Of a DNA stretch of 64,000 bases, positions 1-64,000 are shown piece after piece. The notes under the pieces are model-generated. The model was not told where the DNA came from. It worked only from the letters and a program-made list of their open reading frames with translations, and did not search any database. The DNA comes from Bryum argenteum (lineage: Eukaryota > Streptophyta > Bryopsida > Bryales > Bryaceae), in the NCBI GenBank assembly GCA_037043015.1, contig CM073321.1, positions 39,700,420 to 39,764,419 of the forward strand, read 5' to 3'. The position numbers and the translations under genes are program-made. Within the stretch, counting starts at the first letter, position 1, and each line of letters starts with the position of its first letter.

Positions 1-323
1 CAATGTCTTGTAAGTTTTATTTGTCACCGTATCTAATTTTAATTGCTTTTCTATTCACTTATCTTATATCTACAGACTCAAAACTTTCACATCAAGGTTT
101 TCGCACAGATAAAGACGCAATTTGAAAGGAAGTGCTTGAACGGTCTCTAGGGCCAACTTGATATTTTCCCAGATGACAACGACAACCTATCCAATTTCAC
201 CACCAAAGACGATCAAATCTAGCGCCCAGACGGGACTCCATGGCACGGAGCTCGTATGAAGCATTTAGATTTCATCGAGTGCTTTATTGAGTGCTTGACC
301 GATCCGTTCGACATCGTGTTTGA

Positions 324-944
324 TTGGAGTGCCTCGACAGCTTTATGTGTATTATTTTTTCTGTCCATGTTCGTGTATTCTCCAATTTGGTGTTTTCTCT
401 AATATATGTTGAGTTCTTTGAAGGTGCTTCCGTCAAGGCTTGTCAACGAACCAATCGCTATCTAATAGCCGTGGAGAATGATAAGGAGATCTTTGACGTA
501 GTTCTTAAAGCATCTGTAGAACCGAGTCGATGTGGGTCACGGCCAGAACCTTCCAACAACGACTCAACAAGTGAGGAGCCTAGGAAGAAGAAGGCACGCC
601 GTTACATGGGTGGGTTGATTTGAAATTGAATGTATTTATTGTTAAATGAGTGGCATTTGATATTTTTTCCCGAAACTAACTTGAATTTGGTATTTAGTAA
701 CGCAGGATTAGATGAACGTGTTCACCGCCACGCCGATATCGTTTGAAGTTCTCCGGTCTCATTTGCAATACCTTCGTATGCAAAGCGTCTAGCTGAGAGG
801 TTCGTAGCAGCTCCATCGCCTCTCCGGGCGTTAGCCGATGCTCCACCTATTCCTCGCGGCGTTCTTCGCTACCTTGATTTCAAAGCGGACCAATGTGATG
901 AGTCTTTCGACGCTCCCGAAGTTGGCGGAGCTGATTCCAGTTGA
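324..944 (+). pseudogene. Hypothetical gene remnant, two exon-like pieces
   Basis: Two coding-like pieces lie in tandem. The first (324 to about 607) ends in an acidic then basic stretch (SEEPRKKKARR) just before a GTGGGT donor-like site. The second (about 709-944) reads LDERVHRHADIV, one TGA, then a Pro/Ala-rich stretch ending in EVGGADSS and a TGA stop. An acceptor-like TTTAG lies at about 696-700. I do not recognise the product. The internal TGA suggests decay. The gene may start upstream of the window. Confidence 0.3.
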
Positions 945-3648
945 TCTAATATATGGATTGGTATTTTATATTTGGTTTAGTGTTTGGTTTTGGCATTTGA
1001 GCACCTAGTAGCATGTAGCCCTTTTTATTCATAGTGTGGTGTGCTTATGATATGTTTTTGACTCGTTCTCAAGTTTGTAGTATTTATATATACTTCCCGC
1101 ATATTTATTATGTTCTAGTATTTTGCATTAAATGTCACATTTGATTTGAATATTTGCCTTCGTTACATAGTGTCAAAAAAAATTGGTAGTTTAAAAGAGA
1201 GTGCTATGTGTTGTTTTATTGATTCTGAGATTGTACTCTTGTCACAATGTTAATGGAATTGGGGTTGTTATTTTCTATCTCTCTAGCTCGGGATAGCGTC
1301 AAACGCGGGCTCATTGCACGCGAGTGCTCAAACAAGGCCATGGGGATTCGAACCCGGACCACTGCGTTACAACGACATATGTCCAATCAAACCCACCTTG
1401 CATTGTATCAGAAGCAGGCTTGAGCTGATGATTATTCCATGCGCATTAGGGCCATATAAAACCGGCCGAGTATGCTTTCTTTTAAACTTCGAGTATGGAA
1501 TTAAATACTAGTGATTGCTTATGACGCTAGCCCTAATTGTGGAGAGGTTTGAAGAATTTATGCAAATTTATTTTATGTTTGTGTGTATGTAATTGATGAC
1601 GTCAGCCCTAATTTAGTAACTATGTTATAGATATTAAGATTTTTATAAAAAAAAATCCAGGGAATTAGGAGCCGTTATTTTAAGACAATAATTTTGAAAC
1701 ATATTATTTTTTGAATTTTTTTTGGGTAATAGGGTACATTTGTTTCTAAATCTCCCGAAAAAATCCTTGTAAATTTCTCTAATTTCTCACCGCTCTACGC
1801 TCTCCGCTCGCATATGTGTATTCTCCGAGCGAAGACGTGACTCATGACATAGAGGAATGTGGTTCGTTGACATACGAAGTAGATGCGAGAGAGACAGCAT
1901 GGCAAACTCGTGTCTGATTATGGTTGGTCGAATTGTCCAGATTTTTCTTTTAATCCTCTGTGCTGACGTGGAGGAGTTTTGATCGTCCATGTAATACCTG
2001 GTGACATGGCCAATTGTGATTGGTTTAAAATTCTACTTTGGTTCCCTACGAGTCATTCTTTAGTCATATTTTGGTTCTTGAAGGTCATTTCTAAGTCATT
2101 TCTATGTCATTTTGAAGTTGTACTATAGTATGAAGATCAAAACCCTAAAATCTCAGCCCTAGTATAGCGGCGCTGAGAACATTAGGGTTTTCAAGACTGC
2201 CGAAGTACTATTCTTGAAGATTGAGTGCTGAAATTTTTTGGTAGGCTTCATCATTGGCATGTGTATTCTCTCATCTTTGTTTATGTGTTAGGTTGCTAAA
2301 AAGATTACTTCAGGGTTCGTAATCAACATTTGCTTGAACTTCCTATCGCACTTACAAGCAAAAAACAGAAAAAAGGCAAGGAAGGAGATAGACATACCTT
2401 CACAACCATTCTTCTCCACACTCCTTACTCAGAGATGGCATCATAAGTTCATAACACCTACACTCACAAAAAAAAATAAAAATATACATGTCTAATTAGT
2501 AATGTTTGTGTTATTTTCTAACTACTATGAATCAACTATTCTAAACCAAAGGCAATAAGTGCAAGGTAATCAAGAGAAGAGAGGAACTTTAATAAAAAAC
2601 TCAAGAAAAAGAAAGCTTTAGATTAAGAGGAGAGAGAGTAATCTAATCTTGACAAAATGGTACAGGAAAAAGAGAGTCTGAGAGATAATGCGGACCATAA
2701 TATGTGGTGCAGTTAGGGTTAGGGTTTGATAAGTTTGACCACACTAATTTATGACCATTCTGCCTACACTAATTGTTGTAAATTTCAATTTCACATTGAT
2801 TAAAGAGTCTTATCTTAACCTTACGGTCATGTTGAAAGACTAATGCAATTTGTCATCTGTTGGCCCTATTGGATAAGAATAATGATATTTCGAAAAATTG
2901 TATGACTCTAAATTATACACGTCCCATAATATACATCAGGAAGAAATGGAGAATAAATGAGAAATAAAACAAAAAGACACATTTGACTCAATAAACCACC
3001 AGCGGCAATTGCAGGCATCATATGACTGCACCATGACTACGTCTTATCCATGTTTGAAAATATATACGGCAACTAATAAATTAGAAAATAAATCGTGCAG
3101 CCACTCCAAATTCTTAAAATCATAGAACTGTAGTCATCATGGACATATGACTACAAAATCACTCTAAAATTTCCACGTCAACTAAATATTTTTAAATCTA
3201 AAAACCATGTGGAAATATAGACGCCTCGTCGGATTCTTTAAAAAAGAAACCAGAAATACTAAATAGTAAATGACTTCCAAATGACTTCACAAAATCCATG
3301 TCAGTACGAATATACGAAATATATAAACTAATAAAAACAGAAGCGCCGCATGGGTTGCTTGAAAAATACTAAGTCGACTTCTTTACAACACATGACTGCT
3401 AAATGACTAGTATTTTCCACGTCAACAACATAGATAAAAGCCACGAAGGACTGGCGAAAAACTAACTAGTAATGGCTAATACAATGACAGCAAATGACTT
3501 GCAGTGAGCCACGTAGCGTAGAGGGATGAGAAGAGGTGGATGACATTGCGCTTTTACACCTCCTATCATCCGGTGTCCAACGTGACCAGAATTCAGTGAC
3601 AGGAGAATGACATACACGTAATTTCAATGACGGTTAGACATGTCCGTT
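945..3648. other. AT-rich intergenic region, no supported gene
   Basis: No reading frame here looks like protein. Near 1337-1352 the minus strand holds a tRNA-like B box (GGTTCGAATCC) with a CGCAGTGG stretch two bases away. It is not a tRNA gene but could be a trace of a tRNA-derived SINE. Small ATGACT/GTCAT-rich blocks occur at 2040-2110. Confidence 0.5.
2990..3530. repeat. Diverged tandem-like repeat with ATGACT and CCACGTCAAC blocks
   Basis: A pattern of ATGACT(A/G) words followed by CCACGTCAAC or CCATGTCAG recurs about every 100 bases (near 3020, 3145-3185, 3270-3305, 3390-3425 and 3483-3515). Spacing and sequence are irregular, so this is an old, degraded array. Confidence 0.4.
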
Positions 3649-4640
3649 TCATTCCGTAGTCATAGGTACCAAGGTAGTCATTAGTTTGCCGGTCACAAAA
3701 ATACCGATTTTAGTAGTGAAAGTGCAGCCAAATCTCGTCAGGATCGCCTCATAGAGGAATTTGGCTTTCTCTTGGGCAGTGTTGCCGCGTAGTGCTCGGG
3801 CTTCGAACCACTTGGTGGCATAGTTGGTTGCCACGAGGATGTAAAGACATCCTATATTTCTGGTCTTCACCAGCGGTCCTATGAATTTCATGAATGGTTG
3901 GGCTAGGAGTTGTGTGACCAATTTTTTTGATACCGACTTGGTGAGACCATCCGACATCTGGCAGTCGGGACATGACTGACACTACTGCTGCGTGTCTCAG
4001 TAGAGTGTCGGCCACAAGTAGCGTGCATCCAAGATCTTTTGTACTGTGATGTCGGTTGAGAAATGTCCTCCAGCATTGCCCTTGTGAAGTTTCCGCATGA
4101 TGGCTGTTGGTTGGGTACCAACGAGTACCTGTTGGGGCCGGTTATCTTTACCCAGTCGATAGAGTCAGTCGTGATTGAGCTGAAAAGGGATTGCCTTGAG
4201 AGCCATTCGTCTCCTGGGCTTCTTGGTCATGTTGGCTGGAAACGTACTCAACTTTAGGTAGTCGACTATTGGGACTATCTAGTCGGGTTCGGCCTTAAAT
4301 AGGTGGGTGATGCTCGGGTGGTCAGGTATACTGACTGATGCTTCCGCCCCTTTGTTTCTTGACAGGGCGTGGGCAACTCCATGTGTCTTTCTAGGTTTAT
4401 AAACCACGGAAAAATCAAATTCCAAGAACAATAGAAGTCATTGTGTCAGTCACCTCAACACTACTAGGTACTCTAGGGCAAGGTGGTCGACATAGAACAC
4501 AAATCTATTACCGAGCGAATAATGTCGGTACTTGTTGATGGCGTAAACCATGGCTAGAGCCTCCTTCTCGGTTGCCGTGTAATTCTTCTGAATATTATTG
4601 AAATGGTCTTACTCGTTTGTCTGAAAATTGGTGGATATTC
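3649..4640 (-). mobile_element. Ty3/gypsy pol fragment: RNase H, zinc finger, integrase
   Basis: The minus strand gives parts of a Ty3/gypsy polyprotein in the expected order. At about 4463-4600 is the RNase H segment (EKEALAMVYAINKYRHY, then FYVDHLAL). At about 3960-4090 is the integrase H2C2 zinc-binding region (GHFSTDITVQKILDARYLW, then CQSCPDCQMSDG), broken by one TGA and one TAG. At 3649-3930 is the integrase core start (KFIGPLVKTRN, YILVATNYATKWFEA, FLYEAILTRFG). Stops, frame changes and missing sequence between RNase H and integrase show a dead copy. No LTRs were found. Confidence 0.8.
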
Positions 4641-5168
4641 TCAAAAACAAAATCACTTGTGATAAAAATGCAGACCATTATCTCAATAAAACCATTGCCA
4701 AATAATCATTAATTAAATAAGAATCATCGCTCGGGTCATACCCTATAACGGTTAAAACTGTCCCGATGCCCCTGTATGGCATACAATATGTACCATAGTA
4801 TATGTTATTCAAAATATATTAGTATACAAAATACGTTCTACGATGCCAATACTCGTATGGTTTTGGGTTTGATTGTGTAGGACAGGATGTGAGTGGGCGG
4901 TGTCGGATCAAGCGTCGGTGTAGATGGGAGAGATTTGTGTGGGATGAAGTGTTGGTGAGTACATATTGTGTAATCCGGTACTAATGAGCGCGTGATGGCC
5001 GAGACGGGATGGCCCATGGTTCGTCAAAGCTTAATGCAAAAGACATGATTGCTCAAGGTTTGTGTGAGTGTAATGGGTGGGACGGGATGGCTTGAGCGTC
5101 GGTGTAAGCCGGTATTGATGAGAGCGTGATGGAGTGATTTTCAAATAGATTCTTGGTTAGGCCAAATT
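4641..5168. other. Intergenic stretch with short GC repeats
   Basis: No gene is supported. GGGACGGGATGG, GATGGCCGAGACGGGATGG and AGCGTCGGTGTA recur at about 4911-4926, 4995-5012 and 5080-5115, so part of this looks like a degraded repeat. Confidence 0.4.
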
Positions 5169-5640
5169 TCATGAGTTTACAAATACTCGTACCGAAGATG
5201 AAATAGGCTTCCCAACAACTCGGGTATAGTCTCCTTCTAAGGAGAGTCCCACACAGGCGATTGTTGTTCGCAAAGGATCATTTAGCTTCACGGGAGCTAA
5301 ATTGCAAGGTACACCAACGTCCGTAGAATGAATTGGGGTGTCAGTAATCCGTGCCACGGTGCCTGTCGTCATAGCCGGGATGTTATCACGTGAAGTTGCC
5401 ACAATTCAATTCGGTAGATTGACGTAACTATCAACGAAACCATCATCATCATCATCCATGACGTCTTTGGTGTAATCCACAGTAGATGCGTCATCTCAAG
5501 CAGGATATATGTATCGCCCTCGTTGCAACTCCGAGAGTGTCCTTGACCCCTCACTATTGTAAGAGGGATCTGACATCGTAGAGGGACCCATTGGGGGAAT
5601 ATCATCCAGGGAGGCATTTTGTTGTCCATCGCTGAAAATC
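5169..5640 (-). pseudogene. C-terminal tail exon of split gene set C
   Basis: Reading the minus strand from about 5635 gives an acidic, Ser/Pro-rich stretch including MDDDDDGFVDSYVNLPN, then IVATSRDNIPAMTTGTV and on to a stop at 5169. Two in-frame TGA codons interrupt it without a frameshift. Its place, downstream of the HAD-like piece on the same strand, matches the tail exon of set A at 24.0-24.3 kb, although the sequences are too simple to align with confidence. The product is unknown. Confidence 0.35.
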
Positions 5641-5828
5641 TGAATATCATAAAAACAAACACTAAGTCTTTAAAAGGCATTCTAATGGTAGACTCACCGG
5701 AACAATGGAAAGTGACAATTCGCAAATCCTCGACTACAAAATGGTGATAATCTGACCAGACATTAGAACACTAAATCAAGCAAAAAGCAAAAAAAACAAA
5801 TTTAAACCAATATCGTAAATGAAAGTAA

Positions 5829-6480
5829 TCACGACATAGTTTTTCCATTTAGTAGGAGCAGGTTCCACACATAGGGCAAATTCCGAGACATAATGCCGTA
5901 CAACTCGGAGTCCTTGGACAAGTCATTGTGAGAGGGTCTACTAGTCATAACTTGACGGAAGTTCTGCGGACCTCTCAAATGTTCGGCAAAACAAAACTCG
6001 TGGATTAATTTCAGTGGATAAGATTCTGAGGGTGCACCCAAATGTGAATGGACCCAAGGATCAGGAAAGAGAGTGTTCAGTGGAGGAACAGCGATACAAG
6101 CCGCAGGATTGCTATCGACCATAATAAAGTTTTGGGCGTTTAAATTAGCATCCCTTCTAGTGAAGAGACGTCGACGTGGATATTTAAGTAAGAGAGGATT
6201 AGTCGTGCGAGGGTACATGGCCTTCGTGTAATTCTTCAGCAAGAGACCATTGCACGAGTTTGAGGCAAATATAAATTGAAGAACGACAACAGTTATAGAG
6301 AAAAGGAAGGTGCAGAGACCGTCGACTACTTCAGGTTGAAGGGTACTCCAAACGTGGATGTGGCAGAAACGGTCTTACACATTAAGAAAGGGGTCAATCC
6401 AGGACGACATTATACTACCGTGTCAGCAACTACGGTGGGGATAGTGGAGGATAGAACAGGAGGGTGTATGGGATCGGGAA
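5829..6480 (-). pseudogene. NIF/FCP1-like HAD domain remnant (set C)
   Basis: The minus strand encodes a partial HAD-superfamily domain of the NLI-interacting-factor type. FIFASNSCNGLL near 6240-6280 sits where motif II is expected. NFIMVDSNPAACIAV near 6090-6140 resembles motif III (hhhDDSP). The following VPPLNTLFPDPWVHSHLG matches the post-motif-III stretch seen in the D and A copies. Motif I with the nucleophilic Asp was not found. It lies downstream of the methyltransferase-like region on the same strand, as in A and D. Family members dephosphorylate proteins such as the RNA polymerase II tail. Activity here is unlikely. Confidence 0.5.
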
Positions 6481-6768
6481 AAATAAGGTATTGAGATGGG
6501 GCCTGAGATATAGGGGTAGTGGAACAAAGAACGCTGTTCAACTCCAACACCACATTCAACCACTAGGGCATGGACCGGTGTCCATTGAGTGATGGCACAG
6601 GCGGTAGGGGTTGACCGAGGGATGTAGGGAAAGTCAAGACCTACTTGCCGTCTTCAATGTCGGACTCCTGTAAAACAAGGAGCACCGGCTTTAAGATTAT
6701 CACAAAATCAAACATCATACAAGCAGAGCAATAATATGAGCAGATGCTCATCAACCAGTCAAACAGAT

Positions 6769-6791
6769 ATTTAGGTCGACCCGAGCTAAAG
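6769..6791. repeat. Decayed alpha-prime palindrome in set C
   Basis: TTTAGGTCGACCCGAGCTAAA is a damaged relative of the palindromes in the B intron (50308-50418): outer arms TTTAG and CTAAA, a GGTCG/CGAGC interior and a three-base centre. It lies between coding pieces of set C. A second relic lies at about 9459-9480, in the intron at 9409-9572. The shared motif type links C to B. Confidence 0.5.
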
Positions 6792-6920
6792 AAGTTTTGC
6801 TACAATTGATAAGAAGCTCACCGTGGGATTGGTCGCGGGTACTGAGTTAGGTATGTCGTTCGTAGAGTCAAGGGGAATTGGGACACCCTGAAGCGTTGTC
6901 TCTACATCTTCCTGCAAGTC

Positions 6921-7604
6921 TTAAACACCCTCGGGAACCTCATGCGCGGAGGTCGCACCTATCGAAACGGGGGTCACCAAGAGTGTGGAAGCACCGTCAA
7001 GAACATCTTCATCCGCTCGTCCGTGGTTGCTGGCTTCGTAGTCCACGTTGTCGTTTCGGTGGTCTGGCGCCTCGAGCGGATGAACGCCATCGTTCTCTTC
7101 CTGATTGGTGATATCAGCTTCCGAAGGAGATCCTCCACTAATAATCTCCTCAATAACAACGTCGGGTACTGAGGTAGACGGAGCAGGAAGAATGAAGGCA
7201 GGAACTGAAGGAATCAAAGATGCTGAGCGTTTGGGTGGAGTTTGAGTGGTGGAAGTCGAAGGCCTACATATAGCCAATGTAGGCTGATTGACGGGGTTGA
7301 AGGAGGCAAGGGGAAGAGCCACTTGTGCTATTCGAGTCATCAATATCCTCAAATTGCTCAAATCGCCCAAAACTCTCGAATTTAAAGTCTCCAAACTCGA
7401 GAACTTGGATTCGACTTTGAGTTGATCCAATCGCCATTGCTCCTCTAACCTAGCAAGATCTGCAAGTCTTTGCGCCTCCCGTCTTATAATTGCGGCTTCT
7501 TCTTCAGCTCGTTTGGCGGCCCTTCTCTCTTCCTTTTCCTTTTGACGCTGTGCACGCTTGGCATCCTTCGAGAGTGGAACGGGAATGTTCGACTCAATCT
7601 TCAC
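6921..7604 (-). CDS. Coiled-coil and Ser/Thr-rich linker of set C
   Basis: An open frame of about 227 codons. The first third is highly charged and heptad-like (KRAQRQKEKEERRAAKRAEEE), predicting a coiled coil. The rest is Pro/Ser/Thr-rich and then acidic. It lies between the Gly/Arg-rich piece and the HAD-like piece on the same strand, so it is probably an internal exon of one long gene rather than a separate protein. Set A has an equivalent Glu/Arg-rich linker at 25.9-26.4 kb. No catalytic motif is visible. Confidence 0.45.
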   Translation of the reverse strand: MKIESNIPVPLSKDAKRAQRQKEKEERRAAKRAEEEAAIIRREAQRLADLARLEEQWRLDQLKVESKFSSLETLNSRVLGDLSNLRILMTRIAQVALPLASFNPVNQPTLAICRPSTSTTQTPPKRSASLIPSVPAFILPAPSTSVPDVVIEEIISGGSPSEADITNQEENDGVHPLEAPDHRNDNVDYEASNHGRADEDVLDGASTLLVTPVSIGATSAHEVPEGV

Positions 7605-7970
7605 TTACGGTTGTGAAGGTTGACCCTCCCATTGCGGACCCAGACCAAGATTAATGAGCGGATCGATAGCCCCCTTTGCTGGCGTCGGGGAATCCGGCTC
7701 ACCCGAGAATTCAAAAAATGTAGTCTCCACCTTCTCATCAGGGTCGTCTGCGAGAGTATTCCAAACACCCTTCTTCAACAAAAGAAGGTATTGTCTGCTT
7801 ACAGGGGCAGGAGCAGGTAATGGGAGTACAGGAGACGGCGGAGGCGGGAATGATTCTCTTGCAAGTGGCGCAGGCGGCGATGGCTCTATTGTAAGTGGCC
7901 GGGGCGCCGATGGCTCTCTTGCAAGTGTCAGAGGCGGCGTTAATTCCCTTTGTACTGCTCATTCCGACGA

Positions 7971-9408
7971 TTAGGCTTGCAAAAGAGCCAGGGAGGAAAC
8001 GACATCATCGCCCAAATTCATGGGAGAGGGATCAATATTGTTATCCTCGTCAGACCCTCCAGTACCCTCTTCGGCACCCTCTTTGGCGTTCTCTTTGTCA
8101 GAACTATCAGAAGTACCCGCATCTCTGGGCAATCTCTCTTGCCCGAGAACGACCTCCTCATCCGACTCAGACCCGAAAACATCGTTTGTAGCCTTCGTGC
8201 GGGTCTCTCGACGATGATCAGAGTTCTCTTCTTCAATATCATCGTCCTCGCTATGAGTTTCGGGGAGGCCCGTGGAGGCAAGAGTCTCTTCAAGGAGTGT
8301 AGGGGGATTAAGCTCGAGTCGTGCTAAATCCCCACCGCATGCCAAGGAGCCGCGACGATCGACCAATGGATGAACTTCATCAACGTCGTCATCGACAGAT
8401 AGATTAATCAGCATATTCCTCTGAACAGGATCGATGCTCTGTAAAGGCTCAATGCTTGAAGCCCGCACGCCAGAAGGCCCACGAGATGCACGACCACGAC
8501 CACGACCACGCCCACCACGACCACGACCATCAAATGAACGAGCGCCACCACGACCGGGAACAGCGGATGAAGGACCGCCTTCACCGCCACCAGACGACGG
8601 ATTACTACCACAAGCACGGCTACCAGAAGATGAATTACTACCTCGAGCACGGCCACCAGACGATGGACGACTATTGAGATTCAATAGAGGGAGAGAGAGA
8701 ATACAACACACTCAAAGCTTACAAGTAGTAGAGCAAAGAATGCTTGAATGAGATACTCACTCATTCCAAACACTTACTTATATATCCAAGTGAAGGCACT
8801 AGGTGCTACAACAAAGATAAGGTTTGAGTGATCAAGATCACTCTACAAAGGATAGACCACTAGAGGACCTTCTCTCTCTACGTACGATAAGGCTCTAGTG
8901 GTCCATCCTTCTCTACACACGATAAGGCTCTTGTAGAGAAGCCCTCTCCATATACGATAAGACTCTATTCATCCAACCCTCTCCACATACTCTAATCAAC
9001 TCTAGTTACCCTTAGTAACTACGAGCAATTTATTCTTCAACAACGACCACCACAAGCAAGACCAGCAGTCGACGGATCGCCACCACCAGCATACGATGGT
9101 TCACCACCACAAGCCACAGTAGCAGAGGATGCATCACCACGACGAGCACGACCACTAGACGACGATGCATCACCACGACGAGCACGACCACTAGACGACG
9201 ATGCCTCACCACAACCACGACGAGCAGATCCGGTAAACCGAGCCTCACGCGAGCACCCAGGCCTTGGACCATGAACTCAATCTGGATTCATATAGGCGTC
9301 CATACAAAAGTCTTTGGGATCGAGATTAAAACTACTTTCTCGGACGGCTATGTACTTCTCCAACGCATCTTCGTCCTCGTTGACAATATGAGTCTGAAGA
9401 TTAAGCAT
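7971..9408 (-). pseudogene. Gly/Arg/Ser-rich linker of set C, split by a solo LTR
   Basis: The exon begins at 9408 after a TTTTATTTTGCAG acceptor and starts MLNLQTHIVNEDEDALEKY, then LDPKDFCMDAY. This matches set A at 26.78 kb (MLSLDAYAIFDAEDRED, then LDPTDFSVNGY) at the same intron position. A TGA follows. Then come Arg/Gly/Ser repeats (GRARRGDASSSS type), an LTR insertion at 8672-9042, resumption with GGRARGSNSSSG and RGRGGRGRGRGR, and an acidic tail ending at 7971. The RG-rich composition is typical of nucleic-acid-binding tails. The function is unknown. Confidence 0.55.
8672..9042 (-). mobile_element. Solo LTR with 5-bp target duplication
   Basis: A 371-bp insert splits the Gly/Arg-rich repeats of set C. 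ACGAC occurs on both sides (8667-8671 and 9043-9047), as expected for a 5-bp target duplication. On the minus strand the insert starts TGTTGAAG, has a TATA-like GGATATATAAGTAAG, and ends TCTCAATA, so the last base pair differs from the canonical CA. Several GATAAGGCTCT-type repeats lie inside. This is best read as a solo LTR of a copia-like element. Confidence 0.7.
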
Positions 9409-9572
9409 CTGCAAAATAAAAACACAAAGTTAGTCAAGTAAGAAGAACACCAAGTGAAACTTTAGATTGAGCCGAGCGAAATTGACAAGTAGAACGGAGG
9501 AGCAGATGGGAACTTGACAAAAAGACAATTAGGTGGCATCAACCTAAACGCCCAAATGAATGTCAAACTTAC

Positions 9573-10819
9573 AATTCCTGCAAGCATGGCCTTTGTTCCT
9601 GCCATAATCAATAGAAATCTGTTTCCTGGAACTGTAAACATTCGCAGTACGCAAATGTTAAACTCCAAGCGCAACTCGTTATGGTTGTCGATGCTAACAT
9701 CGAACTCCCTGTAAGCTCCTGGTTTTTGATACAGGGGCAACTTCGGGGCATAGAATGTCTCCGAAATTTCATCGAATAGCTCGGATACCTGGTGGGTTCT
9801 CTTTATAAGAAACAAGAGTGGAATGAGGTGTTTGTCCACGACCTTTCCCTCCAAGATACCGTTGAGGCGCTCATTGTTCGCAGGAGCGTAGTGGACAGTC
9901 TTCGACTTGTACAAATCCTTACACGTGTTGAAATACACGACGGCCTGGCAATGCCGATCAGTAGTCTCCGTAATAATAAGCCAGACGTCAGGATTCTTTA
10001 TGGAGGGGTCGAACACCGAATCCTTCCAAGCATTCAGGAAGTCATTGAAGTAGACATTCGAAGTATCGTCCACTCTACTACTATAGCCCGGGACGCATCT
10101 GAGGTCGATAATGCCCAACGCGGACCTTCCATCGTCCCAAGTATACCCATTATCTCAGCCAGCGAATTGAAACGTCTCAGCATCAAACATTCGTGTGCGA
10201 ATTTCCGGACTTGGCAGCGAAAAATCCCCTTTCACTTCCAAAAATTTCTTGAACAACTGCACAGCGTACTCGGAGATCTCCTCCAAACTCTTGTTCTTCG
10301 TCTTCTTCTAGCGGTAGTTGCTGAAGAACATGTTTCCGAGCACGGAAAGGAGCATCGACATGGTCTGTCGATTGACGTTGTATTCGTACTTGAAAAGGTT
10401 CCACTTTTCAACCACAAACTTATCGGCACTCTCGAATAACCCCAGTGTTGGCTTGATGTTGTGGAGCTCTCTTGCAACACATTTCTTCCTCTTGCGCTTT
10501 TCCAGCCACACCCTTCGAGTTGATCGACAAGCACTCCCAGTAGTTCAAGCTTCGGTTTCTTCAAGAACACCTTGGAATACGGTAGGTCCCGATTCGGAGT
10601 CTTATTCAGAAGATGAAGCGCTAGTGTCTTGAAGTCGTGCTCCTCCAATCCAGACATTTGCCTGAAGGTATCGCGAGCCAAGAAGGCATCCTTGGATTTC
10701 GACTCCTAGTCAGGAGCCCGGTTGAAAGGCTCGCAAGTGTCGGGGTCGATCAACTTTCCCATTCCGTTTGCAATGATAACGGTGGACCACAGCGGGTATA
10801 CGTCTTCAGAAGCGGTGAT
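9573..10819 (-). pseudogene. Methyltransferase-like half of a ParB-MTase gene (set C)
   Basis: The frame starts exactly at the terminal-repeat junction (ITASEDVYPLW, then GKLIDPDTCEPF) and matches set A from IITFPDDLWNLW onward. Further on are LGIIDLRCVPGYSS, NVYFNDFLNAWK, NPDVWLIITETTD, YAPKLPLYQKPG and VLRMFTVPGNRFLLIMAG, then a GTAAGT donor at 9572. The order recalls beta-class N6/N4 methyltransferases, where a motif IV region precedes a C-terminal SAM-binding motif, but DPPY and FxGxG are not intact. One TAG lies near 10710 and a frameshift near 10510. TAG at 10308 and a TGA near 10160 then interrupt without shifting the frame. Upstream coding sequence is missing here and resumes in B at 48.7-50.57 kb. 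Confidence 0.5.
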
Positions 10820-10849
10820 GCATTATTTAACTAAATATGGACAATCCAG

Positions 10850-11440
10850 AGTCCAGGAATAACCAAGAGCCATAATATATACATCAACTAGAAATCCTGC
10901 GAGTGAGAGCACGAACCGGTGGATCACCCCATGTAATGGGATTGAACGACTTTGCGCTCACTAAACCTTGGAACCCTAAATCACAATTTTTCAATATCTG
11001 AAATTTATATATGCAGTATGGTCACAAAGATCTCCTAGCACAGACATTGATCTCTCAAATACTTGAAGAAATGTGAAATAATATCATAAAGGTAATCATG
11101 TAACATTGTGAGACTCATGGGTTGATCCACCGATGATTGATGCTACGGGGAGACAGTGTCGCGAAGAAGAGATAGTCGATAAGAGCGAGACGGTAATGAA
11201 GTGAGGTTGCTTATTGTTTGTGTGAAAGTGTAAAATGGTACGAGACTTTTCCTTGCCAGGAGATGCCATCAGAAAAGGATATTATGAGGATTTTAAAATC
11301 TGTAAGTAGGTAGTGTTGTGGTTTGAATACTGTCATTGGCCTCTTTTGCAATTTTTGATTTATGTTTTAGTCTCCCTATTCTGATTATGCACAATGAACA
11401 AAGCCTGAGCTACTGCGGCCCGGAGCGTCAATGAGGCGAG
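10850..11440. other. Element end, no gene
   Basis: Between the terminal repeat and the first beta palindrome I see no coding sequence and no clear repeat. A and T dominate. Confidence 0.5.
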
Positions 11441-12060
11441 GCCGCAAATGTCAATAGCAGGACATCGGGCGATCCCCCGATATGATCAGTAGTCTCTGTC
11501 GTGGAATAGTAGTTTTATAAGTTGTTGTGACAGTAACTAAGTACGCTACTTCTAATTACACATGTTAGATTGTTGACCATTCCCTTACATTAATTTTCAT
11601 CCAATGCTTAGTGCAAAGGTATTAATAAATGAAAGGATACTTTTCTAATTTTAAGTAACGTTATTTGCCTTTGATCTTTATACTTTAGACCTTCAGTGAA
11701 AATAAACACGGACTTCGATTGGGCGATCCCCCGATAGGTATGGCTATTGCATAGAACATTAATTTTCATCTAATGCTTAGTGCAAAGGTTTTAGTACTTG
11801 AAAGGTAGCGTCTCTAATTTTGAGATACGTTACTTGCATTTGAATCTTTAAACTTTAGAACCTCAGTTAGAATGGACACGGACGTCGATAGGGCGATCCC
11901 CCGATAGGAATGGCTATTGGTCAGTCAGGCTGATTTCTTCTTGGACTTCGCTATGAAGTTCGTGTGACATTATATAATTACGTGTCTGCTTATTTCACTT
12001 GTTCGGTTGTTGACCATACCTTAACATTAATTTTTACTTAATGCTTCCTGCAAAGAGTCG
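11440..12060 (+). repeat. Subterminal repeat units with beta palindrome
   Basis: Two full units and one partial unit share AATTTTCATC(C/T)AATGCTTAG, TGCAAAGG, TCTAATTTT, a GTTATTTGCCTTTGATC-type stretch, and GGGCGATCCCCCGATAGG followed by TATGGCTATTG. Palindromes lie at about 11464, 11722 and 11889. Reverse-complement copies occur at 51.3-53.6 kb. Confidence 0.8.
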
Positions 12061-12424
12061 ATTCTAATAGCAGAATTCAGAAATAAAATGCCTCAAAACA
12101 TCTGTGGAGCTCCACGTCGCCAACAAAACATCACAGGATACCTTAGAGCAAAGAAGACAAAATGACATAGAAAATAGAAGTCAGATATTGATTTAACATG
12201 AGGGCATCAACCCATCCTTTGTAGAGGATCAAATTGAGGAACATAAAAAAATTGCTCGGAGTAAGAACAAAAAGTTCAGCTTAAACATGGGGCAATGCCC
12301 TGATCAAGAAAACCAATACTATACGAAATATTAACTATGTATAAAAATACCAAATAAATAAAACAACTGCTACAGAAATCAGTGGATCCCATCATGAGTC
12401 AATCTTCCGATCTGAATTGGAAAT
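12061..12424. other. Spacer, no gene
   Basis: AT-rich sequence without a convincing reading frame or repeat. One more beta-like motif follows at about 12466-12482 (ATCGGGCGATCCACCGAT). Confidence 0.4.
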
Positions 12425-13211
12425 TTAGTCCATTATCAATACAATAGTGCAGTAAGCAGTTAACATCGGGCGATCCACCGATACTGGTTGAAACATGAGA
12501 TGCAACACAAAATAACTGTAACTTAAGTTAATTCCATAAACCACAAGAATCAGAACCGTGACCGCTGTAAGTTCTCCAGGAGACACATAAGCTCCTGTGG
12601 GGTCATCTCCCTTAACGGCTTGTGAAGGTATAAATATCAATGAAATGCTGCGTGTGGCCCACACTGCAGCTTCTTCATGTCACACCATATCGGTCGCAGT
12701 TGTGTAACGACTTCCTCTGATGGCAAAAGCCACGAGTTCGGCGGCAATTGTGCTACATGCCAGAATGCCAACTTCACAGCGAAATATTCCACTCGGGTGT
12801 GTAGGTACCACCGAAGATGGGAGCATGCCTTGGCCACATTTATGATGAGCTGCAAGGAGTCAAAGTCGAGGTCGGATACGAACCCCTCATTCCAGGCACA
12901 ATCTGTGTAGACTGGCTGCAAAACGAAATCCGCAAACGTGAAGACCCAGGAGAGATCCATGAACAAACTCCTGTCAAAGTCAAAACAAATCATACTTAAA
13001 GCATTGGTTGAGCTGAACTCAAAGTAGAAAGAGGAGGACAGCTAAATGCTACATCTAAGAGGCACTTCTGCAAGAAAAGCAGGTGAAAAGTGACACACCG
13101 GGATCTCCTCCGACGGCAATCTGAACACGATACATGATAAATAGAAACATGTGAAAATTGAATATAACTAAGGCAGCCAGACTCTACAGTCAGAGTAACG
13201 AGTATCACCAC
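12425..13211 (-). CDS. Hypothetical exon(s) downstream of gene E
   Basis: The best piece (about 12658-12920) starts after a TTTTGCAG acceptor-like site with PVYTDCAWNEGFVSDLDF and runs through SHLRWYLHTRVEYFAV to GPHAAFH and a TGA. Composition is protein-like. I find no family match by eye. A further frame at 13237-13884 is weaker and overlaps a palindrome-bearing duplication. These may be 3' exons of an element gene lying between E and the terminal repeat. Confidence 0.35.
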
Positions 13212-13620
13212 GATTAAATCATTGAACTAATCATAATCAATGATCAGAAGCCGCCATTTTCAGAAGCTCATCATTATCTCGTCCATAGCCCTGACCGTGG
13301 ACCGGGCCCAAAACTTTTCTGAGAATAATATGAAACAACAAATTGTGCTCATGGGGAAATTGTCCTATAATTCCATCATTTGTCAATTGTAAGAAAACTA
13401 TCAAGATTATTATATCGAGCAGCAAGAAGAAATATCGGGCGATAGCCCGATCCAAGAGCACTTTAGGTCTACTGAAACACCTAGTAGCGCTGGTCTCAAG
13501 CCTTTGCAGAGAAATAATATTCTTGCACCAGTCAATGAATATCGGGCGACCGCCCGATCCTATGGCCGAATTTAAATCCAAGCATAGTGCAGTATTACAC
13601 ACACAGTCCAGGCTGCAACA

Positions 13621-14560
13621 CCTCGAAGAAAACTCCATTTGTCTAAAACGTCTCACATTACATTTCCTGGCGAAAACAAACACACATGAGCTCGAACAAG
13701 CTAGAGAACATTGAAATGAAAAATATAAAATTTCATCAATATATCGTTCAGATAAATTTACATTCTCCAAAGTATGTAATATGGTACGCCGAAAAAGATG
13801 AGGACACCGAACATCTTGTTTATGCGAAGTAGTAAAACCCAAACTAAAACCAATATGAACCTCCCAAATTGAACCGAAGTCCACAGCATCTTAGGGTCTG
13901 AAGTCGTTGTAAGAATAAAAAATGCCCATTGGGCGATCTCCCGATGATGCACCACTCACTTGCCCTGTCATGAAAATCCGATACACGGATCAACAATGTT
14001 CGCGGTTGTCAAGTTGATCAATGAACGAGCTTTATTGCTTTTGGACATAGAACGTGACTTTGGATTTGCTATCCTAGAAAAAGATGCACCTCAAAGAAAA
14101 TTCATTTCGTCTAAAACATTTCACAACACATTTCGTAGCGAAACATGCACACATCAGCTCGTACGACCTAGAGAACATTGAACTGAAACATATAAAATTC
14201 CATAAAGTTATACCTCATACAAATTTACATTCTCTAAAGAATGTAATATGGTAGGATGAAAAAGTAGAGGATCCCAAACATCTTCTTTACGCAAAGTAGC
14301 AAAATCCAAACTAAAACCACTAGGAACCTCCCAAAGTGAACCGAAGTCCACAACATCTCGACGTCTCAAGTCGTACTAAGATTGAAAAATGCCCATCGAG
14401 CAATCCCCCAATGGTGCACCAATCACTTGCCCTGTCATGAAAATCCGCTTTACGGATCAACAATATTCGCTCTCGTCAAGTTGACCAACGCCCGCGCTTT
14501 ATCCCTTGTGGGAATAGTACGTGACTTTGGATTAGCTATCCTTGAAAAAGACGCGTACAA
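13621..14560. repeat. Diverged tandem duplication, unit about 470 bp
   Basis: Unit 1 (13621-14090) and unit 2 (14091-14560) align along their whole length, for example TACATTCTCCAAAGTATGT with TACATTCTCTAAAGAATGT, and CTTGCCCTGTCATGAAAAT in both. Each carries one beta palindrome at the same place: 13921-13940 (CATTGGGCGATCTCCCGATG) and its counterpart near 14393-14412, now degraded. No coding function is evident. Confidence 0.8.
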
Positions 14561-14787
14561 AACAACACCAACATCGATCCATTCGGGACGGCGGTTCTCG
14601 ACAACCCACTTAGCTGACCAACAATTCTCATACTTCTTAGCCATGTCTCATGCAGCATTCTGAGGCTCCCAATACTGGAGAAGGAATTTTCCGAAGTTAT
14701 CATCCCCTTCATCCCTACACACTAAAGACACAGCCCTTCCCAACCATACTGGACATACTACAGGTTTTCAGGTCTGAGAAGGACCCA

Positions 14788-17700
14788 TCAGAGAGGGGCA
14801 ATCTGGCGCCAAGGATTAAATTGCCCTTCGGGCCGTTCGTTTGCTGGCCCGCAGTATGCCTCGGGTTCTTCGTCTTTAGGAGTTGAGTCGAATGGTAATA
14901 GAGTCAAGCGTGGGATGGTGACCAACGGCCCTCGCCAATTATGTAGGGGCCAAAAGCCCTCCACAAGACGAGACGGTGTTGGAGGGAGAGGCATCTGAAG
15001 CTCATGGAGAACTCGAGACCAGTATTCCACATACGGTTCGAATGCAGCAGGAAACGTCGAGCACCTTCTACGACCACTCTCCCAGTACTCAATGTACTTA
15101 CGGATTCCGAGTACCATGAAAGTCCGCCTTTCTGTAGCTTTTGCTGCAGACTCTCTTGCCTTCTCCTGATTCCCCGTTGCTGATGGAACTTCGCTGCCCC
15201 ACATATGCTTGAAAGGGTCCGGATTTAACGGACCAGTCGGTAGTAATGGACGCCCGTATTTGTCCTCTTTCCAAAGTCGAATTGTTGGCTTGTTTTGCGG
15301 TTGCCACTCGGTATCCACCGCTGATTTCTTCCATCTCATAACCGGCCAACCATCAGAGTCAACAAAGAATTTGAAGAGGTGCATTTCCCCAAGGCCAATT
15401 AATTGTTGCCCCATCGCATTGGTAGCCCTTGATGTAGGACTTGAAGTCTGCAATCTCCTGCACAAACTCTGGCATGAAAGACAATTGCTGGGACTGCAAA
15501 AATGCCTTCATCAGGTCCGCCAGTACGAAAGTATTCATGTTTTTGAGTGCCTTTGATAGATGGCTGAAATACGCATCGATATCCTCATGAGTATGTCCCA
15601 CAAGAAGAAATCCCACTTGGATTTCCTTGAACACCCCCTTTGCCGTAAGCAAAGATAGGAAGGCCATCAGGAACTGGTTCTTGTTGATCTTGGCGGAATT
15701 ATCCAATTGAAGATAGAAGTTGGGGGGTAGCGGAGAACGGCCAGTACATTTCTTTGGATCCATCACCGTCAAAGCATCAATGCACCTGGACTTTCCGCGT
15801 AGCACAGCTTTGAACAGGGAGTTTGCTGGGGGATGGGGAAAAAGCTCTCGTGACTCTCGGAGCGGTGGCTCTAAAAGCTGCGTGAATAATCTCGCAAGAG
15901 AAGAAATGGTGGCGTTGGAATCGCACGGCCAGCAATCCGGTGAGTAATGCGCATACGCGCCATCGCAATGGCCATGAGCAACCATCCCAGTAACGTTCAT
16001 GGGAAGCTGTCCCAAACTTGAGGTCGCCTTTGTTGTAGTCCGCATCCTTGGAAGAGCTGTCTTCGCCGTATCCATTTTGTCGTGAATTACGCAAAGATAT
16101 TCTTGCGGATTTTGCTTCGATTCTTCTCGCCAAGATGCGTAGAGTTGACGGCATGATGCTTGATGATTCAAATGCGAAGTTTGTTGCTTCAGAAATGAGA
16201 CATACTCGGAGCTACCTTTTGGACACCTAAGAAGAAACTGCTGCAGTGTGTTGCATTCGGTACATTTGGCGAAACTGCTTCCTATTGGTTTGATAGCAAC
16301 GTTGTTGAACATGCCTTTCTTGATCCGGCTTATAGCACACTGGCTGACAGGCGGAAGGCCGTAAGACGCGTTTGTCTAGTAATCAAAGTGCATAAGTAAG
16401 CTTACAAAAGAACAAAGTGAAAGTAATCGACGCACTTCAATGCAAGCATCGGGGGACCGCCCGATACCCATATTCACAAGCTGACACAACAATAAACACT
16501 CCAACAAACAACTACGGTGGAAATCATACCTCATTTGCATCAGCATGCACTCGAGTCCAATTGTTTCCAGACGGCAGATACTTCAAAGTATCCATCCGCT
16601 GGTGCTTTCCAGTTCCACGCACCTGGTTAGGCATTTGATCCGCGTTCTTTGCCACAATAGCAGCAATTGTGCCCATGGCCTAAATTGTCCCAATCCGGGG
16701 CCGCTTGCATCCTTTATTTCCATGTTGTCCAGAAAGTACGCCTTCATTGTACTTCTCCATGTACGTATGGAATGTAGACTTGGCAATACCATGAATTTTA
16801 TACCAAGCAGTAGCACAGACCTCAGATCCCATAAGCGTCATATACTTCACTCTCATGCTCCCCTCCATTGCATGCATATGTCCTCCAGCCGCAATGGCAT
16901 ACTCACGACAATCCTCATAACTCTTCATATAAAACAACTGTCTGACAGCCCGAGTATCAGCCCAGGGGAACATCTGGCAGCATCAAAAACTGCAACACTT
17001 CTGGGCACTGACCAGGCGAATCTCAGAGTCTTCAGTCTTTATGGTATAAAGAGATACCTTTAGATCTTCAAAGCGCTTTCTATTGACGAATCGATACGGA
17101 GCTTTCTGAACTCCTCATAGATATGCGTCAGGGTCGACAACTTCAGGAATTGAAGCAAAGTGCAAAAGAGTGTCATTCAGAGTGCGTCCACTGAAAGCAA
17201 AAAAACATTCTGAAATGGGCCACTTCTGATGCGTCATAATCGTCATTACGTCACCGTACATAACTTGCAGAACAGTGACCCCAATGAAGCCTTCGCCTAA
17301 AGTAGTGTCTTGGAAATGATCGGCTAGAAAGCAACAAATTATTCTTCCAGACGCATCAACCCGACCATTCTCGCCCTTCTTCAGAATTTCATGCCCCACC
17401 CACTCTGATCTTGGTCGGAAGCAATAATCCTCGTCCGGGACATCCTCATCGATCGGGAGATCGCCCGATGGAATTACCAAGTCGACAGCTTTCCAAAGAA
17501 CGGTCTTATTTAAGGCATGGCCAACCACAGTAATCCCAAGCTGCCGAGGTTGTAATGGCAGATCTTCAAAGCCTGGCAGAATCTATGATAGGCGAAGAAG
17601 AACATAGTCTTTGATATTGTGCGGGAAACAAACTCCAACCCAGATCTCAGCGGGCTGAGCGTCGATGAGAACGCCGGAACCGACCGCACCGATACCGGGA

Positions 17701-17795
17701 TACAGAAGTGTGACCTCCATACCATTGCGGAGCTGGACTTCAGATGCAGGAATGTCAAAAGCCGAGTCTGTGGTCGAGCCACTCCCAGAAGCCAT
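14788..17795 (-). pseudogene. DUF7869/DDE-like putative transposase (gene E)
   Basis: Exon 1 (17795-17058) starts MASGSGSTTDSAF. Exon 2 runs from about 16975 to 16530 and includes VKYMTLMGSEVCATAWYKIH, VAKNADQMPN and LKYLPSGNNW. Exon 3 (from 16375) includes a Cys-rich stretch (KCTECNTLQQFLLRC), then NFYLQLDNSAKINKN, VGFLLVGHTHEDIDAYFSHL and KFFVDSDGWPVMRWK, ending at 14788. The DN...NKN and GHTHEDID blocks resemble the RNase H-like catalytic region of DUF7869 proteins, common in non-seed plants and some animals and probably DDE transposases. In-frame TAG at 17583 and 16680, TGA at 17115 and a frameshift near 15.4 kb argue for a pseudogene. A beta palindrome lies in the intron at about 16448. 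Confidence 0.7.
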
Positions 17796-18270
17796 GTTTT
17801 GGGACTCAACTTATCGGGCGATCGCCCGATGTGCTATTGCAACTCGGAACCACGACGAAGCAGACAGAATCGTCGGAACGCCCGGAACTTCAGCTGCCTC
17901 AGTAAACTGAGGCATTCATGGGGCGATTGCTCGATGCTAGGCCCCAAGCTTCAATTCATACGAGCATCGGAGGGTCGCTCGATGTTCAAGTTTCCGACCT
18001 TCTCTTTTTGCACGTAGTGAATCGACAGGTCGCATGATGTCTTAGTTTGATAATACACAATTATAAGCCTCCAATGTTTCAATAGTCTGCAAGGTATCAT
18101 CTTAAGTTTATTTCAGTTCGATTACTTCATCGGGCAATTGCCCCATGCAAATTCAGAGTTTCTAAACACTAGGACATTGCATGGGGCGACCCCCCCATGC
18201 CATACAGGCTTGCTAATAATGTTCCGTTTCTTGAGTTCTTACATAATTACTATTGGGCGATCGCCCAATG
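17455..18270. repeat. Beta palindrome cluster at the 5' end of gene E
   Basis: Copies include a perfect ATCGGGCGATCGCCCGAT at 17813-17830, ATTGGGCGATCGCCCAAT at 18252-18269, and a 22-bp form with arms GCATGGGG and CCCCATGC at 18179-18200. A GGGCAATTGCCC form lies at about 18131. Weaker copies lie near 17456, 17917, 17968 and 18010. All but the first few lie upstream of the presumed start of E. The arms change together in several copies. Confidence 0.9.
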
Positions 18271-18633
18271 ACGTGTACTTGAGTACGGATCCATACAGGT
18301 ACACGTCATCACCCCTCTCTAGTGTTGACGTTGCGAACACTTTATCTATGAAAACATGGAGGAGCATTACAATTTGTTGTTGATTGAATATTCCCATACT
18401 GAGGAGGATGTATTATAAATCGATAAACCCTACCATGATAGTTGAGGCTGTTGGATTAGGAGGCCTATGTTAAGTTGAATACTATTGGACTACTACTAGC
18501 GCTCAAGGTCCGGAACTCTGCAATACGGTAGAAAGCTATCAAATTCATTTAGCGGCGCGGCTAGAACACTGTTAATTTCACTGCATCATTCAAGAATTTG
18601 AAACCGATTTAATGGGATCAAGGAGTGATTCTT

Positions 18634-19010
18634 ACCTTGTTGTATAAGAATGTGGTGTAAACTCTTCGAAACCCAGCGGCAACAATAGGACCAGCAACGA
18701 TTGCAGCAGAAGCAGGAGGCGAAGAGCAAGAGGAACTAACGTCCAGCAGCACCGTGAGGAAGAAGAGCACGAGTAGCACCGTGAGGAAGAATAGCACGAG
18801 TAGCAAGCGCAGAAAGCGTAACAACAGTAGGAAGAGCACCAACAGCAGCAAGAGCGGCAGTGCCAACACGAGTAGCAGGTGCAACACCAACGCGCGGAGC
18901 AGGAGCAACACCAACACGAGCAGCAAGAGCAACACCACGACGAGCAGGAGGAGCAACTCCAATACGAGCAGCAGTAGCAAACGACGATAATTGCGACTAT
19001 CACCTCGATG
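18634..19010 (-). repeat. Coding-type minisatellite, VAPxxRVG repeats
   Basis: One minus-strand frame reads as repeats of the type RVGVAPAPRVGVAPATRVG, with RAILPHGATRALLPHG at the end. The frame is open for about 75 codons and then meets a TAG. A GTAAG donor-like site follows at 18634. It may be an upstream exon of an element gene encoding a repetitive Ala/Val/Arg protein. The other frames give only Leu or Ser runs. The role is unknown. Confidence 0.4.
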
Positions 19011-20140
19011 GCGGCAAAATGTAAGAGCGACTATCACTAGAAACTTGATTCAAAAACTAATGTGCATCAAGAGGACAAGCTGAAGTTTTGAAAGAGTGAT
19101 GCAAATTCTAGCGGGAGAGAGGAGGTCTTTAGAAAAGGAGGGAGCCGTTTTTATTGGCTAGGACATTGAGAGATAAATTAAAAAAGCATATTTACAAAAC
19201 ATGGCGGTCGCGGTCAAATGCACTTCGGTTCAGTTCATGATTGTCATGCACGAGTACGTCTAGTACCATGACTCCTATGTCAACTCCTCAAATTCATTGC
19301 AGCTAGGTAGTAGTTTCCTCTCCAAGGGGAATTCCGAGGAGGAGGAAGACTTTCAAATGGGCCGCGAGAAATGCTCTAACGTCCATTCTATGAAGTAATC
19401 CATATAGCTAAGTATGTCAAGAAACAAATCTGACGATCGAACTTTCTCTAAATAATCTCGTTGTGTGCCGAAAAATGTTTGATCAGCCTCTACTTTACTA
19501 CAATAAGATTACATGAAGATAAAACGTTGGGAACTTAAAAATGAGTTTTTGAAAATACCATATATGCTTCAAAATTCCACCTAAAATTATGTTTAAATGG
19601 TTACTTAATAACAAATATTTACGTACAGAAATATATAAGAGTATTGTCATGAATCATGGCATAATGTTTTCAATTGGTTATACAGCATGACTAATACGAG
19701 TTACTAGACAATACTGCATGATTAATACAAGTTACTAGCTAAATACTGCATGATTAATACGAGTAATTACGTAAATACTGCATAATTAAAATCAGTTACT
19801 AGGTGAATATAGAATCTACAAGTTGCAAATACAAATTTGCTCACAAAGCCCATATTCGTTATATTGGGAAATATGCAGGACTTTGGGAGATTTAAGAGTA
19901 GTGAATCATCTAAAATATCGTACAATGTTAAACATAAAGTACTAGATCATGCATCAAACATGATATGAATATTGCACATAGAGACATCGCTGTGAACAAA
20001 CCATAGAAAAAGGATGGGAATAAAAGAATATTCTGTTTATTTGCTTGTGAATATCAATCATGATTCACAAAATATGTCATACAAGAGTGATGACTATCAA
20101 ATCTGTACATAATTACTTCTGTAGCTAATAGATGTAACTA
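19011..20140. other. AT-rich spacer with a short tandem array
   Basis: No gene is seen. At about 19680-19810, four diverged units of roughly 40 bp repeat the words ATACTGCATGATTAATAC and GAGTTACTAG. The rest is low-complexity AT-rich DNA. Confidence 0.5.
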
Positions 20141-20395
20141 CTACGGATTTCCACCATAAGCGACAATACGAGATTGAATGAATGCTCGTTGACGTTGACG
20201 TGTCCAGCTAGAATCATTGTCTTGCATCAACGGACTATCAAGAAGGCGTTGCAGTCTTTTGCGACGCCGGTCCTCAATGCTTGACTTAGGTAGCGAGTGG
20301 CGGCGGTTTTCTAACGAAGGCTTGATTGCTCCCTGTTCCGTGGACTTCGAAGGACATGCTTTTTGTCGGACCCCGTTTTTTCGATTTTTGGCCAT
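20141..20395 (-). CDS. Small basic protein, unknown
   Basis: An 84-codon frame with ATG at 20395, intact to its stop. It is rich in Lys, Arg, Ser and Gln (MAKNRKNGVRQKACPSKS; EDRRRKRLQRLLDSPL). The charge suggests nucleic-acid binding or disorder. It stands alone between AT-rich DNA and the GGACGG region, with no neighbour that explains it. A chance frame or a fragment of a larger spliced gene is equally possible. Confidence 0.3.
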   Translation of the reverse strand: MAKNRKNGVRQKACPSKSTEQGAIKPSLENRRHSLPKSSIEDRRRKRLQRLLDSPLMQDNDSSWTRQRQRAFIQSRIVAYGGNP

Positions 20396-20514
20396 TATGT
20401 TCTAATGCGCATTAAGAATAAGTATAGTGTCTGGAATCCAACCTATGCATTTGCTAAGCCGTATAGTATAAGGCAATTACGTTTTTACAAATAAAGGAAT
20501 TAGTTAAACTCTAG

Positions 20515-23500
20515 TTTGTGTAAAGTAGGACGGATTTGCCAATCCGTACTCTGTCCCCGTACGGCTAGGACGTGCTGTAAGAGGACGGATTAGGAGTTAT
20601 GATGGTAGGTGAAGGACGGAGTGGCGAAGAATTTAATAATGGCGAGAAATCTAGAAGGCGACTCCGTACGGGGAGGACAATGATGGCGGCGGACCATGTC
20701 ATAATGGTCGGACTTAACTCCGGCCCCCTCGATATAAGGCAACCCGTCCGCCCTTGTCGTCACCTGCCTCCTCGTTTTCTGCGCCCCTTGTCGTCTTGCG
20801 CTCCTGCCCTCCGTCTTCCTGCTTTCCGTCCTTAGCTGCGATCCGGCCCACTGGCCGATCTCAGCCCGGCGACTCTCTATTTCCTTGCGCACTTCTTTCC
20901 GATGGCAGGAACGGCGTCCACTTCCTCTCAGGAGCAAGAGGAGCTGAAGATTTCCATCAAGCTCGTGTCGCCGTGTATTCCGATCGAGGAGAATGAGAAG
21001 AAGTCCTTGACGGAAGACCTCGAGAGGATGGGGTTAGCCGCCTCTTTGGATACGCCCAGGGTTTTTGCGCGACGCGGAGATGGTGCGCGAGATCAAGGTC
21101 GGCGCGCCAAACCGATTCGAGGGGACGGTTAGAGGGAAGCCGGCTTCGGACGGCCGAGCCTTTGGGAGAGCTGTTTAAGGCCTCGACCGTAAACAACGGA
21201 GTAGGGTTGTGCGGCCGGAAACACAAGTGGGCGAAGAAGGCGTTCCACGGGATCCGCACAAGAACAATGGCTACTCGATCGAGGATTGCAGGAATCGAGG
21301 AGCGCGCCGTCATCAAGTTCTTGGCGCCGATTATTCACGGAGAGAAGCCGCACCGGATCACCGTGACGGCCTGGCCAACACCGTCCTGGGCTCCTTGCGC
21401 GCGAACGGGAGACGGATCGGGGATGATCATCCGCGACTTGGTCGCCCGCTTGCGGAGAACGTAGGTAAAACCCGTCCTAGCCCTATTACTTTCCTTTTCT
21501 TTACCACCGCATGTACAAGAAGGAGGAGGTGTCTTGACGGAGGAGGAGGAGTCGAACTATGAGATCGCTACTGTCGCCGCAAAACAACGGCGTGTTCGAG
21601 TCGGAGGAGAGTACGGATAGCAAGGCCGTGTACTCGGAAGAGGAGGAGGACGAGGTCGGATCAAACGAAGGGGACGTTCCACCCGACGCACCAGAGGAGC
21701 CGGCTCCGGACGCAACCCCACCGCGGACGCGTCCAGAGGTAATCATCCTTCCGTCCCCGTCCCCTCCCACGAACCCGACCGAGGTCGGACTCAGACTGAG
21801 GGAGGACAGCCTTCGAGGCCGGTGGATGAAGGGGAAGTTACGGCCGATTGGGAGAACCCCATGAATCCGAACGACCCCCGACTCCCCACCTAACTAATCC
21901 GTCCGCCAATCACCCGGATCCCATGAGGCGAGCATGGCACCACTTCACGGAAGCCAGGTGCCAGTACTTCTTCTACCAAGGACTGCTGGCGAAGCTATGC
22001 CAAGAATTTGGAGTAAAGACGTTGCTGGAGGTCAAGGCGAAGTGGGAATCCAAGCCGGACGCGGAGCAGTTTCGACAAATGGAGAAGCAAGTGACCAAGC
22101 TGATTCTGGAGAATAGACGTCTTCGCGAGACGGTCGGAGAAGGGAGGAGGAACTCCCGGTCGGAAGGCGAGGCCGTAATCACGGCAAACGAGCGGTCGTA
22201 AAGCTCGTGGAAATCTGCGAGGTTCCGGCCGAGGTGTCTTGCAGAGGGCGAACCTGTTCGAGGCCGGAATCACGGAGTCGGAGGTTTTCAAGGCGGAGAC
22301 ATTCAAGAAATTCCTCTTGGCAAACAAGACGTACGCCACGAAAGTAGAGAAGAGCAACGCCGAGGTCAAGGTGCCGCTCGACGCCGCCGGGGGAGCGAGA
22401 TGAAGGAGGTAGTGATGCCGGCCTTCACTTCTACTCCGGCCAAGACTCCGCGGCCGGATACAACGAGGACGGATCTTCGGGCCCTCGGTCCGACCGACAC
22501 GAAGGGCAAGAAGGCGAAGGTGAAGACGGAGTCGGATGCACCCGCCTTGCCAGACTCGCCCGGCCAAGAACACGCGCACCGCGAAGAGGAAGCTCACGGC
22601 CGAGGAATACGAGAAGTCCCCCGGGGCGCAGAAGCTTCACGACATCGGCCTCGAGCATTCTGAAGAGGAAGAGTTGAAGAGCGGGGACGAGACTAACTCC
22701 AGCGAGGACGAGTACGTGATCACCGACACGGGCAAGAGAGTGAAGGCAGGACGTATCGCGACGACGCCATCAAGCGGCGAAACACGGAGTTAGTTCGCGA
22801 AGGAAGAGGTAGGACGTCTTAGAGGACGGCTGTCATAGGACGGCCAGGGTTAGGAGGCCGGATTGGTATCCGTCCTAGGTCAGTATAGTGTTTTCTTTTT
22901 GGGGAATGCGTGCCGCTTTTTGAGGAGTAGGCCTGATAGGCCGGCGCCGCAATCCGATTAGGGATCTAAGTCGTTGACTTAGAAGTACTTATAGGTGGGA
23001 GTTTTGTCCACCAAAACATTCCTTGCTTGAGTGTTAATCGAACCTTCTTATGCGCATATTCGGTGTGATCATTTCCTTGTCTCCTTTTCAGTTGAGTGCT
23101 TGGAAAGCCGGATCTACTTTGTGTGTTGTGAGTTGGGAGTGAGGAATCCGGATTCTTTGTTAGATCGTTTCTGTGGAGTTGAAGCCGGGTTGGGCGTATT
23201 CTTGAGTGCCTTGTGTCTTGAACTGGTCTAGGTGTCTGAGAGAGGGAAACTGCTGTGGTAAACACTTACGGTCTGGGAGGTTCTAGGAGTATAGTGTGTG
23301 AGGACGGATTCCAATCCGGCCTCCAGCTGACACAGACTTGGGTTCCTCTGTAGTCTCAGAGGACGGATTAAGAGCAGTACGTGACCAGAATACGTGTAGA
23401 CGTCTTCTAGCCGGATTCAGAGCTCTTGGAGTCTGTCATTGTAGTAAGGGTGATAGGGTAACCAGGACGGCCTGCGTGACCTGCTAGTTCGGACGGATAG
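20515..23500. repeat. GGACGGATT / AATCCGTCC palindrome family
   Basis: ACGGATTTGCCAATCCGT (20530-20547), CGTACGG pairs near 20557 and 20666, GGATTGGTATCC (22860-22871), GGACGGATTCCAATCCGG (23302-23319), and many single GGACGG words up to 23.5 kb form a fourth motif family confined to this stretch. They flank rather than fill the coding-like remnant inside. No terminal repeats were identified. Confidence 0.65.
20902..22793 (+). pseudogene. Charged gag-like or hypothetical polyprotein remnant
   Basis: GC-rich coding-like sequence starts MAGTASTSSQEQEELKISI and continues in shifting frames: GRKHKWAKKAFHGIRTRT, an acidic block (YSEEEEDEVGSNEGD), a helical segment with WHHFTEARCQYFFYQGLLA and KQVTKLILENRRLRETV (coiled-coil-like), then VFKAETFKKFLLANKTYA, and a Lys/Glu-rich end (KRKLTAEEYEKSPGAQKLH, then ITDTGKRVKAGRIATT). 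Several indels separate the pieces. The helical core with charged ends would suit a retroelement Gag, but there is no zinc knuckle, protease or reverse transcriptase, so this is only a suggestion. It is much richer in GC than the flanks. Confidence 0.35.
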
Positions 23501-24009
23501 GACGGATTAGTTGTGAGGACGTAATGTGTGCCTTAGTGTGTGTGTGTGGTTGAGTAGAGTCTAAGTGTGGAAGTTTCCGCCACGATAAACATAAGGGAAA
23601 GAGTCTTTGTGCATCCCCTCTTGCAAAGGGATACCCTTGCCCAGCAAGGCTAAAACATAAGTTGGGACTAGAAACGTTTGTGGGTTTGGTTGTTTTAGCA
23701 CTACTTGTCTTGGTCACTTCACAGAATCCCTGGAACGATACACGAGTCACCTGAACACGGGGTTTACACCAATAAACGTGTAAGGGAAGATAAAGTGAAT
23801 ACATGGCATCCGACACTTTTGGACTCTCCAAAACATGATCCTGAACAAAATAAAACAACAACATTTCTTATAAGTGAACGAGCTAACAGTTTTATACAAG
23901 CAATAGGTAGCATATGAGTCAAATGACTAAGAATTGTCTAACGTACTAGAGTGTATAGCAGTAGATCCACAAATAGTTAGTCGTTTTTGCAAACACTCAA
24001 CTGAAAGCA
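23500..24009. other. Spacer, no supported gene
   Basis: Transition from the GGACGG region to set A. There is a short GT run near 23536-23550 and no convincing reading frame. Confidence 0.4.
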
Positions 24010-24321
24010 TTAAATGCACACTGTAGTACAAACCTTCACGAAAGCTTCTTCAGAAATATCCAAGTCAATGTCGTATAACATACGCTTCGTAGGCGTAAAT
24101 GTATTTTGAAGAGGAGAACCATTTTGATTAATTGTTGGAGGTGACACAGGGGAGGCGGGTTGCAACACCTTTGGAGGTGATGACTTAGTGACAGGGCTGT
24201 TAACTACTCCATCTTCTACCGCCATTGTCGAGAAATCCATAGTAGATTGCGCCGTTTCAGCAGACTGCAATATTTGTCCTCTACTCCGAAGTGAAGGCCC
24301 GAAATCCGCAGCATTCATCAA
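24010..24321 (-). CDS. C-terminal exon of set A, Ser/Pro-rich
   Basis: About 100 codons, Ser/Thr/Pro-rich in the middle (KSSPPKVLQPASPVSPPT), ending in DIDLDISEEAFVKV before a stop. It lies downstream of the HAD-like domain on the same strand and is probably the last exon of the A gene or transcription unit. No domain is recognised. Set C has a comparable low-complexity tail at 5.2-5.6 kb. Confidence 0.35.
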   Translation of the reverse strand: MMNAADFGPSLRSRGQILQSAETAQSTMDFSTMAVEDGVVNSPVTKSSPPKVLQPASPVSPPTINQNGSPLQNTFTPTKRMLYDIDLDISEEAFVKVCTTVCI

Positions 24322-24659
24322 AGAATCCAGAGAAGCACGACAATCACCTTGCGTAATCTATTTTAACAATATTTCAAACGAATCATCAATTATCCAGAGT
24401 ACATAAAGTTCATGCAAGAGATGCTTGTCTTAAGAAAAAACTAAAGATCACATTGTCTTCATATTCACAAAATGAAGATTCACAAACATATGAAAAGTCC
24501 TACAAATCTACTACAAGAGCTTCACAATCTAAAAATTTTAAGATCTGTATATAGAAAAATTATTTCGTTAAGGCCTTTTGTATTTCAATATACAGATCTA
24601 ATGATGCACGATCATCATATAACTTGGCACGTCCAAATTCAAACGATGCCCGAAACTTG

Positions 24660-25345
24660 CTAAAGGGTCCGTCAAACTCATGGAGCTCTAACAAATACGG
24701 CAAAACCTGATCTAACAAAATAGAATCCTCGTGTGCCCTATTGTCCTTGTGAGACCAAGATGGTAGTAAAAGAACATTTTCCAGCTAATGAAGCACGTGC
24801 TTCACTGGACTATCATTTGTGATTAGCGTATTAGCCTCTGTATAAAAACCATCAAAGCTATTGAAGAGATGAGGTGACAAGGTCTTAAGGAAGATAGAGT
24901 TCTGAGTTCCCGGTTCCTTCATGAACAAAGGTCGGCTCCCACCAGATTTCAAGGGAATCATGTCACAGTCCTCTGCACTAAGAATTTTTAGTGGCCTTAT
25001 AGGGTTTATAGGGCCAAAGAGAAAATCACAAATGACTTCTGTGGTTTCTGTCATCATCGAACTCCAAACCGTGATGGTAGCGAACAATGCCACCCGAGAG
25101 AGGAAGTCCTTACTGTTGGGCCTCACCCATACAAGCTTCTTCCCCACCTCGGTTGGCAACGTGGCCGAGTGAATACGGAAGTCACGGTTTCTGTATCCTT
25201 TAGCTTCCCAAAATGGGGTACAATTGCAGAGGATACCATTGAGGTCGAGACCAACATTTAACCAAGTACCGAAGGATTTCCTTGGAACCCAACCTATGCC
25301 TTCTCTAGAAATTAGATCATTGACCGATGCGTCGTTGACCTAAAA
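24660..25345 (-). pseudogene. NIF/FCP1-like HAD domain (set A)
   Basis: All HAD landmarks are visible. Motif I is GLDLNGILC (about 25223-25250), keeping the Asp nucleophile but with Asn at the second acidic position, as in a plant FCP1-like subgroup. RPNSKDFLSR and TITVWSSMM (motif II region) follow, then FMKEPG, and NTLITNDSPVKHVL (motif III, about 24790-24830), then LENVLLLPSWSHKDNRAHED and LPYLLELHEF. One TAG at 24785-24787 interrupts after HVLH without a frameshift. This is the only one of four HAD copies in the window with the motif I Asp seen. It follows the ParB-MTase gene on the same strand and may be its C-terminal domain. Confidence 0.65.
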
Positions 25346-25369
25346 TGAAAACGACGCACCACGACAAAA

Positions 25370-25693
25370 TTATTGGGGCGTTTTTGTCACTGGTGCAATG
25401 AATTCAAGGTCAGAATCCGTAATACATCGCAACGATGGCACGGGTGAGAGCACAGTGTGTGGAACTGAATATACCTGATTATCATAATTGCTCTCCTCTA
25501 AGTCAACTTGGACACCGATTGACCCGAGTGACTGCTGAGTGCAATCTATCTCATCACGGACAGCAACAACATTCTCTGTATGTGAGACATCATGCAATTT
25601 AAGTGTGTCCTCCACCGATGGAACCCGCCCATGGCTATAATATTCAAGCGTGACATCATCCATGACTGGAACATCGATTGCTTCGTCATCCAT
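25370..25693 (-). CDS. Acidic linker exon (set A)
   Basis: An acidic stretch of about 107 codons (MDDEAIDVPVMDDVTLEYY ... LEFIAPVTKTPQ) between the Glu/Arg-rich linker and the HAD domain. No catalytic motif is seen. An acceptor-like site precedes it. It is probably a disordered internal exon of set A. An alpha palindrome lies just upstream at about 25799-25827. Confidence 0.4.
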   Translation of the reverse strand: MDDEAIDVPVMDDVTLEYYSHGRVPSVEDTLKLHDVSHTENVVAVRDEIDCTQQSLGSIGVQVDLEESNYDNQVYSVPHTVLSPVPSLRCITDSDLEFIAPVTKTPQ

Positions 25694-25929
25694 ATAAACA
25701 TCTGGCAGTGCAATACAAATTCATGGAATCAGGAAACAACTAGATGGAGGAAATAGAATACGGGAGCCAACAAGAAGCAGATAGGAAAAAGGGCAACAGT
25801 TTAGCTCAAGTCGAGCTAAACTTTAAAATAGTAAAGGCCTGAATTATTTACAAAAAAATGTCCGAGTTTGATACAAAATTTCACATGTATATGTGTTTTT
25901 CGGCATTTACAGCTGAAATACTATACACT

Positions 25930-26777
25930 CGATCCAAAATCTAAGATGAAGGAGGACCTGTAGATTCTTCTTCCGCGTCTCCCTCAGGGTGTAATTCAGA
26001 CGTAGGAGAGGAAGGCGTAGGCGCGAAAGGCTCGGTAGTTGGAGGCGGCGAGGACGTGAGTGGTTGCAAAGTAAAAGGACCTGCATGTGTAGCACCTGCA
26101 TCACCACTCTGAGCAGTAGTGATTGCCATCGTCTATACCGAAGTTAATGCCTTCCCGGCAGTAAAACTCCGCATTATCTCCATCATCTGGGCATGGCGTT
26201 CCTGGTCCCTCTTATCGCGTTGCTGCTGCGCAATTTGTTGCTGCGCAAGGAGCTCTTTTAACTTCCTCCGGTGTGTCGTCTCCTCCTTAAACTTCCGCTG
26301 TAGTGCAGCCAATTCCGCACTCTCTTCAGCCTTGAACCTACTTGAGGGTGAGTCGTTCGACAGGGGATTACGTTTCCGCTTTGCACTCCCCCTGCCGCCT
26401 CCTCACCCAGGAGCGGTACGCGACTCCTACGGTGTCCGAGGGGTCGTGTCCAACTCCATGTCTTGCTCTTCGTCATCTTGTCTTGAACCAAGGCTGTAAG
26501 TGCTGCCTTCACCTTGAAGTTGCCTTCCGCTTGACCTAGAATCCTCCCGGCCGGAGTCGTCCGCCTCAACGTCTAGGGCCTCGTCATCCAAGGCTGCAAC
26601 AGCTTTGCGCTTGCCCTTAAAGAGCATGGCCCCGACCTCCGGAAACTTGACTTTGCCGACAAAATAGCCGTTTACGGAGAAGTCAGTGGGATCAAGAGTA
26701 AGGCCTTTGTTGTACGCTTGGTCAATGTCCTCTCTATCTTCCGCGTCAAATATGGCGTAGGCATCGAGAGACAACAT
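25930..26777 (-). CDS. Linker exons after the MTase-like region (set A)
   Basis: The exon begins at 26777 after a CTTGTAG acceptor: MLSLDAYAIFDAEDREDID, then LDPTDFSVNGYFVGKVKFPE, which aligns with set C at 9408. It continues with a Lys/Asp/Ser-rich stretch, then in other frames a Gln/Glu/Arg-rich coiled-coil-like part and a Pro/Thr-rich end near 25.95 kb. The intron start matches in sets A, C and D. The frame changes mean the full model is uncertain. It probably tethers the MTase-like and HAD-like parts. Confidence 0.45.
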
Positions 26778-27164
26778 CTACAAGAAAAACAGTGCAGCTT
26801 AGACAACGGAATTGATCTGTAGCTAAAGCGGACGTGGTTTGAGAACAAGCTTGACAGTTTAGCTCGACTCGAGCTAAACTGGAAGGGAACTGTAAGGTCC
26901 ATATGGGTATGACAGTTTAGCTCGACTCAAGCTAAATTGTATGACAGTTTAGCTCGAGTCGAGCTAAACTATAGGGAGCCCACGAGCGCAAATGGAGTAC
27001 GACAGTTTAGCTCAAGTCGAGCTGAACTGTAGGTAAGCTAACCAACCCAAGCGAGCTAAACTGTAAGAGAACTATAAGGACCATGTGCATGACAGTTTAG
27101 CTCGACTCGAGCTAAAGTGTAGGGAATCCTATGCGAGCAAATAAAGTACGACAGTTTAGCTTAC
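26778..27164. repeat. Intron of set A filled with alpha palindromes
   Basis: At least five alpha copies lie at about 26854, 26912, 26944, 27001 and 27092, plus a half copy at 27151. The donor itself (GTAAGC, 27159-27164) runs into TAAACTGT, one arm of the motif. The same intron position in set C (9409-9572) holds a decayed alpha-prime motif, and in set D (56232-56380) a beta motif. Confidence 0.85.
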
Positions 27165-28515
27165 CACGCTTCCGCAGACTGCTTTTCCGCCGGCGTAGAC
27201 AAGACTAATGTTCTCCTGCTGCTGGCAAAAAAACCGGATGACCTGCAAATAAAAATCCATTTTCAACTCGATCGGCTACATGTGATACCGAGACTCGTTG
27301 TATTTCCGCGGCTTGTCGTAAAGCGCGTACTTTGGAGCGCAATACTCGGTCTGTAACATACCCGCGAGTTTCACGTTTTCCCTGATCATGAATAGAAGAC
27401 GCACGGGCACCGAGGCTTGCTTCGCTTTTGCATTGTATCCAGCGATCCGTTCGTGCGAGGATGGATAGTACATTGATGGAATCAGCTTATAATTCGAGCC
27501 TGGGAAGTATGCAGGATTTGTCGCGAACGCCTCAACTTGTGCATAATCACTATCATCCCCGCAAATAAATAACCAACAGGGTACATCTGTGAGAGCTGGC
27601 TTGTTCTGGGACGATAAGATCGCCATGAAAATTTTAAGAATGGGTGGTCAGGCGAGGAATCAGTGGAGGTATTACTACTACCGGGAACCAATCTGAAGTC
27701 GATGATTCCGACGTTCATCTCAGGTGCAGGTTCCGGCCATTGTTTTCAGGCCAATCTCTTAGCCTCTGTGGTGTTTTGCGCTCAAAGGAACGTAATATAA
27801 GACTACCAACAGGGCCAATATACTTCTCGCGCTTTTCCAGAAACACCTCGAAGAACCTCTTTGGGTAGGGAGAGAGATCCTCGCAGCTGGTAATCTTGTG
27901 CTGGGTTTGCCTCTGATCTGCGTAGTACTTATCAGGAATACCCTATTCCAAAAGTGCGCGCTTCGAGGCCTTTGTGACGTAGTAGTCTCTCTTGAACTTC
28001 TTCCACGCATCCACGTCGAACTCATTGTTCTTGAAGATTCCGAGTTGGGGTCTGATCTTGTGGATTTGAAGCTGGGCGGTCGCCTTCCGCTTCAACCGTT
28101 CAACGTACTCCTTCACGGAGTAGCAATCTTCAAGAAGGGTTGCTGGTTGTTTGAGGGTAACCTTCGGGTACTCCAGTTCCCGCAACGGACCTGACTTATT
28201 GAGCATATGTGTACAGAGTTTCCTATGGTCCGACTCTGAAAGGTTACCAAGGTTCTTAAAAAATTCCCTCGACAGGGTTTGGTCGTTATTTGGTTTGAAC
28301 CCCGGCTTGTCACACAGCTACCTCAAGGAGTAGGGGTCGATAAGGGTCCCCTGCGCGACACTTCCAATCAACTCTGCCCATAGGTTCCAGAGATCATCAG
28401 GGAAGGTGATGATCTTTAGCTCATTCGTTAGGGACAAGACCTTGTTCTTCACCTCTACTTGGGCCTTGGCAACACTAATCATGGCTAACCTATGTCGAAT
28501 AGAGTCAACGAATTT
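27165..28515 (-). pseudogene. Methyltransferase-like region of ParB-MTase gene (set A)
   Basis: The exon starts at 28515 (KFVDSIRHRLAMI) at an intron position shared with B and D. Conserved blocks are IITFPDDLWNLW, GTLIDPYSL, NVGIIDFRLVPGSS, VPCWLFICGDDSD, YCAPKYALYDKPRK and, after a short intron (27243-27288), VIRFFCQQQENISLVYAGG. Block order and predicted strands resemble beta-class DNA methyltransferases, but the DPPY motif is replaced by DFRLVP, so catalysis is doubtful. In-frame TAG codons lie at 28318 and 27943, and two small frameshifts at about 27.72 and 27.63 kb. A different Rossmann-like fold is the main alternative. Confidence 0.5.
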
Positions 28516-28856
28516 CTGCAATGCCACAAGTAATGTAAGATTTTAGAGTATAAGAGAGCGGTCACTTTAGCTCGAGTCGAGCTAAAGTGTGCATCCAAAA
28601 TTAAGAAGCAGTTGTTTTCAAGTGTCGGGGTTCATTAAGCAGCAGCGACAGTTTAGCTTTAGTCGAGCTAAAGTGACTTCAGTTTAGCTTGAGTCGAGCT
28701 AAACTGCGAGCACCAGGGATAGAAGCAATCAAGAATTTAAAGTTGAGCTTGTTGAAACTGCAGTCACAGTTTAGCTCGAGTCGAGCTAAAGTGCGACGGG
28801 AAATTATTTGCAATTAAAGAAGATAGAGATGCGGTGCGACATGAGGTAATACTTAC
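28516..28856. repeat. Conserved-position intron with four alpha palindromes (set A)
   Basis: The donor is GTAAGT at 28851-28856 and the acceptor is GCAG at 28516. Copies lie at 28563-28589 (arms CACTTTAGCTCGA and mirror), about 28648-28676, 28680-28706 and 28768-28794. The B and D genes have an intron at the same codon and phase, also filled with palindromes. Confidence 0.9.
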
Positions 28857-30288
28857 GTCAAAATTTTCAAATAGTAACACAACTCGCTTTGCTTGAACTC
28901 GTTTGTCCGCCACCCCACCTGCTGCATGTCTGTTTGCGGGGCGCTCGTAGTTCTCCCACACGGTGCGGGCGGCAAGGATATTCGATGCCCATGTCGGCTT
29001 AAACGGAGTGAAATGGTTCACTCTGTTATAGAACGCCGATATTTTGCGGAGCTTGGCTTCATCCTTCGTCTAAACTACAAAAGCAGACCACACCCGGAAG
29101 TCCTTACGAATTGTTTCTGGGACTTTGGACTCAAGCATTTGCTTTGATGCGGAAACACAATGTTGGCCGTTGATTATCCAAAACTTGCAGTTCTGCATAT
29201 CTTCAAGGCCGTTCGGCTTCACATCCAATTTTGGCATCACGCAGAGCGTTTGCTTCTGCGACCTATCGGGCATATTGATGAGAAAATTCATCAAGTCCGT
29301 CTTGCCCCTCTTCTCGAATGCCCGAATCGTCCGTTGGGGAGGGGACTCGATCATCTTCATTGTGTCGATCTCCATCTTCATGCAAGGTTTAGGAAAGACG
29401 AAACAGTCGTGACAGTCTGTGAAGAACTTCTGATAGATGAGGTTGACGTTCTCGAAGTCACCTTCCTCCACGGTATTAACGTTCTTTGGAATGCATTGAA
29501 TAGCAGCGTTCAAAGCCGTTAAAGCATCCTTTTCGGGGATGAGCATGCTCTTTTTCTTCTTCGCCTCGGCCGACTTCTTCAAGGGAGCTTCTCTCCTCTT
29601 TACAGGCGAGTCAGAAGTCGTGGTGGTTGTAGGGGCAGGCCTTGTAGCACGTTGCGGGCGTGATGGGGTCCTGCTCTGTACGCCGCTCCCCGTTGCAGTC
29701 AGCCCAGATCCTTCCAGTGGAGCTTTTCCTTTGAGGTGTATAGTCTTTGCCATAATGTCAGTGTGTGTTAGAGCCGAGACTACAGATCGAAGTTTGATCG
29801 CGAGCTGCTTGGCCTTGAGATCTCCCCCCTGTTTGGTTTGCCATGCTTTAGTAAGCATATCATGTTTCAATGTTGTTTTGATTTCATCGAAACTGGACGC
29901 ATCTAAACTCTCCACTAACTGCCCCAAGTCGAAACGAGTCTGCTTGATATCGATCAGTATGGTGTAGTTGTAAGTTTGCTCCTTGTCCTTCTCCTTGAAG
30001 GTTGTTAATGTAGCTATGACTTCCTTATCTGTTTCGTGGTCGAAGTCAGTGAGCTTGGAGTCAATGTCAACGCACATGGGGTCTTCTACATCTCCTTTGT
30101 ATGTCACAACAAGGGTGAGGAATGCTGTGTATGGGATCCATCTCGCAGACCACGAAAGCACTTTTGCTGGGTCCTTGAATTCCCAGCAGTCCAACTGCTT
30201 TGTATCGTCGCCATCGTCTTCGTCAGCGTCCAGCGGCCTAAGTTTGAAGAAGTGCTGGAGCTCCTCTTGAACTCGTGCCTTCTCTTGA
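28857..30288 (-). pseudogene. ParB/Srx-like N-terminal half (set A)
   Basis: The exon begins after a CACAG acceptor. The first about 170 residues are mixed alpha/beta (DCWEFKDPAKVLSW; TYNYTILIDIKQTRFDLG), followed by a Pro/Thr/Lys-rich basic linker (KKSAEAKKKKSM). The C-terminal third holds ESPPQRTIRAFEKRGK, QTLCVMPKLDV and CKFWIINGQHCVSASKQML (about 29130-29187). That last block fits the G-x-H core of ParB/sulfiredoxin-fold domains, with VWSAFVV after it and FKPTWASNILAARTVWENY near the end. One TAG (29070-29072) falls where B has Trp. ParB-MTase fusions are well known in phages and bacteria. In eukaryotes this pairing is unusual. Confidence 0.6.
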
Positions 30289-30365
30289 CTGTGAATGTAA
30301 AGGTTGTGTTAGTTGATAGTAACGCTTTGGATGTACATGAAGCGTAATTTATACATCCTAGTACT

Positions 30366-31120
30366 ACTTGTGGTTTAGCTCGAGTCGAGCTAAACAACAG
30401 ACTAGCGGCTAATGAGCAAGCTAAATGGAAATTACAGTTTAGTTCGACTCGCTAAAGACTTGGGTCAACAACAGTTTAGCTCGAGTCGAGCTAAACTGTA
30501 AAGACTTGTGTCTACTACAGTTTAGCTCGACTCGAGCTAAACTGTAGTTGGCACATATTGTTGTCTCTACAATTTAGCTCGACTCGAGCTAAATTGTAGT
30601 TGACACCTACAGTACCCTCTAAGATTTGACGTTGTTTCAGTATAGCCTTAACCCTAAACCTTGAACCGCGTCGTAATTAGAAATTCGTTGATAGCTTGGG
30701 CAGCAATTTAGACAAAAATGAATGTCACAACTATCGTCACCTCTACAGTTTAGCTCGAGTCGAGCTAAACTGTAGACGCATGTGCCAACTACAGTTTAGC
30801 TCGACTCGAGTTACAGTGCTTAGACATCCGCCAGCTACAGTTTAGCTCGACTCGAGCTAAACTGCAAAGACATGTGTCATCTACAGTTTAGCTCAACTCG
30901 AGCTAAACTGCAGCCGCTTCTATCATGGCTTTATTTTATTTTAAGGGCAGTAATTACTTGGCTCTAGCTGAACTACGTAGAGGCATCCTTCAACTACAAT
31001 TTAGCTCGAGTCCAGCTAAATTGTAGAGACATGTATCAACTACAGTTTAGCTCGACTCGAGCTAAAGTGTAGTTGGCAGCTTACTCTACAGTTTAGCTCG
31101 ACTTGAGCTAAACTGTGGGG
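30366..31120. repeat. Alpha palindrome array upstream of set A
   Basis: About twelve copies lie 5' of the first visible A exon. Perfect 29-bp examples are at 30471-30499 (arms ACAGTTTAGCTCGA and mirror) and 30569-30597 (arms ACAATTTAGCTCGA and mirror, both arms changed). Others lie near 30370, 30435, 30518, 30746, 30792, 30838, 30882, 30997, 31040 and 31088. Many are followed by a GACATGTGTC- or TTGGCAC-type spacer, so they also form a loose tandem array. Confidence 0.95.
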
Positions 31121-32020
31121 AGGACCCATCTATTTATTGGCGGAATTGTCATTTCTATGCTGATGATGATCATCACCTATCTGCCATTTTCCGGCTTTTA
31201 GTCGGCAATCGACTTGAGTGATGCGCTTGACCTGGGCTCGACCTGCACAAGAATGTGATTGGTCATGAACTGGGAATGATATGTGGAAATGCTTGTTTGC
31301 ATTTGTGAGGAAGTACGTTTGCTTGTTTGCATTTGTGGTGTTTGCATTTATAGATCTTGGATTCATGGGTAGTTGGATCGTGAGTTTAATGAAAGTGTAT
31401 CTCAATGTCGAAACCTGGTTTCTCCATTTACAAGACGACTCAATCCAACACAACATGCTGCATTTACTGTCATCTTTCTTTTGAGAGCTAAAAATTAAAA
31501 TCAAACATGTACGAGATTCAAGTCATAGCATGAGGAATGCAAGTTACACAAAAGAACATGACAAAGAATGCGGAACAATGCAAGCAAGAAACAACTCAAA
31601 TACAAATTACATACAGCTGAACAACTCTTGCTTATAGAGGCTACTGTCTCACCTTACTCGAAATTCTGCTTTAGATTACGCTCTTCCCCACGTCCATCCA
31701 GCAGTTGAATCTCCAAACCGTTCAAGTCCTGCCTAAGATTCATCACTTGAACTCATTTAGACGCTTGTTTCCTCATACTTGTACTCGAATTGCAGCATTG
31801 AAGATAATTTCACTAAACCCTAATCTCAAGTGCACATTTCTTCACTCCCGAGGTAACTCTAAAACTAACAATTGAAAACAAAGCATGATAGCCTCTGGCA
31901 CCAGTTCCATGAAGTTCCATCGACATTACAAGAGGAAAAAAGGGGGATTACATATTGCAACAATACTCACAAAAACGAAGCTTATGCGGTGACCTTATTG
32001 GCATTGACTGTGTTGCAAAT
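31121..32020. other. Spacer between A and F, no gene
   Basis: Includes a small direct repeat (TTGTTTGCATTTGTG, 31286-31300 and 31324-31338) but no convincing coding sequence. Confidence 0.5.
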
Positions 32021-32530
32021 GGTGGCGAACTCACAGCCCTTCAAAGCAGCACCTCCATTGAAGAATTGGAGTGAAATAGTACTCGCAACTTGCACTCCGC
32101 CGGGACCTCCGCCGCTTGCGCACTTACAAATAAGTCGACAAAGAAGCTCCGCACAGCACCTCCGCCGCACACCACCTCCGAACTGCAACATTGGGTCACA
32201 GCACAGCACCTCCGCCGCGCCGCACAGTTACACCGCCGCACAGCACTTTTGACCGCAGAAGCACTAAATCCCCAAAACGACCCCGTTTCGGCACTTGCAG
32301 CGAAAAGCAACAACACACCGCCGCACTCCTTTTTTACTGGACTCCGTCCGGAAAACCGCCGCAGAAGCACTCCGCCAAAGCTAAAACCGCCGCACTTCGT
32401 CGGGACCTCCGCGGCTCTCCAGGGAGACAGCACCTCCGCCGCAGAAGCACTCCGCGGAAGCAAACTACAATACAGCTCCAGGGAGACAGCACCTCCTTCA
32501 AAATCAAACTACACTACAGCCCCTAAACGC
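32020..32530. repeat. CCGCCGCA / GGGACCTCCGCCG-rich repeat block
   Basis: Words such as AGCACCTCCGCCGC, GGGACCTCCGC and CCGCCGCAC recur from about 32100 to 32500, and a CAGGGAGACAGCACCTCC block occurs twice (about 32418-32436 and 32477-32495). The long frames here come from this biased composition and I do not call them genes. Confidence 0.6.
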
Positions 32531-32796
32531 AATGGCGGGAAAACTTAATAACTTAGAACCAGCGGAAAGCGACAAAAATGAAAAGCGCGAGCGCAAAACG
32601 ACAACCAAGAGGAGAGCGCAAAATGACAATAGAGCGGAAGACCAGCGCGAAGAAGATAATGGGACAGAGGGGAGGTGATGAAAGGTGAGAGAAAAGCCTC
32701 GTGAGTGGAATGGCCAGTGAGTGGGGGGGGATGGCCACCCTGCGATGAAATGGCGGCGGTGGTGGGACATCGAGATCCCATCATGAGGCGCTTTTT

Positions 32797-32896
32797 CATG
32801 CCCATAATCATGTGCATGGGCATGGTCATGTACATGGTCATGCGCACATACATGGCCATGTACATGACCATGCCCATGCACATGATCATGGGCATG
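32797..32896. repeat. CATG-rich inverted repeat (41-bp arms)
   Basis: The left arm 32797-32837 and right arm 32856-32896 are reverse complements except for one base, around an 18-base loop. Both are built almost entirely of CATG words (CATGTGCATGGGCATGG). It could fold into a long hairpin. Confidence 0.9.
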
Positions 32897-32899
32897 GCA

Positions 32900-35800
32900 A
32901 AAAAATTTATTTTAGTGTTTATTTGTCGAAATTTTGTTACATTTAATGTAATTTATTTTAATTCTTGGCTAAGTTTTGACTAAGATTTGACTATGTTTAT
33001 TTCCAAGTTTTGTTCCAATTTTTACTAAGTAAATGTCAAGGATTTTAATGGAAGTTTTTTAATAAAATTTTGACTAAATTTAGTACTCTAAAGTACTTTA
33101 AATTCTTAGTTTTAAACACGATATCTAGAGAGTACATTGTTACCTCTCTTTTGTAAAAAAAAATTCTATGATGTTTAGTTTTTGTGAGTTCCACTGATGA
33201 GTTCCACTTTGAGCACTCCTGAAATTTCATTGTCTTCGATCATGGCATTTCCTCTGATCTGTACTTCATGTTTGTATATTTCTAAGAGATGTATTGTCGC
33301 TTGCACAAGCGATCACCCTGCTACGGTTCACGCTCATCCGGCAAGTCATCACCAAAACGAATCTAATGAGACTGCGTATTAATTTTCTCTCATGAGAGTT
33401 TTGTTTGTTTCATCTCCATTTGCAGCTTCTAATTTCAACTCAAAAATCGAAGACTTGCTCGTGAAGAAGCTCAATTCTCGTTTTGACACATTCAGCAACT
33501 CGTTTATTTGATGTTAGAGATAAATCTGTTGTGTTAATTATTTTCAGGGATTTTGGATTGTAACGCCGGAGTCGCACATGTTGAAGGTTCTGCCTCAAGA
33601 TTATACGTTGTTTTCAGCACTGGCTGATGAACTGGTAACAAATAGTACTAACAACATTATTGAAGAATTATATGCAGCAATGTTGCCGGCCTATTACTGA
33701 TGGTTAGAGATCTGGTAACAGCATAGCTCTTTGCAAGCTGTGTATCAACTGCAACCTGGACTACAGCGTCTCATATGGTACATCTTCTGAGCCATTGAAA
33801 TTGACTGATTGTAACTGCTTGCAAAATCAATGGTGTATCATTCTCTGTAATATCACCAGATATCACTCGTTTCAGTTTTCAGGAAAAATCTCACATCATC
33901 CGCGTGTGACCTGAACCTTAAACCTCAGTCTTCTATATGTCAAAAAAAATTAAAATAGAAATAAAATAAAAAAACAAAAAAAATCTACGTTTTAAGTAAA
34001 TAAGTTATTTTGGTATTAGTCGTTAATAAACAATATCTATAATGAATATTTTATTGGATAATATAAATATTAATGAAGAGATTATTTAATACACATTTAC
34101 TTTAAGAATCATTGGATATTTTATAGACTTTTCATAAAGATGTTGATGTAAATAAATAAATAAATATACATATAATAAATTGATCACCACAAGATAAAGT
34201 ATCTTATAAATAGAGTATTTTAAAAGATAACTATAAATAAAAAAATTATTGGATACACATAGAAATAAGGGATTATTGATTAGAATATTTACTAAATATA
34301 TTAATATAACTATATCTATATATATATATAAAAATTAGTGAATTGTTACACTTATAAATACATGATCTTATGAATATAGTATTTGAAAATAGTAGGTCAA
34401 TGAACAGATCATTTGGAAATTCATCTAATAGTTTTATTGACGTTAAAAGACTAATAAATAGGGGATCCAATAAGTATAGTATTTTATAGATATGTTATTT
34501 AGGTATAAGACATTAATAAATACTCTATTTCATATTAGATTATTTGAGAGAAGGTTAGGAATAGATTATTAATACAAATGTAATACACTTGTTATTTGGG
34601 AATAAGCTGATATTGAATAGAGTTATTGTTGAATATATTAGTTTATATATAGATTATTAAAAGATAAGATTTTTTTTTATACTTCTATAATTAAGTAGAA
34701 CAGTGAAAGTTCCCACAACTGCAAATTTGAAAGTTTTTTATGTCTAATATAGGTTAATAGGATTAAGAGCTGTGAAACTTTAAAAACATGCTACTGCATA
34801 GAGGGTTTCAATGAAATTCTTAAATTATAAGCTATAAATATTGCCTATTGTGTAGAATTTTACAACCTACATAAATTTAAAAAGACATATCTTAGATAGT
34901 ATAATGACTATGGTTACATTCTAAAAATATGAAAGCATGTATTAGTTTACATTGTTGCTCACATTGTTGTATACATTGTACAACAATCATTTCTGTACAT
35001 TTATTCTTATTTCATGTTCATTTGAAACCATTTTTGTTCTTTAGTATGCGATTAAATATATTTATAAGGTAGTAGAAAAAATAATCAAGGAACAGTCACA
35101 TGTAAAACATAAATACGCTGATGAAGTTCATGACTCTTCACATTGTTCAAAAGTAATAATTGTTATAATACTCATATTTGTGAATCTCGATAATATAAAT
35201 GACGTAAAATATGTGCTGAAAGGAAAAATTTGTAAATGGCCCAACAAATATTGTTGTTGTTTGTTTTCTAACAGTCACGGTGCTCATATTTTTAAATAAA
35301 CGCAAAATTAATGTACATTAAATGTACATAACCAATACCAACACCAGACTTTACTTTGCTAGCAATGTTTACAATCATCTGTACAAATGTACATGACGGT
35401 GTATACAGACAACATCTACAAAAAAACATTTCATTTCAAACACAAAGTCTGTTCATTCGATAAAAAAAACATTCAGCTCTTCTGCATACTTTACAATCAT
35501 TTGTTTTGATTGACATTGTACAAAATGCTTTGTACCAACATTTAATACAAACCACTAGATACCGATTGCGTTTGGAGGATCAAAGCTTATAATAGTTCTT
35601 ACACTATACACTATGCTTAAAGACATTGAAATGCATTTGGAGACGATAGTTAATAGGTAATTTAAAAGTTACTAAAATTTGCAAAATAGAATTTCAAAAT
35701 TAAAGATCAATGAATGTATTGATTGTATTTGATAAATGCATATATGAAACGAAAAAATGTCTATATTTGCAATTGATTTTGAACATTTCATTAAGAAATC

Positions 35801-36570
35801 CAATTGTAAGGTTTAACATCTACAAATAAAATTAAAACGTTCAAAAGAAATCTTATTTTGGTAAGCTTTATGTTAAAAAAAATTAAATTACATATATACC
35901 ATTGAGCATGTATACATTGACATTAAGTTTAAATATAAAATTTAATGTACATCAAAATTTCTTTTATTGAATATTCAAATTAGATTTTAACAGGGTTTAC
36001 AAATTTACTTATCAAATTGTATAAATTTTTCATTGTAGATTACTTTGAAGATTTGTTTCTCAGATTATATTAACATTGTATGAATTTACAATTTGAAAGA
36101 TATATTTTTTATATATAGATAAATAAATAGTATATAATATAATATGTAATAAATATTATAAATTATATTAAATTATATAGTTTTATCATATACATTACGT
36201 ATATACGAATAAGCAAACACAATTTAATAAAAATTATGTTTACTCATCAATTTTTAACGAGAAATAGCAAATGATAGAACTAATTTGAAGTTTATAATAA
36301 TTATTATTCAATTATGAATAGTTAGCAAGTGCATACACACAAAAAAGTTAGTATTATTAAACTTATAGATAAAATAATAGCTTAATACTTAATAAGACTT
36401 CACTTTAAGGTAAATATTGCATCAAATTTATTGTATAGAAACTTTATTTAGAAATAAAGTTGAGGTTAAGGATACTGGATTCACAAAAATATGAAATTAG
36501 AAGTAGTATCCATTGTATCACTCCCAAGTAATTTAACTAAAATTTTATTTTGTCAGTGAGTGTTTGCTAA
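32900..36570. other. Very AT-rich spacer, no gene
   Basis: About 3.7 kb of AT-rich DNA with TA runs (for example 34313-34331) and no protein-like frame. It separates the two divergent alpha-type gene sets. It may be nested, decayed transposons or a non-coding centre of the element. Confidence 0.5.
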
Positions 36571-36764
36571 ATGCATCATTTAACTAAATATGGACTTTGG
36601 GCTTATTTATAGACTTTAAAACATGCGGAAATCCCTCTATCCATGACCATAAAATCTACATATTTGAAGAGTATCTTCATGAAACCTAGATTTTGGAAAA
36701 CATTTTGCAACTATTATTCTTAATTGTAGACCGTAGGCTCTCCATATTTAGTTAAATATGTCAT
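36571..36764. mobile_element. MITE with ATTTAACTAAATATGGA terminal inverted repeats
   Basis: A 194-bp unit with ends ATGCATCATTTAACTAAAT (left) and the reverse complement of ATGACATATTTAACTAAAT (right). The first about 55 bp also resemble the sequence following 50572, where gene B is cut. It is non-coding. No clear target duplication was seen. Confidence 0.75.
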
Positions 36765-36855
36765 CATAACATAGTAAACGTCACATTAGGTGTATAAAGA
36801 TTAACATTTTTTTGACCAATAACAATTATCACACACCTGTAATCAGAAATCCTAA

Positions 36856-36882
36856 ATCCTAAACCCTAAACCCTAAACCCTA
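36856..36882 (+). repeat. Short interstitial plant-type telomere repeat
   Basis: Three CCCTAAA-type units preceded by two imperfect CCTAAAT/CCTAAAC units. It is too short to be a telomere. It may be a telo-box (AAACCCTAA) of a promoter, since it lies some 1.2 kb upstream of the F coding exon. Confidence 0.6.
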
Positions 36883-37539
36883 TAATTCCGCCAATTTTCA
36901 AATGTCGGCCCTTTTGTTCACGCCCATTATTAACTGTTGACACTTCAGTTCACGCCCATTTTCATCTGTCGAGACTTCAGTTCCCGACAATTTTCAATTA
37001 TCCAAACGTCAATTCCCTCCCTTTTCCTATTTCTGGGATAGCGCGAAAACGGCATTGCGCTACGCAATGACCTTTGAAATCCAGGACAAAAATGATTCTT
37101 TTCTTCTCAATCTCTGAGTGTGCTGAACTCCGTCGACGTATTTGAGTTCTCCGCGCTTCCTTCAGCTCAACCTCTACCTTCGCGTACGTGTTTCTCGATT
37201 GCATTCTGCATGATTGTTTGTCGTTCAATTTGCTTTGCAAAGCTTCTTGCATTGTTTGTTTCATTTCTCTTCTTAGTTTTCTCCTTATCTTGAGTAGTAG
37301 TAGTTGATAATTTCTCTTCAGTGGTTGTATTCTAATCGCTTGTACTTAACCTTTGTGCATTCGGAGTCGTTGTTGTTGCCATATTCTTTTGATTTGACGA
37401 TTACGTTGGTACAGGAGTATATTTTGATTTCTGCGTGTGACGATAGAATGGAAGAGCGATGGTTGTAATGGAATTTTGCATTCTGATTGAATCCCGTAAA
37501 AACCGCCGGAATTCCCGGGAGTAGTCTTGTATCTTGTCA

Positions 37540-38056
37540 TGCAGTTTAGCTCGAGTCGAGCTAAACTACATGCCATGCATGTTCTTGCAGTTTAGCTCCA
37601 GTCGAGCTAAACTGTATGCCATGCATGTGTCTGCAGTTTAGCTCAAGTCGAGCTAAACTACAGAAGTATGCGTCCATACAATTTAGCTCGACTCGAGCTA
37701 AACTGCAGAAGTATGCGTCCATACAGTTTAGCTCGACTCGAGCTAAACTGCAGAAGTATGCGTCCATACAGTTTAGCTCGACTCGAGCTAAACTATATGC
37801 CATACATGTTCTTGCTGTTTAGCTCGAGTCGATATATACAATGTATGTTTCTACAGTATACAATATACAATGTATGTTTCTACAGTTTAGCACGAGTCGA
37901 GCTAAACTGTATGGCATGAATTACTCTGCAGTTTAGCTTAAGTCGAGCTAAACTATATGGAATGTATGTTTCTGCAGTTTAGCTCGAGTCGAGCTAAACT
38001 GTAGAATGTATTCTCATAGTCAGTTTAGCTCGACTCGAGCTAAACTGCATGTATTC
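37540..38056. repeat. Alpha palindrome array 5' of gene F
   Basis: About ten full or near-full copies lie at roughly 37542, 37587, 37632, 37678, 37724, 37769, 37882, 37929, 37973 and 38020, plus a half copy near 37815. Three units (37632-37790) are nearly identical 46-bp tandem repeats with AGAAGTATGCGTCCATAC between motifs. The array ends 75 bases before an acceptor-like ATTACAG at 38124-38130, so it probably lies in a 5' intron of F. Confidence 0.95.
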
Positions 38057-38130
38057 ATTTCTCATATTGTCCTAATGTTGTGCCCATGTTTTTGTTCAAA
38101 TAGGTTTTAACCTTGTGGTGATATATTACA

Positions 38131-39017
38131 GGATGGATTTGTCTACAGACAATGATACTTTTGGCGATACACCTATGCATCTTGGTTTACTTGCTGCTCA
38201 AGTTGTTCCTCCACGGCTCTGGACAGGGAGGACTGTTGCAATGCTTGATTCCGGAGGACTCAGAATCGCTAAGGGTTTACTTCGAAATCTACGATCTGGC
38301 GCTGTACCTAATTGTAATGGCCTACTCAGTGATTCCAAAGTTGTGGTGCAAGTTTCAACTTTGTTTGTTGCGGTCGAGGATCCAGACGACTGGATATACT
38401 CCTTCAAGTCTTGGCCCATCCAACAAGTTCTCCTATACGGTGTTAGTCTTTTTCACCATAGTCAGCAAGATGTTTACAACAGATGGGTTCGGGAACGTAG
38501 TCGGCGGCAGGGGTCAACTCGAACGCGATCGTATGATAATTCTTCAAGGAATGAGTCTACTCCAATTTCGCGCAAAGCACAGTTTCTGATGACAGCGGAG
38601 TCAATCAATGCGGTCGCATGTAATACCTGCTGTAGGCACAATTGTGTTCAAATATACCCAAGGGAGAAGATTAAGGTTTCCAAGTGTCGCATGTACGACA
38701 AGACAACTGTGCAGTTCAAGAATCACGTCAAACTCGATGTTCATAGGCAGTTCCATAAAAATGCTGAAAGGCGAAATGTAGTCACTCTAGAGGGTATTGA
38801 TGTTTGTCAAATTGCGTGGATGAAAATCATGGCTGTGAGCAACAATACGTTTTATCGTCATGCCCTGAATGCAGCTGATGGCACTTTCCTTCATAGTTGT
38901 ATTCTAGCTAGTAGATATAGTTGTATTCTAGCTAGTAGATATAGTTGTATTCTAGCTAGTAAATTGTGCAACGAGGACTTTGTCTTTACTTCATCTATCC
39001 AATTTGGAAATAAATAG
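38131..39017 (+). pseudogene. DUF7869-like putative transposase, N-terminal part (gene F)
   Basis: ATG at 38133 (MDLSTDNDTFGDTPMHLG) follows an acceptor-like site. The frame is open to 39017. Matches to gene E are clear: LWTGRTVAMLDSGGLRIAKG with the E N-terminus, and VTLEGIDVCQIAWMKIMAVS with MTLMGSEVCATAWYKIHGIA. A Cys/His group, CNTCCRHNCVQIYP, lies between. The catalytic GHTHEDID region of E is absent. After about residue 255 the frame enters three copies of a 24-bp repeat and stops, so F is truncated. It points away from set A and carries the same palindrome type. Confidence 0.65.
38895..38966 (+). repeat. 24-bp direct repeat, three copies
   Basis: AGTTGTATTCTAGCTAGTAG plus ATAT/AAAT occurs three times in tandem at the 3' end of F. 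The unit is a multiple of three, so the frame stays open (SCILASRY repeats). Confidence 0.9.
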
Positions 39018-39559
39018 CATATTATTCTAACTAAAACTTTACCTTTGAAAAGTTAATTTGAGAATCTCATTTTAATGGAATGTCTCAAATTGGTTTAACA
39101 AATAATCACTTTCTATTATGTATCATGGGATGTTAGATATTAACACTTTATCTATTTAAAAAGAATTTTTAATTATCAAAACACTCAAAAAGTATCAATT
39201 TAATGGAATGTCTCAATTTAATGGAATGTCTCAATTTGCATATTTAGAAGTCTATTTATAGCAGAGATTAAATTGAGACTTCAATGTGTCTCAATTTAAT
39301 GAATAAGGCCTTATATAATGATATTGAATTCAGGAAAGCTTTTATTAGCCTTAATCCACGATTAAGTAATGATAAATAAGTTGTAAAAATTTGGAATCGT
39401 AACTAAGTTGTTGAAGTTACCTATCAATATATGGTGGGATTTACTTGCAAGTATTTAGAGTCAATGAATATTTTGACAAACCCCCAAAACATCTAAAGGT
39501 AATGATTCACTATAATCGTATATGAATTCAAATATGAAGAAAAAGATTTGTAGCAAAAG
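39018..39559. other. AT-rich spacer with TTTAATGGAATGTCTC repeats
   Basis: AATTTAATGGAATGTCTCAA occurs in tandem at about 39197-39237, with a single related copy near 39071. A G run of 12 lies at about 39560-39571. No gene. Confidence 0.5.
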
Positions 39560-39569
39560 GGGGGGGGGG

Positions 39570-39870
39570 GGAAGCAGACATTCGCGCCCATCACGTAGAC
39601 CCCTGGTCGCCCTCTCAGCGACGTTCGCCCATCGGCTGGATCGGCGATCGCCTCACTCAACGACGATTACCCATCGGCTGTATGAGCGGTCGCCCTATCA
39701 GGAGGGGTGCGCAGAGGCTTGCGGACACTTTCTCCTTGGCTCATTGCCCATCACGTAGACCGCCGGTCTCCCTCCAAGCGACGTTCGCCCATCATCTGGA
39801 TCGGCGGTTGCCCCAGTGAGCGACATTCGCCCGTCCGTTGTATCGGCGGTCGCGCGATCTGGAGGGTTGA
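39570..39870. repeat. GCGACCGCC / GGCGGTCGCC block 1
   Basis: Repeats of TCGCCCATC(G/A)(G/T)CTG(G/T)ATCGGCG(A/G)TCGCC and CCCATCACGTAGACC. Many pairs form imperfect palindromes with GGCGATCGCC or GGCGGTCGCC cores. Three further blocks occur to 46.2 kb. The reading frame across it is a by-product of the repeats. Confidence 0.65.
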
Positions 39871-41250
39871 ATCAAATTAACACCAAGTATCTTGTACCGT
39901 GCCAGGGTTGAATCAAATTATCACCAAGTATTTCCTTCCATGTAAATCCAAGTTCCATGTGGCTTCTTTTATGATTCAATATATTTAATAGGGTTAGAGA
40001 AAATAATAATAGCACCTCCTCCCCCCTTTAGTATAACTTCCTCTATTAATCAGCATCCTATAAAGTCAAAGTAAATCATGATATGTAGATACGTATCTCT
40101 TACAGGAGGTTTTATTCTTCCATAATTTTTATAAGGTCTTTTTTAGTCAACACAAGTTTTAAAATCGTTATCCCTTTCCACAAATCTAATTTCCCTATAT
40201 TATTCAATATTCTGCTAATTCAAAAGACTTACAAGTAAATGATGACCTATAGATGCGTTATCCCCACGTTTCCATAGGGTAATAATAAGCTAGTCTAAGA
40301 TTTTAAATTGTCCCTTTACCCCCTTTATCTATTTTTTCTTATTTTTTAAAGTTCTAGTGTTTCTAAGTACTTGCAACCAAAATCCACCGTATAGGTCCTT
40401 TACTCCTACAATTTTTTTTATAGCTCCATCATGTTCATAAGGTACTCATTAACTAGTCAAAGATTTAAAATTATTTTCTCTCTCCATTTAATTATTTTTT
40501 GTCTATTATTTAAAGCTCTAGTTACTTCAAACATTCTAGATTAATTTGGGAAAAATAGTTCAGGTTTTCCTATGATATTTTTGATGGTTCCATCATTTTT
40601 ATATGATCCATATTAGCTAGTCCAAATGTTCAAATTACATTCCCCACTTTGTTTTCGTATGCATCTGCGCACACCCTCTACTTTCACATGACTATTTAAT
40701 TTTTAGAAATTTTTGAAATATACTTCCATTCCTTCCGTGGCCCTAAGATTTTTACCATATTTTTTATACTATATGAATCACCTAGGAAAATTATCAACAC
40801 CCCTTCCACCCCCTTTTTGCTTATATATTTGCATACGCCCCCTTACTTCAAACCCTGCTGATTCAAATATCCCCATACAAATTCAAGCACATAGTTCGCA
40901 TTCTCCTATGGTTTTATGAACACTTCCATTACATTCATAAGGCCCTTATTACCTAATTCAAGTGTTAGTATCACCTCCTCTACCCTTTTATTCTCTTTTC
41001 CCTTATCATTCGAAGTTCTGGTGGGTGCACCTAAATTATGACATATGGATGCGATTTCCCTAAGGTTTTTTATGATTCCATCATTTTCATAGGGTCAATA
41101 TTAGCAAGTCCAAGTACTAAAATCACATTATTGCCCCATTTATCTATTTTATCTCTTTTTTTTTATTGTTTTGATGGTTCCAAATACTTGCCACCAAAAG
41201 CCATTATATAAATTCGTTACTGCTTTGATAATTTTGACAAATACGCTGGG
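39871..41250. other. AT-rich spacer, no gene
   Basis: C/T-rich and AT-rich low-complexity DNA. A TTGAATCAAATTA(A/T)CACCAAGTAT block is repeated at 39867-39891 and 39907-39931. Phrases such as CATTTTCATAGGGTC and CCCTTTTTATCT-like words recur, suggesting an old degraded tandem repeat. Confidence 0.4.
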
Positions 41251-41259
41251 AGGAAGGTT

Positions 41260-41530
41260 AGTCCTTACCCATCATCTATACCGCCAGTCGCCCTCTGACC
41301 TACGTTCGCCCACCAGCTGTGTCAGCGGTCGCCCCAGTGACCAGCGTTCAACCCTTCGCTGCATCGACGGTCGCGCGATCTGGAGGTCGCGCCCCCAGAC
41401 TTACGTCGCGCTCTCTCATCTGGAGGTCCCGCCCTCTGACCGATGGTCGCTTACCAGGTGGACTGAAGTTGGCCCATCCGTTGGATCGGCGGTCGCCTTA
41501 GCACTAGGCTCACAAATACGCGCGCGGACA
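41260..41530. repeat. GCGACCGCC / GGCGGTCGCC block 2
   Basis: Same motif family as block 1: CAGCGGTCGCCCC, GACGGTCGCGCGATC, GGATCGGCGGTCGCC. It lies just upstream of the 41.78 kb gene. Confidence 0.6.
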
Positions 41531-41782
41531 CCGGCAGTCGCCATTTTTCACCTCCACGTGTCAAGCCTTGCGCATTGTCTACTATCGACCTCTGGTTGCC
41601 GCCTGCTTGTTTGAGCGCTAGAGCGTGCGGTGATCAGCACACACGTGCCACACGTTTAATTTTTACACATAAGTGCTGCGCGTTTTTTGAGTTTTTCAAA
41701 TTTTGTGTTAGTCCACGGAATAGATATAAATTTGTTTTAAGTTTTTTTTAAAGTTTCTTCGTTGGTTAGCATTTGGGTGACG

Positions 41783-42487
41783 ATGACGCCTAGCCAGGAG
41801 CGGAAGATAGCAAGAGACAAGAACCGCAAGAGGAAAGGAAAGAAGCAAAGGAGATTTCACAAGATTCTCGTAGATCCCTCGCAACATGCTTATTCTGGGT
41901 GGGAGACAGTAGAGGGACCGTGGACCCTTAAGACTTGCAAGTGGTACATTGCTTGGTGCTACATCGGCCATTTGTTTCCACACTATCGTCACGAGTTTCA
42001 TAGCCGCTTGAATTGCGCAAATTTGCACTATTGCAATCACGATGAATTTGTGCAACGATGCATTGAAGTGTGGAAGTTCCTCTACACCGGTGTGCATGTG
42101 GTGAGCAACGAGGTTTCGTACAAAATAGCACAAATGGTGTTGGCGGAGATAATTTTGGAGAGGGAGGTGGATTGGAGGACGTTAAAATAATCCCCTCAAA
42201 CAGTTAAGCCAACAGAACCCCATATTCCGCGAGCTCCTTATCCAGCGGAGAATCCACGAGAAGGTCTTACAACTCCTAGGGGTTACAGAGGAGGAATCCC
42301 TGATGAGGACATAGTTTGGTCAAATTCGGAAGAAGAAACGATCGAAAGGCGAGAAGTGGATGAAGGGGAGCCGAACCAAACCATGGAGGAAGATGAAGCA
42401 CATTTGGATGAAGGGGGGCCAAGCCAAGTTTGTACTGAAGGGGGGCCAAGCCAACTTTATAATGAAGGGGGCCCAAGCAAAGAATGA
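41783..42487 (+). CDS. Unknown protein with basic N-terminus and EGGPSQ repeats
   Basis: ATG at 41783 (MTPSQERKIARDKNRKRKGK) starts a basic segment. A Trp/Tyr/His/Cys-rich core follows (GPWTLKTCKWYIAWCYIGH; CNHDEFVQRCIEVWKFLYTG) ending at TLK. A TAA at 42188-42190 is followed in the same frame by another 98 codons: Pro-rich, then acidic, then three EGGPSQ/EGGPSK repeats, then TGA at 42487. I do not recognise the family. It sits between two GGCGGTCGCC blocks and upstream of the hAT transposase, so it may be an accessory gene of that element. The in-frame TAA may mean decay or a shorter real product. Confidence 0.5.
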
Positions 42488-42489
42488 CT

Positions 42490-43034
42490 GGTAGTTAGTT
42501 AATCACGTTTTTTTAGCAGTTGTAGAAAAGTAGTGTACGCAATATCAAGCACTAAGTGCAATTGCCATTTTGTATGCAAAAACGTTGAATGTGAATATGA
42601 AGTTTTTGATTTTCTTCAATTTAAATATTCTTGATGAATGAAATCTAACTATTGCATTTGGTATAAGCATAAGGGAAAAACCTTCAATGTCGAAGGTACC
42701 TTCATTGATATATGGCAATTTTTAGCATTCTTTATTATTTAGGGAATGTGGATTGAGCAATATTGATCCCTTTATTTTTTGGATTTGGAGCAAGAGAAGT
42801 TAAAACTCTATTTTCTAATACGAGTCCTTATTGTTCTCTCTCTTGCCTTCCCATGTTCCCTTTATTTGTTTTTTTTTAAAAAAAAGAAAAAAAGCACAAT
42901 TGCCAATCAAACATTTTTGAGCCGCATCGTCTTCGAAACTGTAGTTCAGGGTCGCTGTACTCCGTGGACCATGGATATGACCATGGCCCCCTACAAATTT
43001 GTAGTTGAAAGTAAAGTGCTATTTGTCGAAAACA
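42490..43034. other. Spacer, no supported gene
   Basis: AT-rich, with a T run at about 42869-42878 and an A-rich run after it. Reading frames are not protein-like. Confidence 0.4.
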
Positions 43035-43200
43035 TCTGTCATCGCTAGGGCAACCGGCGGTCCAGCTAGCGCGATGAAGTCAAGGCCAGGGCGACTGGCG
43101 GTTCATATGGCGCGACAGCGTTGTTGTTAGGGCGACCGCCGATCTGGCTATGACGACCTAGCCGAACCTCCAGTCGCCTTCTATGCGCATTCGCCCCCGA
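43035..43200. repeat. GCGACCGCC / GGCGGTCGCC block 3
   Basis: GGGCAACCGGCGGTCCAGCT, GGGCGACTGGCGGTTC and GGGCGACCGCCGATCTGGC lie in tandem immediately upstream of the hAT transposase remnant. Confidence 0.6.
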
Positions 43201-43334
43201 CTTACAGAAGTATGGAGTATATAAGGAGTTGTTCACGGGCTTGAAGCCACTTTCCTTTGTGCTTTGCCCGTTGTCTTGGGTCTCCCCATGAGAAGCCCCC
43301 TGCTCGGTCTATATGTGCAAAGAGTAACTTGAGT

Positions 43335-44620
43335 CCTTGTAGTGTGCGTTGTCGTCACCAGTTTCATTGTACCGGCGAGGGTGCGATTCCGGAACATAGA
43401 GTATTCTTCCCAATCCAATGGGCTAGCAGATAATAGAAGAGAAACTCGCAAATGGGACAATTGGCTACAAGTATCCACGGAACGGAACGATAAGCCAAAT
43501 ACTCGCGTGTGCTTATTTTGTGGGAAAAGCACAGTCTTTGTAAGGCAACGAGCATTTGCTCATTTCAAATATCCTAAGAATTCCCCATTACCCCGGTGTA
43601 CGAGGTTACCCCGTGGAGTTCTCGAGCTATTCCGTGACTGTGGAGGGATCGTTTGAAAGAACGACATTCCTTATGCGGATGCTGTTTCTTATTCACGAGT
43701 GGATGCCGGCATACTGCATGTGGCAACCTCGTTCAGATATGCACAGACAATGCAAGCTCCATGTTAGGTGCTGTCAAGAAGTTGCAGATAGACTATCCTC
43801 ACTTATATGGACAAGGTTGTGCGGCACATATTCTAGACCTCCTTCTAGAAGATTGAGGGAAAGAGGCATGGGTTAAAGATTTGGTGGAGCAAGCCAAGAG
43901 AATGTGCACATTTATTAAAGGATCGCACGTCCCACTTGCTCTATTCAGGAAGTACTCGCCGAAGCTGCAGCTCAAGGTACCACCTCAGACTCGATTTGCA
44001 ACAAACTACTTGATCATAGAGCGGTTGTTAAAGCTACAACAACCTCTGAACAACATGGTGATCGATGCGGAGTGGCATGTGTTTGTCCAAACATTGTTCA
44101 ACAGGCAAAACAGTCACCAGTTACAGATAAAGGCAAGGAATGTGCGGAATAGCATTAGGAGCAATGAGTTCTTGGAAAATTGTACAAAGTTTGTGAAAGT
44201 AGTTGAACCAATACTCATAGCTCTTCGGGAGTTTGACGGGGAAGTACCGGTCATGCCTAGGGCATATGTGATCATGTCGGACCTTAAAGAACACGTGTTC
44301 TCTTTGCGTGAACCTCCATTCGAACTATCCCCCGACATTGCTACAAAATACGAGGATGCATTTCAAAAACGATGGGAAATGATGCTCACAGACCTCCACT
44401 ATGCAGCAGCTTTTGTTGAACCCTTATTTGACAAATATGGGAGCAATTCAAAACAATGGAGAAGCAAAAAGAGCTTTAAACCGGATCATAAGGAAGCTTA
44501 GCGCCCCAATGGGAGTAGTCTATGAAGAAGTGGTGCGGGAACTCATACAATATTCATGGATACACGGATGCGAATGACGACAATTATCTCAATGATGGTA
44601 GCGAACACGACAACCTAGAG
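43335..44620 (+). pseudogene. hAT-type transposase (BED-like, DUF659-like), degenerate
   Basis: A BED-type zinc finger is suggested by RKWDNWLQVSTE then RVCLFCGKSTVFVRQRAFAHF (about 43440-43570). After a frame change comes the hAT core: VQICTDNASSMLGAVKKL, HLYGQGCAAHILDLLLED (about 43730-43855), one TGA in place of an expected Trp, then GKEAWVKDLVEQAKRM, KVPPQTRFATNYLIIERLL and a helical region to 44.46 kb. A final frame change gives IIRKLSAPMGVVYEEVV. The C-terminal dimerisation domain is not seen. Its product would have cut and pasted the element through a DDE/D active site. This copy is dead. Confidence 0.8.
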
Positions 44621-45517
44621 AATTGGAACGACAACAAAGGAAACATGACTATTCATGTCAAGGACCCGTTTGAGTTCAATGACGACCAGGATGTTCTAGA
44701 ACAGCCTTGCCAGTTTGCCGTATTCGCAAATGACACAGAAGAAGAAGGAGTGGCAAATTTACAGCTCCAAGAGAGTACCTGCCTAGCGAAACAAGACTTG
44801 GTAAACCGGATGGATGAAGAGAACATTGGTAACAATAAAGGCAGCCCACACTCTAACAACGACGATAAACTTGAGAGTGTAAAGTGCACGGTTACCACGG
44901 CAGGAGTTGATTTGGGCCAAATTAAAGTGGAACCTGACAATGTATCCAATTCAGGTTGCATGGAAGTGGGGTCACCTAGAGTTTCAACCATTTGATCAAG
45001 GCATTCAACTTTTATCGGAGATGACTCCGATGTACCTCTACAACAGTTGTTCCTAAGGGTTACCCAACCAAAAGGGCCCCATACCACTCGTATGGTATTG
45101 CCAAAGACGGAGGTCAAGATAGAACCAACAAGTCCAACATGCACCCGAGCATTGGCAGTGTCATGAGACGTCGGGCCATCTTCACAACCTCGCAATCGTA
45201 TTACACGAGGCCAGAAGTGTTTGAGGAAGGCACACAATCAACGATGTCGGAAAGGAGAACGGTTACATGAAGAAGTCCATGCAGGGATTGCTTCATCCAA
45301 TAATCCGAATACACGTACAATGCAACATCTACCACTGAACGCAAACGGGATCACTAATGCTTCACGGCCCCTGAAGCGCCTCGTTACAGTGAACAAGAAA
45401 ACAACTACGGACACGGAATTGCGCAATTTGGCGAGTGAGGTTGAGTGTGAAGTACGCAATGAGACAGAGGATGAAGACGAAGATGGCGACCAAAGCACTG
45501 ATTTAGTCTCTAGATGA
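44522..45517 (+). CDS. Acidic, Asn/Asp-rich hypothetical protein(s)
   Basis: Two open frames (44522-44995 and 45221-45517) encode Asp/Asn/Glu-rich, then Thr/Arg-rich sequence (ANDDNYLNDGSEHDNLENW; ETEDEDEDGDQSTDLVSR). Composition suggests a disordered protein, perhaps the C-terminal part of the hAT transposase gene or an accessory product. The gap between them also reads partly open, with frame changes. No domain is recognised. Confidence 0.35.
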
Positions 45518-45904
45518 AACCGATCCAAACGCAGATGAAGTATCAAGCGACGATACGTATACATTGAAGGATACCTGAAGACGTGTTATTAGAATTTTGT
45601 TATTTTAGATTGGAAGCACGAAGTTTGTTGTTAGTACTCCGTACAATACTACAATGTACTGCAAGTAGGGCAACTATTAGCTTACAATATTTTGGTATCC
45701 TAGTATGTTTCGGAGTATAATATATATAGTTCGGTATATGTAGTAGTTACATTATATATATGAATACTATGATTATAGACATTTGTATTCTGAAATGCAC
45801 CATTGATCTTGTTTCGCATAAAAAGGTATTCATGAATTGCATTGGTGCTCATTTTGTACCAATATGAAATTATCTTGCTTGTTTCGTATTCAACTATGGT
45901 GCTA
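45518..45904. other. AT-rich spacer
   Basis: No gene. TA-rich words (ATATATATAG, ATTATATATATGAATAC) dominate. Confidence 0.4.
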
Positions 45905-46190
45905 GTCGCCACACACACGGTGGCCCAAAGCGACCACCCATCACCACATGCACGCTACTCCCTGGGCGACCGCCGATCGCTACAAGCTACCGATGATTGC
46001 CCAGGGCGATCGTCGGTAGCTCACTGACGACCGGCGGTCGCCTAGAAGCAATTGCCAGGGCGACCGCCAGTCTCCCTACAGGACCGCCGGTCGCCTACGC
46101 GCGGCAGCTCAGGGCGATTGGCGATCGCCGCAGGCGACCGATGTTCGCCCCTATACTACCATCGATCGCCTAGCGAGGTCGCCCATCGTG
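45905..46190. repeat. GCGACCGCC / GGCGGTCGCC block 4, right flank of hAT region
   Basis: Dense repeats of GGGCGACCGCC, GACCGCCGGTCGCCTA and GGCGATTGGCGATCGCCGC. Several form good dyads, for example GGACCGCCGGTCGCC. With blocks 1-3 it delimits the hAT region. Confidence 0.7.
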
Positions 46191-46399
46191 ACGTGTATTT
46201 TTATTTTCCACATCATCATCGACCCTAGGTCACGTAGGGAAATAGCTTTTTACCTCAATGTCAATCTCAACAAGTTTTTTACTATGCAATTTTTGGTACG
46301 GTCGACATTCTCGCCGATCGGACATCTAATAGACATGTCCAATACGGCAATTCAGACAGACATTCCGAAAAGTGTGTCTAAGAAGACAACCCTGGAGTA

Positions 46400-47080
46400 A
46401 TGTACTTATCCTAAAGTACTGTCTCAAAGACAGTATAAGAAACGTATATTCTGAATCGTATTTATTCGGCTATATTTTCTAAAATAATTAAGATATGTTT
46501 TATGATTAATTAAGGAGTTTATAATTTTGAAAAATTAATCAAAAATGTAATTTCTTAGTTAGTAATTGGAAACAGTTATCATTGGCTAAAATCACATATT
46601 ATATGTTAAAATCGTAATAAACTAGAAGTAAATAATGAGAAACCATAATATTTTTGTCGAATATTCTTACAATAAGAAAACTTTGTCGTGTTTGTGATTG
46701 AAGGCTAATTCGGAACAATCTATCAAATCAAATAGAGTTCAGTAAATTGAATGGCGTTTATAACTTAACAAACTTCGAATATGTTAAAAAATAAATAACA
46801 AAGTATCTTTTATAATTTTCTTATTGCTATTCCAAATTGAGGTTCGACCATAATCCGCTTGATTGTACTCTTTGAGGTTAAATAAGTCACAAAAAGTGCA
46901 GTAAAGTGGTCTAGAGAAGATTCTAAGAATTAGAAAATTAATAAGTCTGAACGTTATGTGAGTAATGAAAGTGCAAAAAAAAACATAGAAAAAATAGATA
47001 TTGTGAATTAGAGTGTTTAAATTTAACAAACTTTAGCAAAATAATAAAAAAAAACATTCAATAGCAAAAAAAAAAAATTT
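46400..47080. other. AT-rich spacer, no gene
   Basis: Low-complexity AT-rich DNA with A runs and no protein-like frame. Confidence 0.5.
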
Positions 47081-47084
47081 ACAA

Positions 47085-47320
47085 TCCAGGGGCAGCGGGC
47101 ACCCCCGGGCAGTCGGGGCACACCGGGCAGCGGCGCCCCATCACGTAAGGGTAGCGGGCACCCCGGGGCAGCCAGGGCACCCTGGGCAGCGGTGCCCCAT
47201 CACGCACGGGGAGCGGGCAGCCGGGGCAGTGGCCTAGCGCCGCCTAATGCCCGTGGGGCAGCCAGCGCAGCCACCACGCGGCCATGTGCCAGGGCAGCCG
47301 GCGAGGTCGCCAACATCCCC
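47085..47320. repeat. GGGGCAGC / GGGCACCCC tandem block
   Basis: Units of about 67 bp contain GGCAGCGG(C/T)GCCCCATCACG and AGCGGGCACCCC, with dyads such as CACCCCGGGGCAG. CCCATCACG also occurs in block 1 at 39.6 kb. GC-rich low-complexity DNA continues to 47.64 kb. The frames there look compositional. Confidence 0.6.
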
Positions 47321-47849
47321 CGCGCAAGCGCCCCGCCGACACTCACTCGCTTTTCCATTCTTGCTCCTTTGCTACTCCTCCGCCGTTTGCCTTGTTGCAC
47401 CTCCTCCGCCGTTTGTGTCGCCTACCTTCGCGTCGATCGTCGCCGTCTTGCTGCTGCTGTTAATCGTCGCCCGCGCTTCTTCTCATTGCGCTCCTGCTTG
47501 TCCGCGGTCCTGCTCGTCGCGCTCCTGCTCGATCGACATCCTCCTCCTCGTTGGCGCGCTTTGTTGCTGATCGTCGCCCTCGTCGTGTGTCCTTGTCGTG
47601 TGCCCTCGTCGTTGCGCGGCCTCTCTTGCTGCTGATCGTCGTCGCTCGCGCTTACATTTGCCCTAGGTCGCTTTGCGTTTGGTGTGTGTTTCAGGGTGTT
47701 CGTCGCTAGGGTTTGTTCGAGCTCTCTTTCAGGTACGCCATTTCCGTACGCATTTGCAATTCCATACGCAATTGCATTGTTATTTCATCTTGCTCTTTAG
47801 ACCTCTCCGCGCGATTCATTTTACATCACTAGAAATACTAGAATCACAG

Positions 47850-48610
47850 TGTGCATTTAGGTCGCAAAAACAGGTATTTCTAATTTCACGACCTAAACGC
47901 ATAGCTTTTAGGTCGCAAAATGAGGTATTTCTAATTTCACAAGCAAAACGCACAGCTTTTAGGTAGCTGCCTGCTAAACGCACAGCTTTAGGTAGCTGCT
48001 TGCTAAATGCACATCTTTAAGGTAGCTGCCTGCTAAACGCCCAGCTTCTAGGTAGCTGCCTGCTTAACACACTCCTTCTAGGTAGCACCCTGCTAAATGC
48101 ACAGCTTTTAGGTAGCTGCCTGCTAAACGCACAGCTTTAAGTAGCTGCCTGCTAAATGCACATCTTTTAGGTAGCTTCCTGCTAAATGCACAACTTTTAG
48201 GTAGCTGCCTGCTAAACATCTGCTTTTAGGCAGCTGCCTGCTAAGCAGCTGCCTGCTAAGCATCTGCTTTTAGGTAGCTGCCTGCTAAACGTCTGCTTTT
48301 AGGTGCTTGCCTGCTAAGCGCACTGCTTTTAGGTCAACGCAAAGATTTAAGGTAGTTGCCTGATAAGATCTGCAATTGGGGCCGTTCCTCTCGGACACTG
48401 CCTGCTATAAGCACAGCACTTAGGTCGATGCTTGCTAAACGCACAGCACTTAGGTCGTTGCTTGCTAAACGCACAGCACTTAGGTTGTTGCCTCCTAAAC
48501 GCACAGCACTGACGTCGTTGCCTGCTCAACGCACAACACTTAGGTCGCAGCCTGCTAAACGCACATATTTTAGGTCGCTGCCTGCTAAACGCGCAGCACA
48601 ACAATTAAAT
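47850..48610 (+). repeat. About 30-bp tandem array upstream of gene B
   Basis: About twenty units. The first part has the form TTTTAGGTAGCTGCCTGC then TAAACGCACAGC. The later part (48.42-48.60 kb) has exact 30-bp spacing: TTAGGTCGTTGCTTGC then TAAACGCACAGCAC. Outer TTTAG...CTAAA arms and the GGTAGCTGCC or GGCAGCTGCC core make each unit a partial palindrome related to the B intron motif. Confidence 0.9.
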
Positions 48611-48692
48611 AGATCTATTAGCTCGTCACGTTGGCAATTATAGTTATAGCTCGTTCCGTTGACACTTACAGTTGGTGCGTTGAATTGCAAAT

Positions 48693-50571
48693 ATGGCTCA
48701 CACCAAGATGACTGCTACAATTGTTCCCGCTCCCTCAGAGAGGGACATCCGTTCTGGAAGTGAGGATGAACCTCTTGACAATCAGGTATGAATATCTCTT
48801 GTACTTTAATGGTTTTTTTTTCAATTTTGATTTTATATCCAGTACATGCATTTCGAGCTAATTCTTGTTGCTTCTTTTAAATCAGGTACCGTCTGACTTA
48901 AGTACTATTGAAGGATACATGGAGCCCCTAGTTGTCGAGCCCACGTATGTCCTTGCCTCTGCTGTCGCGGACGTCGAACAATACAGCATGTTGTGGACTC
49001 CTAAGCCAAATTCCATTGTGTCGTGGTCCTTATACCCAAAGGAGAAAGGAGTTTTCCACCTATTCCAATAGTCTGGAACTAATCGTGCCCATCTCCTCAT
49101 CTGCAACGACACATTCATATACTCTGTGAACTATGAGGAGTCACACCTTTTAATCACGCTTCAGGTGACCTACGTTCGTGGATTCGTGTTCACTATCGTT
49201 TTTCCTGCGAATGAAGTGCGATACTCGCACGACTCTATCAAAGCTTACATGGTCGGGAAGAAGGAGACGGGGCTCGTAGACCACATCGTCACAGGCATTC
49301 TGAATGTGAGCTCTCCGAAGAAATTCGTTCAGACCTACCAACAGTATTGCATGAATATCTGGAGTGCCCTGAACGATTACGTGAGAAGCAAGGCGAAAGG
49401 CAAAGCTCCCGCACGGAAGGCACTCATGCCTGCTTTTGAGGAGGGCACCGGATCAGGAAGAGCGCGGTCGGGTATGCCCTCCATTGAGGTAACTCCTTCG
49501 CCTTCACGGAAACGCCGCAACTCGAACCTTTTGCTAGTTAAGAAGGGCAAGAGATCCAAGAGTAAATTGGCAGGCAGTACTCTTACTTACATGAATCCTT
49601 CAATCAAGCATGTCACAACTGAGAAGGACATCGACTACGAAGCAGCAAGTAAGACTGTGAAGAACTTCTGGGAAAAGTGCGAGCCTTGTTACGATTTTGG
49701 CAAGGACTCGGCTTCCGTCAACGTGTCTATCGATCTCCTCCAGAAAGCTAATGCACGGTTCATCGTCCGGAAGCTTGAGCCCGCTGGAGTTGTGCACTAC
49801 AAGAATATCCTGACAAATTCGATTGATTTGAACTCAAGGCATACCATCATCATCATGCCCATCATCTCTGTGGCTCCTGCGACTTGGGACAGGGATGCAC
49901 TACTCGCTACAAAGTGCAACTTCCGTGTCATCGATGGGCTGCATCACGTCGAAGCTACGAAGGAGCTTATTAAGGAGGCTAGTTTCTCAGCGGATAAGAT
50001 TACCGCCTTGAAGACTTGGCGGGCGCATATTGTTTGGCATTCAGACGCGAAGATGATTATGGACGTGTCTATCATGGCAAACAAGACCAACAACGCGGGA
50101 ACATTCACACCATCGTGGGCCACAAACATATTGGCCGCGAGAAGTGTTTGGATTGAATACGGGTCGCTCGCAAAGTGTGGTGCAAAGCCCAAGTCCGGTC
50201 GGGAATCAATCGAACAAGCTATCGCTCGAAATAACTATGAGGTAAGTCTTACATTTTGTGTTAATTTTATCTGCAACGCAATTTGGCTTATAGCTTGATT
50301 TGTGACGTTTAGGTCGACGCGACCTAAATTTCACGTGTTTAGCTCGATGCGAGCTAAATTCTGTGCGTTTAGCTCGGCTCGACCCAAATTCCGTGCGTTT
50401 AGCTCGACTCGAGCTAAATGATCATCCCGTCATGTTCTTGAATTGAAGTCGCTCTTTCTGCTTCAGGATTTTGAAGAGGCCATGGTGAAACGCTTCATGA
50501 GTATCAACACAAAATCCCTCGACAAGCTCTTGAAGCCAGCGGACCACCTCAACAAGTTAGAAATCATCACC
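48693..50571 (+). pseudogene. ParB/Srx-like N-terminal half (gene B, partner of C)
   Basis: Exons are 48693-48785 (MAHTKMTATIVPAPSERDI), 48886-50241 and 50467-50571, with GT-AG introns. A TAG at 49069-49071 interrupts after KGVFHLFQ; the frame continues with SGTNRAHLLICNDTFIYSV. Later are FVFTIVFPANEVRYSHDS, a basic linker (RKRRNSNLLLVKKGKRSKSK), KDIDYEAASKTVKNFWEKC, the ParB-like core CNFRVIDGLHHVEATKEL (about 49918-49971), KTWRAHIVWHSDAK and FTPSWATNILAARSVWIEYG. After LNKLEIIT the gene is cut at 50572 by a terminal repeat. Set C begins at the next codon of the family alignment, so B and C are probably two halves of one gene. Confidence 0.65.
50242..50466. repeat. Conserved-position intron with four palindromes (gene B)
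   Basis: Four 21-bp motifs start at 50308, 50338, 50368 and 50398, exactly 30 bases apart. The first is TTTAGGTCG-ACG-CGACCTAAA and the second TTTAGCTCG-ATG-CGAGCTAAA, showing paired arm changes. The third is damaged in one arm. The fourth is the alpha core. Confidence 0.95.
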
Positions 50572-51330
50572 ATGCAATATTTAACTAAATATGGACTTTG
50601 GCGTCAATTATGGATTGAAACATGGTAAAAGGGATGGGGCAATCTCCCAACTTCTTCCAATAAATAGGACTAATGACATGTTAATTCATGCGATCAAGCT
50701 GAAAATACAATCCATACCAAGAAATAGTGGAGGAAAGAGTGTACGTAATAGCTCAATGCGGTGTAGTGAAGTACTAATAGGGCGATCGGCTCATGTACCA
50801 GAGCAAGCAGAAAATTCTGCTAAAGTTAGAGATGACTATAGAGAATGCGAAGAAGAAAGTTACAAAAGTATAGATTGATCCATCAACAACAACCGACCTC
50901 TATCCCTCAGCCTTGGAAAAAGTAGATTCGGTCGTGAAGAGAATAAACTTGTGTCCAATATCGAAGGTCGTAACAAAAACACTGCAGGAGGGCATTAAGA
51001 ATTCTTAAATGTAACCACTTAATTATAAAGGTACATAGGAATGATACCAATGTGACACTCAGTGGCCTTTGACTAACATCTTAGCGGTTTCGTCTTAAGA
51101 TTAATAAGAACTAATATGTTTGCACAAAATCTAATCAGGTTGTACTAAGTATTGAACAAAAATAAAGTTTGACAGCATTTTGAACTTGATTACAAAAAAA
51201 TAGCAATTAGAAGTCTACGATAAGCACCACTTAATATTATAACGGGAGATCTTCCGAAGGGAAGATTTAAGTGGCCACTTGATTCGGTATGGGTCAGCAG
51301 AGTCCAAGAAGAAATCAGAATGTGCAATAG
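50572..51330. other. Element end, no gene
   Basis: Outer part of arm 2. Two weak beta-like dyads lie at about 50633-50652 (GATGGGGCAATCTCCCAAC) and 50776-50793. No coding sequence is supported. Confidence 0.45.
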
Positions 51331-53600
51331 CCATAGAATCGGGGGATCGCCCCACCGCCGCTCGTGTCCATTCTAACTAAAGTTCTAAAGATAAAAGATT
51401 CAAAGGCAAGTAACATTTCTGAAAATTAGAAAAGTAACCTTCCATTTACTGAAACCTTTGCACCAAGCAGTGGATGAAAATTACTGTGATGGTATGGTCA
51501 ACAACCTAAGAAGTGTAATTAGCAGACACGAACTTATAAAATGTCACAAGAACTTCATAGCAAATTCCAAGAAGAAATCAGTATCTGCAATAGCCATACA
51601 ATTGGGGGATCGCCCCATCGCCGTCCGTGTCCATTGTAATAGAAGTTCTAGAGTTAAAGATATCAGAGGCAAGTAACGAATCCAGAAAGTAGAAAGTATA
51701 GTATGTAATGGTAATTGAAGGAGATGAGGGAAACGTTTGATAGAATTCAAGTCGTAAATGGTTTAAAGGTAAATAAAATTGAGATTATTGTACATAGTGT
51801 ACATTCCAAAGAGAATTGAAACAATTTGCTAAATTGAAGTGCTAAGTACCAATTGCGAAATGCCTGAAGGATTCAGAAAAGCAAATAATGAACATCACGC
51901 TCTAACAAGTAATTTAGCAAAAGGTTTTGAAGTATGAATCTCTATTGAATATCATATGCCATTTCTTCCCCGAATTTCGGAGCAATAAATTGTACAAAGG
52001 ATTCCCCACGTGAAGCCGTCAAAAGCTACATATTGTTGTAATGACTTCCATGAGAGTCAATTACACCTATACAAAAGGACTCAAGTGCGGCGTAGCCTCT
52101 CACAAGAGTCGGCGACAAAATTTTTCATCCATCTCAGAGTTCAAGAGGAATTGACTAACACTATCATAAGAACGAAGAGGCATAATAAAGGAAAGCAACG
52201 CTCTAGAAATATTTGGAATGACGTTCCGAGAATTTGGAAACTCGAGCTCCCCTGACCAGGACCTTGGAAAATAGCAGCATGAATTACCATTCCGCCTATT
52301 CCTCCATTGGCAATCATCCACCATCAATATACGATCCGGACGACAAATTTTCCAAGTCCTGGAACCTTTCATTAGCCGCTTCATCAACTTCTTGCAGTTG
52401 GGGTACCAGTCTGGATTATGGCACTTATTTCGTCCATAAAGAAATAATAGCTGCGAGGAAATTTCCTGCGGCAGCAAAAATTCAATAACATGTCAAAGTC
52501 ATCCAGCAGGCATCGATGACCAAATGCCAACGTAAAAATGATTCATCAGATTCCGGAGAAAACCATGCAATCCGGGACGCCGACGGATTCTCGTTGCGTC
52601 AAACTCCGCAAGGTTGATGCCCATGTAATCCTCGAAGCAAAGTACACCGCTGACAGAAAACACAATTACGTTGGCAATAGCCGATGCAAGTGTTAAAGTG
52701 ATATCCAACTCATGGTAAAGAGTTACAATAGCATATCGGGAGATCGCCCGATCCTCTGCGACGAAGTAGTTCATAGCAACTTATTGTCCTTAACTTCAGT
52801 AAGAAAAAAAAGAGAAGAGTTGTGCTGATGATATGTGAAGCGACGACAAAAAATTATTTCATGAAAATCCCCTATTACTACTGTAACCTATCATTTACTA
52901 AGCAATGAATGATAATCAATGTTATGGTATGGTCGACAACCTCACAAGAGTAATTAGAAGAAACATACTTATAAAATGTCACACGAACTTGATAGCGAAG
53001 TCCGAGTTAAAATCAGCCTGAATGACCAATAGCCATACCTATCGGGGGATCGCCCCATCGACGTCCATGTCCATTCTAACTACTGTTCAAGAGTATAATG
53101 AATCAAAGGCAAGTAACGTATCCCAAAATTAAAAAAGAATCCTTTCATTTACTAATACGTTTGCACTAGGCATTGGACAAAAATTAATGTCATGGTATGG
53201 TCATCAATCTAACCAGTGTAATTAGAAGAAACATACTTATTAAGTATCACACGCAGTTGATAGCGAAGTCCAAGAAGAAATCAGGCTGAACGACCAGTAG
53301 CCATACCTATCGGGGGATTGCTTTATCGACGTCCAAGTCCATTCTAACTACTGTTCAAAAGTTTAATGAATCAAAGGCTAGTATCGAATCACAAAATTAG
53401 AAAAGTATTCTTTCATTTATTAATACCTTTGCAGTAGGCACTGGATAAAAATTAATGTTAAGGTATGGTCATCAACCTAACAAGTGTAATGAGAAGAAAC
53501 ATACTTATTAACAATTACAACAACTTATAAAACTACTGGTCCACAAGAGAGAGTACTGATCATATCGGGGGATTGCCCGATGGCCGCTGTAGTTCAGTCT
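51330..53600 (-). repeat. Subterminal repeat units with beta palindrome
   Basis: Reverse-complement copies of the units at 11.4-12.06 kb: palindromes at about 51339, 51603, 53040, 53308 and 53562, each within ATAGCCATA(C)...ATCGGGGGATCGCCCCATCG...GTCCATTCTAACTA. The units at 52.9-53.6 kb are regular, about 265 bp apart. A separate copy (ATCGGGAGATCGCCCGAT) lies at 52735-52752. Confidence 0.85.
52100..52774 (-). pseudogene. Second NIF-like HAD remnant (set D, outer)
   Basis: Upstream piece (52774-52499): NVIVFSVSGVLCFEDY occupies motif I, with Ser where the Asp nucleophile should be, then RRRPGLHGFLRNLMNHFYVG and IWSSMPAG. Downstream piece (52477-52100): GRNKCHNPDWYPNCKKL, then RPDRILMVDDCQWRN (motif III) and a tail. 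A stop and frame change separate the two. It is a close relative of the copy at 53.65-54.29 kb and lies downstream of it on the same strand. It is probably inactive as a phosphatase. Confidence 0.55.
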
Positions 53601-53653
53601 TCTAAGTTCATTGGTCAAAATACAAAAATTGCAAAAGAGGTCAGTGACTATAA

Positions 53654-54290
53654 TCAATCCATAACATACCTACTTACAGACTTCAAAATCCTCACTTGAA
53701 CATTCTTGTCTGATGGCATCTCCTGGCAACCTGGAAGCGGATTGCTTGTGACATATTCTTGAACAGATAGACCTGAGTCAAAAAGGCCTTGTAGCCAAGG
53801 CCATAAAACGGAGTCTAAGAAGATATCAGCTTGATCACCATGCCAAGTTGGTGGGTGGATTGCGGTATGCTTGGCGTTGAGCGCAGACTTCAACGGAGAA
53901 TCATCCACTAATACAATACGATCAGGAGGACTTAAAGACAAACGCCGTTGCACAACAGTTAGATCCTTGAGATACAACGTCTTGTTATTATCGAGCACGT
54001 TTTCAGCGAACGTACAATCAGCTTGAGAAAGCTGAAGCAGCTCGTGTGGGTTGAAGGAGCTACCCTTGGAGACCACATTGACCATATTGGCGACATTCTT
54101 TGCGGTGGCGGAACTCCATATCACAATTTTAGCGTGGCTTTTTACAAAATTCAACAAATCCGCACAACCAGGTCGAGGATACACTATCGTCTGCTTACCC
54201 TCTTCGAAAGGGCTTCTACAACAGAGGACCCCATTCAAGTTAAACACTACAATGTATTGTGGTGGCGGTACCTTTGTTTTTTCTTTTGGG
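53654..54290 (-). pseudogene. NIF/FCP1-like HAD domain (set D, inner)
   Basis: An open frame of about 210 codons. VVFNLNGVLCCR (about 54228-54263) is motif I with Asn replacing the catalytic Asp. Then come VYPRPGCADLLNFVKSHAK, IVIWSSATAKNV (motif II), TLYLKDLTVVQRRL, and RIVLVDDSPLKSALNAKH (motif III, about 53880-53935), then HPPTWHGDQADIFLDSVLW. The fold is well preserved but the nucleophile is not, so it may act as a binding module or be a relic. Set A retains DLNG at this site. It is intact over its length, unlike most neighbours. Confidence 0.65.
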
Positions 54291-54651
54291 AGGCTCGGCC
54301 CAATAACTCGTTTTGTGAGTTTCTATGCAAAAAATCAAAATGGGAACCGGAAGATTAATCAATAAGGTAAAGGGAGAAGCCGAAATTATGAGCAAGAACG
54401 ATGAGGAATTTAACTACGTACCCTTGGGATCATTACACTGTACCACCTGTTCCACAGACCTAACCGCACTTGATGCAGCACCTGAGATCGGGCGACCCCC
54501 CGATAAGGTGTTTACATCGATTAAGTGCTCCCCCTGGGAACCAATATTAATCAATACCGGATTGACATTTACACTTGCATTTCAGCCGTAGGCATGAAGT
54601 TAAGTTAAACCATTCATGTGCAAGCACACGCAACGACTTGCCCTGCAATAC

Positions 54652-55740
54652 CTAAGAAATTAGTGGTGAAGTGTCATGTCGAGATTTAATCAACTTTTCG
54701 TTGTGTTGCAAAGCTTTTGATACCGGATTATTCTTCACCTTCGACCTCCCTCCTTCCTCCCGCCCCTCAGCTGTCAACAAGTCCCTGACGGTCGCCTTCC
54801 GCTTGTTTGAAGGCTCTAACTCCTGCGTCTCTGACAAAGCTTTCCCGAGAGGTTCTTTAGGAATAGCTAAGGCGTCGAAAACAATCTCCGTTCCAGGCTG
54901 CACCACCTCAACTCTTGCATATGATTCCTCCATTGCAGTATCTCCAACTTCCGCAGAAACGGCCTTGTCCCTAGGTAGTATACAGTTACCGCCCGCTAAA
55001 GGAATGTCCTGAGAACCAACTCCGTCAGGATGCTCACTTCCAAGATCGCGAGCTGGACTTATTATTTTGAGATCAGTCATGGAGTCCACCATGCATGAGT
55101 CCAGAGGTTCTACGTCGCCGACATCCGCATTTGCAGCATCAATGATGGGGCGATCCCCCGATAACCCAATTAAAGCTAGCGCTGTGTCTGGGACTGATCC
55201 CTCCAATGGATTCCCTTGAATGGAAGCCTCAACGTCCGCATTAGCTTCGTTTAGGGGTGACTCTGCCATCGCATCTTCTTGCGACTATGAAGCATCCTGT
55301 CTGCTTGATGATACAACTTGGTTAGAACCGATGCCAAGGATAGCTTCCGATCTCAGCGGAGTAGAACGATCGATGGAATTCTCAGCTCTTTGAGGTTTAT
55401 CAACGTCAAAATTCTGAGATGAAGAATTCCGTTTCTGTTCAACTCGATTCACCTGTATTAAGGTCGATGTAGTGGAGTTAGCTACCATGTCACCGACTGC
55501 ATGCATACGTTGCATGTCATACGCAAGAGTACGCAACGGTAGGTGCCTTGTATGAACTTGCTCTGCATACTTTCTAGCTATAGAGATGGAATCCCTATAG
55601 CCTGATCCACGCAACTGAGCCCACGAATTTTCATCGGTGAGATCAGCATCAGACTTAGAAAGATTCCCGACATACATAATAGCATGGAACAATACTTCCT
55701 GCATTGGCCGCAGAACAAATAGAGCCGGCAAAAGTCAATT
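54652..55740 (-). CDS. Acidic, low-complexity linker exons (set D)
   Basis: Two open pieces: 54652-55269 (Glu/Ala/Asp-rich, basic near the end, SNKRKATVRDLLTAEGREEG) and about 55285-55731 (Ser/Gln/Arg-rich). They lie between the MTase-like region and the HAD domain, matching the linkers of sets A and C. One beta palindrome (about 55146-55163) falls inside the first frame, reading LSGDRPIID, so here the motif is in a possible exon. No catalytic motif. Confidence 0.4.
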
Positions 55741-55796
55741 AAAGTTGAATCGATACAGTGCCATATATCTCCATACGAAAAGCTTAGAAATCATTA

Positions 55797-56231
55797 TCAT
55801 ACCACGCTTGAATCTCCCGCAACATGAGTTCGAGCTTTGTCATTGCCCAGTTGAAGCAGTGCCCTGGCCGCAGATGTAGTTGTTCCCGCACTTGACTGTG
55901 CATGGGGTGCGAGGGAAGCAGAATCAGCATCCACAGCGGCTTTGCGTAGGCTTTCGTCAGCCCCGTCTATGCTATCACTAGTGCTGTGGCTTACAAGGTC
56001 GACATCGACGTTGCGAAATGAAGCTGCTCTAGTGTTATGCATCGAAGTTGTGGAAGGGTCCGTTGAACGACGAAGAACTGCACCAGTACTTGCCGAAGGG
56101 AGAGATTGAGGCGCAGGATTCTCAAACAAGGCGTCTTTGGTGATGACTGCCCACATTCTTTCTGTCCGACTTCTAGCATTGTCCAGCCTAGAATCGTTGT
56201 CTACGAATTCCAAGACCGTGGCGTTGTTCCT
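55797..56231 (-). CDS. Linker exon after the MTase-like region (set D)
   Basis: The exon starts at 56231 after a GCGCAG acceptor: RNNATVLEFVDNDSRLDNAR, ERMWAVITKDALFENPAP, then Ser/Ala/Asp-rich sequence to 55797. The intron position corresponds to 26777 in A and 9408 in C. The N-terminal 30 residues are the best conserved part. The remainder looks disordered. Confidence 0.45.
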   Translation of the reverse strand, partial: RNNATVLEFVDNDSRLDNARSRTERMWAVITKDALFENPAPQSLPSASTGAVLRRSTDPSTTSMHNTRAASFRNVDVDLVSHSTSDSIDGADESLRKAAVDADSASLAPHAQSSAGTTTSAARALLQLGNDKARTHVAGDSSVV

Positions 56232-56380
56232 CTGCGCATGACAGTTAGAGTGACATAAAAAGGTTAGTGAAATCCTCTACACGGATGGGGCGATCTCCCA
56301 ATGAACTCGCAGGTATTTCATCATAGACTCAAGTAAAATGAATCAAAACACTACTGTCGCTGAAGAAGTTGATAACTCAC
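56232..56380. repeat. Intron of set D with a beta motif
   Basis: Donor GTGAGT at 56375-56380, acceptor GCAG at 56232. Contains GATGGGGCGATCTCCCAATG (about 56284-56303). Same position as the palindrome-bearing introns at 26778-27164 (A) and 9409-9572 (C). Confidence 0.8.
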
Positions 56381-57762
56381 CAATCCGACGTAAGTAATAT
56401 TAGGTCCTCCATGCAGATTGATAAGAAGTATATCCTTCATTAGAAAAAAGCTGAACATTGCCAATGCAGTGCTCAAATTCAAAGATGCAGTTCCTTGAAT
56501 TCGCCATTCGCGGTCGACGGTCTCATCTGCATACTCAACTGTTGGGTAGAGGGCTGAAAGCTTCTCCCGAGATCCCTCTCCCTCTCGAAGTAGAAATCAA
56601 AGTCTAAACGTCTTCCTCAAGTGATTCTGCCAAAGATGAAAACGATATATACCAGAACCTGGGACCCAATGTCACATAAAGGAAATTCATCATCAGGTTG
56701 TGAAAGGTAGTGAACGACATGATAATCCCATGATGATGAGCTCGGTCTTCTCTTCCGCACTTCTATCTCCTTTGCAATTTGTGACATTCCGTGCACGTCC
56801 GTAATAAAGATTGCAGGTGACTGAATATCAATTTTCGCGTTTTCCTTCACCTCGCATGCGTCAAAAATGCCTGAAAGTCTTTGGTCTTCAAGCAATCTTG
56901 GCTTAGACTTTCCATATTCTGCAGATGTAAAGCTAAAACAGAGGAAGACGAATTTCACATCTTCGGCGTTGTCCATCATCCAGTCGAGAACCACGCCTTT
57001 TTCTTTCATCGTGGCACTGAGGTTCCCTTTAAACTAGTCAAATGTGGCGCATTTGTACTTTTTGGAAAACAAATCATCGACTTCAAGTTCCAGTCGGTCA
57101 GATTCCGCAACGCCATAGGACATGTAGACGCTCTTGATATGGTCGGGGAGGTCGCCTTCCTTCAGATTCTTCACTAAGTTGTCCAGTCGGCGATTAAAGT
57201 AAAGCTCTCCCTCAGGCAGTTTTAGAATTCGCGAAAGTAGTGCCATCATAGTGTTGCGAGTTTAATTCCGTTCCAAAGCCAGAGCATCCCATTCAACCGC
57301 TGAATAAGGAACATATTCTGCCTTCTTGCTAGGAAGCGGCGAATCCTTGAAGAGATTCATAAGCTAATCTTTCATGACACGCAACTTTTTCTCTTGGTTA
57401 CAAAAATCCACGATCGACATCAAAGTTGAAGGTACGCTTTTGGAGTGTGTACTCTTAACGCAGTTTCTCTTCTCCAGGATATAAGTCGAAACAACCTCGA
57501 CGTCCTCATTCCGCATATTGTGCAGAATCTTCAAGTCGTTTTCAACAAAATTCTTCCTGCCGCTAAATCCTTGCTCATGCGGAGGTACTACCTTTTCCCA
57601 TTGGTCAGGAAGTCTTCCTGCTAACCACTTGTTCTCAATTGAAACCCACTTGTCGAAATGATCCTTCTCAAGATAAAGCAATGTAAGCCTACCGTCACCT
57701 GCATTCTTTGCTTTCACTGATTTTCCCGCGAATATAAGCTTCACCTTTGGAAGGAACTCATT
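56381..57762 (-). pseudogene. Methyltransferase-like region (set D)
   Basis: The exon starts at 57762 (NEFLPKVKLIFAGKSVK). One frame runs to 56617 without indels but with TAG (57364), a TAA near 57268 and TAG (57034). Blocks align with A and C: LFKDSPLPSKKAEYVPYS, SKKYKCATFD then FKGN, DVKFVFLCFSFTSAEYG, AIFITDVHG. After a short intron near 56.63 kb come LFLIKR-like FLLREGEGSREKLSALYP (with one TGA before it) and MFSFFLMKDILLINLHGGPN, matching the C block VLRMFTVPGNRFLLIMAG. The methyltransferase motifs are weakest here, so fold assignment relies on the family alignment. Confidence 0.45.
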
Positions 57763-58012
57763 CTGGACACAAGAAACAAAACATTGTAAGCAAGCCTGTA
57801 GGGCATGGGAGGGTCGCCCCATGCAATGTCCTAGTGTTCACGAACTCTGAATTCGCATGGGCGATGAGGTAATCCAACTCAAACAAACTTAGACTGATAC
57901 CAAGCCGAAACCTCTAATCATTGAGTACATTGGGAGATCGCCTGATGGTCTATGTTAAAACTGAAGCTCAGATCCACCACCTTGAAGTCTGTGCATACTG
58001 AGGTCATCTCAC
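57763..58012. repeat. Conserved-position intron with beta motifs (set D)
   Basis: Donor GTGAGA and acceptor GTCCAG at the same codon and phase as the A and B introns. Contains dyads at 57803-57824 (arms GCATGGG and CCCATGC), a half copy near 57857, and CATTGGGAGATCGCCTGATG at about 57929-57948. Its 3' part matches 18.07-18.23 kb at high identity. Confidence 0.85.
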
Positions 58013-58373
58013 CTTAAATTTAGAGGAATGCACGCGTCCACATAAAGCAGGCATCGGCTTTCCCATATCGTGCCACGCCACTCGAGCATTTGCAAGCTGT
58101 TGCATAAACGTTTGTTCCGTTCGCTCGCCCGCTACATCTTGATTCAAAACACGGGATAGGTACAGGAGCTTTTGGAACTGACTCTCAGGGCTAAATGAAT
58201 GATGCTAAACTTTGATAGCAACCCTGTCTTATAGTCAGAAATTTTCTCCCTTCTCAACAGAACCTTCTGGTGAGCTGCTACTGTGTGCTCGCCGCCAATG
58301 ATATAGTAGTGTGTACATGCTTGAATGTCCTTCTTGTCGAGCTTGCTTGGGTTGTAGATCGGCTCGTCGTTAG

Positions 58374-58579
58374 TGTTGAGAGCAAGGAGAAAGAGGAAGC
58401 AATCAATGATACTGAAAAGATAGATCTTATTGAACCTGTATATAGTTCACATATATATACCCTAGTTAGGGTAGTAATTTTAGATACTTTTACTTTAGAC
58501 TTTTACTTAACTTGAACTAACCGGAGAGTAAGATCTAGGTAAGAGGTTCTAGAAGGTTCCGGGGTCGCCTATCACAACA
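58374..58579 (-). repeat. copia LTR (3' LTR in element orientation)
   Basis: 206 bp, TG...CA ends, with the TATA-like CACATATATATACCC. It contains GGGTAGTAATTTTA, absent from the partner LTR. Confidence 0.95.
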
Positions 58580-58945
58580 CTCCTCCTCGACTGAGAAACA
58601 CTTCACAACACTCCCCCTCGAACGATGATCTTCCTCGTTAAAAACACTTCACGATGTTTTGAAGTGAAAAGAGTAAAGTCATCGTTCGCTATTAATATAC
58701 ACTAACTTAACAGCTGCTATGCTTGATTTTGACCGCCATCATAATGTTGATAACACTGCTTCATGGAACGCCTTGTGAAGCACTAGAAGTTCTCCTTCCA
58801 TCAGCTTGTCTATGTCTTCCTTGTCCTCCTCGCAAAGGCAATAGGGGTCTTCTTCAATCTTGTTCCAGCCAATCATCAATGCTAAAATTAGGATCATGGT
58901 GTCCGCCATGTTGAAATTCTTCTGTAACTTCTTGATAGACGACTC

Positions 58946-59383
58946 CTAGTTTGCTCTCATCTTGTCAGGTATGGCAACTGAATATGTTGAATGGTCGCAG
59001 TAACCAGTACTTAGAGAAGAGATCGGAATTTCATAGAGGCCGTTAGCTCCACAGTGTGCAGTAGCGAGGTAAAGCAGCGCTCCGACCACAGCGAGGTACT
59101 TTTGTTCATCCTTCTCATTCTCCTCATCCTCGCAAGGTTGGTACGGGTCGTCTCTCGTGCTGCTCCTCTCGATCATTGGTGCCGAAAGGGAATTGGCGTT
59201 GGACATGTTAAATGCCTTGAGGAACTTCTTGGTGTAAGTGTCCTGGTGGAGAAGAATACTCCCGTCGGGAAGATGGCATACCTGAAGTCCAAGACAAAAC
59301 GTAGTGCGGCCAAGGAGTTTCATCTCGAACTGAGTAGTGAGAAGCTCCTCAACCTCCGTGCACAATGCGTCAGTACCCACCAA
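58946..59383 (-). pseudogene. copia reverse transcriptase/RNase H-region fragment
   Basis: Typical copia text: LLTTQFEMKLLGRTTFCLGL, ILLHQDTYTKKFLKAFNM, NSLSAPMIERSS, KYLAVVGALLYLA. This is the C-terminal part of the RT domain; the catalytic YVDD lies just upstream (minus strand) as VYVDDLNLVGTDAL-like sequence near 59.38-59.41 kb. RNase H is cut off early. Confidence 0.9.
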
Positions 59384-59598
59384 ATTGAGGTCATCTACAT
59401 AAACTGCGAGGATAACAAAGACAGAATCTCATCAAAGCACAAAGATGCAAGGTAAGGCATCGCGGCATGTGAAACCTTGATGAGTATGGAACCTCCTTAG
59501 GTGATGATATCAGGCACGCCCCAAGGCGTCAACAAGTACCATGAGATTGCAGGAGCGCCTACGGCTACCACTGCTAAGCAAGCGAGTCTCATTGTTGT

Positions 59599-60018
59599 TC
59601 ATTTTATCGCTACCACTGCTATGCAGGAGCGTCTTATGCCACAACTAGGCCTTCGGAAGCACCGCCAAATTACATTCCCATGGCGCGTCCGCCACGATGG
59701 GTAATGCGTAAAGGCCAGTCGGTCCCGGTATCCATCGCCATCAAATTCACCTTCTCCATCAACAGTGGAAGCGTGAATGCCATTGGCAAGCAGAGCCCGG
59801 TAGCTGATCAGACTCCGGGGTGCATCAAGAGCATACATAGCTCTCTCAATCCTGAGGGGGAATCCCCCGGGCAGAACCACTCTTGCCCGGCCCTCTCGAA
59901 ACTTCAAGTTTTGCCTTCCGGTAATTATGACAAGGTCACAATTCAACCAGGTATCACTCGTGGAATTAAAATTCCGGCTTCCCTTCACTGGGGCATCCTC
60001 CCAATATGGGCAGAGCAT
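59599..60018 (-). pseudogene. copia protease/pre-integrase-region fragment
   Basis: Contains FNSTSDTWLNCDLVIITG and ERAMYALDAPRSLISYRALL followed by ANGIHAST, the segment that joins copia protease to the GAG-pre-integrase domain. Integrase and the N-terminal RT are missing between this and the RT fragment. Confidence 0.75.
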
Positions 60019-60353
60019 AGGCTAGCTACTTCTTCCATATCGGTGGCGAGGATTGACGTCCCTGTAGAAGTCGCGGCGGTCGTTGTGACAGTACATGTCG
60101 TGGCGCCTGGTATTGGTGTTTCCTCCTTTGAATCTTCGAGTGTGTTATCTCTTAGTTGATATCATTTTTGTACCTGATTGAAACTCTATCATGCATGCGT
60201 TGTGCAATGATGTCCTCTAGTCTTTGGCAAATTCTAAGCAATCTTCTTTACAAAATACTTTAGACCCTGTGCAAGCTCTCTCCAAAAACTGTAGAAAAGC
60301 AAAGAGAAAACTAAAATCAAACTCTCCGCTGGTAGAGGCTCGTGCTGATAACG

Positions 60354-60545
60354 TGTTGAGAGCAAGGAGAAAGAGGAAGCAATCAATGATACTGAAAAGA
60401 TAGATCTTATTGAACCTGTATATAGTTCACATATATATACCCCAGTTAGATACTTTTACTTTAGACTTTTACTTAACTTGAACTAACCGGAGAGTAAGAT
60501 CTTAGTAAGAGGTTCTAGAAGGTTCCGAGGTCGCTTATCACAACA
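60354..60545 (-). repeat. copia LTR (5' LTR in element orientation)
   Basis: 192 bp, same ends as the partner. The minus-strand sequence just inside it reads CGTTATCAGCACGAGCC, the expected place of a primer binding site. Confidence 0.95.
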
Positions 60546-61385
60546 GTTAGCAAAACCCTTAAGTGGCAAAACGATCACCTGAGCTCTTACCATACTAATG
60601 TCTGGAACGATTTCTACCGCCATCGCAATGCGATCAACCCTGTCTTGAACCAGGCCTCGGTACACTATCATCCCGGGAGGAGCTCGGTGAAGATGGTCGT
60701 AGTGCACATGAAGCTCTTTGCCGTCTGTACCCTTCCATGATTCCATCCCGACTATTTCCTCTGAATGATGAATATACAAAGGGGAGAACTCGGCATCGTA
60801 GAGCTTCCTGATTTCTTCTCTCATCTCAGGAGTCAAACGCTTACTGTCTTCAGCCAAGAAGTTCACTGCATCTGCGAGTGACAATCCAGGTTTTTTGCCA
60901 ATTTCTTTTTTATCGGTTGTATTCTTCTTTGGCCGCTTCGGCTTTATCGGTGACTTCGGCTTCTTGCTCGAGGATGCAAGATTTGCCGGCGGGTCCTCCC
61001 AACAACAGATTCGTGTTGGGCATCAATGAGAAGCTCCCACAACTTCTCAATATCCTCTACCGTGAGCTGTAGATCGTCGTAAATCTCAAACCCCCTCTCA
61101 GTAACGGATGCGGATAATGCTGAGTCTAACTTGATGGCGTCTACAATCAGTCCATAGAGTCGGGTTTTCTTCTCTTTCCCGAGTGGCAGTTCTTCGATTA
61201 TTAAGACAATCTGAAGCCCACCATTTTGTGGCACCTGCATCCAAAGAACTTGGACACCTACTATTGTACTCTTAAACTTCCCCACTGCTACCACCATTAC
61301 TGGTACAATACGGGCTCGCTCGTCTGACTTTTTTTGCCACATCAACCCCTAGGCTTCAAGATGAGGATCAGCTGTAAACGTTGTG

Positions 61386-62914
61386 AGAGCGTGAGAGCGC
61401 TCTCTTGTTTAAATGTTGTTAAAAATGATTTTTATTAATGAAATGTGTGCAAACCATGACATCTTGAGGTAAATTGATGAATATACAATGATTTAGTTTT
61501 GAATGCAATTTGTATATTAGGGGTTAGTTGTTGCAAGGCCTTTGTTGCGACGTTTAAGACTAATTTAAGCTTTAGGGTGTGGAAGGACTAGAGGAGGAAA
61601 AATTCCCCCTAGTGAATCCTAAATTAGAAATAGGGTTAGTTGCTTAAATTAGAATTGAGCGTTTTAACATGGGCTTTGTACAACTAGTCTTTGATGTCCA
61701 TATTGTGTTTGAAATTTGATTGTTGTAACTCTCATCCATCTAACCTTGTGGTAGTATGTGAGGCTACATTCATTGATGAAGTGGTTGATGGAATGGAGGC
61801 TTCAAGAACGGAGTGCGTGGAGTGGCGGTTATTCATCCATGGAGGCTTTAGTTAGGGCTTAGGCCTTAGTTAGGCTTTAGGGTGAGCCGCCTTTTTGGCG
61901 GCTCTCATTTTGTACTTAATAGCTTGTTTCCAAGCTATCATCACCTCACTCAATCTAGTTAGAGTAGGAGGAGGAAGGCCATGGGCCTCCTTCTCCTCCA
62001 TCTTGTTTGTCTCATATCTTGTTTGTCTAGATCTTCTTCTTTGTAATGTTTAGTTAGAGTAGGAGTAGGGAGGCAGGTGGACCTCCCTCTCAATTTTGTT
62101 TGTCTACCTCTTCTTCTTTGTAATGTTTAGTTAGAGTAGGAGTAGGGAGGCAGGTGGACCTCCCTCTCAATTTTGTTTCTTTTGATTTCTTCTTGAACTG
62201 CTTAGTTGTTGGTAAAAGGAGGCCGTGGGCTCCTTTCACTCAATTCACTCAATCCCCATCAAATGTCTCTCGGTCCTTCCCTCATCAGTCGCTCAATTCT
62301 TCTTCAAATTGATTGAGATTTTTGTGGTAGGTAGCTTGTAAGTAGAGCTTTCCAACGGTAGTAAGCATGCTCAAATCCGAGTTGTAGAGAGGGAGAAATT
62401 TGCTCCCAAAGTCGGGGTGTCGAAAACGGTTTCCCCTGGCAGTGAACAAATCAGCTGTGTTCAAACAGCAATCAGTTATGGAGTTTTTTCCCTATGCTAT
62501 TGAGATTTCTAGAGTAGATAGAGCTCTCAAAGAGCTTTTCAGGAGTATATGGTATGCCCCGACCCGATCTTTGGAGAGGGAGAAACACCCCTCCAAAGTT
62601 GAGGATGTTGAAGGGTTTTCTCGCCGGCGTTTAAAAGAAGTAGGCCTCAGTATTTTGGCCATCGGTCCTCGGGTTTTGATCCTATGCTTCTGAAATTTTG
62701 GGGGTGAGTGCGAAATTGACTTAGCTTTCCAAAAAGCTATAGCACGCCCAAATCGGAGCTAAGATGAAGCGATGGCAAGCCAAAAACCGGAAGAGGGTTA
62801 AAAAGAGGCCGGCGGGGGTTTTCTTCTTCACTTCCCCTTGTTTCTTCTTCATTTCTTCTCGTCTTCTCTTCTCCCTTGTTCCTCTCTTCATATGTTGTTC
62901 TTGTCAATTCCCTT
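61386..62914. other. Non-coding insert or intron in set D with hairpins and repeats
   Basis: Separates a presumed first exon of D from the rest. Contains a perfect hairpin GAGCCGCC-TTTTT-GGCGGCTC (61882-61902), GGCCATGGGCC-type dyads near 61980, and AAAGGAG...CTCCTTT near 62216. An 82-bp tandem duplication lies at 62.01-62.18 kb. Three diverged AGCTTTCCAA...CAAATCCGAG-type units lie near 62348, 62536 and 62723. It looks like an inserted non-autonomous element or a long intron. Confidence 0.45.
62013..62177. repeat. 82-bp tandem duplication
   Basis: Two nearly identical units: CTTCTTCTTTGTAATGTTTA, GTTAGAGTAGGAGTAGGGAG, GCAGGTGGACCTCCCTC, TCAATTTTGTTTGTCT. Each has a GGGAGG...CCTCCC dyad. Confidence 0.9.
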
Positions 62915-63135
62915 GTGACCAAAGGCCACTCCATGGTGGTTCTTTGGCTCACAAACGTCATCCCTACAGAGGTTCCGTCATCCAACTCGTAGACTTGATT
63001 ACGATGCCAGGCATCGAGACATCGGGATAGGCGCTTTGGCTGAAGTTCCGCAGGTGCCTCTGCATACTTTGGATGACTGCAGGAAACAATTTCAGTCATT
63101 AGTTTCTTAGCATGGAAATTCCAATTTGCTCTATC
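62915..63135 (-). CDS. Possible first exon of set D
   Basis: The minus strand reads FHAKKLMTEIVSCSHPKYAE, AELQPKRLSRCLDAWHRNQV and YELDDGTSVGMTFVSQRTT, then EWPLVTREL, before low-complexity Glu/Arg sequence. It lies between the 63.2-63.5 kb palindrome cluster and the 61.38 kb exon, where the N-terminus of D is expected. Similarity to the A N-terminus is only vague (the LDCWEFKDPAKVLSW region). The start codon is not determined. Confidence 0.35.
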
Positions 63136-63164
63136 TCTCTGAATGCAACCTACACTTATGATCA

Positions 63165-63510
63165 GGGGATCGCCCCATCTACTAAGACACATCGGGCAAT
63201 CGCCCCATCTGCTTAGCAGCATCGGGTGATCGCCACTTCTATGATTCAAAGCAAGGCTGTGCGTTACATACACAAAGAATATTATTTCTTGCTAATTAAC
63301 TACAAGCACAATCTAATGAAATGTATAATGAGTTGGGCCATTTTTTAGTACTAAGTACTGAGTACTTTTTAGTACTTAGCAACATCGTGCGATCGCCCCA
63401 TCTGCTTACCAGCATCGGGCGATCACCCCATGCTCCCATCTGCTTAGCAACATCGGGCAATCGCCCCATCTGCTTAGCAGCATCGGGCGATCGCCCCATC
63501 TGCTTAGCAT
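63165..63510. repeat. Beta palindrome cluster 5' of set D
   Basis: Seven copies at about 63162, 63190, 63221, 63384, 63413, 63452 and 63481, with cores like ATCGGGCGATCGCCCCATCT, several in a 28-29 bp repeat with TGCTTAGCAGC. Together with 17.8-18.3 kb it marks the 5' side of the two beta-type gene sets. Confidence 0.95.
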
Positions 63511-63664
63511 CAATCACATAGTTTTCCAGGTGATCAATCACATAGTTTTCTTGCATGAGTTGTACGGACAATGCATCTACGGATCTGTGAAAGTGGTATT
63601 CTTCATACCCCTCCAAATACCTTACCTATGGTGTTGTAACTCTCTGAAACCCTAAAAATTCTAT

Positions 63665-63885
63665 ATACTGTCTTCCAATACTGCTCTCAATACTGCTCTC
63701 AATACTGCTCCCAATACTGCTCTCAATACTGCTCCCAATACTGCTCCCAATACTGCTCTCAATATTGCTCTCAATACTGCTCTCAATACTGCTCCCAATA
63801 CTGCTCTCAATACTGCTCCCAATACTGCTCTCAATATTGCTCTCAATACTGCTCTCAATACTGCTCCCAATACTGCTCCCAACAC
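63665..63885. repeat. 12-bp tandem array
   Basis: About eighteen copies of CAATACTGCTCC or CAATACTGCTCT (one or two with ATATTGC). A larger 24-60 bp pattern of C and T variants suggests block duplications. The minus-strand Ala/Val/Leu/Arg frame is a by-product. Confidence 0.95.
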
Positions 63886-64000
63886 TAACACAGAAATCTC
63901 AACACTTAAGTTTAACACATTTACATACAAATCCTTTCATAATGTCATTGAAAAAAATGATAGTGGTACAAGCATTTCCTGCCCTGGCAGTGCTACCTGG

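Follow-up and report, generated by a model that had tools for sequence, protein, structure and literature searches.

ParB-type proteins are a hallmark of bacteria and phages and are typical of plasmids, and this locus of the moss Bryum argenteum raises the question of why ParB-like genes should lie here in several divergent sets, in the company of HAD-like and DUF7869-like genes, and whether the set moves as a unit. As a whole, the window (the entire stretch of 64,000 nucleotides that was analysed) is very probably best explained by giant DNA transposons with terminal inverted repeats, copies of which lie nested in one another and are for the most part decayed. A large element that carries a ParB-type and a DUF7869-type gene is represented by three lineages, namely sets A/F, B+C and D/E. 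The three divergent sets recognised in the original prediction are borne out by pairwise matches in the ParB part (A against C, 26% identity, E=1.2e-11), in the middle part (A and B alignable, E=3.0e-7) and in the HAD part (A-D, E=4e-5; A-B, E=7e-5).

The architecture of the element was read from C-type copies in five genome regions (R1-R5), chosen for an open ParB exon. Inverted repeats beginning AACACGTAATTC... form the C-type ends; the left end is present in all five regions and both ends in three, where the copies measure 21.9, 22.5 and 28.0 kb (n=3) and each is bordered by a 4-bp target duplication (3/3). In the complete element of about 22 kb, the DUF7869 gene lies near one end and reads outward, while a long intron-containing second gene is directed toward the other end and encodes, in order, a ParB-fold domain, a middle region, a low-complexity linker and an NIF/FCP1-like HAD domain. 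The sequence ATTTAACTAAATATGGA, previously proposed to bound full copies, does so for the D/E lineage only; as an end common to all sets it was rejected. A search for longer relatives with the spliced proteins returned only P0001 and P0008 among the 7993 scored candidates sharing most words.

The two genes are indeed neighbours. In all of R1-R5 the DUF7869 gene lies 8-11.5 kb upstream of the ParB gene, divergently in four of the five, and in a genome-wide, lineage-matched test there were 23 same-type pairs no more than 15 kb apart, of which 21 were upstream and divergent, where shuffling gave 0.69 within 20 kb. This test took the place of an earlier one whose 150 top-scoring DUF7869 hits were drawn from every lineage, and which was weak: four C-type pairs fell within 15 kb, where random placement gave 2.4 on average and 9 at most. 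For A-type ParB genes, compared with that mixed-lineage list only, five of nine pairs within 15 kb were upstream and divergent. No upstream-divergent scored partner was found within 15 kb of 70 of the 91 C-type ParB loci, a figure due in part to the scoring having covered top candidates only. These results support the view that ParB-type and DUF7869-type genes belong together in a single large mobile element, as had been predicted from their recurrent pairing; the original prediction would have yielded to a genome survey in which they adjoin no more often than chance, and they adjoin far more often.

In the alpha lineage the window copy is decayed, with in-frame stops that are absent from some relatives. 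The ParB-like first exon of set A (28767..30308, minus strand; 101 genome relatives scored) is parted by a stop into two open frames, and is followed on the same strand by middle exons (27279..28317), which the original prediction called methyltransferase-like, an identity that is unsupported, and by the HAD exon with its 3' tail (24013..25339; HAD at 24788-25339, motif DLNG, PF03031 E=1.9e-5). Arrays of the palindrome TTTAGCTCGA-N-TCGAGCTAAA lie directly upstream of the set A gene (30374..31112) and directly upstream of F (37545..38044). F itself (38076..39014, plus strand) is a truncated, transposase-like gene of the DUF7869 type that retains only its N-terminal part. The alpha element may have its left end at 19846..19875 (plus strand; 7/30 mismatches to the genome alpha end), and a search for its right end found none.

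The B and C sets, taken earlier for one split gene, prove to be just that, since one complete element aligns to window positions 48863-50571 on the plus strand and then to 10820-9510 on the minus strand. The C half of this C-type element (46424..50571, plus strand) has, from 47958 onward, a directional repeat array, with the ParB exon at 49072-50295, and the B half (5207..10817, minus strand) holds the middle exons, the linker and the HAD exon, positions 10814-10817 being a target copy (CACC, read on the minus strand). At the break, a CACC target copy is joined to the HAD-side end of the beta element, ATGCAATATTTAACTAAATATGGAC (50568..50596, plus strand), and the second target copy is joined to the DUF7869-side end of the beta element (10814..10842, plus strand). 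A D/E-type (beta) element is thus inserted into the B+C gene with duplication of CACC, and the two halves were probably separated later by an inversion. The inserted element carries the DUF7869 gene E (14791..17582, minus strand; 119 genome relatives scored) and the ParB-HAD gene D (53657..61348, minus strand; HAD at 53657-54322, ParB core exon at 58147-58446), the latter interrupted by a copia-like fragment.

The DUF7869-like calls of the original prediction hold for both genes. PF25273 (DUF7869) is matched by E and by complete-element proteins, above the cut-off with E=7.2e-40 for E (15362-16375) and 6.6e-42 for the R3 protein, and F, which alone has no Pfam hit, shows 34-37% identity to the DUF7869 proteins of R1-R5. 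Judging from the conserved motifs QxDN and GHTHxDID, DUF7869 may be an RNase-H-like transposase that would cut and paste the element. The name DUF7869 was not found, and no description of its function was given, in the literature searched; a transposase role for this undescribed family is suggested by the element itself.

The ParB-like domain is supported at the level of fold only, by structure comparison of a predicted model that is weak overall (pLDDT 54, pTM 0.35) and with which Foldseek gave no match at E<=0.001. The G-x-H cores on which the call had been based (INGQH, IGGEH, IDGLH) are present in the translations of the three sets, and the core of the compared sequences reads GQHHVEAA, GQHHVMAA or GQHSVAAS. 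A Pfam scan of 13 A2 members gave no ParBc match and nothing significant; Tea_C (best E=0.058) nominally preceded DndB (best E=0.15), the best ParB-type match. The assignment to the ParB/sulfiredoxin type therefore stands as a fold and falls as a sequence profile, and neither a ParB nor a methyltransferase profile matched at sequence level, the outcome that the original prediction had named as counting against it. The fold is one shared with the bacterial ParB/KorB/Noc CTPase domains and with the DndB/DGQHR-type domains, and the moss core DGQHH resembles the DGQHR motif of the latter; set against these families, the moss domain has no significant profile match and, judged by eye, seems to have no classical ParB nucleotide box.

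The NIF/FCP1-like HAD call was confirmed by PF03031, whose cut-off is passed by A (1.9e-5), D (3.2e-17) and a C-type genome copy (1.3e-7); a search of PDB sequences with the D-type HAD exon of the window gave no match at E<=0.01. The catalytic DxDx(T/V) signature is not kept, reading DLNG in A and L046, NLNG in window D and ELNG in R3, and the domain probably serves for binding or as a pseudo-phosphatase. FCP1/SCP-type domains touch the RNA polymerase II machinery, and the moss module would perhaps do likewise.

The middle region, previously assigned to the beta-class methyltransferases, could be a working or dead enzyme of that class, in a protein that would bind and methylate its own transposon; by analogy this is conceivable, although we rather doubt it. 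Just such self-binding and methylation was proposed for an algal Sola1 protein (PMC12477816). Sola1-1_Ec32, a giant transposon of Ectocarpus of about 21.5 kb, has a ParB-methyltransferase gene opposite its transposase, encoding an accessory protein of 1104 aa with a ParB-like and a predicted N4/N6 DNA methyltransferase domain, an arrangement equal to that proposed here (PMC12477816). The best hhalign alignment of the middle region to YhdJ and six phage methylases, which is not significant, pairs LRLEFYIRVLRMFTAPGNRFLSIMGGSKP with the stretch of YhdJ that contains motif I; its P of 0.28 (reversed control, 0.43) was outdone by a ParB-region control at 0.051. The spliced region of 484 aa matched no Pfam family (PF01555 or similar included), no NCBIfam family and no PDB sequence, and its AlphaFold2 model reached a pLDDT of 36. 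A (D/N/S)PP(Y/F/W)-type motif, searched as [DNS]PP[YFWH], is absent from six of six sequences, a pattern that finds only five of seven reference methylases. The methyltransferase assignment is accordingly unsupported.

The ParB-like gene may instead be a passenger, made of host or bacterial gene pieces that a Sola-like transposon captured a single time and that play no part in transposition. Many copies do contain in-frame stops, and the HAD family (Pfam NIF) is also present in eukaryotic hosts. We consider a passenger role unlikely: the ParB and middle regions are kept in lineages only 28% identical over ~850 aa, each of the three lineages has a HAD exon and DUF7869 partners recur, which together suggest selection. 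Repeat arrays ahead of both genes, and ParB-type accessory genes reported in brown algal transposons (PMC12477816), likewise argue against mere cargo.

Those arrays bear on the role of the ParB-like protein. The alpha palindrome has 35 sites in the window with <=2 mismatches (0 expected): A accounts for 21 (25.8-31.1 kb), the stretch ahead of F for 10 (37.5-38.0 kb), and the other 4 lie elsewhere, so that A and F share one palindrome type, as first noticed. In three of the five copies R1-R5, directional repeat arrays stand upstream of both genes in mirror orientation. In the transposon reading favoured above, the ParB-like protein would be an accessory DNA-binding protein recognising the repeats of its own element, controlling the two divergent promoters or marking the element. 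A more elaborate proposal is a ParB/parS-like form of self-recognition, in which a ParB-fold protein would bind the mirrored arrays and a catalytically altered FCP1-type domain would couple it to host RNA polymerase II; the element could in this way sense its copy number and limit or time its transposase. This self-recognition scheme is speculative and we rate it as quite improbable, having lowered our estimate slightly because the C-type repeat is only an imperfect palindrome (14/21 positions self-complementary); if true, each element family would have its own repeat code. A strict rule tying palindrome type to lineage was rejected, since the C-type copy R4 contains 13 alpha palindromes but no C-type repeat. 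Perfect-arm palindromes show no clear excess within elements over the surrounding DNA (per kb, inside vs outside: 0.55 vs 0.21, 0.49 vs 0.40, 0.57 vs 0.57).

A viral derivation or a plasmid-like nature of the element, which would then use for partition or replication a protein of a type common in plasmids and phages, is highly improbable, given ends and target duplications as in a cut-and-paste transposon, no relative confirmed in viral contigs scanned with the ParB alignment and a piece of E, and no significant virus-type Pfam match among 20 window frames scanned.

The giant transposon reading also agrees with known systems. Sola1-1_Ec32 and the moss element are of comparable size, with an accessory gene opposite the transposase and a ParB-like domain; compared by description, the moss protein differs in its NIF-type HAD domain and mirrored repeat arrays, and in lacking a demonstrable methyltransferase (PMC12477816). 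Green and red algae are reported to have similar ParB-type accessory genes (PMC12477816). Sola2 elements share with the moss element 4-bp target duplications, short inverted ends and an accessory gene beside the transposase, which is Fanzor1 there and ParB-HAD here (PMC3627910). The combination was thought to be new; its ParB-methyltransferase and transposase part is already published, whereas the HAD domain goes unmentioned in the available part of that report (PMC12477816). What the moss adds is a ParB-type protein as the recurrent partner of a transposase-like protein in an abundant eukaryotic transposon of 22 kb, where related repeat arrays precede both genes, a pairing that offers a testable case of element-encoded regulation.

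The beta lineage has left smaller traces as well. A miniature non-autonomous element with beta-type ends and flanks without a match lies at 36571..36764, and among six beta-type end pairs, three have no matching flanks and three have them.

The ParB-DUF7869 elements are real, mobile and wider in scope than the original prediction could see. In the window (C1:39700420-39764419; 64,000 bases with no N, from an assembly of 258.8 Mb in 25 contigs), six-frame comparison recovered its gene sets: A (24.0-30.3 kb, minus strand), the split halves of one gene, B (5.4-10.8 kb, minus) and C (49.1-50.6 kb, plus), and D (52-61 kb, minus), all ParB-like with a HAD domain, together with the DUF7869-type genes E (14.8-17.6 kb, minus) and F (38.1-39.0 kb, plus). 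Introns bordered by GT..AG, together with the genome size, suggest a eukaryotic source. A Pfam scan matched A and D to NIF (PF03031) and E to DUF7869 (PF25273), a putative transposase; the ParB-like open frames of the window gave no Pfam match, and the methyltransferase-like region claimed for them was not borne out. The window A copy carries in-frame stops that are absent from some genome relatives. At 58373-60545 D is broken by a fragment whose direct repeats are nearly identical (96-99%) and which contains a reverse-transcriptase-like frame (58949-59428); we take the YVDD motif of that frame to be of the copia type. A long 12-bp tandem array, with 18 copies in register, occupies 63628-63934.

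That ParB-type and DUF7869-type genes travel together was confirmed by a region survey and by genome pair counts against shuffles. In all five regions (R1-R5) chosen for a stop-free C-type (B+C lineage) ParB exon, a DUF7869 gene lies 8-11.5 kb upstream of that exon, divergently in four; R5 has this end inverted. Among 91 C-type ParB loci and 49 loci of the matching DUF7869 type, 23 pairs fell within 15 kb (21 upstream-divergent, two downstream-opposite, none on the same strand); within 20 kb, 21 upstream-divergent pairs were observed, against a shuffled mean of 0.69 and maximum of 4. Because only top candidates were scored, the 70 of 91 C-type ParB loci that lack a scored partner in upstream-divergent position within 15 kb do not show absence, though the pairing claim is still limited by them. 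For the beta (D/E) lineage, 21 D-type HAD exon loci and 116 E-type DUF7869 loci formed 14 pairs within 50 kb, 13 of them upstream-divergent, the sole other pair being the rearranged window locus. The same orientation was found for a group at 50-65% identity in 16 of the 21 pairs no more than 50 kb apart (shuffle 1.3), and for a mixed, more distant group in 17 of 21 within 15 kb (shuffle 0.57). A-type ParB (alpha, or A/F, lineage) gave two cases within 30 kb against the C-type DUF7869 list and five upstream-divergent pairs of nine against the mixed-lineage list, the only list available for the A-type; an earlier pair test with mixed-lineage hits was weak.

On alignment, the left boundary is sharp in each of the five C-type regions, and both ends, 5'-AACACGTAATTCATTATAATGGGAATA ... 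TATTCCCATTATAATGAATTACGTGTT-3', are present in three of them: R1 (21,926 bp), R3 (22,460 bp) and the rearranged R5 (28,003 bp), where flanks read by eye show target duplications of GGAT, TATT and ACAA, respectively. The right ends of R2 and R4 were not found within the stretch fetched. The alpha end, AACCCCGTATTCGTTATATTTGGAACA or AACCCCATATTCG... in the three genome copies looked at, is similar to the C-type end. Window position 19846 resembles it (7 mismatches in 30), and the right end of the alpha element was sought and not found. Between this possible end and the set A gene, window 20000-23900 is GC-rich (51-54%), has many overlapping frames and is possibly a nested retroelement.

Repeat arrays accompany both genes. 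The alpha palindrome TTTAGCTCGANTCGAGCTAAA has 35 window sites at up to 2 mismatches against 0 expected. Dense runs immediately precede the A gene (30374-31112) and F (37545-38044), and there are further sites within A introns; isolated weak copies also occur in the B half, at 6770 and 8308. The related C-type unit TTTAGGTAGCTGCCTGCTAAA, imperfectly palindromic (14 of 21 positions self-complementary), is arrayed in steps of about 30 bp. In R1, R2 and R3, its copies ahead of the DUF7869 gene (3.7-3.9 kb into the element and onward, with one far-off match in R1) are reversed and those ahead of the ParB gene and past it (13.1-13.6 kb onward) are forward, which makes the two arrays mirror images. 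All 37 units of R5 are forward, as expected because its DUF7869 end is inverted. These observations support the arrays as shared control sequence for both divergent genes. A strict lineage code of the repeats was rejected, since R4 has no TTTAGGTAGCTGCCTGCTAAA unit and 13 alpha palindromes instead.

The proposal that ATTTAACTAAATATGGA ends full copies held for the beta lineage and failed for the other sets. This motif has 365 + 359 genome sites at up to 1 mismatch, against 3 + 1 for a backwards-pattern control, often in pairs about 180 bp long that constitute miniature elements (e.g. window 36571-36764). Among the places listed, at least eight D-type HAD exons on C1, the window's contig, were seen by eye to have it, facing inward, 2.4-4.6 kb past the exon. 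A beta element lies inside the B+C gene: the C end reads ...CACC followed by ATGCAATATTTAAC, and B, on its own strand, starts with CACC directly after GTTAAATAATGCAT, CACC being a 4-bp duplication. A complete element aligns across the break (window 48863-50571, then 10820-9510), where other copies read ELEIITASEE uninterrupted. C and B now have opposite orientations and are separated by some 40 kb, C adjoining the HAD end of the beta element and B its DUF7869 end. This arrangement is possibly an assembly error; the simplest reading is that a later inversion, with one break within the beta element, separated the halves. Flanks of 4 bp are equal in three of six beta-type end pairs (window B+C and genome loci L007/L008 and L049/L050) and unequal in L047/L048, L051/L052 and window 36571-36764.

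The elements look like a variety of the giant Sola-like transposons that carry an accessory gene of the ParB type, the Sola membership of the elements being putative; 4-bp target duplications are given as a Sola2 feature in PMC3627910. Published work on algae already contains the idea of an accessory ParB gene, and ParB goes unmentioned in the giant-transposon review PMC6431247. The literature searched, with most subscription papers outside it, held no mention of the name DUF7869 and, in titles and abstract starts, no description of a ParB-HAD transposon gene. Features that appear to be new are the fusion with a HAD domain, a DUF7869 gene as partner, arrays in mirror orientation, and an insertion of one element into another that could be traced.

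Searches of public data recovered 11 relatives of the C exon. In the window's own genome, lower-bound counts gave at least 91 scored C-type matches of 1035 first-look candidates (query P0001, a C-exon relative), at least 101 of 862 for A-type ParB and at least 150 of 1810 for DUF7869. C1 (44.1 of 258.8 Mb) carries 73 of the 91 C-type ParB matches against 37 of the 150 listed DUF7869 matches, and is possibly a sex chromosome or one with little recombination. R3 and R5 share stretches at 98-99% identity, and the open DUF7869 frame of R3 (933 aa) has an open relative at 98% identity, from which we infer that the C-type family moved fairly recently. A repeat of about 1.5 kb at window 61378-62959 recurs (longer pieces at 70-79% identity) at L056:1900-3383, within an insertion in an alpha-type DUF7869 gene on C7. 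In a further distant group (e.g. C9:16101456/16110687), HAD exons lie within frames about 261 aa long and show 27-31% identity to D, and the DUF7869 gene, at about 58% identity to E, is upstream-divergent at roughly 9 kb.
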